A stretch of 64,000 nt of DNA, from the NCBI RefSeq assembly GCF_021155765.1, contig NC_060111.1:4058481-4122480 (forward strand), given 5' to 3'. The stretch's first letter is position 1. Each line of letters begins with the position of its first letter. The DNA comes from Diprion similis. Lineage: Eukaryota > Arthropoda > Insecta > Hymenoptera > Diprionidae. Below the pieces are notes generated by a model that was given only the letters and a program-made list of their open reading frames with translations, did no database searches and had not been told where the DNA came from. Below are positions 1 through 64,000 of this stretch, piece by piece. A program made the position numbers and the translations under genes.

Positions 1-1668
1 CAGATGGGTTGGGCTAAACAGAACGTAATGAACCACGGACTTTATCACTCTTACCATCAGCGGACGAGAATCCCACGTCCTGCTTCGTGACCCATCATCG
101 TTTACCAGTTATAATTTCCGTTAATATTGTCAGAAGTAATGCAAAATATTCATACTTCGTGAAATATTTTTTTCCGCCACAAAGTCTGGAAATTCAATTC
201 TATAATTTACACGTTAAAATCATCATTTGCGAGCCTGCAGACTGACGTAAATGGCAAGTAGGTTTGTGACGTTTGTGACTGTTGCCGGTAATATTTCTTG
301 CTCTACTTTACCGTATTACATTGATTTACGGGGCTTTCGCTCCGCGTTTAATATCCAAACATCAGACGTACTGTTTTCAGATACATTCAACGCTGCTTAG
401 TAAATAAGGAATTTCCATTCAAATTTTGAGTAATTATAATAACAAAAGTTTTTTAAAAATTGATTGGTTCATGGTGATAGCAGTAAACGTGGTTGTGAGC
501 AAACAAATAATTATATTTAACAAAGAACAAAGCTTGAAATTGTTTATTTCAGTTGGTTTTGGTTACGCACAATGCACTTTGAGTGTTCAAAAATCAGTTA
601 ATTATCAAAAATCAATTATCTTAATGAATAAGAGATCGACTGAACTTGAAAATCTATTCAGGGTAAATTTTAGCGATGAACTGCTTCTATGTAATTTAAT
701 GAAGACTGTTTTGCTGCTAGATTTTTTAATAAATGCCGCGATTTCAACCGTGCAATGCTTTTCTTGGAGTTCTTTTTTCAGTCTACAGTTTCTAACGAAC
801 TTGCCAATTGGCTCTTCCCAATTTTGTGGAATCTGGACCAACGAGAAAAATTTACGTACGAAGAGATAATATTTTCGGCCTTCTTATTCACCCTCTTTAC
901 TCCTTATTTGCTTTCTCACGAATCGTTTTATTTATCTTTTCTAACTTTAATTAAATAAAAATATACGTATCGAACAGAACATTGATCGCATATATTCGTG
1001 TTTCATTATTTATTTGATCATTGACATCTTCGTATTTACGTAACAATATATAAATTAGATAAGACGCGTGGCGTGAAAGGTCATCACCGGAAAGTAACGT
1101 CACAATACATGAATGACACGTTACTTGACGCTTAACAGTTTTTGCTAAAAATCTCACGAGGCGAATATCTAAGACTATGAAAATCATCGCGAAAATATTT
1201 TGCTCGTTGGCCTCCGATATCAAAGGGACACCATTCGTTGTCTTGTAAGATCCTTCTGGTACTCGCGTGCACGTGAGCTTGTTAGAATATCGTTAAAACT
1301 ATTCAATTTTCAGGTTAGGATAATCAAATCGTTGAATGAGTTTGAAGCGAACATAAAGTTAGACGAAAGTAGAATTACGTATGTAGAGGACGGCCGGGAA
1401 AAATGGGCCCCAAACGTTGAAAATTATTTTTAGCCCAAATCAAAAGAAATGATGATTTTTACATTTTTTGTAGAATGCGTTCCGGTTAAGGGGTTCATTT
1501 TTTCTGGCCCTCTCCTGTACAAAAGTTGACAGTAAAAATAAGAACTATTTATGATAAAATACAAAATCATAGTTATAAAAGTCGTTAATACGTGTAAAAG
1601 GTAGCGTTGAATGATGATCATCCGTAACATGAGGTGATTGGTCTACCTTAGAAGTCGAATTTTAATAT
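1..1668. other. Intergenic, no gene recognised
   Basis: AT-rich stretch downstream (3' side) of the minus-strand Nimrod gene A. Open frames here are short and lack splice context or recognisable domains. A stretch at 1120-1146 nearly matches one at 18791-18817 (identical over 20 bp, two mismatches over 27 bp), so a dispersed repeat may be present. Confidence 0.6.
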
Positions 1669-3661
1669 TTATGTAACTTCACAATAAATATGTTCTGAAA
1701 CATCGCGCTCTGTGGTTTGAAGCACAGGCTCCTTAGCTTTGATACTGTATACATTTGGCATAAATCCAACGTCGTCATATGTAGGTTCTGGGTCATCTAT
1801 AATTCGAATGCCGAAATGAAATTGAATAATGCAAATGAAATATGAATACGTATGGTGTTGAGAATTTTCATTCATTGCAAGAAGTTAAACAATTGATTTC
1901 CCATTTTGAATCAACGTTGAACATCGATACTTAAAATGAGAAAATGGATTGAACGTTGATTTGGGTTTTTCTTCTGGTGAACACCATGAACAAGTCTCAC
2001 TCTCTCTAATCGTTTGCCAACTTACCGTTTGTTGTGTTTTTCGATTTTTCTCTTAGTCGGCTGATATACCCGAGGCGGGTTATTCCAATTAGGAAAAGAG
2101 TTGCTCCTGCAAGCAGTACTCCTGCTATCAAGTTGCTATGTTTTTCCAGAAATGACAGTTCAGGTTTCGTGTTATTGCACCTTACATCTGGAAATATAAA
2201 AGGAAGATTAATAATTAGCAAATGCGCTGTGGCATAACTTGTGATGTTTATCATTACCAATTCCACCATTATAAGGGATCAAATGGTAAGTCACGTTTGC
2301 TCCAGACTTAGTAGAATGGAAAGCGTGCATCAGGAGTTCGTCCGGACAATTTATACCGCACGCAGGCACGGTTCGCGCAATTTCAGAATAGTTAGTTTCA
2401 TCATCAGTGCCCATTGTCAATAAAAGATTGCTGTAAGCGTTGCAAAAACATAATCAGATGAGTATTTTATATTCACAATTCTGGTAATGAAAAAAAATTT
2501 ATTCGCGTGCTAATCCTTAAATTATATGCTCAACATGCAGAAAGAAAAAATCAAATCATTTTTCAGAAACTCATCAAACTGCACTTGGATGCACCCTGCT
2601 AGGATGGGCGGGAAAAGTTCTCTCCACGTTCAGTGCAACCATCAAGTCAGGTTACAGGTTCTGAGGAATCGTCCATAACGCAAATATATCCGTGCTCACC
2701 TGGCTGGCGTATCGTCAGAATGACTCTCGGGGACCAAGGAAGCAACTACACATGCGAGTGGCTCGTCGCAAGACGGTCCGTTCCAGCCATCGTTGCAGAG
2801 GCATTCGTCAGGAGCTACGCATCTTCCGTTGGCACAGCCTTTTTTGCATTCCGGCAAGCAGCTGGTGCCGTTACCCACGTAGCGAGGCATGCACACGCAG
2901 GTGTTTGGCTTCTGGCACCATGCATTCTCCGCGCAAGAAGGGTTGCATTTTGGCGAACACTTGGTTCTGTCAGCACTAAATTTATGTTCATCATCGCACT
3001 GACTCCAGAAAATTGATATCCGATATTCAGTTTCACATACAGAAACGCATTTCTTCGGGTTTTCACTACAGCCACAGGTACGTGGTTTTTGGCAATTTTG
3101 GCAGCCTCTGGAATATTGTGCCACACAATTTCCACTTTTGTTTTCGTAGCCTCCGCAGCATGTCCTGTTCAATCTGAACGCCTCGTATGTCTATGACAAA
3201 AAGGATAATTCAAAGGTAATCGCATGGATACTTACGAAGAATCGACTCGACAAAGATTCGACGTCGCTACGCGAAAAGCTTTTCTCGCCTCATTTATGTA
3301 GTTCGTGCGCGTCTTAACGCAGGTGAAGAACAACCAACATCTCTCGTAGTAGGTCTCTTTACACGGAATAGAACGCGATGCGTTATAACTGAAAAAAATA
3401 CACCATCTCAAACAACGAACTTATCAAAGTGCCATTTTCAGATCATAAAGGAAATTTCTTCCTCTGAAGAAACTTGTAACAAAACATTCATAAAAAACCA
3501 AAGATGGTTGACTTATTGCTAGGCACTGACGGTTGTGGAGAACTATTTTTTCACCTCTCTCGTTCGTAGCATTCGCCACTAATATCTGCCATGATTCCGG
3601 AACACATCAAACATCCAGCAACCAACGCAGTCGCTGTCCATCTGACACTTTCAACCATCAT
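1669..3661 (-). CDS. Short Nimrod-type receptor A (signal peptide, NIM/EGF repeats, one TM)
   Basis: Six coding exons on the minus strand: 3555-3661, 3289-3388, 2700-3190, 2258-2430, 2026-2187 and 1669-1796, giving 386 codons plus stop in frame. Exon 1 is a hydrophobic signal peptide. The CCGGY motif at about residue 80 is the hallmark of the NIM domain, followed by about three Cys-rich EGF-like repeats ending NGPSC. Exon 4 carries a juxtamembrane PACGINC module. The TM segment is about residues 310-328. The tail has several tyrosines (YDDV, VYSI, IYCEV). The family is known for phagocytosis and bacterial binding by blood cells. Oddities: the donor of exon 2 reads GC (3287-3288) where the near-identical gene A' has GT, and a conserved tyrosine in exon 2 (IPYKETY in A') is cysteine. 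The repeat exon is almost identical to A', while the TM and tail exons are not. Function is inferred from family. Confidence 0.82.
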
Positions 3662-3759
3662 CGCAGTACCCCGAAATAAACAATGCCGCAAGCTAGTTAT
3701 AAGCGAAGTTGAGTATCATCATACCCACATTACTACTGACGAGTTTGTGGTGTGTTCAG

Positions 3760-3775
3760 CTCTATTTCTCCCACC
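3760..3775 (-). promoter_or_regulatory. Degenerate promoter-proximal element of gene A
   Basis: Gene-strand sequence GGTGGGAGAAATAGAG, 99 bp before the ATG of A. It aligns with the GGTGGG-N-GATAAGG element of A', C, D and E, but the GATA core is changed to AATA, so a GATA factor would probably not bind. Confidence 0.45.
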
Positions 3776-4629
3776 ATCACCAAGCAGACATTTTTCCTGT
3801 GGATGACAGTCAACAACGTTACAGTTTTTTCACAATTTTATGAAATTACTTTCTCTGTTTCATGAAATCGTGACACTTCGAGAAGACAACTTGCGTAATT
3901 ACGATCCACCCAATACTATTGGCTCCTATTTCCCTCATCCTTACTTGTGTCCTCGACGGTATAATTGTGAATGCGACATAAAAAAAAGTCAGTAGACGAT
4001 TCATCCTTATCTTTCCTGTCCGCAACGAACGAACATGATATCGCGTCTACACCTCGATTCCAAATAAATGTTTGTCGTCAAGTTGTCAGTCGACCAACCC
4101 ACGTTTGACTTCTTCATCTCTGACGAAGTTGAATCGTTGGACTTATTTGCTTTTGTATTTTGTGCAAAATGTATATTCTGGAAATTATGGAAATCGTAGT
4201 GACGAAAAGAGCTTCATGAATATCGCGTGCTGATCTGTACTCACTTGGACCTCTGAACGAAAGCATCAGAAGTAGACGAATCAGCATTCGCTGAGGGCAA
4301 ACAAGGAGATTACGATAAACGTCTACGTTTCAGACTGTTTACGTATCAAAGTTTAGTTGATTCAAGGAAAACATGCGTTGATGTTGAAAAGTTGTCAGTC
4401 TTTGATAGAATTTACTACCTAATATCATGGCCTGTATAGGGTGAAAACTGGCGCACGAATTCGATACGAGAGTCTTGCGTTGGATTAGTTGGTTGAGATA
4501 TCGTTATTCAGACGGGCTGCAAGACATTCAATGGGGTTAACACTAGCGTCAATAATTACTTGGAATCACAGGGACCAAAACTTAATCGTCAATAAGAATG
4601 TGACTCATTTCGGACTCGATCTCGAACAT

Positions 4630-4850
4630 CATTTTACTACCTTATGGCACAATGTTTGGTTATCTTCCGTAGAAACGAAGCACCTCTTTCTCCTTTCTCT
4701 CCTTCTCCGAAAGGCCCATAGTAAGTGTGAAAATCGTGAATACTGTGGAAAAAAGGCTGTGGCAAGCCTGTTGTTGATTCATCCATGCCACTTTCGCTTT
4801 CTTGGAATCTAGCACGTTTCCCGTTTAGCACCATCGATGTATCGCAGTCA
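4630..4850 (-). pseudogene. Decayed relic of a gene-B-like first exon
   Basis: About 50 bp at 4634-4685 align with the 3' part of B exon 1 (7609-7665) at roughly 80 percent by eye. Shared words include atggcaca, tgg, tatc and aaacgaagcac. The 5' part of the exon is hardly recognisable and no matching downstream exons were found. It looks like a dead remnant of an earlier receptor duplication. Its exact ends are uncertain. Confidence 0.4.
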
Positions 4851-5649
4851 GAAATATTGTGAATCAAAAATGAATGTAAATTGAAAGAATTATAAATGCA
4901 TCGTTTTTTTTTTATCGTGCATTAATTTTTACTCCTTGTCCTTTTCTTTCTGATCAATTTTCAGTAGAAAGGTTCATTTTCATCGACGTTTAGTCCATTT
5001 CTTAAAACTATGACTCCTCAAAAGTGAGCCAATAATCAACTTACCAAAAATCGTTCAACCTTACAATCCATGATTCTGTAATCCAACCCGAATCCTTACA
5101 CAAATTCTGCCTTCGATTTGACGTTAGGCTAGCTACGAATGTTCCTTACTTCTATCACTGTATATTCAAAAATATTAAATTTGGAACGAATTTTGAACCA
5201 GCGACTGTGTGGTTGAATAATTATTTACAAATAGCGAATCCATACACCTTACAGATAACGATATTTTTGAAAATTAAAATAATTCGAAATTGATTATCTT
5301 AGGATTTGCAATACATTTTTTATTACTACGTTTCATTAATTTCCTTGATATATTCTATTACATGATATGCATTTCCGGCGATAATGTTGAATCACGGCGT
5401 AGATCCAATAATGGAAAAGGCTCTTCGAGTCGTCTTACATTATCACTCATAAGTGTGAGGACAAATACCATGTTGAAGTACGAATGATACTTTATAAAGA
5501 GACGAAAATCTCACGTGATGACCGAGGCTCAAATTACATATTACAGGACACATACTTAATTTCGTGTGTAATTAATTCTAATTAAGGCGTGCTTCCTCAT
5601 CGTCCGTTGAGAAATCCTACCACAACCACATCGACAAGAAAGGAATTCT

Positions 5650-7715
5650 TTAGTCCTCCGTTGTGATGGTTGCGTAAGTGTGATTATCTTCCAAGAATTC
5701 GTTGCTGGTATATTGTACTATTTTATCTGTAACCAACGGAAATTTTACATTCGATCCACTGTGGCATAAAAAATATCCTTTCCAACGAACAATAAGGATA
5801 AATTTTTATCTGTTGTGATCTTTCGATCGATAACACAGTGAAATATTTAAGCAAGAACTTACCATTCAGCCTACTTTTTGATCTTCGCTTTTGCTTCACG
5901 ATATTTGCAAAGTAGAAGATCCCTATAATTGCCAAACTTGCTAATATTCCTAGCAATCCTGCTGCTATCCCTTTGTTATATTTTTCAAGAAATGTTTCAT
6001 CTGATTCAGTCGTACTGCAGTTTGTATCTGAAGATATAAGATTTACGTCACTTGTAGTATGGAAATACGTCAACTTAACTATAGGAATATTAACGGAAAA
6101 TAAAAATCAACATAGTTTTCACGAATTAGTCGCAAAAATAAAGTCACAAGTGCAACGTTCAACATCATTCCTTCACTAACAGATGGAAGTCACGTAGTAC
6201 GTCAGGCCATGGGTCGTTGGAGTTGGGATGTAATAAGCAGCATTTCTACAAAGTTCTTCAGGGCACGTTTGACGGCACGCAGGCAATGTCTCTATGGCAT
6301 AAGAAATACTTCCGGTGCAGGTGTTGGTCTGTATTGCAGGCATTTCCACAACGGATGGATTAATGGTTCTGCAAAATAACGATGAGATGTCAATTTGCGA
6401 TTTGGTAGTTTCACCCACAAAAACGTAACATTCTTCAACCAATCCGTCTGGAAAAGTTTTTTCTCATAACGAGAAATAAAAAGCGTAATTTCCTGATTTC
6501 AAAGAAATTATTATTCAAAAACAAACCACCAAATCACTTCTTGACATGCGTTACTTTGGAACATGGTTTCACCCTGTTAAATTGTTTAATAGCAAAATTG
6601 TTTAATATTGTTTAGTCTACTGTATAACGTCGTACAAAAGAAATTAAATTCGAGACTATCGATCTGGGATACTCGTCTTGTAATTAATCATGTTTTATCA
6701 AACAACGAACCACTTCCGGGAGAAGTTGATTCGCTGAAGAGACAGTTATCAAACTAACCGGGCATTGACCTTAGCTTTCTTTGTCTTGGGGCGAAGCACT
6801 TTCAGGATAATAAATTACGACAAAAATGGTGTCCGAGGCACAAGTAACTATCAATACTGAAATACCTATTTGTTACGGGGACAGGAGAGGCGACTAAGCA
6901 TACTAGCGCTTCTTGACAAGATGGTCCGTTCCAGCCACAGTAGCAACTGCAATTATTTGGAGACTTGCATATTCCGTTGACACATCCTTGCTTGCACTCT
7001 GGTAAACATGCTGTACCGTTACTCACGTAGCCATCCATGCATGTGCATGTTTTTCTATTTTGACACCATTTTTGGTACCGCGATTCCGTTTTCTCGTCCT
7101 TGTAACAATTTCTGCATGTCTGCAAACATTCCTCTGGCTTGTTGAAGTTCTTCTTTGTGCAGTCGCAGGTAAACGGCTTTTTGCAATTAGAGGAATCTGT
7201 GCAGGTTCCATTCACGTTCTTAAATCCATCGCAGCACGTTTTTTCCAATCGATACATCGTGTATGACTGTTACAGAAATCGTTATTAAATCGAGCTAAGA
7301 CTTGTGACGAATGAATTTTTTTCCATATTCATGGTTATACCTCGTTTATGTAACTCGTATGAGATTTGAGGCATGTAAAGAACAGCCAACACGTTTCGGT
7401 GTAGGTCTTCTGATAGGGGATCAAACGTGTTTCTGAATTCCTGTGAAATGAATGTACGATAAACATGAAATGGGGGGATTTGATTGGAAGAAAAATAATT
7501 CACTAGGGTATAAAATAACGCTACCAATCAATCAGAGACACAGAGAATTCGATTCTTCATTCTTGAAAAAACAGGACATGAAACTAAAAATCTTATATCA
7601 AACCTCACCCCACTACGTCATGGCACACTGTATGGCTATCCATTGTACAAACGAAGCACACCAAGCATCCCATGGCCAAGAAAGTCGCGGTCCATCGGTA
7701 AATCTTGACCGTCAT
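5650..7715 (-). CDS. Short Nimrod-type receptor B (signal peptide, NIM/EGF repeats, one TM)
   Basis: Six coding exons on the minus strand: 7609-7715, 7341-7440, 6866-7266, 6181-6368, 5863-6027 and 5650-5726, 345 codons plus stop, all junctions in frame. Exon phases match gene A. Exon 1 is a signal peptide ending in VCFVCTMDS. CCDGF at residues 80-84 is the NIM motif; two to three EGF-like repeats follow, ending NGPSC. The juxtamembrane exon carries LPACRQTCPEEL. The TM segment is about residues 286-307 and is followed by a basic stop-transfer stretch (KQKRRSKSR). The tail holds VQYTSN and HTYATI tyrosines. The donor of exon 3 is weak (gtattt). By family this is a blood-cell surface receptor for microbes or apoptotic cells; the ligand is unknown. 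Confidence 0.82.
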
Positions 7716-8985
7716 CGTGTTATTTTTCACCGAAGTCAAGAGTTTCAAGACCTGAAAGTAAATGCTTTGCAGGATCGAAAATGAAAAATGTCTGGTTGAT
7801 TGAGTCTCACCCCTCCCACCATGAGCAAGCGAGGATGAATTACGTCTTGCGCAGTTAGTAAGTGACGCTCAAAGATACTAGAAATCTCTTACCATATTCT
7901 GTGTCTGACTCGATGTCAAATATAACGGGTGAGATTAGAATTAATATTTTCGTTAATCAATCACTTAATGATTTGTGAAGGAATACAGCGCAATCGACGA
8001 ATCATCACTTCTCGCAATCGCCGCGTGAAAAATCCGTCATTTTCTTATTTTCAGAGATATTTGTTGAATACGATGCAGAAACTCCTGAGCTCCGTAACAG
8101 CTACGCCATTTTCTTCCGGTATTTCACATCTGTTGACGGCTCTGTTACGAGAGAATCTGACAAACTTACGGCGTCGTTTTCGAGGAAGCTGCTTAGTTTT
8201 TTCGAGGGGAAGCAGCCCTATTGAGAGAGTCGATTGTATAGAGTTTGGAACTACTAGAATCATCGTTTTGAACAAGGAAAAGGACTGCAACAATGAGAGA
8301 ATCTAAATAATCTAATGCATTTGTCTATTTTATATTATTTATGATGTTAACTCATAGAGTGGAAGATTTTGGATAATATTATGTTGGTACAAGAATTATA
8401 TTTCACTTCATTGTCGTCGATTTTATACTGTGACATTGTTTCTTATAATGATAAAATGCTATTCCAAAGAAGTAAAATAATAAATTATCGCATGAATTCA
8501 GTAATTCAGCAAACGCAGGGCAGATCTTGTTGAGTTACCGTTTATCGATGCGATTGGTGAAGAATTATATAAACTTATTCAATGATTTTGAATTCTACTT
8601 GACAATGAGTATGATAATTGACAAATTAAGTGACGCAAATTTCACGTAGCAACTTTAGGTTAAATTTTAATACGATGCTTGATTAAAAATATACTTCTTC
8701 ATTGGGAACTACGAAGAGTCGAATTCATGTCGAAGGTTTTCTTTTCACTTTACTCATTTGACTTCGGTGAAACTGAATCGAAATGAACCGCCTTATTAAT
8801 GATTATATGACCAACATTTGAGGGGTGAATATTACAATAGATAATTTCACCAAAGTTCGAAATTGCACGAGAGAAACCGCGATCACCAAGTTATTTGATG
8901 AAATCTATGGCTTTGTAAATGAGATGTACTATTTCGACCATATGCCGATAGAATAGAAAATCAATAGTCAGTAGCAGTCTGAGTA
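7716..8985. other. Intergenic between B and A', inside left palindrome arm
   Basis: No convincing gene. All nine differences I found between the palindrome arms fall within 7575-8425, partly in this stretch. A minus-strand open segment 8170-8284 has acceptor- and donor-like ends but no family resemblance. Confidence 0.5.
7804..7820 (-). promoter_or_regulatory. Degenerate promoter-proximal element of gene B
   Basis: Gene-strand GGTGGGAGGGGTGAGAC, 89 bp before the ATG of B. The GGTGGGAG half matches the shared element of its paralogues; the GATA half is mutated to GTGA. Confidence 0.4.
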
Positions 8986-10869
8986 TCACGAGCAGGCTTC
9001 GTAGAGTAAATTTTCTGTGACGTATACGTTGCTGGTATATTGGACTATATTATCTGAAATCCAGAAAAAATTGGTACATGATTGAAAAAATTAGGGGAAT
9101 TGAATGGTGTAAAGGTGACTGAAAATTTTATGTTTTTCATGATTTGCAACAACATGAACGGTATTCGGTCTTCAGAACATTGATCAACTTACCGGTTGAC
9201 ATGTTTTTTGATTTTTCTTTTCCTCGACGGGCATTCATTATTGTGCAAGTTATTCCTACTATCAAGAATGCTATTCCTGCAAGACTTACTCCTGCTATCA
9301 CATTACTGTGTCTTGCTAAAAACGACCGCCCAGATTTTGTGTTATTGCACCTTACATCTGGAACTATAAAAGGAAGATTAATAATTGGCAAGTGCGCTGC
9401 GGTATAACTTGTGATGTTTATCATTACCAATTCCACCATCATAAGGGATCAAATGGTAAGTCACGTTTGCTCCAGACTTAGTAGAATGGAAAGCGTGCAT
9501 CAGGAGTTCGTCCGGACAATTTATACCGCATGCAGGCACGGTTCGCGCAATTTCAGAATAGTTTGTTTTATCATCAGTGCCCATTGTGAATGAAAGATTG
9601 CTGTAAGCATTGCGAAAACATGATCAGATGAGTATTTTATATTCACAATTCTGGTGATGCAAAAAAATGTATTCACGTGCTAATCCTTAAATTATATGCT
9701 CAACATGCAGAAAGAAAAAATCAAATCATTTTTCAGAAACTCATCAAACTGCACTTGGATGCACCCTGCTAGGATGGGCGGGAAAAGTTCTCTCCACGTT
9801 CAGTGCAACAATCAAGTCAGGTTACAGGTTCTGAGGAATCGTCCATAACGCAAATATATCCGTGCTCACCTGGCTGGCGTATCGTCAGAATGACTCTCGG
9901 GGACCAAGGAAGCAACTACACATGCGAGTGGCTCGTCGCAAGACGGTCCGTTCCAGCCATCGTTGCAGAGGCATTCGTCAGGAGCTACGCATCTTCCGTT
10001 GGCACAGCCTTTTTTGCATTCCGGCAAGCAGCTGGTGCCGTTACCCACGTAGCGAGGCATGCACACGCAGGTGTTTGGCTTCTGGCACCATGCATTCTCC
10101 GCGCAAGAAGGGTTGCATTTTGGCGAACACTTGGTTCTGTCAGCACTAAATTTATGTTCATCATCGCACTGACTCCAGAAAATTGATATCCGATATTCAG
10201 TTTCACATACAGAAACGCATTTCTTCGGGTTTTCACTACAGCCACAGGTACGTGGTTTTTGGCAATTTTGGCAGCCTCTGGAATATTGTGCCACACAATT
10301 TCCACTTTTGTTTTCGTAGCCTCCGCAGCATGTCCTGTTCAATCTGAACGCCTCGTATGTCTATGACAAAAAGTATAGTTCAAAGGTCATCGCATGGATA
10401 CTTACGAAGAATCGACTCGACAAAGATTCGACGTCGCTACGCGAAAAGCTTTTCTCACCTCATTTATGTAGTTCGTGCGCGCCCTAACGCAGGTGAAGAA
10501 CAACCAACATCTCTCGTAGTAGGTCTCTTTATACGGAATAGAACGCGATGCGTTATAACTGAAAAAGATACACAATCTCAAACAACGAACTCATTCAAGT
10601 GCCATTTTCAGATCATAAAGGAAATTTCTTCCTCTGTAGAAACTTGTAACAAAACAATAATAAAAAACCGAACACGGTTGACTTTGCTACTGATTGTCGT
10701 ATAGAAAAATTTTCATCTTGGAAAACAGTTTAACACACTGCGTGATAAATCTGCGATTTTACCTCTTTCGTTCGTAGCACTCGCCCTCTCTATCTGCCAT
10801 GATTCCGGAACACATTAAACATCCAGCAACCAACGCAGTCGCTGTCCATCCAACACTTTCAATCAGCAT
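8986..10869 (-). CDS. Short Nimrod-type receptor A' (tandem paralogue of A)
   Basis: Six coding exons on the minus strand: 10763-10869, 10459-10558, 9870-10360, 9428-9600, 9193-9357 and 8986-9053, 367 codons plus stop. Same architecture as A: signal peptide, IPYKETYYERC pre-NIM exon, CCGGY at about residue 80, three EGF-like repeats, PACGINC juxtamembrane module, and a TM segment at about 310-331. The tail IVQYTSNVYV...LLYEACS resembles that of gene B rather than that of A. The exon 2 donor is a normal GT, unlike A. The exon 3 sequence and its flanking intron are essentially identical to A at an offset of 7170 bp, which suggests recent conversion. The protein is identical to that encoded by A''. 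Confidence 0.85.
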
Positions 10870-12171
10870 CGCAGTTCCTTTTATCGCATGCAGCACTGTC
10901 ACAGGCTAATTACAAATGAAGCAGAGCAAGGAAACTGGCAAGCTTGTGGTGCGTTGAGCCTTATCTTTCCCACCATCACCGAGTAAATATGTGTGAAGTC
11001 CAATGTCATTTCCGGATGACAGTCAATGATATTACGTGGAATAATCTTCACGATACTTTGTCCCTGAATTCTCTCCCTGATATCTCGCATCAAAGATGAG
11101 AGCCAAATTTCGGTAACACATAAAGTGTGGAAAATCAAAAATCAAATATTCGTAACACACTCAGTGTTTTCATAAATAGTTGTCCTTAAACACTGATCGA
11201 TAATTATTAAATTAATGGCTGAAGAATATTTGCGAGAGTTGACGCACGAGGTAACTGAGCGTTGGTTTATCGTTAATGCGGTTTACAAAGTATGCTGGTA
11301 GCTTGCGGTAGTTTATATTTAAACCATAAGACAAGCCAAGCTTGAGATCACGCAAGAAATTTTCAACCATAATACGTAGAAAATCGTGAACTTCAATTTA
11401 TTTCTTAACGTTCTTTCAACGTCATTTGGTTAGAATGATGAAATCAAGAATACTAAAAAAACTGTCCCGCCTAGTCAGGAAAATAAATAATCATCTTTGT
11501 GCATTATAATCGTACAAATTTTCACTCAAAACCAAAACGTCTGTTCAAGATCAAATCAATACCGTTTATAAAATCGATTGTTTAGAATGTAACAAAATCT
11601 ATATTACACTTGAGAATTTACCAGACAATTTTGTTAATCAATACATGTTCATAGTTAAAGAAACGAATGTTTAACAAAACAGTTTTTTACATGTCTGTAG
11701 AAAAATTAAATCGTTTGACATTCATTCGACGAATTTTCATTATACAAAACTACCTGGTCACGAGTATTGTCCGAATATCCTGTTCTCACATATTATATTT
11801 TACATTTGTAATAAAATAGTAAGAATCCAAAGAGAATAAAGTCGTTTCATAAACCAATTATTGCGAAATTAATAAAAACAATGTGGGTGTCACAGGAAAT
11901 TGGTTACCAATTTCAACTTGTAATTAAGTAGCTAAAGTAGATCACTAATTGATATTCAGTTTTGTCAGTGAACGGTGAGAACAAAAATTCTATGTCGAAG
12001 GTATAGCTGATTCTATGTTTTAAATCACTATAAATCAAACTTCCATTTCTCGACTGACTACTTATTTTGTAATATTTTTTTCATCAGTAATTGGCGTAGT
12101 GCCGATTTTTAGAACTGACGAAGTAATCGGCACGCCTTATTTTCGAATGTCAAAATTTCGGAAAAAACATA
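10870..12171. other. Intergenic between A' and palindrome centre
   Basis: Left-arm sequence without a recognisable gene. Contains the A' promoter element and a small hairpin, GTGCCGATT at 12099-12107 against AATCGGCAC at 12125-12133. Confidence 0.5.
10959..10974 (-). promoter_or_regulatory. GGTGGG/GATAAGG promoter-proximal element of A'
   Basis: Gene-strand GGTGGGAAAGATAAGG, 90 bp before the ATG. It contains a consensus GATA-factor site (GATAAG). The same element with the same spacing precedes C, D and E. Regulation by a blood-cell GATA factor (Serpent-like) is inferred. Confidence 0.6.
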
Positions 12172-12204
12172 TCGTCCAATGACGTCATCGAAAATGGGGA
12201 TCAC

Positions 12205-12399
12205 CTACCACTCCCAGTGGCCATAGGAAGTGTATTTTCCTCGGTGTATTCGTTGGCCATAAATCGCGTCGGTGCGTCTAAAAGCCACAGAACTTGAGTG
12301 TGAACCAGCGATTAGAATTGGGAGGAGGAAAAAAATTAAATTGAACCATATCACCCAAAGCGAGAAAAGTGAGTTGGGGACTGCGAAAACGGTTGCCAT
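12205..12399 (-). CDS. Hypothetical small secreted/membrane protein, copy 1 of 3
   Basis: 64-codon frame starting MATVFAVPNS, with a long hydrophobic core (about residues 11-30) that reads as a signal peptide or signal anchor, then a polar tail ending GHWEW. A TATA-like run (TATATATAAGG) lies about 70 bp upstream on the coding strand. The frame could also be a first exon, because a donor-like gtaggt overlaps its stop. The same frame occurs at 12922-13116 and 18044-18238. I do not recognise the family; it may be a captured first exon or chance. Confidence 0.35.
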   Translation of the reverse strand: MATVFAVPNSLFSLWVIWFNLIFFLLPILIAGSHSSSVAFRRTDAIYGQRIHRGKYTSYGHWEW

Positions 12400-12571
12400 T
12401 TTTATTTATGGAAATTGGACGAATATGAAAGACTTACGTATGTGCAGATAATATTTCCGTAGTTGCCTTATATATATACGACGATAAATTATTACAGCCG
12501 TGACACGTCATTGCTTTTCACAGACACCATTTGAAGGATAAAAGTTTTTTTACAGTATGGGCATTGAAAAG

Positions 12572-12749
12572 CAAAACGAAGAGTGAGGTTATGTCGCGAT
12601 CTGTTCGACGAAGCTACTTTATAAGGCAGTTTGGGATGCGCACTTCGAACTGCGCATCAAAACTGTGGAATAAAGACTTTATTCCGCAACTTTGTTCGCT
12701 GCCGTATAAAGCGTCACTTTACGGAACGAAAACTGCCACAAAAAGTGAA
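12572..12749. repeat. Palindrome spacer (hairpin-rich MITE-like core)
   Basis: Single-copy spacer of 178 bp between the arms. It is bounded by a 26-bp inverted repeat (12546-12571 and 12750-12775; gggcattgaaaag near the inner end) with one mismatch. It contains nested hairpins: a perfect 19-bp palindrome GGAATAAAGACTTTATTCC, a GGATGCGCA/TGCGCATC stem and a CCGTATAAAG/CTTTACGG stem. It occurs again in inverted orientation within 18385-18614. Confidence 0.75.
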
Positions 12750-12842
12750 CTTTTCAATGCCCATGCTGTAAAAAAACTTTTATCCTTCAAATGGTGTCTG
12801 TGAAAAGCAATGACGTGTCACGGCTGTAATAATTTATCGTCG

Positions 12843-12854
12843 TATATATATAAG
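12843..12854 (+). promoter_or_regulatory. TATA-box-like run before the small hydrophobic ORF
   Basis: TATATATATAAG 68 bp before the ATG at 12922. The same run occurs before the other two copies of this ORF. Spacing suits a short 5' leader; promoter function is inferred only. Confidence 0.35.
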
Positions 12855-12921
12855 GCAACTACGGAAATATTATCTGCACATACGTAAGTCTTTCATATTC
12901 GTCCAATTTCCATAAATAAAA

Positions 12922-13116
12922 ATGGCAACCGTTTTCGCAGTCCCCAACTCACTTTTCTCGCTTTGGGTGATATGGTTCAATTTAATTTTTTTCCTCCTCC
13001 CAATTCTAATCGCTGGTTCACACTCAAGTTCTGTGGCTTTTAGACGCACCGACGCGATTTATGGCCAACGAATACACCGAGGAAAATACACTTCCTATGG
13101 CCACTGGGAGTGGTAG
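12922..13116 (+). CDS. Hypothetical small secreted/membrane protein, copy 2 of 3
   Basis: Mirror copy of the frame at 12205-12399 in the right arm, identical in translation. The 85 bp upstream include a TATA-like run, and the start context is aaaaATGg. The family is not recognised. Confidence 0.35.
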   Translation: MATVFAVPNSLFSLWVIWFNLIFFLLPILIAGSHSSSVAFRRTDAIYGQRIHRGKYTSYGHWEW

Positions 13117-13149
13117 GTGATCCCCATTTTCGATGACGTCATTGGACGA

Positions 13150-14451
13150 TATGTTTTTTCCGAAATTTTGACATTCGAAAATAAGGCGTGCCGATTACTT
13201 CGTCAGTTCTAAAAATCGGCACTACGCCAATTACTGATGAAAAAAATATTACAAAATAAGTAGTCAGTCGAGAAATGGAAGTTTGATTTATAGTGATTTA
13301 AAACATAGAATCAGCTATACCTTCGACATAGAATTTTTGTTCTCACCGTTCACTGACAAAACTGAATATCAATTAGTGATCTACTTTAGCTACTTAATTA
13401 CAAGTTGAAATTGGTAACCAATTTCCTGTGACACCCACATTGTTTTTATTAATTTCGCAATAATTGGTTTATGAAACGACTTTATTCTCTTTGGATTCTT
13501 ACTATTTTATTACAAATGTAAAATATAATATGTGAGAACAGGATATTCGGACAATACTCGTGACCAGGTAGTTTTGTATAATGAAAATTCGTCGAATGAA
13601 TGTCAAACGATTTAATTTTTCTACAGACATGTAAAAAACTGTTTTGTTAAACATTCGTTTCTTTAACTATGAACATGTATTGATTAACAAAATTGTCTGG
13701 TAAATTCTCAAGTGTAATATAGATTTTGTTACATTCTAAACAATCGATTTTATAAACGGTATTGATTTGATCTTGAACAGACGTTTTGGTTTTGAGTGAA
13801 AATTTGTACGATTATAATGCACAAAGATGATTATTTATTTTCCTGACTAGGCGGGACAGTTTTTTTAGTATTCTTGATTTCATCATTCTAACCAAATGAC
13901 GTTGAAAGAACGTTAAGAAATAAATTGAAGTTCACGATTTTCTACGTATTATGGTTGAAAATTTCTTGCGTGATCTCAAGCTTGGCTTGTCTTATGGTTT
14001 AAATATAAACTACCGCAAGCTACCAGCATACTTTGTAAACCGCATTAACGATAAACCAACGCTCAGTTACCTCGTGCGTCAACTCTCGCAAATATTCTTC
14101 AGCCATTAATTTAATAATTATCGATCAGTGTTTAAGGACAACTATTTATGAAAACACTGAGTGTGTTACGAATATTTGATTTTTGATTTTCCACACTTTA
14201 TGTGTTACCGAAATTTGGCTCTCATCTTTGATGCGAGATATCAGGGAGAGAATTCAGGGACAAAGTATCGTGAAGATTATTCCACGTAATATCATTGACT
14301 GTCATCCGGAAATGACATTGGACTTCACACATATTTACTCGGTGATGGTGGGAAAGATAAGGCTCAACGCACCACAAGCTTGCCAGTTTCCTTGCTCTGC
14401 TTCATTTGTAATTAGCCTGTGACAGTGCTGCATGCGATAAAAGGAACTGCG
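13150..14451. other. Intergenic, right palindrome arm
   Basis: Reverse complement of 10870-12171. Nothing recognised apart from the A'' promoter element. Confidence 0.5.
14347..14362 (+). promoter_or_regulatory. GGTGGG/GATAAGG promoter-proximal element of A''
   Basis: Mirror copy of the A' element (GGTGGGAAAGATAAGG), 90 bp before the A'' ATG. The inverted gene therefore kept its putative control site. Confidence 0.55.
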
Positions 14452-16335
14452 ATGCTGATTGAAAGTGTTGGATGGACAGCGACTGCGTTGGTTGCTGGAT
14501 GTTTAATGTGTTCCGGAATCATGGCAGATAGAGAGGGCGAGTGCTACGAACGAAAGAGGTAAAATCGCAGATTTATCACGCAGTGTGTTAAACTGTTTTC
14601 CAAGATGAAAATTTTTCTATACGACAATCAGTAGCAAAGTCAACCGTGTTCGGTTTTTTATTATTGTTTTGTTACAAGTTTCTACAGAGGAAGAAATTTC
14701 CTTTATGATCTGAAAATGGCACTTGAATGAGTTCGTTGTTTGAGATTGTGTATCTTTTTCAGTTATAACGCATCGCGTTCTATTCCGTATAAAGAGACCT
14801 ACTACGAGAGATGTTGGTTGTTCTTCACCTGCGTTAGGGCGCGCACGAACTACATAAATGAGGTGAGAAAAGCTTTTCGCGTAGCGACGTCGAATCTTTG
14901 TCGAGTCGATTCTTCGTAAGTATCCATGCGATGACCTTTGAACTATACTTTTTGTCATAGACATACGAGGCGTTCAGATTGAACAGGACATGCTGCGGAG
15001 GCTACGAAAACAAAAGTGGAAATTGTGTGGCACAATATTCCAGAGGCTGCCAAAATTGCCAAAAACCACGTACCTGTGGCTGTAGTGAAAACCCGAAGAA
15101 ATGCGTTTCTGTATGTGAAACTGAATATCGGATATCAATTTTCTGGAGTCAGTGCGATGATGAACATAAATTTAGTGCTGACAGAACCAAGTGTTCGCCA
15201 AAATGCAACCCTTCTTGCGCGGAGAATGCATGGTGCCAGAAGCCAAACACCTGCGTGTGCATGCCTCGCTACGTGGGTAACGGCACCAGCTGCTTGCCGG
15301 AATGCAAAAAAGGCTGTGCCAACGGAAGATGCGTAGCTCCTGACGAATGCCTCTGCAACGATGGCTGGAACGGACCGTCTTGCGACGAGCCACTCGCATG
15401 TGTAGTTGCTTCCTTGGTCCCCGAGAGTCATTCTGACGATACGCCAGCCAGGTGAGCACGGATATATTTGCGTTATGGACGATTCCTCAGAACCTGTAAC
15501 CTGACTTGATTGTTGCACTGAACGTGGAGAGAACTTTTCCCGCCCATCCTAGCAGGGTGCATCCAAGTGCAGTTTGATGAGTTTCTGAAAAATGATTTGA
15601 TTTTTTCTTTCTGCATGTTGAGCATATAATTTAAGGATTAGCACGTGAATACATTTTTTTGCATCACCAGAATTGTGAATATAAAATACTCATCTGATCA
15701 TGTTTTCGCAATGCTTACAGCAATCTTTCATTCACAATGGGCACTGATGATAAAACAAACTATTCTGAAATTGCGCGAACCGTGCCTGCATGCGGTATAA
15801 ATTGTCCGGACGAACTCCTGATGCACGCTTTCCATTCTACTAAGTCTGGAGCAAACGTGACTTACCATTTGATCCCTTATGATGGTGGAATTGGTAATGA
15901 TAAACATCACAAGTTATACCGCAGCGCACTTGCCAATTATTAATCTTCCTTTTATAGTTCCAGATGTAAGGTGCAATAACACAAAATCTGGGCGGTCGTT
16001 TTTAGCAAGACACAGTAATGTGATAGCAGGAGTAAGTCTTGCAGGAATAGCATTCTTGATAGTAGGAATAACTTGCACAATAATGAATGCCCGTCGAGGA
16101 AAAGAAAAATCAAAAAACATGTCAACCGGTAAGTTGATCAATGTTCTGAAGACCGAATACCGTTCATGTTGTTGCAAATCATGAAAAACATAAAATTTTC
16201 AGTCACCTTTACACCATTCAATTCCCCTAATTTTTTCAATCATGTACCAATTTTTTCTGGATTTCAGATAATATAGTCCAATATACCAGCAACGTATACG
16301 TCACAGAAAATTTACTCTACGAAGCCTGCTCGTGA
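14452..16335 (+). CDS. Short Nimrod-type receptor A'' (inverted copy of A')
   Basis: Six coding exons on the plus strand: 14452-14558, 14763-14862, 14961-15451, 15721-15893, 15964-16128 and 16268-16335. It encodes the same 367-residue protein as A' with no coding difference seen. It is the only complete plus-strand Nimrod gene in the window; its orientation follows from the palindrome. All splice sites, the signal peptide, the CCGGY motif, the juxtamembrane module, the TM segment and the tail are intact. The upstream GATA element is also present, so expression is plausible. If the palindrome were an assembly fold-back, this gene would not exist. Confidence 0.78.
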
Positions 16336-17605
16336 TACTCAGACTGCTACTGACTATTGATTTTCTATTCTATCGGCATATGGTCGAAATAGTACATCTC
16401 ATTTACAAAGCCATAGATTTCATCAAATAACTTGGTGATCGCGGTTTCTCTCGTGCAATTTCGAACTTTGGTGAAATTATCTATTGTAATATTCACCCCT
16501 CAAATGTTGGTCATATAATCATTAATAAGGCGGTTCATTTCGATTCAGTTTCACCGAAGTCAAATGAGTAAAGTGAAAAGAAAACCTTCGACATGAATTC
16601 GACTCTTCGTAGTTCCCAATGAAGAAGTATATTTTTAATCAAGCATCGTATTAAAATTTAACCTAAAGTTGCTACGTGAAATTTGCGTCACTTAATTTGT
16701 CAATTATCATACTCATTGTCAAGTAGAATTCAAAATCATTGAATAAGTTTATATAATTCTTCACCAATCGCATCGATAAACGGTAACTCAACAAGATCTG
16801 CCCTGCGTTTGCTGAATTACTGAATTCATGCGATAATTTATTATTTTACTTCTTTGGAATAGCATTTTATCATTATAAGAAACAATGTCACAGTACAAAA
16901 TCGACGACAATGAAGTGAAATATAATTCTTGTACTAACATAATATTATCCAAAGTCTTCCACTCTATGAGTTAACATCATAAATAATATAAAATAGACAA
17001 ATGCATTAGATTATTTAGATTGTCTCATTGTTGCAGTTCTTTTCCTTGTTCAAAACGATGATTCTAGTAGTTCCAAACTCTATACAATCGACTCTCTCAA
17101 TAGGGCTGCTTCCCCTCGAAAAAACTAAGCAGCTTCCTCGAAAACGACGCCGTAAGTTTGTCAGATTCTCTCGTAACAGAGCCGTCAACAGATGTGAAAT
17201 ACCGGAAGAAAATGGCGTAGCTGTTACGGAGCTCAGGAGTTTCTGCATCGTATTCAACAAATATCTCTGAAAATAAGAAAATGACGGATGTTTCACGCGG
17301 CGATTGCGAGAAGTGATGATTCGTCGATTGCGCTGTATTCCTTCACAAATCATTAAGTGATTGATTAACGAAAATATTAATTCTAATCTCACCCGTTATA
17401 TTTGACATCGAGTCAGACACAGAATATGGTAAGAGATTTCTAGTATCTTTGAGCGTCACTTACTAACTGCGCAAGACGTAATTCATCCTCGCTTGCTCAT
17501 GGTGGGAGGGGTGAGACTCAATCAACCAGACATTTTTCATTTTCGATCCTGCAAAGCATTTACTTTCAGGTCTTGAAACTCTTGACTTCGGTGAAAAATA
17601 ACACG
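16336..17605. other. Intergenic between A'' and truncated B'
   Basis: Mirror of 7716-8985. No convincing gene. Includes a degenerate B promoter element at 17501-17517. Confidence 0.5.
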
Positions 17606-17980
17606 ATGACGGTCAAGATTTACCGATGGACCGCGACTTTCTTGGCCATGGGATGCTTGGTGTGCTTCGTTTGTACAATGGATAGCCATACAGTGTGCCA
17701 TGAAGTAGTGAGGTGAGGTTTGATATAAGATTTTTAGTTCCATGTTCTGTTTTTTCAAGAATGAAGAATCGAATTCTCTGTGTCTCTGATTGATTGGTAG
17801 CGTTATTTTATACCCTAGTGAATTATTTTTCTTCCAATCAAATCCCCCCATTTCATGTTTATCGTACATTCATTTCACAGGAATTCAGAAACACGTTTGA
17901 TCCCCTATCAGAAGACCTACACCGAAACGTGTTGGCTGTTCTTTACATGCCTCAAATCTCATACGAGTTACATAAACGAG
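17606..17980 (+). pseudogene. Truncated copy of receptor B (exons 1-2 only)
   Basis: Plus-strand mirror of B exon 1 (17606-17712) and exon 2 (17881-17980), with signal peptide and pre-NIM segment intact. The palindrome ends at 18015, 35 bp past the exon 2 donor, so the NIM, juxtamembrane, TM and tail exons are missing. Four base differences from B lie in or next to exon 1; one changes Asp to Glu (HDVV to HEVV). A transcript could only make a secreted stub unless it splices to new downstream sequence. Confidence 0.7.
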
Positions 17981-18043
17981 GTATAACCATGAATATGGAA
18001 AAAAATTCATTCGTCCAATGACGTCATCGAAAATGGGGATCAC

Positions 18044-18238
18044 CTACCACTCCCAGTGGCCATAGGAAGTGTATTTTCCTCGGTGTATTCGTTGGCCATA
18101 AATCGCGTCGGTGCGTCTAAAAGCCACAGAACTTGAGTGTGAACCAGCGATTAGAATTGGGAGGAGGAAAAAAATTAAATTGAACCATATCACCCAAAGC
18201 GAGAAAAGTGAGTTGGGGACTGCGAAAACGGTTGCCAT
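18044..18238 (-). CDS. Hypothetical small secreted/membrane protein, copy 3 of 3
   Basis: Identical in translation to the frames at 12205-12399 and 12922-13116, with the same upstream TATA-like run. Family not recognised. Confidence 0.35.
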   Translation of the reverse strand: MATVFAVPNSLFSLWVIWFNLIFFLLPILIAGSHSSSVAFRRTDAIYGQRIHRGKYTSYGHWEW

Positions 18239-18384
18239 TTTTATTTATGGAAATTGGACGAATATGAAAGACTTACGTATGTGCAGATAATATTTCCGTA
18301 GTTGCCTTATATATATACGACGATAAATTATTACAGCCGTGACACGTCATTGCTTTTCACAGACACCATTTGAAGGATAAAAGT

Positions 18385-18614
18385 TTTTTTACAGCATGGG
18401 CATTGAAAAGTTCACTTTTTGTGGCAGTTTTCGTTCCGTAAAGTGACGCTTTATACGGCAGCGAACAAAGTTGCGGAATAAAGTCTTTATTCCACAGTTT
18501 TGATGCGCAGTTCGAAGTGCGCATCCCAAACTGCCTTATAAAGTAGCTTCGTCGAACAGATCGCGACATAACCTCACTCTTCGTTTTGCTTTTCAATGCC
18601 CATACTGTAAAAAA
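18385..18614. mobile_element. MITE-like fold-back element with 26-bp terminal inverted repeats
   Basis: Termini at 18385-18410 and 18589-18614 are inverted repeats (core acagYatgggcattgaaaag) with one difference: C in the left copy, T in the right. The interior is a cluster of hairpins. No open frame for a transposase and no clear target-site duplication was seen, so it would be a non-autonomous element. Confidence 0.6.
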
Positions 18615-18619
18615 TATTG

Positions 18620-18748
18620 TATGTGGCATGCCCGTTAACCGTTTTTTGGCTCGGATAATTTCAGTACTCGCTTCCGGCTCGCCTTCAGCTCGTCCTGAAA
18701 TCTTTATCCTTGTCAAAAAAACAGGCGGTTTACGGACATGCCACATAA
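18620..18748. mobile_element. Small MITE-like element with inverted termini
   Basis: Ends form an imperfect inverted repeat: atgtggcatgcccgttaacc on the left pairs with ggtttacggacatgccacat on the right (about 19 of 21 bases). About 130 bp in total, with no coding capacity, directly beside the previous element. Confidence 0.45.
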
Positions 18749-19180
18749 ATAGCTATTGCTTTTCGAGCGTCTTGTTTATCTTAACAAACTGTTGCTCGAC
18801 GCTTAACAGTTTTTGCTTCAGTTCTGACAAGATGAATAGCTGAAGCTATTGAGGGGTATTGCAAAAATGCTTAGACCGTTAGCATAAACAAGAACGAGCG
18901 TTCTCCAAAACTGGGTAAGAGATAATAAAAGATTTGGAGTAAAATATAAAAACGGCTGAGAATTAAAATGTAAATACTGTAAATGTATAAAAAGAGTTGT
19001 CAAATGAAATATCAATACATGAAATGAGGTAGATCATCCAAAATAAGTGTAATATTTAGGAGCGTTAGGCGTCGAGGATGTGACAATAAATGTGAATAAA
19101 TTACATATGTATAAACAATGAATAATATTAAATTTTCCATGCGTGTGTTGATAAATCTTGAGATAACAAAACAGTCCGTT
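18749..19180. other. Intergenic, 3' side of gene C
   Basis: AT-rich, no gene seen. Includes the 20-bp match (18798-18817) to 1127-1146. Confidence 0.5.
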
Positions 19181-21739
19181 TCACGAATAAATATCATTTT
19201 CTACCATACGGTCGAAGTATACGCATTTTTCTGGTTCATCTGAAAGCATGTGATTTCGTTATGCATATATATATAAAAGTCAGAAATTATAAAGAACATG
19301 TTGAGTAATATTTAAAAATCGTTTAAAATTTTAACAATAACTATCAAAATTTTTGGAATATATGATTTTCCAAATAATCGAATAAATTTTTGCAAAATCT
19401 GACGTGCAACAATCTTACTGTGTTCCTTGTTCCTTGTTTTGGCTCTTTTTTTTACGACAATAATGATGCAGACGAAAATTAAGATAAATAGAATTCCTAT
19501 CCCAGCCCCGATAAGGTATTTTTTGTTTTTCATGACGAAAGCCTCAGCGGAAAGATTGCACGGTTCGTCTGAATAGGTAAAAAACAAGAAAACAAATTAC
19601 ATGAAAATTTTCTGCAGCTCAATTATAAGTGAAAATTGACATGCAGTGTCATAACAATTAACACATGTCAGAAAATACTTTCAATGCAAAGTTAACTTAA
19701 GCAAGTTGACGATGCTAGGATTTTACAGAATTTTACTCACTAACCGATCATAATCAGATCGTCCATTTGCTCGGGTCTTTCAACGAGCTTTATACTGCCA
19801 TACTTGAGTTGGTCGAAACATTCCGGCTTACAAATTGGTCGGTCCGTCATAATTTGATAGTCATTCGTTGTATAATTCGTTCCTCTCGAATCTCCCTGCG
19901 CACTGCGAGTGTATCGCAAACATGATAAATTATTGTTTGATTGTGATGCCTCGACGTAGGCGAAATAATAGAATTCGAATGAGCAATATCCTCAGTGTCA
20001 TACAACTTGCTAATTGCATGTTGTAACGATGAATAATTCTACAAGGAAACATATTGAAAAATATAGAGAAAAAAAGAAGAGATAGATAGATAGATTCATA
20101 GACATTCTATTCTTGTCCATAAAAATATTGTCCATAACAATAATTATATTTTAAACACTTTGTGCTGTCCATGAAACCTCGCAACGTGTACGAAAAAAAT
20201 TAGAATAATTATTATTCTAGCACTGCCTTGCAGAGCATAGAACTCTGTTTTTTTCATCGGAATTTACGTCACGGATTCTTTTGATATCGATTATCGAAGT
20301 GAAAATTCCTGCGATCTTCTTATTTCTGCTCTTTATCGAAATTTACGGATGCATATAATTGAGAGCATACGTCGACATGCACTCTGATTAGTTATATTTC
20401 TATTATTAGTTATTAGACACATTTATAACTTATTTTGAATCATTTCAGCGGCGGAAAAACCAACTACTCACTTTGTTATGTGTGTATAGTTATGAGGATT
20501 CTTGATGACGCACAAAAGTGACTCGGTACAGGATTTCCCCGTCCAATCAGGAGAGCAATCGCATCTTTTATTAGAGCACCTGCCATGCTTACACTTCGAC
20601 TCGCATGCAATGCAGCTTCCTTTATTATTTTTGGGATTGCCGAATCCTTTATCGCAGTGGCAAGTCTCAGGGCCAACGCAGGTACCCTTGCCGCATCCTT
20701 TACAGACCGGATTGCAGGTTGTCGCATTCTCAAAGACTTTCTCGTACCCCGGAAGACACTTACAGTAATTGGGACCGGTACATGTTGCAAATTTGCACTC
20801 TGGTTTGCACGTTGGACGAGTGCACTGGCCATTTTTATTTTTCGTGTAGCCGTCCTCGCACTTGCAGGTATCAGGTACAACGCATCTGCCATATCCACAT
20901 TTTTTCGTGCAATTTAAAACGAAACACTGACCATATTCATTCTTACGGTAACCGTCGAAGCATTTGCACGTATTAGGACCAACGCATTCGCCAAATTCAC
21001 ACTTCGCATTACAAAACTGACCGTATGTAACGTTGTTTTTAGTTAGATCCTCTTTGCAGGATTCCGGATAGATGCAAACTTTTCCATTACATCGTTTCTC
21101 ATTACATATCGGTTCGCAAGTTCGTTGGTTCGAACTTAATCTGTAACCTTCGTCGCAGGTACAGAGTTGCGACTCATTGCATTCCCCAGACTGGCAGGGC
21201 CTGCACTTTGGATGGCAGATGAAGCTATTGGTTTGGGACTTGATGTATCCGTCGTTACACTTGCATTCGGTGAGACCCTCGCACTTTCCGTTAATGCAGT
21301 TGTCCGGTGAACAGGGTTTCAAACAATTTTTGTGGACGCTGTCTCTCGTAAAGTGGTCAGCAGAGCAATCACCGTCTTTCGAACGTTTCGTCAAACTTCT
21401 TGTCTTCGGATTGTCTCTGTAGCCATTATGGAGAAATGTTTCCTCACCATAACGCTGTGTTTTTTCTAGGTAAGTCGCGCGCTGTAAAATGTTATAAAAT
21501 CCTTTCGTACTGAAAAATAAAATGTATGAGAAAATTGGTTTAGATAGCTAAAACACCGCATTATAAGGATGAAAAATCGCTTTTCGCGTTTTCAAGGACT
21601 TGCTTATAAATTTTCAGATAACGGTTTACCTGCCAGTCTTTCTAGGTACTAAAAGGTGGCTATCTTGTTGAACACTTGATTTTACCGTTGAAAACACGGT
21701 AAACACTATCACTATCCTCAAGTTGACTTGAACCGCCAT
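19181..21739 (-). CDS. Nimrod-family receptor C, eight repeats, lacking the CCxGY motif
   Basis: Five coding exons on the minus strand: 21630-21739, 20472-21509, 19745-19902, 19419-19568 and 19181-19239, 504 codons plus stop. Exon 1 encodes a signal peptide (RIVIVFTVFSTV). The large exon has about eight Cys-rich repeats of the form C-x-G-x-C-x-x-P-x-x-C-x-C-x-x-G-[YF]. The juxtamembrane exon carries PICKPEC. The TM segment is about residues 455-474, and the tail contains EKCVYFDRM and NDIYS. Unlike its neighbours it has no CC-x-G-[YF] NIM signature and no separate pre-NIM exon: the first intron leads straight into the repeat exon. For the juxtamembrane exon I chose the acceptor before tgcgcagg, since the next AG gives a frame with a stop. 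Confidence 0.8.
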
Positions 21740-21834
21740 TTCTCGATTCTCCTCACAAAGCTACCAGCCACGGCAGCTGGCTTCGAATGAAACTAAAAAA
21801 AGGAAGTGGGAAGGTCCTCCTGAGTATGCTGGAA

Positions 21835-21850
21835 CCTTATCGCTCCCACC
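21835..21850 (-). promoter_or_regulatory. GGTGGG/GATAAGG promoter-proximal element of C
   Basis: Gene-strand GGTGGGAGCGATAAGG, 96 bp before the ATG of C. The match to the A' element is 14 of 16 although the surrounding sequence is not alignable, which supports function. Confidence 0.6.
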
Positions 21851-22755
21851 AGCGATGGTCAGTGACAACATGTTCAGTCGCCGCGTCGCTTTATCGCGGT
21901 TTATGAGTAACGGCAACCGATGTAATGTTGTGATTTAAAAGTCTGCGCGTGGCTGCTTTCGCTCTTGACGTAATAACTGAAATGTATTCAAAAGCTAATT
22001 TTTTTCAGTTCTAATCTGAGAAATTTTTTCCGTCATTCCGTTTATGGCGGATTTTAATTTTTTCTCACACCCTCAGCAACTTGTTCGTTGAGGTTTGTAT
22101 GTATTTCCATCTCATCTTTTTTATCACTGACAAAAAATTTCAGGTCGTAGCCATAGAATGACACTATTAAGTAAATTAATGATTTTTTGTAATTATTTTC
22201 ATGACCGATACTTTTTAACAATTTATATTATCTTTTTTGATTGCGTATTATGCACGCAAATTATTGGAATATTTTTACACAACAGATAAAATTCAGAAGC
22301 GTAATAATCGTATTTCGAATATTAAATTTTCCTTGGTTTCAAATATTTTTTATGGGCTTAATGATTCATCAACCCTGACCAGTAATGCGGTTATAATTAA
22401 TTTTCACAACTGAAGTACGTCGAATAAAATCAAACTACACAGGTTCAAATGAAAAATATATTCCTTGTATCGAATAACGGAACGAAATTACATCTTCGTA
22501 CTAAAAAAACCCATCACTACAAACTTATTTATATACGGAATTACTTCGACAGGATAATTTTAGGAATGGCATATAAAACTGTGGACTCCGATTTTTACAC
22601 TTGATTACGAAACACATTCTGTCGATATTTTCTGATCGCATTACGGCTGTTTCAAATTAGAATATTTTTCGTAATCGATGTATTTGCACAACGGAATATG
22701 GAACGTATCATAAATAAATGAGTTTCAATAATTCTCTAGAAAAGAAAATTCAAAT
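21851..22755. other. Intergenic between C and D
   Basis: No gene or repeat recognised in this AT-rich stretch. Confidence 0.5.
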
Positions 22756-25700
22756 TTACGCATCCTCCAGAGTATTTCTTGAGCTGTCATCCCATATGCA
22801 CTGTGTCGATCCACCTGAAAGAAAAGAAATTTATCAGCTATAATATAGAATGCGAAAAACGTGCTTTTTTCACAAAAAATTTCGACGGATAGTAAAACTT
22901 ACTTTTCACCATTTGCCTCGGTTTCCATTTTCTTCTCGTGACGTATGCTGCACAAACAACCATAGCGAATATTAAAACTCCAATTCCAGCTCCTATCGCG
23001 CTGCTGTGCGCTTTCGAGGTCTTCGTATGAAGAGTGAGGATGTTGCACGATGAGTCTGAAAGCACAACAACAAACGATTTTCTCGAAAATTTCATGACGA
23101 ACAGTTCACGGAAGCAAAGGAACAGAGGATCTTATTATAGGAATGTTCACCTGCCTTACCAATGGATATGAAGTGGTAAACCGTGTCCATGGAAAATTTT
23201 GTCAAGTTAATTGTCAGGTTGGCAACCTCGTTGGAACATCCTGATCGACACGATGGTACGCCCCACTCATTTCCAGGGCTTTCACTCGTGACCGTGGTTC
23301 CATTAAATGCCGGAAGCTTGCTAAAAATGTTACGAAAATGCATTGAATTGATTATCTCTAATGATATTCCGAAAGCTGAGCTTACCAATTTTGGAACATT
23401 AAAGCTAGAGCTTCCTGTCTGGAATAATAAACAGCGATATCAGGCAGATGTCATTGTTTAAAAATCAGACTCTCCTTCGCATATAATCAGGAAATCGAAT
23501 CATATAAGATTCTTATGATAAAACAACCGATCACCTAAAATCGAAAGAAATAAAAATTTCCAGGATGCAAATAGGGAGTCGTACTCTCACCTCATTCCCT
23601 GAACAGAGTTTCCGTGATCTGGCAAAGCGATAACACAGAACAATGGCTGATCGCAAGAGCTCCCTGTCCATCCAAGAGAGCACAGACATGACCGATCAAG
23701 AGCGCAAGAGCCATGGATGCAGCGTGGCTGGCAGGTGAGTCGACAGATTCCAGGGTCCTGCTCGTCCTTGACAAAAAGACCTTGGCACTCGCACTGGCCA
23801 GGAGCAACGCAGGAGCCATTGACGCACTTTTCACAGACAGGCTCACAGATGTTCGACTTCACATCAGACTTCTCATATCCTTCAAAGCACTCGCAACTGT
23901 CAGGACTGCCACAAAACCCGTTGACACACGGCTTCGTACATACAGGTTGACAGTCCTTAGTATCATCATCGAGCTTAAACCCAGCGCCACATTCGCAGAC
24001 ATTGGGACTGACACAAGCACCGAAGGCACAGGGTGGCTCGCAGCGTGGTTCACAAGTGAAGACGTCGTCCTGGGATCGCTGGAAGCCCTCCTTGCACTCG
24101 CACTCGTCAGGCCTAACGCACCGTCCGTTGACGCAGGACGACTCGCAAACGGGGTTGCACCTGCCATCCTGGGTCTCGTTGTATCCCGGATCGCATCGGC
24201 AGACGTCGGGCTCTGCGCAGAAGCCGTTTTCGCAGTCCTTCGCGCAGACCGGTTCGCAGGTACGATTGACTAAGCGGTAGCCTGCGCGGCATTCGCATAC
24301 TCCGGGAGCCACGCAGGTGCCGAGGAAGCACCCCTGCTCGCAGATAGGCTCGCAGACGGACTGGTTTCCACCGCTTTCGGATAGTTGAAAGCCGTCTTTG
24401 CAGGGGCTGCAAATATCGGGAGCGATACAACGCGTTTCGCACGGGATTTTGCAGGCCGGAACGCACTGGTCGTGCTCGTTTTTCTCGAAACCTGGATTGC
24501 ACTCGCAGACGTCAGGCGCTGCGCATCGTCCATGATGGCAGGGGAATCCACAGACCGGTTTGCACGTGTGACCGTCAGAACCAAGCTCGAAGCCGTCATT
24601 GCAAGTGCACTTTTCCGGCGCGGTGCAGTTCCCAAAGACGCAAGTTTTGCTGCAGCGTGGCTCGCAGGTAAAGACATTCAGTTTCGACGGCTCGAAGCCT
24701 TCGTCGCAGCCGCAGACGTTGGGCCCGACGCACTTTCCGTTGACACACTTAGGGCTGCACGTCGGAAGACACTTGTTATCGTCGCTCTTCGCGTAACCGA
24801 CGTAGCAGGTGCAATTGCCGGGGCTAGTGCACCATCCGTTTTCGCAACCAGAAGGACACTTGGGTTCGCAAGTCTTGTCCTCGGCGTTCCACTCGTAACC
24901 CTCGTTGCAGGTGCAGGTGTTTGGAGCGGTGCACTTTCCGAAAAGGCAGGACTTCTCGCAGGCCGGAAGGCATTTTGACAAAAGAGTAAGCTTTGTGTAG
25001 CCCTCGTTGCACTCGCACGTATACGGCTTGGCGCAGTAGCCATTCTCGCATCCCAATAGGCAGCGTGGCTTGCAAGTACCATTCACATCGGTGTAACCAA
25101 CGCAGCATGTATCTTCTATTGACCGCCACATGTAAGGCTGTGAAAGGATTGAACATGTGTGGAGGAATTAGAATCGTAGAGTTACCTTCCGGAACAAGAA
25201 GTAATCGTTGTATTCCTACCCTCATTCTGTAGTTGGTACGCAACCTTGGTCGTCGATTGAAAATGAACCCAAGCCTATAATCTGTATCATGATAATACTC
25301 GTGGTATGGAACGTAATGGGGCATCCTAGAACTGAGAAAAGTTTGCGTGGATTTGGTGAAAATTTGGAACGGTTTTTGAAGCGAGTTTATTTTTCTTACC
25401 ATTGAGATTTTACATTAATGATAATTGTCTTGAGAGAAATAAAAACAATGACCGTAATGCGAGTTAAGAGAAATAATGAAAATCAGAACGACTTCTAGGA
25501 TTTTGAAAATCTGACTTTTCCCCGTCTAAATCATGGATTCTCACTGGAAATAAAGAACTAGAATTGAAAGTGTGTAAAATCAAACTGTCTGTGCGTTTAT
25601 GATGATGCTTATAAATGCGGATCATTGATGTTTCATAATAATAATGTTTTTTTGACTTCCAAAGGTAAAAAAAACGAACGGTGTTTCGAAACGTCAGTCA

Positions 25701-25918
25701 CGTGCGTGATGTTTTTGCGTGATGATGATTAATCTTGGAGCATTTGGCTAGGTCAGGATTTAATTGATATTAAATAAAATTGACAATTCGTGAAATATAT
25801 CTTACCTGAGACTGATTTTGCACACGGCACGAGGACCTCCCCGTAGAGTTTTTATTTGCAGCGTCGAAACGGCGATAAACTGCATCGCGATAGACAGAAT
25901 AATTGGCAACGTCCGCAT
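22756..25918 (-). CDS. NimC-type receptor D with 14 NIM repeats
   Basis: Six coding exons on the minus strand: 25806-25918, 25220-25331, 23591-25137, 23160-23320, 22903-23055 and 22756-22814, 714 codons plus stop, all in frame. Signal peptide LPIILSIAMQFIAVST. The second exon has PHYVPYHEYY...TNYRMR, then CCVGY at residues 86-90, then 14 tandem NIM repeats in one uninterrupted exon. The juxtamembrane module is PSCRSGC with several N-glycosylation sequons. The TM segment is about 664-683. The short tail STQCIWDDSSRNTLEDA has no tyrosine: a tryptophan stands where C and E have one. Architecture matches Drosophila NimC1 and Eater-like phagocytic receptors for bacteria; which orthologue is not decidable here. 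Confidence 0.88.
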
Positions 25919-26599
25919 TGTAATTCCCTCCTGCGAAGCTACCGTTTGCAGAAGTCGGTTCAGAATGAAAATGAAAAAGTAAAACTAACAACTCTAACTG
26001 TGGAGCCGGTGTTATCACTCCCACTTGCGTTTGAACTCTCATATCAAGCAAAGCGGACGCAGCGCTACTTTTCTTCGGTAAATACAATGCGTAATAACAG
26101 GAAAAACTGCAGTTAATTAACGCTTTGAATTTTACGTGGGTGTTTGTGTGGTAATAGAATTCCCCACCGACAGCAGATAATCACCACTCGAAAAACAGTT
26201 TGACTGTACTAATAAATTCATCATCACTGTCCAATACGAAAGCAGTTTTTAGAGGTTCAGAATTTTCAGTGCACATATAAGGGGCGACGCTATATTGTGA
26301 AACAAAGAAAGCTCAGCAATAGCTTCTATTTTACATGATTCAAGCCACAAAGAGCACGCAGCAAACGTTTGACTAATCAGTGGTAAAGGATGTGCCTCTC
26401 TGATAACGCTGGATAATGGTTATTTACACGTATTTATTAAATACAGCTGTGCAGATATGACTCCTGTCGTCCTATGCAATGCGCATCACGTCACGCGTCG
26501 ACGTGATTTCTGCTACAATATTTCACTTCCCTAAACAACAGTTGGCTACATTTTTTCATTCAAAAATACTTATCGATAATTATTGCATAATTAGATGAT
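25919..26599. other. Intergenic between D and E
   Basis: Contains the D promoter element. Nothing else recognised. Confidence 0.5.
26011..26025 (-). promoter_or_regulatory. GTGGGAG-GATAAC promoter-proximal element of D
   Basis: Gene-strand AGTGGGAGTGATAAC, 93 bp before the ATG of D. One base differs from the GGTGGG half and the GATAA core is intact. Confidence 0.5.
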
Positions 26600-28821
26600 T
26601 CAGGGAGAGTTAACGATATTCACGTATGATTGAGCGATGCTGCAGGATTCATCATCCATTTCTTCCACGTATACGCATTCTTCGGAACCAGCTATGAAAT
26701 CAGAGCGTAAAGAGTTATTAATAAAGTTGAGACAACGTCAAACGTGACGAAGGTATGATGTCGACTAACGACACGCGTGCTTACTGTTAATCGGTGACTT
26801 TGGCTTCCGCTTTATCTTCGTTAAATAAACACCGTAAACGACCGTCGAGCACAGTATTATACCGATCACCCCGCCTATCACGCTGGTGTAAGTCTTGGAG
26901 ATACCAGCCTGGGCTGAGACAACGTTGCACGGTGAATCTGTGCGACATAAAAAATGATCCACGTCCAAAATTCGATGCAGGGCAAGATTTTTATGCTATT
27001 ATGACTCGACTCACCAACGTGAAAAAAGTGCAATACTTCTTTCCTCCAATTATCAGTAAAGTTGTCAACGCTGCTCTTGATTTCAGCGATGCACCGTTCG
27101 CTGCACGCTGGTCTCTCAACCCGCGTTTCCGTCGAGTTTCGATTTACTTTTCGAGTGGAATTGAGTGTCTCGTATTCATCGACGATTTGGCTGAAGCAGC
27201 AGTTTTTTATTCATTTCAAATATGGACTACTTTAAACTGGAAAATGCAGGACTATCAATAACCAACGCTCACCTTTCCACTTCGAGGATCTCGTCCTCGA
27301 TCGGTTCTCTGACGATGCAGAAAAGAGACTCCGCGCAGGATTGACCTCCCCATCCATCTCGGCATTGGCAGCCTTGGGCAGTGCAAAAGCCGTTGACGCA
27401 CTCGGGAATACAGGCCTTGACACAGGTCCCGGGATCATTATAGTCCATGAGGAAGCCAGGATCGCACCTGCACTCTTCTGGAGCTATACAAGATCCATTG
27501 ACGCACTTTTCGCAGAAAGCTTCGCAGACGTTAGAGTCGTTATCATTGGCCTTGACAAATCCCTGAAGACACTTGCAGATACCAGGACTATCGCAGAGTC
27601 CATTGACGCACTCAGGATCGCAGAAGGGCACGCACTTGGACCCATTCATAACGTGACCATCAATGCACTCGCAGACCTGAGGAGCGACGCACTTTCCTCG
27701 AAGACATTCCTCCTCGCAGACCGGCTCGCAAAGGTAATTGGAACCCGTGCTTAGTACGTAGCCATCGATGCAGGAGCACGTGTCAGGTGCGATGCATGTT
27801 CCAAAGACACACGTCTCGTTGCAGACCGGGGTGCAGGTGAAATTAGACCCTGGAACTACGGTGTAGCCTATGTCGCAGGTACACACGTCGGGGGCGGTGC
27901 AGGAGCCGAAAACGCAGGATGGTTTGCAGGTTGGTTCACAGGTGAAAACGTCGTCCCGAGATTTCTGGAAGCTGTCGTCACACTGGCATGAATCCGGGGC
28001 AACGCACTGCCCGTTTACGCAAGGTCGTTCGCAGACCGGAAGGCATTCTGTGGTACCATTCTTCTCGTAGCCTTCATGGCAAGCGCAGACTTCCGGTTCA
28101 ACGCAGTACCCGTTTTTGCACTCGAAGGAGCAGACTGGTTGGCAGTTGTGCCAGACATCTGTAGGACTGTAGCCGTCGTTGCAGGTGCAGACATCCGGGG
28201 CTGTGCAACTTCCGAAATTGCAGGAGGTACGGCAAACCGGATCGCACTTTTGACCGAAAAAATCAAGCTTGTAGTTCATATCGCATTCGCACACTTCTGG
28301 TTTAACGCACTTTCCATTATCGCACGAACCCGAGCACATCGGTATGCACACGTCGTTCACGTTGCTGTAACCCTCGCAGCATGCTGCCTCCGTCGAGTAG
28401 ACGGTGTGGTACTGAAAGTTGTGTAAATTATTGCAACTTTTTATACTGCTTGACGAATACGCAACTTCGAGATGCAAGTGCTTCGTCACTTTTCAAATAG
28501 GTACTCTGAGGTATCCTTACCTCCTGTCTGAAGTTCGTCCGGACCCTGATGCGAAAGCCTCGCAGTACGTGCTGTCTGTACGTCTCGAGGTACGGAACGT
28601 AGTGGGATTCGTTCTTGCTGAAGAGGAACAGAGTTGGAAGGTTATACACTCGCTTTCGTATGGGTATCAAATCATGTACTTCATTCAATCTTGAACTGAT
28701 TCTAGTTTTACCTGATAGTCCGTATACATATAGCGTCCCTATCTCCCCGCAGTTTTTCACCATCCACGATACATGCTGTAAGAAATGCGATCGCGATTAA
28801 AAAAATCACTGCAACTGTCAT
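26600..28821 (-). CDS. NimC-type receptor E with 10 NIM repeats
   Basis: Six coding exons on the minus strand: 28712-28821, 28521-28617, 27273-28411, 27015-27190, 26785-26937 and 26600-26691, 588 codons plus stop. Signal peptide MTVAVIFLIAIAFLTA. The pre-NIM exon has SHYVPYLETY...RTNFRQE. CCEGY is at residues 80-84, followed by ten NIM repeats in one exon. The juxtamembrane module is PACSERC. The TM segment is about 528-546, and the tail has EECVYVEEM and QSYVNI. The exon phase pattern (2,0,2,1,1) is the same as in A, A', B and D. By family it is a hemocyte surface receptor for bacteria or self-adhesion. Confidence 0.88.
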
Positions 28822-28902
28822 CTTGCTCAGTCCACTCTTCGAGGGTGGCTGCTTGACAAGAAATCACCCGCATTCATACTGCCACTCTCGGTGTTAAGGA
28901 GA

Positions 28903-28918
28903 CCTTATCACCCCCACC
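28903..28918 (-). promoter_or_regulatory. GGTGGG/GATAAGG promoter-proximal element of E
   Basis: Gene-strand GGTGGGGGTGATAAGG, 82 bp before the ATG of E; GATA core intact. Confidence 0.6.
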
Positions 28919-29678
28919 AACAGTAGATGCCACACAGTGTCACATGCATGCAGAAGTCCGGATGTAGGCGTTGTCCTTGCAAGCAGATGGCCATTTATTG
29001 TTAGATCAATTGCTCTGTTTCGTAGGCGTTCAGTTTTTTTGCAACCCTTTTTTCAGTAAAGGAATTATACATGTTTATGTTTTATACTGTGTAATCGCTA
29101 AGTGATACGAATATCGTACATTAGGAGTTGATTAACTCGCATACGACACAGAGAGAAACAATCATAAGTACTTCACTCTATGCATCAATTATGTAAAAAC
29201 CATGTTGTTAAAAAAATATATCAATAGAATGGTCTGAACAGGATGATTCATTTACTTCGTTCAAACTATTCTTTACATGTGGACAAACAATGTTATAGTT
29301 CTCTCCTTTTAATCTATACGTTCATTACTCGTTGGCTCTTCAGATTTAGGATACAACATATTTTTCACTTCTTTGAAAAATACTGTCAGCTCGGGCTATC
29401 TCAAAGTGCACTATACACAAGTATTGGATAGAAGTAAAGATTTATTGCTGGACAGTAGAGAAGCGTCACAGCGACTGATCTTCTTATCGCATCATGTCAG
29501 ACAAGCCTCTGTAAGTATAAACACGGACAGTGTGAATGACCATGCACAGTGTCGAAGAATTTATTAAGCAAACGATACAGCTGCGGTTTCTCAACTTATA
29601 CAAAATCACTCGGATCTCTCGAATTTACCAAAGACTTCGAGGAAACAATTAAATACATTACAATAAAAAAAAAATAAA
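28919..29678. other. Intergenic between E and F
   Basis: No gene recognised. Confidence 0.5.
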
Positions 29679-29693
29679 CCCCCTCCTCCCCCC
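29679..29693 (-). other. G-rich run directly after the stop of F
   Basis: On the gene strand the bases next to the stop codon of F are G-runs of six, two and five separated by single A bases. This could form a G-quadruplex in the mRNA; it may also be simple low complexity. Confidence 0.3.
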
Positions 29694-32288
29694 TAATTCC
29701 GAGGCACGCAGCGCTGGCGTCCCTTGACACCACGATCCTTGATGAAGCCAGGACTACAGATGCAGAAGTTTGGTCCAGAGCAAACACCGTTAGGACATCC
29801 ATTGGGGCAAAACGCGACACACCTGCTGCGGGTTGGGTCAGACGAGTCGAGGACGTAGCCTTGTTTACAAGTACAGACGTTGGCTCCGGTGCACTCTCCG
29901 TTTAGGCAAGGGTGCTGGCAGGTACCGGAGCACCTCCCCGTCGCAGGATCGAGCACGAACCCGGAATTGCATTCGCACTTGTTGTGCCCCACGCAGTAGC
30001 CGTTGGGACACCCACCATCACACTGAGCGATGCATCTCCCGCTGCTGTCCTGAGTCATTCCTGGCCTGCATGTACAGACTCCTGGAGATGTGCACTCACC
30101 GTTCAAGCAACCATCAGGACAGTGCGCGATGCAAGCCTCCGTCTCACCTGGTGGGTTCACGTACCTGAAATGATTGTAATTGGAGAACCAGGGTTGGCAT
30201 CAACAGTCAAGCTGAGCTTGTTGATAAACATTTATATCAGTGCTGGACTAATCAGGTTGGTATGAGTAGGTCTGAATACTCGTGCAACCATTATCAGCCT
30301 GCTCTAATGGAAGAGAGAATGGACTGAACAGTCCAGAATGACTCTTCATGAATAAAATGGAGCAGTAATCTTCAGAACTTGGTTACTGTACTTTGTTTCC
30401 AACTTAGCATCTCTCACACGACTTTGACTTTTTAGATCCTGCATAGATACCTCAACTACTATCTTCACCTACCCCGTGTAGCAGGTGCAGACACCAGGAG
30501 CGGTGCATTCACCGTGAGGACACCCGCCCTCGCAAGTAGGAACGCATTGCTTCAGGTCCGTCAGGGTGTAGCCAGGTTTACATCGGCAGGTTCTCGGTGC
30601 AATGCAATCGCCGTTGGTGCAACCTCCGGGACAGATGGGTTTGCACTGATCCTTTCCGTCGGACATGTAGCCCAGTTGGCAAATGCATTGTTCAGGAGAA
30701 AAGCAGTAGGCGTGGGGACGACATGGTCGAGAACAGACCGGCTTGCACACCCCGTTTTCGGCTGCCCAGCCTGGATCGCAGGAGCAAATGTTTGGCCCTG
30801 TACATCGTCCACCTTCGCAGCCACGATCGCAGTAGGCAATGCAGTTATCTGATGTACCATTTCGCACGAAACCCTCGCAGCAGTCGACCAACGTCACCCA
30901 GGGCTGATTGCCCTGCTGAAAAATGGATGGTAAAATTGAATTTCATCATCATTTTCGTTGAGTCATGATAAGTGCAAGAATAGTCAAGTAATTGCGGTTG
31001 ATTGTAATCGACATTTGTTTAACAGTTTGAAAAACAGGTCATTACTTGAATGTAACAGTCAAATTACATCGTTACTGAATCTAGCTTTTTTCAATTTATC
31101 TCCCAGAGATAAGTGACACGCGTCGAACTTCAAACTGTGCCTTTGTTCTCGTTAAGTAAAATGAATGATAGAATAATAGAATAAAACGATTGTTTAAAAA
31201 TTCTTCTCCTCTTATCTTGCGTTGACCTGCATCAGTGGTTATCAAGACACTGGAGTAAACATTGAATTGTGAGAAAATACGAGTATACGATATTACACTA
31301 AATTATGAACTATTTCAACGATCAGAGTCTTTTGGTTTGTTTAGTTTCTCCTAGTTCTATTGGAATCACGTTTTCGATAAAAAAAAACTTGTAAGACACC
31401 AAGTCGCGTAACCATATTTCAGCTCTTACCAGAGAAGGATACCTCGGCAATGGTGACACTGGGCGACTTGTTGTGTTCGTTCCATTAAGAGCAACCCAAT
31501 GACTGTACCTGCGGAAAGAATATTTTCTTGTACCCCGTGTAATTAGCACTACACAAGTACATAATACTGGATTTGACGCAATTCAGAAGCAGTATATTAT
31601 CTTCAGTAAGTAGGAAAAAATGCGAGATTTTCGATGGTAACAGATCGTTAAACCATCGGCTTCCATTAAACCTTGGTTTTTTCAAAATCCTTGTACGAAG
31701 TGGAGAACTTTGGTGTCGGAGGGACTTTTTTAGCTCTTGAAAATAACGATCATATCTAAGTTCTATTTGTAGCGTGAAATTACAAGTCAGTGTTAACATG
31801 ATCAATCGATCGTTTGAGTTGAGCAAAATATTACCGAGTATATTTATAAACGTCATTACGCAATGAGACTCCCTCCGCATTGCTAACGAGGATACATCGA
31901 CGAATTAGTCATCGGCTGGATTAGAATGCGCGGCGATGTAACGATCATCGAAACAAGTTTCATCGTCACGTCACATCGGTATATTGTGAAACTGAAGACC
32001 GGAGTGAATTTCTCCTCTGGTTGAACCGATTTACCATTTCGAAAATCGGCATTTCGTACGTCGGAAATGTCGCTTTTCTGACATGCAAACTTCTGTTTAT
32101 GTCTAATACATGTATCTATATACTTACGGCACTCTCATGTAGCAAAGTCCGGTATTATTCGACGATGACGAATTGGCAGAATTTATACCACCGATTTTCC
32201 GTCCTCCGCCGGTTTTCACACCTTGAAAAGCAAGGGCCGAGGCCACGAGCGCCAGAAAGACGAAGGCGAAAACGATCAGTCTTTGCAT
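29693..32288 (-). CDS. NimB: Secreted NimB-like protein F with eight NIM/EGF repeats
   Basis: Four coding exons on the minus strand: 32128-32288, 31430-31508, 30473-30915 and 29693-30164, 384 codons plus stop in frame. Residues 1-20 (MQRLIVFAFVFLALVASALA) are a clear signal peptide. A pre-NIM segment CYMRVPYSHWVAL is followed by CCEGF at residues 92-96 and about eight repeats. The last repeat ends directly at the stop (RCVPRN) with no TM segment, juxtamembrane module or tail. This is the layout of the secreted Drosophila NimB proteins, which act as soluble opsonin-like or hemocyte-regulating factors. Unlike the receptors upstream, its repeat region is split by an intron, and it lacks the GATA element. 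Confidence 0.85.
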
Positions 32289-33294
32289 CTTGACTCGAGG
32301 ATTGCTTGCAGCTTACTGACTGTGAGACGATGTACGCGGACTGAGAAGCAATTGGATAAACAACCGGAGGTCACTCTCAGTGATTTTAAAACATACAAAC
32401 AACCGATTTTGATCGCATCACCTCGCGCCTCGCTTTGTGATCGGATTTTCCACACGCTCAACCATCCGTCACGTGATTGTAATTCTACCTCGATATAGTA
32501 ACAGTTTTTGGAATTTTTGTTGTTTCAAAATGAAGATGATAAGCACGCAGCTTTCGTTACAAAAGGCTGTGGAACGAAAAAAGTTCCTCTATAGTACATT
32601 GTATGCGTGTATATATATACTTGTAGTTATACAAATGGATGTTTAAATCTAGTTAGTAAAAAACACGTTTATCAAATACCGCGAAAGAGGCTGGAAAAAT
32701 GAGCTACGGTTCACATACTTGCTTCAGATAACACGATATTATCGCTAAAGGTTATCACCGTCTTCGCCAAGTGATCTTTTGCGTCGATCTTTGACCAGTT
32801 TGTTACAATCATCAGTTCTGACCCCGGTTACGAGGAACAGATTATAAGGATTACGTATACAGCCAATTACCAACAAAATTATCTGTCCCCTCAACAATTG
32901 TTGTCTTCTTTGTAACACGTGCACGAATTTGTTTATGATGTGCGCAAAAAAATGCTTGTATTAATCCGACGTGCTATCACGTTAATAATAAATAATAATG
33001 ATGACCGAAAAGGTATAATCCGCACTGGTAATATCTTATTTGTAAATATATATGCAAAGTACTTTCAAGTATTTCATAATTCTTATCAAGTTAACGGTAA
33101 ACATTTACATAATATTATTACTAATACTCAGATAGTTGAAGATCGAGCCTCTTACATACACCATACAGTTATCTTATTCATTAATTTCTTGTTTAAATTT
33201 CCCTCGCAGTTTACATCAAAGCTCGATGTTCCCTCGAAGTCTTTTTTGGTTTTTGGTTTCATTTTTGGCACTTTGGAGACATGAGTACAGAAAA
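32289..33294. other. Intergenic between F and NimA
   Basis: AT-rich, no gene recognised. Confidence 0.5.
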
Positions 33295-36200
33295 TTATGC
33301 CCCTTTTTGAACGCACAGTGGAGCGGTAAGTGGAATCTCGTCGTAAACGTGTTCCGTGTTCTGCTCCAAAGCAGTGTGACGACATGTTGACGTCGGTGGC
33401 CTGTCATAGTGGCTCTCCAAGAGATCTGAGAAACACAAATTCATCTCAAAAACATCTTTTCATTATTCAGACCAAGCGATTCGAGTATCTCAAATTTTCA
33501 TTACCTTCCAACAAACTCGTTCTCAAAGGAAAAAAAAAAAAAAAAATGAGTGAAGGAATCAAACTGGTACCTCCAAAACTGTCTGACGTTGGATGATCAG
33601 ATCAATTCTCGAAACGGCTTTGGGAGTACATGCGAAAATCAGATTTCAACGGGAAACGAAAATCCGAATTCGGCTCACCTCGGATGTTGCCAGAGACGCG
33701 TATGCTGATGGTTCCGGTCCGGTTGTCGTAATGTTGGTTCAGCTCGGCGGCATCGAAGGTTATCAAAGCGGTCTCAGGGTTCGTGGCGAATACTGGATTG
33801 ACGAAAGTCGGCAGAGCTGCAAAGATCGACACTGAAATCCAAATTTCTTCAACTATTCAAAAATAAAATAAGGAGAGATGGGTTGTTCGAAATATTGACT
33901 TTCTAAAGTGTCACTGATTAGAATGACTACTAATCAGTGAATTTTGGATATATCAGACATTCGAAATGTTGACCTTTCCAAGCTTTGACCCTCACACGTA
34001 ACTGAATTTAGGGTCTGAAGAAGAATCTTTGGAAGTAGAGGTCTCACATAGCTGAGTAGGTACTTTTCAGCTATGCGGAAGCCCGAAGAATCGTCAAAGA
34101 TAAAAGGACAAGACGGGAAGTACGAGATTACAGTTAAGAGATAAAAGTGTCGGTCCGGGTCTCTGCCGGATGTAAAGAAAGAAAGAAACAACAAACAAAT
34201 AAACGAAGACATTGACATTCCGAGATACTCGTGAAAAGTAAGACTTCCGAACGATCTCGGGTTTCCAGAACACGAGTAGGTGAGAAAAAATAGGTCAATT
34301 TCATGAAATGATCGTACTCTGAATCGACCTACGAGGAAGCGTCGTGTTCGTGATCTTCAGGCTCTTCACGGTGTCGCCCTTTTCCGCAGTCGAAACGTCC
34401 TTCTTATCGCTGCTGTATATCGACAGAGGGATGGACTCGAAGAGTCTGGATCTCATGTAGAACACCATGAGGGCAGCAAGGGTGGTGAGGCAGAGGGAAA
34501 CGATGGACCCAACAACAATCAGCAAGGTGACGTCGTGTGGCGACTGGCTATCTTCCTGTTCTGTGGATAAAAAAATCACTGACAATTAGGGTTGATGAGT
34601 ATTTCCGAATCGGCTAAAAGACCGCGCTTTCACCCTATGGATGGTCTATTCTTGACGCTTACCTTTTTGCAGGGACTTTACGTAACCGGGACGCGGTGAT
34701 GGCGCCTGTTTCGCCGTTGACGACGAGTCCGAGCCGTCATCTTCGACGTTCGCATATCGGAGTCCGACTTCCGGTCTCGCCTCGGTGTAATATGGCAAGG
34801 GAAACGAAACTTCGGAAACTGTGATGACGTTTTCTGGAAGAAAATCACCTTTCCTAAGACCGTTTTTTGGCAAGATCGTACGCGAAAGAGAAAAAAAGAC
34901 CGGAAACGTACCTTCGGCGTGCTCTGTAGTCCTGGAAATCCTTGTCACGATGGTGGCTTCCGTTTTCGAAACCTCGCTGGCGTCCCCGGAAACTGGCGAC
35001 GTCGAAGTGGCCGTCTGGACAAGACCGGAAACCTGTATCGCTCGGAAGAGATCTCCATGGGTCCAATTTTGCGGAAGGACTGTCTGCGGTGTTTCGCTTT
35101 TAGGAAATCGACAATTTCCCGTTTCCGGATCGCATGACGGGTACTTTTCGACGCAGTTGCAAACCGATTTGCAACGGAATCCCCATCGGCCTTCAGGACA
35201 GGCAAGTTTACACCTATGGAAAACGAATGCAAACGATTTTATAGTAATCGAAACTCGAATTTATTTGTTTCACAATTTTTCCTGCGTGAAATCGATGGTC
35301 TTTCGTAAAATTCCGGATGTTATAAATAAAGGATAACTGTTTTTCTGGACAGAGTAACCGGCTTGTGCAGAAATATGGTGTTAAACGAAAAGAGAAACTA
35401 ATTTTTTATACATTTCAGGATCTAACTACAAATAAGAATTGTTTTGACACGTAGCTTCTGGATGTAAAATTAGTCTGTTTTCCTGTTTTCTTTTTGATTT
35501 ACTAAACGAGTAACTACTATGTATATAAATTTGTATAAATAAAATTGTCAAAATTAATTATTGTTTCAAAGATCATTCATGCACCTGCTTATTTATCCGC
35601 AAAATTAAAATACGCCGTTTCTATGTTATATACACAAACATCTATTTTCAAATTTAATTCAACAATTTACTATTGTTTGTATTTATCTTCTTTTATTTAT
35701 ATTTCTTATCTTTCTACGTTGTTACCCAGTCAGGTTCCAAATTTCGTTTATGAAAATAAAGTGGATAGTTTTTAACTGATTTCGTTAAGGCGTTGTACCA
35801 CGTTTTCGTTATGTGTCATTCAGTTTTAGAGATAATATTACGAAACTTTGTTTAATAAATAAAATAAAAAAACTTAGATGGGAAGACTTTATTTGAAAAT
35901 GGAATACGAGACTGACTCTCACTGAATAGAATGACTTTCACCGAAACTCCTGCTCACCCTTAGTAGCAAACCGACTCACCCAGGTCCTTGCCATCCTGCG
36001 GGACACTCGCAGATCCCACTAACTGGATTACAGGATTCTCCCGACGCGCAGTCGCACTGTTGCATGCACTGCTTGCCCCAAGATCCTGGTGGACATTCTG
36101 AAAATCGTTTAATTTTAGCCTCATCAAATCTTTCACGTTTTCATTCTAAGACCTACAATTTAAATCATATTGATAGATTTTCAATGGTATCAATCAGTCG

Positions 36201-38203
36201 AAAAAGAATTTGTTTATTTGCAAAATTGACGAATTTTCAATCAATGTTATCTTGCGACTGAAAAGTCGTATCAACAAAATCAAGCCATTCAACGAATTCG
36301 TCTTGAATAATAATTTGCGAAAAAATGAGTGCTCGAATTTTGGCGAAATCATTTGCAAACCAAAATTCTATCAAAAACGTAACTTGTAAAAATATTCAAA
36401 CTTTTTTCTTCAAATTCAGTGAAGATATTGATCCTAATTGAAAAAAAAAAAAAAAAAAAAAAATAGTCCTCAAAAACCGTATTTTTATAAGATTTCGCAA
36501 AGTGACGCAATTTATGTCGGTAAATTGTAACGATGCGACGAATTCCCGAGCGTTCAAATATCGCAAAAGGCTCGGTTCCCGTGAATCGAACATTCCACAC
36601 ATTGCGAATCAAGACACGTACAGAATGGCGACAAGGTGAGGTTCAGCTACCAAGGATTTCCTCGGAGTCCGCATGCATGCATTTCGCGTGCAAATCTGAT
36701 CAGCGATTGCGCGGTTGTAAAAGGGGCTTAAACCAGTTTACGATACTCTCGTTTACGGCTCGTTTTATACGGCCAGTAATTGTTGGGTGAAAAATTGTGG
36801 CCGCTTGTCGAGTCCGGAAGTCAGGATGAAAGTTGTATGTACCACGCCCGGTTTGTGATTCAACGCAGGCACTTACACACGTTCAATACACGTCGGAGTC
36901 TACGTTGTTCGAGAAACAGACCAGCACGCCTCGTATGAATTATCGAGACGTGTAGGCGTTGGTCTGCAGGCTGGAAACATCTCGTCGGACTTAATTCTCA
37001 ATTGTACTATATACCAGAAATTTTAAACAACTTTTAAAGATTTTCAAGCAGCAAGCTTTTCTCGAAATACTATTTTCGCGTAAAGTCTGCGTGTTTTAAT
37101 TTGGTGATTTTTGACTGAATCTCGACGAGAGAGAAAGAAAGATTAAAATTAAAAAAAAAATAGGCAAATTTTTTTAGCCTACAATAGTCAAGAGGAGACA
37201 AAACACGCAGGGAATTCTGGGCGGTGTTTTAACGCGATTAATCCACAATATGAATGCTCTCGTCAGTCTGGACATCGAAGATTAAGCAAAGAGTGAAAGC
37301 CAAAAATTGGGGCTCTGACGTCACGCTTTTGGCATTGGCATTAGCGTGAACTCGTATTTCTCGCTTTCAAATTCAAGATCTCATCGCCCAATAAGTGGTC
37401 CAGAAAAAGTGTTCTACAGCATAAGAATGACAAAAAATAATCCATCATTTTTCAAACTCGATTGTTTTATCTCAGAATCAGAAATTTTTTTTATTTATTT
37501 TTTATTTACTTCCATGAACGACGTAATGCAATATGAATTTATGTGATTAAAGTGTCAATTATTATCACTGTCCTACTTACTAAGTACCTATTATCGCCTG
37601 CAATTGAAAAATATTTCCAACGAATCTACAAATTATCAAAAAACTTTTTTCGCAAATAAGAATACGTACTGAAATTAACGAAATTTTGGTTCAAAATGCA
37701 CCGTTTAAAAAAAAATACGACACAATCGATGAATCGATTAATTTTTCGCGATTCAATCAAGTCTTGTTGGGCTATTTTTTGGACTTGATTTTTGACGCAG
37801 GGGAAACGAAATTCTGTCAATTGAATCGATCGATTTGTCTAATTGTAAATCTGCGAAGCAATATACTCACGATGAGCGCAGCTGTCGCCTTGATAGCCGG
37901 ATTCGCACTGGCAAAAATTTGGTGCCAGGCAGATTCCGTTTTCGCAAGATTTGCAGAAGGGAATGCATTTCGGTTCGGTCTCAGCCTCGCCATGCACCTC
38001 CTGGATTACGTATCCCTCGCAGCATTCTGATATCGTTCTCTGCTCGACGGTGGTCTAAAAACAAGAAAAAGAAAAACGAACGTTAAGAAGCAGTAGAAGA
38101 TATTTGAGAGTGCAAAGTGTGGTTAAGATATGGGATTTTTCTTTGGTTAAATTTTTCTCCTCATCGTACGTATATTTATTTCAATTACATAAGGTGTAAA
38201 GGT

Positions 38204-38249
<46 letters not shown>

Positions 38250-41200
38250 TAGGGTGGCGCAAAAAAACCGACAATTTTCCTTTTTTTTTTGAGTCTCGTG
38301 TGACAAGATGTTAGTTTTTGATGTTTCAAGAGCCCACTCCAAAGGGAAGTTCAAAAAAAAAATTTTTAAGAGGTCGCTCCACATTTTTTAAAACGTCAAA
38401 AATCGTCAAAAATCGATTTTTTTTTTTTAAATTTTTTCTCGTTACGGTATAATTTTATAGACAAAAAAAAAAATAAGTTTCCGAAATTTTCAGTGCAAAA
38501 TTTGAATTTTGAAAGGTCGCTCATAATTTTTTTTCAATTTTTTGGTGCATTTCTTTAGATCTTTTCGAGTGACCTTTTAATATTCATGTTAAAATTTCAT
38601 AAATTTTTCTTCTTCAATTTAGTAAGAAAGAATCGATAACAATACACCATGACATGAATTAAAAATCAAACATAATACTAAAAATACAATTTTTTTAATT
38701 TAATTTTTTGACGATTTTTGACATTTTTTAAAATTTGGAGCGAGCTCTAGAATTTTTTTTTTTTTGAACTGTCCTTCGGAGTGGGCTCTTAAAACATGAA
38801 AAACTAACATTTTGTCACACGAGACTCAAGAAAAAAAAAAAAAAAATTTCGGTTTTTTTGCGCCACCCTAATACATACGTTCTTTAGCACCATATAATAA
38901 AAATTGTAAAACCTTTTATTTATTACAAAGTTCCTCGAATCGCCCGAAGAAAGATGGATATCGAGGATTGCTTGGTGTTTATATATATAATACGTGCCCT
39001 GGAAATGATGTTGCGTAACAAAAACGATGTACAAAAGTGACTTTTGAGAGTGATCTTGTAACGCAGTAACTCTTCACTGTTCGAGCAGCTCGATCGTTAC
39101 TTTTATTACTCCATTATTGTTATTATCGGCGTTGTATCACCGTTACGTAAATCGTATATAGTGTCCGGATTAAATCATTCACCTGTTCCACAAAGTCGCT
39201 AGGCTCACGTTATACTTTTTATTTTTCTTCCGATCATTTTCTCTTCCCATTAGAATCTGACTCGGTTTAATTCAATGTGCCGATTTCTAACACCTCGGTG
39301 TTTTTTTTTTTTTTTTTTTTTTTCTTTATTTTAATATGCTGATTTCCGCACTACACGTGATAAAATTCTAACACGTCACCTTGTCACCAAGCATCTCATT
39401 AATCATCGTCAAATGATTACAGACTCGGAGAGCGTAAAGAAAGAAACAATGAAGTGGAAAAAAAGAAAAAAAAAAAAAAATGAAAGAGTGAAACCGAAGG
39501 AAGAAAGTATGAATAAAAAAATAAATAAAAATCTGCTGGTCGCAGAATCGAGTTCATACTTCAAAATGAAACCACGTCGATCGCTCCTTCATCCGATTTG
39601 ACTGTACAAACGTCAACGTAGGAGGCCTAGAGCGACAGGCTCGTTGTTAGAAAAAACATCAGCATACGAAGGGGACGCAAAAAAGTAAGAATCTGGACCG
39701 TTTTATCTCACATGTTGCATTTAAATGCAGCTGACGTTATGCAAATGCAGCTTTTAGTGCCAACTGCGCTAATAGAAAATATCGCTAATTGATAGCACTA
39801 CGGCTACTAGAATAAATTATAGAAATCGTGTTTTAGCTGTGTCTTTTTGCCAGCCGCTGTCAACTTGCGAAATTCGGCTCATTTACATACCCATTCAAGA
39901 GAAAACTCGAACGGCACCGAGCTAATCGAAATATGGAAAATGACTGAAAAATTTAACCCGCAGTAAATTTTTTTGCAATATATTTTTTAATCGCGAATCG
40001 GGGCCAGGGTTAAACTGTTCCGAATAATCGACAGGCGAACCTGTTCGAATCGAGAAGTTTAATGCAAAGGCGATGAATCATCGGAGCGAATGCAAAGATG
40101 CGCCCGTTTTTCTCGTTCGCGGTTTGTGAATATGGTTGAAGTCCGAAACCTGTAAATTAACCTCGGCAATAAATTAAGCAATTATCTTCCCATTAACACC
40201 GTGGCGCTTAAAAAACTCGACAAACGAAAAGTTGAACCGCATAATAAACTCCTGTGTAATATAATAAGTGTTTAATAAATTTTACATAATGGTGAATTTT
40301 TACTACGGTCATATTAATAAAGGATTAAATTTCGATGCCATAATTGTTTTCACACATACGTAATAGGAATTTTAACCTAGGCGAGATATTTTATATCGAC
40401 GATCTTGGGAATTCGGCGCTTTAGAGATACGTTCACACATTCGACGAATTGGAAAAGTAGGTGTAGTAAAAAAAAAATCGCACGTAATACTATCAGCCGG
40501 ATTTTGCAACTTGTTACTCCGAGGAAGAAGCTAGCTTAATTAATGCTTAATTGGCATGAAGAAAGAGTCTGAAATTAGTGGTTAGAATATAGTATATACC
40601 TACAATAAAGGAGGGAATTTGAAACGTATAAATAAATAGTCGATTCCTTATTTTCAGGCTTTATAAAATTGCATGTGTGTGTTTTATTTTTGTCTATTAT
40701 CTAACCATTTCAATAGCCAATTAAATCCGAAGACTCAAGTATGTATTTATAACGTGAGATTAGCAATTAGGGATGAACCTGCGGATGATGATGTTGAGTT
40801 GTTAAAATGTTCAATCATAGACTGATCGACATTCCGGCGATGGTCGAAATTAAATCCTCTTAATACTGCACCGTGGGATCGACACTTTATACCGGCTACA
40901 TCGACTTTCACCGGATTGCAACCGATACGCGATACGCGGACAGCTTCTTTCCGGCCGATCTCTGCAATTTATATACTACATACGTATGTATATATAATTC
41001 ATCCCGGGATGAAAGTGAACGCAATGCGTGTCTGGTGTGGCAGGCATACATACGTATAGATATATATATATATATACCTACGTGCCTGCCTTATATACGA
41101 CTATCTAACGAGATTTAGCACAACGATTATAATCATCGTCCCCTATTAACGCTGCAACGTGCTGGGTGGGATTATTCGCTAACAACTGCAACGAATTGCA

Positions 41201-44200
41201 CAACTTTGGATATGCGCGGTGTAAAACCTGGGCGAAAATTGAATCTAAGGATTTTTCGACAGCTTTTGAAAACTTGATGTTTCGACTTGGTCAGCTTAAT
41301 AATCGAAAAATTATCAATTCTAGAATAAAATGTAACGGATTTGTTAGTCGAATTAGTAAAAGAGTATCCGATTTTTTAAGTCGGCTGAACGATCTATTCA
41401 ATTTTTTTTCATTTTTGGAAAACGATGACGATGATTCTTTTTAATTTTATTAATAACCCTTTTTTGAATATTTATAAAAGTTTGGAATATAGTTTTCTGC
41501 AGTTTACCAATAGATTTTCAAGAATTGTTATTGTTGGAAAATGACTGAAAAATATTGTGAAAATTGAAGGAATAATTCATGTCGGAGAAAGATAATTAAC
41601 CTTTTACTCATATACATTTTTTACAGAAATTCTAAGTTTTTGGGGTTGCTAATTACGAGTCTGAAATCAGATTTCGAAAATTCAGTACAACGAATCCAAT
41701 CAGCGATACGGAAAACTTCTGCATATATTTTTTTGACCGTATTCAATGAAATTCGAAATTTTCGTCCGCAATATTGGATCCGGGATCTTGAATTTTTGAA
41801 ATCTGATTTCAGGTTCGTAATCAGTGAGCCCAAAAATTACAGAATAATTTATAATAATTTACTCACAACGCGTCAAGTTTTCCGCCTCCGATGTATGCAA
41901 ACTACAACAAGTACCGAACGTTAATCGATCTTACTGTCAGTTACGTCCTGGTGCAAATAGCAGCTATTTCTGCATTACGAAATTCAGTGTTTACACAGCG
42001 AGAGGCGTAAACCATGCAGCGTATAGTGCAGGGTAGACTTTATACCTTTACGCCACATGCGATGAAACTTTCTTTAGCGAGAACTACGCCGTAAGACCAT
42101 TTGATTTGCACGAGTGTGTGAAATTTTTACGAGCAAATGAGTTTTTATATGATGAAGTAGAATTTTCAGCCACGGTGGAAGAAATCGCCAGCACTATTAA
42201 TACGTAGCAATTTCGAAAAATCCTTTGAGCAATCTTTCTCGATTTATTATCATCACGTGGAATTGGATTCCAGAACAAACCTTCTCCCATTTTGCTTCGG
42301 CAATTATTCCGGAGTTTATGGAGTTTATGGAGTTTATAGAGTTTATACGGCGCGTCTCGAATTCCACAGTGTTCTTCCGCCTCGAACCATACACACGCTT
42401 CAAAGCTTTTTTAAAGTTACATCAAACGCATTATGCGGATAATTGTTGCGTGCATATAAACGAGGAAATTCTATCCACCGTTGAAATTCGATCACGTAAC
42501 AAAACCGCACGATGTAAAGTATAGAAAGAACGCTCTTGTTTTGCGATTTAAAAATCCATTTGAACTCGGAAAAATCGGTTCAATCCAAAGTGACTGAATT
42601 AAATCACGTCGTTCCGTGATTCAAAACATCAATTTTCACCGCGTTCACCAAACTTGCTCGAGGCGTGACGCAAGGACACTTCTAGACCGGTTTTCGCGTT
42701 TTCTATTTTTTCCGCAGCGTTATTCGTTGCGAAATTGGTGTCAGCCTTGAGGCTTGAGGAACGTCCGGTCGATCTGTGTTTCGATAAGACCTGGACTCGC
42801 GGTTTTGCAATTTTTAGAGAAGCGTAATACAGCACATAGCGCAGAAAACTGACCGCGATGATTCAGCTTGATCCTTTATTTAAACGTTATCGTACATATC
42901 TTCAGATATCAAAGTCCATTTTATACACAATTCTGAACAAAAATACTCCAACAAATTTTTACTTGATGCAGAAATAAAGAAATGGCACAAAAACTACAAA
43001 TTTACTGTAACGATTTCGTAGTTTTCGTGCCATTTCTTCATTGTTGAAGCAAAAGAATGAAAATCAATTACAGTTCTTTGTTCAGAATTGTTTATAAAAT
43101 GGTACTGTCAGCCCTTTTTGCGTTAAAAACACGTGGACTTCGTCGAACGTCGAAATCGACCAGGAAACCCCTTCAAACTATTTTAAAATCAGACAAAAGC
43201 AGTCATATGAATCCAGGAAAAAACTTTTCTTCGGTGGAAAAATTTCATACAATCTCTAAATCTGAATACCAATAAAGTGAATCAGAAATGCCAATTTTCC
43301 GGGCTGTTTAATAAACGGGAAGTCGAGGTGCAACAACCTCGTAAAAGGGAGACTCAAGTTACTTTGTACTCAATAACAAGCGTCGTACGCGTGTATAAAT
43401 AGACGAACTAGGTGCAGACCAGTTGGCTATAACGAAGGGAGACCGGATGTGCAGCGGCGGTTCGCGATCTTTGAAAACGTTCCAAGTCTTTGCGAGTCGT
43501 TGTTTAGACGCTTGAAGCATAAGCGAGCTACTTAAGAGTGAAACAGGAGTTCGCCAATCGCCTCGATCTCTAATCGCCGTATATATCAGACGGTATTTGG
43601 TTCACGGCTATAGCAGAAAGAGAGAGAGAGAGAGAGAGAGAGAAAAAAAATAACGTATTATAAAAACGGAGAGGCGTAATTTAGAAATGTACATCCGTTC
43701 TCGTTTGGTGATTTGGTAATATTTTCGTTACAGTTATCAAGGCCAAGCTTTGCTGACCGTGTCTGCAAGGTGGAGTGGTGATCGAATGACTTTTATCTCA
43801 TAATTTTATGTAAAAGTTTCCGATTTACAAGTGAATATCCGATCGATGCAAATTTTGAACACCTGCCGTGTTACATCGATGGTGGATCTTTTATCGCGGT
43901 GATTATGTTAATCGAATCGATGATTTTATCGATGTTAACTGCAGAAAACGATCGACACCTGATTCATATCTCTGCAGCAATTCACTGTCAAACGTGACAT
44001 GATCGATCCCTTTTTTTTTAGGTGTTCTAGTCAATCGACTTACCTTGATTCGATATCGCTCTCTTATTTCAATCCGAGTCTTCTCACACCTTGGAGGAAC
44101 TTGGAAACACCACGTGTAGGTCTGTACTTTGACTGGATCCGTGTAGGTTTCTTTAGCAGTGAGGGTGTAGCTGAAACGTAAAAATTTTAGATCATTACCG

Positions 44201-45414
44201 CAAGCTTGAAAAAGAGACTCGTTCCGATTGTTAAGCAGTTCTGAAATCGAGTAAATCAAGGCTGTGAAATTGGTTCACCTGTGGTGGCAGCCATTTTAAA
44301 ATAATTGAAACCGCTTTCTGTCGAGTAATGATAAATTTCTACACCATCATATGATTTGCAGCAAACGATGTATATGTATGTATAGTGCTAAATGAGTAGC
44401 TTCAGCCACTCGTGACTTATTATTATCATTCGGCATAAGACCGGTTGGAAAATGATCTCGAGTAGCTAACGACAAGTAGATTAGCCAGCGAGGCATACCT
44501 TTGCATTCCACATTGCATAATTCCCGGATAGGTATTAAACAGCACTCTCCAATGGTCGCTTTTGACATGATCAAATCACCGGGAACGGTGTTCATTAGTC
44601 TGCATAATGGAGCTTGCGCAGCTCCTTTGAGGATGTATTGAATATACATTCTTAATGTTGGACAATTTATGATAAAATAAAAATTTGAAACGATCAACCT
44701 CAAGAAAGATGATAAGAAAATTTAATTTGCATAATAATAATGTCTAAAAGTTATCAATAAATTGTTTAGACAAAATATGGTAAAAGAAAATTTTCAGAGA
44801 ACGTTTTTTCAATACGTTGATTTTTCTGAATACACATGAATTTTTGAAGAATTTTCTCATACTTTTCAAATTCCTGTTTTCGATCATTTGTAAAGACTGT
44901 ATTTACGAAATTATTCGATAAACGTATCCAAAATTCAAGATTTTTCTCCATATAAAAAAAAAATTTAATTTTCAAAAACGGAAATTTCAAAATTACGATA
45001 TAATTCTTTAAAAATTCATGGGTATTGAAAAAAATTAAGGAACTCATTACAGATAACAAAAAACAAAGAAAAACATTCCCCGAAAATTTCTCAAACAATT
45101 TATTGATAATTTTTGAGAAATATTATTATTCAAATTTAATTTTCTTATCGTCTTTATTGTGCTTAATTTTTTTCACATTCTTATCTCTTCGCAAAGTATT
45201 CAATATTGTCCACCAGACTCACTTTTGGTTGGGGATGCATATCGATTACAATATCTGGGATTCGTTGAACCCGATCGTGAAAACTAATTGACTCATAAAC
45301 TCACTTTTCAACTCTGTTGCAGACGTGTTCACCGGACAAGGAATTCGCCAACGGCAAGGCTGCCGAGACTGCGAGGATGACCCGAAGACTGTCCAGAATC
45401 CCACAACCGAGCAT
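33295..45414 (-). CDS. NimA: Nimrod A receptor (EMI, NIM, laminin-EGF repeats, TM, tyrosine-bearing tail)
   Basis: Eight coding exons on the minus strand: 45305-45414, 44044-44170, 37871-38054, 35980-36097, 34912-35213, 34663-34833, 34333-34560 plus 33679-33831, and 33295-33425 (nine segments in all), 507 codons plus stop, every junction in frame. Order: signal peptide; EMI-type domain (HVCNRVE...TYTWCFQVPPRCEKT); CCEGY at residues 90-94; one NIM repeat (SCENGICLAPNFCQCESGY); two laminin-type EGF repeats (CPPGSWGKQC, CPEGRWGFRC); a Ser/Thr-rich stalk; a TM segment at about 350-373; and a cytoplasmic tail of about 130 residues with NPVF, HYDRP and EHVYDEIPL. EMI plus NIM plus few EGFs is the NimA plan (Draper has about 15 EGFs). 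The tail tyrosines suggest kinase/SH2 signalling. Introns of 6.0 and 1.8 kb hold repeats. Confidence 0.88.
36440..36462. repeat. Poly-A tract in a NimA intron
   Basis: Run of about 23 A on the plus strand within the 1.8-kb intron 36098-37870. The rest of that intron shows nothing recognisable. Confidence 0.8.
38205..38248. repeat. (TA)n microsatellite
   Basis: About 22 TA units directly beside the fold-back element at 38250. Confidence 0.9.
38250..38870. mobile_element. 620-bp fold-back MITE in NimA intron
   Basis: The ends are inverted repeats: AGGGTGGCGCAAAAAAACCG at 38251-38270 and CGGTTTTTTTGCGCCACCCT at 38850-38869. Inverted similarity continues inward for over 100 bp on each side (gagcccactcc against ggagtgggctc; gtctcgtgtgacaa against ttgtcacacgagac). 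TA lies at both flanks, as for Tc1/mariner-type insertion. No transposase frame. Confidence 0.75.
39301..39323. repeat. Poly-T tract in NimA intron
   Basis: Run of 23 T. Neighbouring intron sequence 38871-41628 shows no gene. Confidence 0.8.
41059..41076. repeat. Short (TA)n run
   Basis: Nine TA units in the large NimA intron. Confidence 0.7.
41629..41848. mobile_element. Palindromic MITE-like element in NimA intron
   Basis: Two arms of about 100 bp fold back around a centre near 41738. Both strands therefore give almost the same small open frame (LLITSLKSDFEN against LITNLKSDFKN). Arms are imperfect. Key words are tctgaaatcagatttcgaaa on the left and ttgaaatctgatttcaggtt on the right. Confidence 0.65.
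42312..42347. repeat. 9-bp tandem repeat, four units
   Basis: Unit gagtttatg/gagtttata four times in the NimA intron. Other parts of 41849-44043 show nothing recognisable. Confidence 0.75.
43617..43643. repeat. (GA)n microsatellite
   Basis: About 13 GA units within the NimA intron, 400 bp from exon 2. Could bind GAGA-type factors, which is speculative. Confidence 0.8.
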
Positions 45415-47801
45415 CTTGAAAAGGTAACCAAAAAGCACCTGCAGCAGTGGGTAATCGGATCATCGATCAATTTATTGCTTATCGATTTCGCGATTCAACT
45501 TCACTAAGGATGCCGACGCGAAGCTTTAGACTGACTCAAATTCTAAACTTGGAAGTCGAACCGAGCGGTCACCGGTAATCGGATCGCATCGATGGGTGGA
45601 AAGAGAAACAGGAAACTGGTCGCGATGAAAATAATAATAACAATTGTACTTCACACCTCGATAACGATGTTATCCTTTCAGCTACGACGGTTTGAGACGA
45701 GCTTTGATTGCGCGTGTCACTGGCCGAAGTGCAATCGACGTGCATCAAGTGTACAGTATCGGATTTCGAAGCTAATCACTGCGGACAGCCAACACCGGAT
45801 GGGTCGTGTGACCGGGTCCCGTCGCCATATCTTCGTCTATCAGCCACGGGCAGAACTGTCAACAGAGACGATCCGGCGAGGATTCACCTTCTGAAACAAA
45901 TCGCAAGTCGTCTCAGGTGTAATGGAACGATTTGTTGTGATATCCTATAGTTATGTTATTCTGTCTCAGATTTTGGTTCAGTAAAAACCATTTTGATCGT
46001 TTAAACATATTGTTGAAAAAAAATCTGAGATGAGGTTTCCTTTAACCAAATTCTGAGATAGGCTGTTGGTGCTTGAATAGGATAGTTACAGTTTAGTTTT
46101 TATCATGAAATTTGAAAATATAGTTCTGGATACAAAATTGAATCTAGTTTTATAATTGTTCAACAATCAAAAAATGGTATTTTTTTTGGGGCAAATAAAA
46201 TCTGTAAACTACAAACTATTAATTCCAATAAAATTCAAATCGTTTTATTGTAACGATGCACGGTTTATTGGAATCGCATTTTTCTACATTTGAAATTAAT
46301 ATTACAGGTGTCGTATAACCAGAAATTCATTTTCGAACAGAGGATTGTAACCGGCTTAAGATGCAGATCCTGAGAAGTGGTATATACCGAACTTGACATT
46401 CGATTGAAAGACTGAATGTTAAAAATTATTGGACTGGGTCTGTTTCGTCTTTTTCTTATTTATATCTTCGCAATATTTTGGTTTCGAGAAACGATAGTTG
46501 GAGAAATTCCTTTCGCTTGGTCAATTGCGGCATATATGGACAAGAAAGAAAAAGAGATAAAATCTGTATTACGAGCATCTTTTAAGCGTCATGAAATTTT
46601 TTGAGACGGTACTTATAGCGAGTGCGGAATTGCGTAACATCCTCGAAAGATTGCTTTGACTAAATTCATAGTGATTAATTTTCGGTGCTAATTTCATATA
46701 TTGCAGGTGAACATGCAGGTTACGAGATCGCGTGGTAATGTATAAATGAAATATTCCAATCTCGTATGCAGGAAAGATTTGCAAGATGAAGTCACGTGGA
46801 CGTTATTAACGGCGCGGAACGAAATTGTAAAAATGATATTATATACCTGCTCGCGAGTCTGAAATAAAATGGCTAATTAATACCTCCTTTCAGAACCGAG
46901 CCAAGAATATGACGATAAAAATGAGAGTAATGAACCGAGTTGGTCAGTTCTACGAATCACGACTGTGTCTAATTAAGCAATCACTTTATCACCTCGCGAC
47001 ACGTTTCATTGCATATTACGTGTGAAATAAACAATTAAATGAATCCTTGTGTAAATAATATTAATTTTATAATTGAGTTGTAAAGCAATCGAAATTGTGA
47101 ATAAAAAACGTTCATTGCTTCATCTCACGTTTAACTTTTTCTTCTCGAAATTCTATCTACTTACGACAATTGATTGCAAAAGGTTTGGATAACTTTTCCA
47201 AATCATTGCCATTTTCGAATGATGTTTAATCGATTGCAGAGAAACGATATCAAACGAGTGCTTTACGATTTCAACAATTCCACAGCCTCTCGGAATTTCA
47301 TCTCCAATTTCACTCAACTCACCAAACTGCTTTCGTTTCAACTACACGGTCAGATACCGTGGCAAATTCGTTGATCGAGTTGCATCCCACGTTCGATTTT
47401 ACCGCACCCGCCACGACGTGGGAAAGCTGAATATCTCCTTTTAATTTATTACCATTCCCACATTTTTCGCTGCCGATAATTACTGCTCTTACTAAGCTCC
47501 GGCGACTAAGTAATTAGCAAGATTAGCTCGCCCTGTAGTACACGTATTAAATACAGTCCGCACCTCGTAATCACAGTCTTGGATTATACGTGTAAACTGT
47601 ACATGCACTTGATCCAAGATCTCTAAGAACCGTCATGCAACCCACGATCCAGGATCGTTCGGATCTATGGAGGAGAGTTCAGGCACGACACTTGAGTGGC
47701 ACATGGGATTTCGTTCAAATTGTGTCTGTTTTCTTTCCTCTCCCCCCTCCTCCTCTTTCAGGCATGTATCACTGGATGATACGAAAAGCAAATGTCTAAG
47801 T

Positions 47802-47827
47802 GTTTTTTTTTTTTTTTTTTTTTTTTT
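47802..47827. repeat. Poly-T tract
   Basis: Run of about 26 T in the NimA-Ance spacer. Confidence 0.8.
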
Positions 47828-50800
47828 CTTTTCTTCAATTACTTTTTATTTCGTGCAACGCAGACGTTTTAATATTGCGCGCAAGACGTACAAGCTGCCC
47901 GGTTTTTATTTCACGTAATGTAATGCGCTGCGTGTTATCATCATTATAAAAGTGATCGTGAGAATAGACCGAATGATGCTGAGGACAACGATTGTTGTGC
48001 AACATGTTTGTATAATAAACGTTGGTAAAATATAACGGCTTTGTTTTGATTGGGTTTAATTACTCAGGATCAGACAGATGTGTCCAATTGAATTTCTGAC
48101 ACATATTTTATTCGTCTAGTTTCCACTTTTATGTTTTTAATTTAAAACAGTGTTGGAATTTAGAGAAAGATAAGATTGAAATTGGCAAAAAAAATAAAAA
48201 ATAAGAGGAAAAACAAAGAAAAATTAAACAAATGTAATCACACACTTGTCAAGTAAATCATCCGCTTGAGCTGCATTAATAATAATAATCCTTACAACGA
48301 TTTAACAAATTACTCGCTCGTTAAGATCTTCAGCGTGTAATGCAAATTTTTCGCTCTTAGAACAAACTGAGTTATGAAGAAATTTAACGTCCGTTCACCG
48401 TTGTTGCAGATTCTTTCAACCAGGGCAAGGCTGGAGATTAAAATCGGATCAAACACTGTGTATTTGTGCTTCCGCAGTACCTGCCAAAAAAGTTTGGCAA
48501 TGAAATTGAATAACGATTAGAATTTCACGACCCAAAAAATGATTATAATTGATGCAGTGATCTACTGCTTATTTCGAGTTAACGAGCGCGATTTTACGTA
48601 ACCTGACAATTCACAACCATCATCATCGTTATCATCATGATTTCTGTTATAATTTTCAACGGATACGATTAAATTCTTTTTACAGAATAAATAATAAATC
48701 GTAATTTCGCTTCATTCAATTTTCGGAAGAACAAAAAAGCAAACGAGTCAGTTTCGACTGAACGATGAATGAAAACAGCATAGATACGCCTAGATTTATC
48801 TAACAAGAGTAACTAGCTGTCAGTTGATGTGGTAATCTGTTCATTGCGCACTTGTAATGATAAATAACACGTTACACATTGCGCACCTGTATATAATATA
48901 ATATTAATATCTCTCGTAATCGTGCAGCACGATCGTGCGTAGTTTCGTAAATTCAATTTATCAAGAACTTAATAACGACGAGAAATTAATCACCATACTA
49001 TATATCAATTCGTTGTAACATCGGTAATATCATCGACTGGCTGTACGTGTATGTACACACATGTATCATCCTAACACATATCTAAGCTTGTTAGAGTCAA
49101 ACTTCGCGCCAACGATACGTTATTGAATAATTTATACCCGTAAGACACGCAAGTTTAACGCTTCTTCCAGAAGCTCAAACAGTCGCAAACTATAAGTTAA
49201 CGTTCGAAAGTTTGGTAAAAATTTTAAGGACAAAACGAAATAATCTTTATCTCTTATCTCAATAAAAAACGAGCTTTTCCTTAAGTAAAATTTTCTTCAC
49301 AATAATTAGAGAAGTAAAAAAAAAAGAAGAACCAGCACCTACTTACTTTGATTTAAAAGCTTCCCTTATCGGCGAAAGTTCAGTCAACTTCGGACGATCC
49401 TTGCTCCCTGAATCGTAAGTCGAGGGGTTGATTTCGTCCGGTTATCCGTTTAAGGGGCACCTTTTCCAAAGCACAAAACGCAGCTTCCGTTCTACGGACG
49501 GGATCACAACGTCAGAAAAGCACGACACAGACGCAACTACGAACTGCGACATGCGGTTGGTTTGAAACGTCGGAAGGCACTCGAGGCACAATGAACTCGA
49601 CGATGAACCGACCCTCCGACCCTCCGGCTTCACTCTTCTAGCACTAAACTGCGGCACCATGGAGAAGCTCGACAATACGTGATGACGGATCCAGCGGGGG
49701 CGACTCGTCTCGACTCCATCTTTCTCTTCTCTCTTTCTCTCTTTCTCTCTCGTTGAGGCATCGTTACGTCGTCGAATGAAGAGGCCCAACAACCGTCGAC
49801 GTATTGGTTGAACAGTTCGGCAGTAACTGATTCTACAAGAAACAGCGTTTCCACGATGGGGTCGAGGGTCCAATCGACCTCTCGCTACTGTTGCGTGAAC
49901 ATTTTAACCATCGATGATTTACCATCCATGTTGCATCCTGATTGCCACGAGCAAACGTCCTCCTCTAGCTCCATGACCACAATTGTCTTCCACAAGACCG
50001 AACCAACGGCATAACACGAGTTGCGCAACGTGATTTGAACTCACTGATCGACCTTTGACCTCCTTCTCCTCATACCTTGTCTTATTAATGCACCTCGTGA
50101 GCACTTTTACTTTCTCCGTACCTTGTAGTACGTCTTTTCTGCAGAGTTTCTGTCATTGTTCACCCGCGACTTGTGCTGAACTTCGTAATGTGAATTACCA
50201 GCACTCCTTGTTGCTGGTCTATGATTATACGTTCACCGTAACCCGTGGTACACGACAATGACAACAAATGTCAAGGTTATTAGCTTCGCTGGTTAGTCGA
50301 GGCTTGGGAAATTAGATAATCTGGCTAAATCGAACTGGCACATCGAAATGCCAGTCGATCGTAATTGCTTGTAACAGGTTAGCGTACTGGAAGGAGGAAT
50401 GGTGGATACCATGGACTGAAAAACGGTTACAGAAGCCATAATGTAGGAACATTAAACGTGCTCCAACGTCAACGTTAGATCTCGTCAAAATTGACGTCAG
50501 GAAGACTTACTCTTTAATACTGTTTCCAATCCATTATGTCTACCCAACAACACGATTAGTTCAGGTGAGTCAACAACCGGTCACGACAATTCGAGAAGCG
50601 AGACTATAAATCACTTCACAACCGTTTCTGAAGTCAGTTATTCTGAATAATGCTTTTACTGTATAGTAAAATTGTCAAACGATCAAATGTGACTGATCGT
50701 GACTATAAATATCGATACGACCCAGAATAGAAGGGAACACCTCAGATCGTATCGTGGATAAGCGAATTCGAAAGTGGTTGCATTGTGCGCTGCATTGACG

Positions 50801-53800
50801 TTGAATCATCGTTTCAAAAAATGGAGGTCGTGGATGAATTGGATAAAGATGATGACGAGCTCAAGGCCCGGCTCTAAATTCACTGGGCATGTTTGTCGAG
50901 GGGTTCGTAGTGTTCAAGTGTCGTTCAGACAATCTGCCGTAAGTCAACTGGACCGATGAACTCCGAAGGATGTCACTCCTCGAGGTTTGCAATGGCCGCG
51001 GGATGCGCTACGAAAATAATTGCTTGATTACACTCAATGCTTGGTCAATTTATTTATAATACGCAGGGTCGGATAAGAACCAATGGCGTAGTAATTCGCG
51101 TCTTCTTTTGTCATCCGGTCGTTTTTGGTGCGATCAATTGTGAAGTAAAAGTGGTCTCAAGTCTCAAAAACTGTCGAGAATGACGCATATCATCGTATTC
51201 GGATACCTACTTGTTTGCCACTGGTTCAAGTTCTCCCCAAATTTGAAAAAAAAAACCTAAAATTCGAATAACATTCGTGAATGAACAAACAACCATGTAC
51301 TTATTAATTATTTATGCTCTCTCATATTTTATTATTTTTTTTATTATACTTGCATCCAGGGTTAAAAGCAGAGTTTTTAGTATCTAAATTACGTGCAGGT
51401 AAAATGAAAACAGAAAATATTATAACAGTGACATTAATGTTGAATAAACAACTCTGAGGTGAATCACTCGGCATTAATTTCGGTCACATGCATTTCGACA
51501 AAACTTGTTTAAAATTCTACTCGATTTTGCAATTCAACGATGGGTGACATATTTTGAGAGATTAAAACTTGTTTACTATTATGAACGTACCTTGTAACCT
51601 TTTTCCAATTCTTGTGTAATTCTTACATCGTTGTCAACAATTTCACGATAAGAAATGAAGAAATTTTCTAATCACATCGTCGAGATGAAAAAATACAAAC
51701 TTCTCGCGCGAAGAGATTTTACCAAAAATTTGAGGATAGGGATTAGAGTGGAAGTTTGGTTTACCGATTAACCAATAGATTCTTATCTTTTTTTTACCCA
51801 TAAACGATTGGCTTTGTCTTCTCATTCATCAATTTCCCAAATCCAAAATTTATTATTAACTAATTTGGGGATTAACATGCACTGTAAACCAGACATTTAA
51901 TTTATTATTCCTTAATTTTATAATTTCACTTAATTTATTCTGTTGATGAAAAAAGAGTCAAGATAATTATGTATATACGTTTAAATACTATAATTATGTT
52001 ACTACGTATGTATGACGTCACCGTAACCATGCTGCACGTACTTTATACGTATCAAACTTGGGGTGATATTCACGTCAAGAGAATCGTGTAACATTAATTT
52101 ATGAATATTTAAACAGTGATCAGTTACGCTGTGAGAAATACCTGGATAATTAAGAAATACTGATGATTTATCATGTATTCTTTTTCTTTTAAATTTGTTC
52201 ACTCCTATCGCTTAGGTTATAATTTCCAACACGCTTGGATAGAATTATAATAAATGAGTTATCGTCTATAATTAAACATCTATCACATCTATTATTCGTA
52301 TATTATAATCAATGAGAGAGACGCAATACTCGATTAATATTCAGAAGGAGATACGTGAAGAAGAATTTATGCGAAGTATGATATATGGATCTAATAAAAA
52401 GGGTTTATAAATAAGTTCTAAATTGATATACAGACGAATCGATAAAACCAGAGGAAAATAAAGGAAATGATATTTTATTTCCACAGAGTTTGAATTTTCT
52501 ATTCGAGAAAAAGAGCAGAAGTAAAATTTGGCTCAATTTTAAGGACGAGAGTTTCCGATCCGATTTTTTTTAAATTAAAGCCAGTTGACGATACGACGAG
52601 TAATATATAACGTTTGTAATGCACTTGTTTCGGAGAAGATGAGGGTCTAAAAATATGAGGGCCATGCAGGCCGTCCCTTTATTAGATTGTCGGCTAATTC
52701 TGTGCCCTTCGCCTACACGTAGATCAGAGGAAGAAAATTACGTTGCTTACAGAGTCTGACCCGAAACTTTTGAAATCCTAGAAGCGAGTCGAAGTTTAAT
52801 TTTGAAAAATTGGCGTCAAAGGTAAATAAAATAGTTGAATCAAAAGCGGTAATCTGAGACGAAATTTCAACCCTTTCTAATCTATCATGTCAAAAGAATT
52901 TATTGAGTGAAAAAAAATTTTGTAGAATTTAAAAAAGAGAGAATAATAGATGGTGAAAATTTTTCTCGTGAAGATATAAAAATTTCTACACCTACACATT
53001 CTTGAACGTTAAACCGCGGCAATAATTAGTGAAAACTGGCGAAGCGTAGTAATTACGTAATACAAAGATAAAAAATAACACACAGTTATTGCATAATCGT
53101 CGATGCGGTTCTGAATTCAAAGTTTGAATTTAGCGCGTGACCTCATATTTCGAACGAGTTTTTTTTTTATGGATGAATATAAAAGGGTGAAAAACTAAGA
53201 CTCGATTCCTTCAGCGTCAAATATGCGGCAATTGTTGCAACGACGGTGGTTTTAAAGTGCGTACGTTTCTTACGTTTCTTTCTCTCGTGCGCAAGTAGCG
53301 CACGGTTTATACTGACGTAACCGGCAACTGCCTTACCGACTACTTCCGGTTTCTCTGTTATATACATATAAGAATGGTAGAATTATTGCAGGCATGTGCG
53401 CTTTGCCGAAGAATTCCAGGAGCGAAATTTATGTGCACTGGCCTCGATAATAATATCTCCTTACTTTTTTACACTGTTATACACACACTTTTGCAACTTG
53501 TAAGCATTTCACATCCGAGCAGCTGCCTACCTACGTATTAAACGTATTTATGTATAGGTACGTTATAATATATCTGGACGTGTACGTTGCGACAACGTTG
53601 AAGGAACACGCATCATCCATTCACCGTTAAAGCAGCGTATAACCATTTAGGTACAACGATCACGAATTCCTGTCTTCTCTCTTTTTATTTTCTTTCTCCT
53701 TTTTCCATCAGGTTTAACACTGCTGACCCTTTGAGCAGGAGATATTCAAATTTATAGTTTATTTTATAACCAAGAGCTGTGGTTACTTCGCTCTGGTTTG

Positions 53801-54794
53801 CACGAAAAGGGATAAATTTTACGCGAAGAAAGTTGAAACCTCGAAATAAAATTTCTCTCTACAAAATATATTTCAAGTGATATTAAATTTTCCCGCCTAA
53901 ATTCGAAGCTTAACAAAAATGATTGAATAAGTTTTCCTATCAAAAACTAAATTTCAGCTTATCGAATTGGTAAGAAAATTATACAACTGAATCGAATAAT
54001 CGATAATAAAAATTCCAGATCGTCGAATGATTTCCAATAAACTACCAAGATCGAACTTTCCAAGTTTCAAAATCGAAAATATTACGATATTATACCGAAA
54101 AATGAAATCGATTTACCCGAATTCTAATTGAAGCCCTAAATAAATGTTGACAGGTCCGCATGTAATAAATAATGGTGGATTTATGGTCTTTGAGAAAGCA
54201 GCCTGCTCTTAAATCACTGCCACAATTACCTAAACAACAACAACAGAAATATAAAAGGAAGTAAATAAATAAAAAATAAAAAAAAAAATAAATAAATAAA
54301 AAACGAAAAAAGTTCGAAGAAGGAAAAGAGAGAGGGAGGGGAAAAAAATGCAAAAATGTGTTCGCGTGTCCGTATATAGAGAGGCGGATATCCCCCAAGC
54401 ATTGTTCCCGTGACATTTCGTGCTGTAGAATTGCGCGTCGACTTCCACTTCGGGCGAGTTTCAACTTCCACTCGACAGTTCTCGCCGACTTAAGTCGTAA
54501 TAACGGTTACGTAGTCGATTCGAGACGCTGGACCAGTTTTCGGTGCATCGTCCTGATCCCGATCCGCACCTTTTCCTGCCTCAGCCTTCCCCGCAATCAA
54601 CTTCATCCGCACGCTTTGCCTCACACTCACTGGCACACCGCAATACACAGTCGAATCCAACAAGCGATTTTCGAATCGCTCCCGGCGGAAATTACCGTTT
54701 CTCTTTCACCGAACGTCGGTGAAGATCGAGCCGACGTCAACTGTCGAGGGAGAGAAACACGTGCTTGGAATTGCGAAAAATGTCACGCAGCTAT

Positions 54795-54809
54795 GGCGCC
54801 ATCTGGTGG
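54795..54809 (-). promoter_or_regulatory. CTCF-like insulator site
   Basis: Minus strand reads CCACCAGATGGCGCC, which fits the conserved CTCF core CCASYAGRKGGCRS at every position. It lies in the spacer between NimA and the Ance-3-like gene, about 0.65 kb beyond the 3' end of the latter. Boundary function is inferred. Confidence 0.55.
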
Positions 54810-55459
54810 TGTAAAGTCGACCTTCAACTTCCCCATATTTAATTTTAAAACATCTTTTTCGACGGATTTTTTACTCCGTTTTCATCCCATTTGCAGCAAC
54901 TAAAGCCTCACACCTTGCACTAAGTTTTCTGTATTATCGTACTTGCAAAAATCGACTCAAAACAGTTCGATTACAGTTCGCTCTTCGGCGCCATATTGGT
55001 CAGCCACATTGCGCAGTAATTTCATATAGTCACACTGAGAAATATTTCATCTGTTACAGTTTATTTGTACCAGAAATATTTTTGTATAATCGCTGTATTG
55101 CTACAATATAACGGTATAAATATTATACAGTAACTATAACTAGAAATTTTTCTCAGCACACGGTAGAACCTCGTTTTTTTGGAACGGCTAACATTTTCGA
55201 TGTGCAGATTTCACGGATCATACACGATTCTACTGTTCATCTACTCGTTTTTAATACTTTATCAATTCCAACCACTGTTTGGATTGTTGTTGTTATTTTA
55301 TTTATTTTTTTTTTCGTTTTTTCGAAAATGAACCGATTCTTTTCTCTGTACAATGAGGTCGTTCGATAAGCTGATGAATCAGGCGGGTTACAATTGCGTT
55401 GAGCCTAACAAAAAGAAGAGAGTTTTCCGGCTAATGAGCACGACGTATCCTAATTATTT

Positions 55460-58400
55460 TCATAGGTGAACGATCGCGCTTTGAAGAGAAGACATTAAGC
55501 AACCGGCGAGCGCAATGATCGTGATTAGCAAGGTGCAGGTGGGCGACTCGATGGTGAATGCAGAGTTGTAAAATCCGCTTCCGTAGACCTGAAGTCCGGC
55601 CGTTTCAATGCTCCGTTTGCAGTAATCTCCATCTGGAATCACAGAGTTAAATGTCGTCAGTGTGAAACGCAATAAAAATGCGGTGAAAACGCCGCGGGAG
55701 GCGATTGCTGTCTGCGATTCCGCGCACGGAGTGCAAAAAGGTGACGAAATGCGCGCTTTTAACGAGAACAGGAAGTGCAGATCGACAAGATGAGGTACCC
55801 GAATACATAATGCAGATCGCGAATTTTTCCGCCTTCCGGATGTATGCACCGCATGTATGCAAATCTTTGCCACTTTTCTTTCTGCGCTTATACGAAGGCT
55901 TGGCAGGTTCAAATAATGCTGCGCGTTTCGCGTACTGATTCGCATCGGAATTCGCGCATGGCGATCAAAGCTAAGAAGACTGCGTGAGAAATGACGCGGA
56001 AAGTGACTACAGATTTTTTTTTTTTAATATTCTCTAGTTGAGGGTGACGGAAAGTTGTAAACAAATTCATTTGATTATGAAAATATTAAAAAGCTACGGA
56101 ATTCGTTGTAGATTCATGGAAAAGAATTTCTTTCAAGTCACTCGAAAAAAATTTTAATAGATGTGAATTTTTTTAGTTCAAAGAGTTTTAAAGCTGAAAA
56201 AAATCCATCAGATTCTACCTTCCCTCATTTTCATCAATATTCGATTTTCTAAGATCACATTCAAAAGAAAAATCAATTCTTACGTAGAAACTGTAGAAAA
56301 TAATTGGCCCTGGTCTAAACAAAATAAGCCAAAGTAGAGTGAATTCGATGGAATCTGATGGATTTTTCTCAAAATCTTGCAAATACCTTGAATGAGTTAA
56401 AAAATTTTCGGAAAATCATAGACTCACCGTAAGTCCACCCGACGAGTTCACCAGTCCTGAGGTTTTCGGTTCTGAGCCAGTCTTCAAGAGGCCTGAAAAA
56501 TTCCCTGAGAGCATCGCCATCGAGTCTGACTTCCCCCGTGGCTTCTTGCAGTGTCTCCTGCCACGGAATGGACGATCCTTTCTCCATTAATCTCCTATAA
56601 TGACCAAAGAGCCATCGGTATTAATTAAAAAATATTCGATGCGTTATGCCACAGGACGACTTTGGCTGGCCGCAGGCGCTCCTCTATAAACTGAACGATC
56701 AAACCGCCTGAATGCGTTCTAAATTTATGGCCAAAATTTCATGCGTTTAATACCTGGAGCTATATCACTGGCCGAATGATTATAAATTCGTAAACGTATA
56801 CAGATACGTGTAGATATTCATCTGCGGTGGTATATAAATCATCGAATCACTTTCATAAATTCCTTTCCTCGCGATTTTTAAAACTTTGCATTTTTTCCGT
56901 TTCATTTTTACTATTTTTTTCTTTTTATACCACTGGTACCCTCGTTACGTTCTCATTAATCAACCAGCTAACTCAGAATCTTATCTATTACTCAAATCAG
57001 GCTGCATTAACGCAGGACGCAGTACCAAAAACGGTGATTAAGAATTCCTCGATATTACGATAAACTAAGTATAAGGACGTAAATAATAATAACATAAAAA
57101 AAAAACAAATAAAAAAAAAAAAATAATAGGTACACATTAACGTAGAAATCAAAATCTACATCTTTGCCAATAAACAACTAATTGGTGTAATAAATGTTCG
57201 ATCGGAATAGATATTGATATATCGTGGATAGATCTCACCGATTTCTCGATTACATCTTATAAACGATTATAGACAGAATGAAATATTCTTCAGGCAGAAA
57301 AAAAAAAACCAAAAAAAAAAAGGAAAAGAAACGAATATTAAAAAATAGAAATGCAGAATGGAAATAACTATGGCATAATCGCGCGTGTGAATCGTTACGA
57401 GATCCATGGCCTGAGGTTTTTTGATGTTCCAATTAATGAGGCCGATGAAAAAAAAAAAAATATATAACCATGGTTTCGTGGCTACCTCGTCTATCAAAGG
57501 CGTTAAATTTCCCTGAATAAACCACGCACACGTGGAATGACTGTTTTAATCGGTTCAGAGTAAAGATTGATATCGCAAATGGGGATTTATTATTATTACA
57601 GAGGGGATTCCGTGCGTTGAGGCAGGTCGTTTCTTCATCGAGCCCACAGATCGAGCTTTGCGGTAAATTTGCATGAAAAATCTGGAATTCCTCGACCTTA
57701 TAACATACCGCGTGTAATAATTTGCCAACGACGTGACGCAACGACGCATCTCCTCACCTTCACCTTCCCGATCAACATCGAGCGATCGCATCGGCGAAGC
57801 GCAATTGAACGATTATTATTTCGATCAGGATGATAAAGAAATTTACATTCCAGTATCGTGTGGATGAATCTTGGTATAATTTAATGATTGGTCATGTAGC
57901 CTTCCGCAAATGATATAATGATCCGTGGTTAACGGTGACGAAAATTCCGACGCGTTGGTACCGATGGTACCGGTTCTTTACCCATAATTTAAAAAAAAAA
58001 GAAAAAATTTCTCGATGCACCGCGAGCTTCACGATGGTGGAAACGCAACGCCGTTGCTCAACGCTGTGTTTATATTGAACGATAATTATTCGAATCACAG
58101 ATTTTTACCTTATTCCCGAACTACTGAGCTACGGAATGATTTGGAAAGAGGAAATGTCAGTCTTTCGATGAGAGTAAAGGTTGAATTTACTTTTCTGAAG
58201 GTGATTGGTTGGCCGAAAATTCATACATTTTATAGATTTGTAATAGAGTAAAATCAATCGAATTATATATACTAGATTTCTAGTAATTTTCAGATCGTTT
58301 GAAACGAAAGATCGATGTCTAAGCTTTTTATTGCAATTTTAGTATACTCAAGTTTTCTATTTTTCAAGAGATAACGTAATTCGTAGTTGAAGAATATGAT

Positions 58401-61400
58401 AATTCGTTGAATATTCAATGTACGACGATCTCGCAATAAAATTGATAAAAATTATCGATAACCTTTGGCCAACGAACCCCCCCCCACCCCCTCGATAATA
58501 ATAAAAATAAATAAATTAATGCAATAACGAATTTCAATACAGCTTTAGAAATATCTATAACGAAATTGGATTTATTAGTTAAGTTGTAAACTCAGGAATC
58601 AATAAAGACACGTTGCGATAGACGGTGCTACACGTCTGCAGTGTGAAGTTGTAAACGGGTATGAAATTGAGATCGTTTACGGGTGAAAATTACGCAGGTA
58701 GCGCCTATAAGACGTTGGCCAAGAAGCGATAATTTCTGATTGCAAAGAATAATCTGCATTTGAGAAATAACAAGTTGCAGTTTGTGAGCTCGGAAATTGC
58801 CATTTTTACTTCTCTCGCTATATACGCGAATACCAGTTTCATTACAATTTATGGTTAAAAACAATTTCTTAAAAGATTCGGGAGCAACCCGAAACGATAA
58901 ATTGAAAGATAAAGGAAGTGGGCTGCGGTATAAACATAGAATTTAGATAAAAAGTGGGTTGTTTTATCCTTGCCGAAATTTTACAGTGAATCCTGTAATA
59001 AATTATATCGTTTTGAACGTCGATCTTTCGTCGATGAAATATATCGAGTGAAATATTTTTTTCTCTCAACTAACTAATAACCATACATCTATATATATAT
59101 ATATTTATAACGTAGTGACTTACTGCATTCTTGAATACGTGGCTAAAAGTTGAGCAACTCGATATACAACATATAATTTCTAACATGTATCTGGTATATA
59201 AGTAAAAGTTATTAGCAGGTAGAAATCATCAGGACTTTCAAGACTGATTACGCGTATTTATGGATTCTCGATTCTCGAGTGTCCGTCCAACGCCTGTAAC
59301 GAAAGATTTGCTAAACAAAATCGGCTCATACGTCACAATATTTTTTCCTTTTCTTTTTTTTTTTTGTCTGCTACTTGTTCTTCACACTTGAATTACTTCG
59401 AGGAGCAATAATTCCCGCTGTATGGGGAACTCGGGTAGGTATAGGTATGAATCAGCGAATTCCTATGAGGTAATTTATGAATTTTATAATTTCCGGTTCG
59501 CAGGGGAAATCGGCACTCTCCTGTTGCGCCCCGCCGATTGGCTGCCGGTTTCGCAAGGAATAGGACGCTGCTGTAACACGACTTTAATGCGACACTTTAC
59601 AAGGTACACGTACACATATACCGATACCGATTTAAGCGACGTGAGAAAATAACACCGGCATGGCATAGTATACAGGCACGTGTGAACAATTGAAAAACGT
59701 TGCATTATCTGTGTAATGAGGGGTTCGACGCAATCAACTGCGATCGGCACTGCAAGTACAGCTTTCGTTCGGTCTCCGCAGCTCGACTCGCGAAACGGTT
59801 TCAGGGTGTAATTTCCGCTCTCTGTGTCGGCACATTCATTATTTAATTAATTTTCTTTTTTTATTCTCATTACTCTCGATCGCTCCTGGACAAAACGTCG
59901 AGTGTTGGACTGCCGATCGTGATCGCGATCGCGAGATCGTTTCAACAACGGTCCACTTTCTTCGAGCGATTTGAGTTCCTGCAAGGAAGTATTAACCGGA
60001 CAACGTGTAATCCGTATCGCGGTTGCGTAACGCCGATCACCGATCGGCTCACCGAATCGGTATTATAATACTTCGTGACACGTGAGCTGAGAATTGACCG
60101 AGCTTTCAAGATCATCTTGCAGGAAATTCTCGGGTTATAGGAGCTTCTTTGGATCGATTTTACTGACGGATCTGCACGTTGTTAATACCGATCTCGAAGA
60201 AAGGAGTTGTCTCATTTTCTTTATCGCACTCACCATGTTCAAGAACGGCGAAACTTTGATGGCCAAAAAAAAAAAAAGACTTTCATGACGACATAAATTG
60301 CAACTTTGCGTAACGATCTCGCTACCAGTTTGAATCGCGCTTGCTTATTATCTCGAGCCTTTCTCACCGGTTTAAGTTTTGGTTTAAATCGCAGAAAAGC
60401 AATTGCTATGCAACCTTCTGATAACGAGGGGAGATCGTTTTCGAGAGGAGAAAAATCGGCAAGACGAAATACCGATTTCATCAACGTATTAGACGAGTGA
60501 ATTTGATTATCATTGTATAAATTGTACCGATATATACCTAAGGTGAATTACAATGGCGAGTGATTTGCTCGATTGCAAACGATCGAGGGTAATTCCACCG
60601 CCTAGGATCTGATTATTTCAATCGAGTGTAATTTCCATTGTCGATCGATGATTGGCTCGAGTCGAGATGCTGTTTCAGAATTGCAACAATGAATGATAGT
60701 TCGCCATTTATCACGTGGCGAGTCGAATTGCTTGGAATTTTATTGGACAGGTTTCGAGCGATCGGATCCCGGACCTTAAACCGTGGACAGGAAAAGTTTG
60801 AACAACGATTTTTAAAAACGCAAACAATTTTTTCCCCGCCTTGTTTTACCTTTCGAAGACTGCAGGCGATCTGCATTATTTGCATCGTGATCCACTTGTT
60901 TTTGCACAATTAATTCGCAAGGAATTTGTGCTGGTATTTTGTTATCGCTCGTACAAATCTTGAAAAATACCAAATTCCTCGGAATAAAAATCGAATGAAT
61001 GTTAATATCACCTACGAGAGTTGAAGGAGACAGAATTCGGAAAGGTCAAAGCCTCCTAAACATTCTTCGCGAATCGTAATATACCAAAAGAATTTGCTAT
61101 ATTCTTAATTATAGCAGAAACCAGGCAAGTCCCACGCGTTTAGTCTCATCTCGTATCCGGGTTCGAAAATATTTTACCATACCTTTCAGTGCATTGCTCA
61201 ATACACCGATCTGTCAATAGAAACGAACATCTTCTTAATATTATCGAATCGTTATCGGATTTTATTGCGAACGAGAGAATAAAGCAAAATAAAATTTATA
61301 CTTCCTACCAGGATTCGCATCATACTTTATTTTCTATTTTACGATCTAAAATTTCCTTTGTGTCTTTTTTTTTTTTCACTAAAATATCGACTGTTTAAGT

Positions 61401-62554
61401 TAAAACACGATCTTCAATCAAAAGTTTTTTAAACCGTTTTTATTCAATATATACCAGAAAAGGACGAGGATTTGACAAAAAAAAAAATAATTAATCCGAA
61501 AATATCGTCTCCAAATTTGAAGTACCTAGTAATAAATTAATTTCAAAAACAAAAAAAAAACAAAATATACATATATAAATATATAAATCTGAAACACTTG
61601 ACGGAATTTTTTGATTTTTTTTGCAAAACACGTTTTGGTTGACTGAAAAATTGCTTTATCGTACGATAAATTTTCTCTGTTACGTTTGACGAGGTGAAAC
61701 AAAAAAACAAAAAAAAAAAAAAAATCGCTTAGATTCGTTACGTCAGCTGCATTGTTTAGACTACTCAACTTGGCAGTGTATGGATATACATGCATACAGA
61801 CGCATAATTCCTAATTTGCATAGGTAGTCGCTGGCTTGTCTTACTCTCGGCGTTTTGTCCGTTGGATATATTGCGGAGGGTGTGCGGCAGCGGGCTTTCC
61901 GCTGGCGCAAGTCGGCCGCAAATGCGGCTCTTAACGTGGGAATTTACACACATATATGTAATATGTTACAACGTTGAGACAATTCCCGCGTATGTTAGAC
62001 GACTTTGCATATTATAATATAGGCATAACGGCATGCACGAGGTCCTTAATTCGTCTCGGTTCTCCGCGTCTCTTTCAATCCTCGGTTTATTCGCAACTTT
62101 GCGAATGTGGGCCGCGTTGCAACGCGGTTCGCACAACAGCTTCTCGCTCAATCGCGATCGGAGATCTAACCGATATCTGCAACCGGCTGTTACAACGTGC
62201 AGAAGGGAAACCAGAGCAGCAACGAGGACCGAATCCGTGTTTCACAGCATAATCTATAGATCCTTCTACATTATTTCCTAACGCGTTAATCACCTTCGTC
62301 AGGTTGTATGTAACGCTTTACACAGCCATCGTGATCGTAATTGATCTATGGCTCGACGACGATTCCCTCGGGATTATTTCACCGATTTTATGTCAATTTT
62401 TTCGATTCTTTAGTTTTGTTATTATCATCGTCATCGTTTTTTTTTCGCCTGGACACTTTCCAATTCGAATGATTTATACGTTTTACGCTTTGCTTTTTGC
62501 GGTGGATATAATTTATGCCGGGGACGATTTTAGTAACTCGATATCCTTGGATTG

Positions 62555-62585
<31 letters not shown>

Positions 62586-63277
62586 GTGTATGATCGGAAA
62601 TGTCATGATTGTCGGTACAGAATTCTGTGCTTTGTGCTTTTATTTATTTCTATCTCTCGAAATTTCAATATTTTTTTGTCGACGAAGTTGAGAATAATTG
62701 ATTCAACGTTTTTTTTACGCTGAATTAACCGAATCTTTAAATCTTTAAAATTCTTCTTAAATTTCAAACAATTTCACGTAATACGAAGGGCTCGTATATC
62801 TCCCCATCAGCCACCGCTCGTCGTTGGGAAAAATATACTCCATTACCATAAAACAAGAATCTTGCATAAATCTTGACTTTATAAATACGGAAGACGCAAT
62901 TCACTGCGTAATATTTCCTTGGCTGTAAATATTACGCAAATCCTTCGTTTAATATTCTTTATTCGGGGAAAACAATAATCGAAAAAAAAAGGAAAAGTCA
63001 TTTTTTATTCTTACGTGTTTTTTTCTCTGAGTTCTGAACCGATTATTTGCTTATTTATCTATTTATTTCTTTATTTATTTACTTATTTTCATAAACTGGA
63101 TGGAAAATAGATGAAAAAAAATTCGCTTTCACTCACCCTAAAATTCCACCAGCGGCACTGCTCCTGTAAAAATCACAGCGATGCAGTGGCTTCCGAAGAT
63201 CGTTAGGCGATCGTTGACCAGCGGCTTGGCAAAGAGCTCGGTAAATTTGGAACTGCAGAATTCCAGCAACAAAGTTT
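55460..63277 (-). CDS. Ance-3: Angiotensin-converting-enzyme-like protein, C-terminal part (Ance-3-like, membrane anchored)
   Basis: Three in-frame exons on the minus strand: 63137-63277, 56428-56594 and 55460-55632; the 5' exons lie beyond the window. The first exon has NFVAGILQFQIYRALCQAAG and LHRCDFYRSSAAGGILG, typical of M2-family peptidyl-dipeptidases. The second has the equally typical GSSIPWQETLQEATG...LREFFRPLEDWL. The last has DYCKRSIE and a hydrophobic C-terminus (TLLITIIALAGCLMSSL), so the protein is membrane or GPI anchored, unlike soluble Ance. The residue before FV is Asn, where active ACE has a Tyr contacting substrate (the R-Y-F-V-S-F segment); Drosophila Ance-3 is also predicted inactive. 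The zinc-binding HEMGH region is not in view. The intron 56595-63136 holds only simple repeats as far as I can see. Confidence 0.85.
62547..62582. repeat. (TA)n microsatellite in Ance-3-like intron
   Basis: About 16 TA units; nothing else recognised in the surrounding intron. Confidence 0.85.
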
Positions 63278-64000
63278 CTGAAAGAAGAAAAAATAAAATA
63301 AAACAGGGAAATAGAATTCGTTTTAAAGTTCATCTCACAGTCTGACATTTTCATCTTTATACATATTTATGCGGCATAAATAAATTCCTCGAAACATAAA
63401 TGCGGGTTTTATAAAAAATAAATCAGCAATTCAGTTTATCACGAAGCAGTTCAATTATTTCAACTTCTAAGAATCATTCGTATTCCGTTTTCAAAAAGGA
63501 AAGAGGAAATGAAAAAGAACAAAGAAAAACTGAGCAAGAATCAAACCACAGTCGAAACGTCTAGGTCTGTGGCAAAAAAGTGAGACGTAAGTAATGACAG
63601 ATTTGTAGGTATTGGGAAGTTGTCAGCAATGCGTAAGGTTTCGTTGGAAGAGAATCTAAAAGTGTCATCTTCGCTCTTAGATGTCACCAATCTTGTTTGA
63701 AGTGGTGGAGTGGAGTAAACAGAGAGAGAGAGCGAGAGAGAGAGATAAAAAGAATAAAAAATATGGCGCCTAAAGAAAAAAAAACGAGTCATCTCCGATT
63801 CCGACATCTAAGCACATACCTACACATCGATGGTGAGCCTCTTATGTCAACCGTGGAATATATCTGACTCCTATTAATGCGAAATCACGGCAAACGTAAT
63901 ATCAAGTGTATACAAATAAACACTTTTACTTACAGCCTTGAATTTTCACGTATTTGATAGACAAGAGAGAGAAAAAGAAACTGTACGTATACATATAGAG
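63278..64000. other. Intron of the Ance-3-like gene running off the window
   Basis: Upstream of the exon at 63137-63277. Includes a (GA)n run near 63720-63745. No further exon recognised before the window ends. Confidence 0.5.

Follow-up and report, generated by a model that had tools for sequence, protein, structure and literature searches.

A palindrome of about 10.7 kb lies within a cluster of receptor genes in the stretch of the Diprion similis genome analyzed here, a 64,000-nt sequence that we refer to as the window. The palindrome duplicates and inverts one complete receptor gene together with the beginning of a second. Probably, though by no means certainly, it is a real and young germ-line rearrangement: the arrangement of the sequence suggests that it arose by template switching while DNA was being copied, with a transposable element that forms a hairpin as the seed.

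The symmetry of the palindrome can be followed base by base. When position x is paired with position y such that x + y = 25321, 5,277 of 5,355 positions are complementary, whereas the 24 neighboring sums give only 1,378 to 1,514. These counts confirm the axis and the 5.27-kb arms given in the preliminary description. The left arm (A; 7306-12571, plus strand) carries receptor A' and the start of receptor B (one exon or more), both on the minus strand, and the right arm (12750-18015, minus strand) is its inverted copy. Each arm measures 5,266 nt, and the two align without a single indel and are identical at 5,255 of 5,266 positions (>99%, 99.8%). The 11 mismatches fall at positions 7575, 7581, 7610, 7617, 8031, 8283, 8299, 8367, 8386, 8425 and 12556. 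Ten of these are substitutions, and the last, at 12556/12765, is a site at which the transposon's internal inverted repeat has, as a rule, one base in one arm and another in the other. The arms are separated by a 178-nt spacer (12572-12749), a fragment of a 372-nt repeated element; it runs in the opposite orientation to the complete copy at 18386-18757. The arm parts 7306-8306 and 10900-12171 have exactly two long matches each in the assembly, both within this window, and the flanks 5300-7305 and 18758-20400 have one full-length match each, plus short diverged repeats. A search of the assembly with the flanks and arm pieces found no second haplotype contig with the earlier arrangement.

Upon close examination of the right side of the palindrome, we noticed a third copy that had escaped the preliminary description, which had read the structure as a fold-back. 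The inverted duplication stands at base resolution, but a bare fold-back does not account for the third copy, the transposon-derived spacer or the orientation of that spacer. The third copy (18011-18622, plus strand) matches 12538-13149 in reverse complement except at 3 positions, which all fall at its right end within the last eight bases. It repeats 12172-12555 in direct orientation and then enters the element, which here has what we infer to be its original position and orientation, and differs from these sources at 0 of 384 positions (12172-12555) and at 0 of 210 positions (the spacer in reverse orientation). The segment 12172-12555 hence occurs three times, twice in direct and once, in the middle, in inverted orientation, and 7306-12171 occurs once in each orientation.

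Two junctions delimit the inverted sequence. Junction 1 (12546-12555, plus strand) is a 10-nt switch interval, TTTTTTACAG, common to both ends of the element's inner inverted repeat, which is 34 nt long and whose left end (12538-12571, plus strand) matches 12750-12783 at 33 of 34 positions. Located at the element's end inside the hairpin, this junction has 10 nt of identity before the switch and 0 after it. Junction 2 (18011-18015, plus strand) is a 5-nt microhomology, TCGTC, that joins the arm's outer end (7306) to 12172; 5 nt are common before the switch, with no identity beyond. Short microhomology with nothing lost at the join, as a template switch would leave, is thus found at both junctions, with 10 nt at one and 5 nt at the other.

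The sequence at the center of the palindrome belongs to a repeat family. With the spacer and its 34-nt ends as the query, 40 matches were scored among 677 first-look candidates in the assembly; two of them lie in this window, and those outside it are about 95-98% identical. The stretch 18600-18770, to the right of the third copy, is equally common in the assembly and adjoins a first-query match at several places. Together, 31 loci from the first query and the loci from a second query give a contiguous match from about 18386 to 18757, and in an alignment of 34 distinct copies (from 36 hits, excluding the window's own loci) the element ends sharply at these two positions. The complete element (18386-18757, plus strand) is therefore 372 nt long, with hairpin 1 at 18386-18614 and hairpin 2 at 18615-18751. 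Hairpin 1, its first 229 nt, folds with -52.8 kcal/mol (z -8.28), a value reached by 0 of 200 shuffles; hairpin 2 is a second inverted repeat, 71% self-complementary, which stops 6 nt before the element's end. No target-site duplication was seen by eye in 19 other printed copies and the window's copy. Helitron/Helentron-like non-autonomous elements make no target-site duplication and carry a hairpin near the 3' end, and the termini may resemble theirs. A search for known RNAs returned no Rfam match at the gathering threshold in the window, the spacer included.

The family alignment also reveals the order of events. The bases that fix junction 1 are features of the family, as 32 of 34 copies have C at 18395 and 33 of 34 have A at 18604; the element at 18386-18757 is thus in the family's standing arrangement, and the left end of the palindrome's center is of the other type. 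The window's element departs from the family consensus at 9 of 372 sites, 6 of which lie in the piece shared with the center. The center carries all six, which establishes that it was derived from this very insertion and that the element was present first. Both hairpin ends of the window's copy, moreover, carry a rare change, and the same combination is found in 1 of 34 other copies. Inverse copying of the flanks within about 1.5 kb of the element was seen at 0 of 35 other fetched loci (a few places being represented twice), so the idea that the element is a general hotspot lacks support.

To reconstruct the earlier arrangement, we removed 12172-18010 from the window. What is left would have run from the left flank through arm A (7306-12571) and the complete 372-nt element to the right flank. 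Inserting the reverse complement of this arrangement's 7306-12765 after its position 12555, and continuing from 12177, yields a 64,000-base sequence with 10 departures from the window, each of which is an arm substitution. Because the model takes its flanks, left arm and third copy from the window itself, its true test is confined to 12556-18010, that is, 5,455 nt. In terms of mechanism, DNA synthesis would have switched strand twice, once within 10 nt at the end of the 229-nt hairpin and once within the 5-nt microhomology that joins 7306 to 12172. The two switches would insert 5,460 nt of inverted sequence, after which synthesis would return to its original template.

The spacer provides a further constraint on how the switches could have been ordered. 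In reversed form it fits 320 of 320 bases, and in the form expected from a simple rightward fold-back only 184 of 320. We therefore rejected a simple rightward nascent-strand fold-back as the sole step, although it could be tenable again if the spacer had flipped afterwards. The observed orientation is permitted by a leftward order of synthesis, by a reintegrated inverted circle, or by a later spacer flip. In one possible order, which uses the full 34-nt repeat, leftward synthesis would reach 12172, change to the opposite strand and resume at 7306; arm A would then be copied together with the hairpin of the element, followed by a snap-back at the hairpin and synthesis onward to the left flank. 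Template switching between repeat arms is reported both to flip the spacer and to homogenize the arms (PMC8604942). The rare change at both hairpin ends of the window's copy is in keeping with a later spacer flip by switching of this kind.

From the established anatomy, the two junctions and the prior presence of the element, we tentatively infer that replication was responsible, in which direction it ran, and that the two switches belonged to a single event. In favor of template switching we count that the two junctions and 10 substitutions reproduce the window, that the hairpin is strong, and that the center comes from this insertion. Against it we count the clustering of the substitutions, the orientation of the spacer relative to a rightward fold-back, and the lack of inverse flanks at the 35 other loci. 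Template switching itself is a known mechanism, with which the locus fits; here one palindromic junction is still intact and unusually clean, with a transposon hairpin as the probable seed.

The substitutions between the arms are not spread evenly. All ten (7 transitions, 3 transversions and no indel) lie in a tract at 7575-8425, within the outer 1,120 bases, and the arm bases that follow (8426-12555) show 0 differences in 4,130. Since none of 200,000 random placements was as tight, one uniform age does not fit, and a further event is needed. We favor the view that one arm later exchanged its outer end with a chromosome bearing another allele, as would follow if the rearrangement segregates; the alternative is conversion between the arms that spared the outer end. 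Neither the window nor the 30 kb to its left yielded a paralogue of 7575-8425 that could polarize the arm differences, and no GC bias is evident by eye among the ten. On its fullest reading, which we consider less likely than not, the locus would present a transposon hairpin that seeded an inverted gene duplication and so produced a recent extra immune-receptor gene in a natural animal genome. A palindromic junction like those of origin-dependent inverted-repeat amplification (ODIRA) would remain intact beside an eroded or microhomology one, and the clustered substitutions would mean that the palindrome is still segregating, its outer end exchanged with chromosomes that lack it.

ODIRA, or a process like it, is a less likely but serious explanation of the same structure. 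It would first have produced a complete inverted triplication, bounded on either side by a palindromic junction; an asymmetric deletion at TCGTC would later have trimmed the left one and removed 7306-12171 from the third copy. Yeast ODIRA junctions form at pre-existing interrupted inverted repeats of 2-14 bp, mostly 40-80 bp apart, and secondary deletions in one arm are reported in 3 of 92 cases (PMC10766183). The inverted junction here likewise sits at a pre-existing interrupted inverted repeat, and an eroded second junction is a described ODIRA variant. From the ODIRA model, moreover, an inverted dimeric circle that integrates via either copy should leave the spacer either way, which fits the observed orientation. 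On the other hand, this route requires one extra step and an erased junction. The repeat, which lies inside a transposable element, is 34 nt long with one mismatch and has a spacing of 178 nt, well outside the sizes and spacings reported from yeast; there is no full triplication; and junction 2 is a 5-nt microhomology instead of a short interrupted inverted repeat, although trimming could have erased such a repeat.

DUP-TRP/INV-DUP rearrangements at human disease loci, attributed to FoSTeS/MMBIR, have one junction in pre-existing inverted repeats and another that is a microhomology or blunt (PMC4352052, PMC10766186). Our locus likewise has an inverted copy beside direct copies, one inverted-repeat junction and one microhomology junction. 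By contrast, threefold copying is limited here to 384 nt (12172-12555) and junction sequence, and most of the arm is twofold. The inverted segment is therefore not threefold between direct duplicates, as 7306-12171 occurs only twice. The locus is also of kilobase scale, is inherited in an animal genome, and its center is still a close palindrome. Human inverted copy-number variants have been proposed to start as inverted triplications whose palindromic junctions later erode, and the limited survey in the same paper met no case whose palindromic arms were unambiguously intact (PMC10766186). Our locus thus looks like an ODIRA product that has eroded, or like the outcome of two switches, and belongs strictly to neither ODIRA nor DUP-TRP/INV-DUP. 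Large gene-bearing palindromes of sex chromosomes are similar in having arms that are >99% identical and a gene in each; unlike them, the palindrome in the window has a short spacer, a small size, a place in an immune-receptor cluster and a third, direct copy.

An artefact appears improbable, whether it be an inverted chimera formed in amplification or library preparation or a fold-back by the assembler that entered the consensus. The identity of the arms (99.8%, with no difference in the inner 4,130 bases) would be expected of such an origin, and amplified DNA does yield inverted chimeras with short microhomology. Yet a missed-adapter fold-back would center on the end of a read, not on an element's own inverted repeat, and two independent junctions here return exactly to single-copy flanks. 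Ten substitutions without an indel are unlike read errors or one chimera, a 34-nt repeat is probably too short to mislead long-read overlap, and the window contains no N. Weakest, and in our judgment very unlikely, is that arm-to-arm gene conversion has kept the arms alike while the outer end, far from the center, alone escaped: such conversion is described for palindromes of this kind, would leave >99% identity with differences at the outer end only, and agrees with ectopic conversion that seems active in the cluster (A and A' are identical at 2641-3203 with differing flanks), but the direct third copy, which is not a palindrome arm, is also identical (0/384, 0/210). A young event explains the identity of the arms and of the third copy together.

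The arms carry the receptor genes with them. Exon limits of A' and B were read from open frames. Receptor A' (9137-10869, minus strand) has a signal exon with its ATG at 10869, a CCGGY/EGF exon at 10360-9869 and a membrane-span exon at about 9448-9137. Receptor A'' (14452-16184, plus strand), in the right arm, is an identical copy, since 8426-12555 holds no difference between the arms; a plus-strand A'' with the same protein as A' had already been claimed, and this claim is borne out. The palindrome had also been said to explain the only plus-strand Nimrod genes of the cluster, and indeed A'' alone is on the plus strand among 21 cluster matches to the A' ectodomain exon (C7:4040406-4089242). 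A'' would add a further intact receptor gene, which faces A' head to head and has 1.7 kb of its own upstream DNA, so a gain in dosage is likely. For receptor B, the 5' part (6802-7715, minus strand) comprises exon 1, which encodes a signal peptide and has its ATG at 7715, a probable exon 2 near 7437-7338, and a CCDGF exon at 7269-6802; a membrane-span exon lies near 6106-5723. Only exon 1 and the probable exon 2 are inside the arm, and the CC-motif exon is outside, so that the right-arm copy (17606-18015, plus strand) is truncated, as the preliminary description held. Two exon 1 residues of this copy differ as translated (D to E and G to R), from two of the ten substitutions. Cut off before the ectodomain exon, it is probably a pseudogene.

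The rearranged region also contains three identical copies of a 64-codon open reading frame, at 12214-12405 (minus strand), 12916-13107 (plus strand) and 18053-18244 (minus strand); the frame opens with a hydrophobic segment, and a TATA-like run lies 79 nt upstream. A fourth match in the cluster (C7:4048069-4048236) is 61% identical and has two stops.

The Nimrod superfamily is defined by a CCxGY motif and the NIM repeat pattern CxPxCxxxCxxGxCxxPxxCxCxxG[YFW]. The CC motif reads CCGGY in A, A' and A'' and CCDGF in B, and CCxGY is also present in three neighbors. Searched in its strict form, this NIM pattern occurs once each in A, A', A'' and B, and up to eleven times in 23590-25167; the neighboring frames 20471-21547 and 29696-30199 have neither CCxGY nor a NIM repeat in strict form. 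Judged by these motifs and repeats, the cluster is Nimrod-like. Pfam EGF models scored above their curated cut-offs in 4 of 10 tested frames, a set without A' (its frame being the same as in A and A''), and A, A'' and B fell below. Solved relatives of a neighboring 526-residue receptor exon are general EGF proteins only. The genes thus share with insect Nimrod receptors of the NimC/Eater type the CCxGY motif, the NIM-type EGF repeat, the membrane span and their clustering; they are unlike them in that A, A', A'' and B are short genes that each carry a single strict NIM repeat, and have Pfam EGF scores below the curated cut-offs. The literature listings that we searched contained no account of an inverted duplication of Nimrod genes, nor of an insect foldback element at which template switching had occurred.

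By the time inverted duplications are encountered, their junctions have usually decayed. Here, the inferred earlier arrangement, the junctions, the seed and the later substitutions can all be read. This makes several questions testable: whether hairpin-bearing transposons act as seeds of inverted copy-number change, how long an animal genome retains a kilobase-scale palindrome whose spacer is short, and what such events contribute to the number and orientation of genes in rapidly changing clusters of immune receptors. Should the seeding and the segregation both be true, it would be possible to trace the origin, stability and fitness effect of the palindrome in living populations. Transcription that reads through the 5.27-kb arms could, in addition, give rise to long double-stranded RNA against the receptor genes.

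Several further repeats came to light in and around the cluster. Receptors A (2641-3203) and A' (9811-10373) are identical over 563 nt, including the whole ectodomain exon, while their flanks differ; with 34 mismatches in 1,320 nt, a run of this length was not reached in 20,000 random placements, and the tract looks like ectopic gene conversion. The receptor exon at 20529-21536 has a 93% copy about 38 kb away (window -18163 to -17158) that contains a TGA stop. At C7:4048835-4058572 (window -9646 to 92; locus L062 plus the window's start) lies a tandem array with a 4,259-bp period, in which three receptor-like exons are equally spaced and neighboring copies are 98.0% identical over 5,485 nt. 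On the plus strand at C7:8150135-8175766, 4 Mb from the cluster, are three long EGF-repeat frames (815, 815 and 818 codons), about 12 kb apart. Other imperfect self-complementary stretches in the window are found at 42916-43102 (76%) and 44654-45207 (67%). Among the element's other loci, L014 and L035 contain second pieces of the element in inverted orientation, and L005 (2136-3105) holds a separate 970-nt palindrome, 97.7% self-complementary, about 400 nt from another copy of the element.
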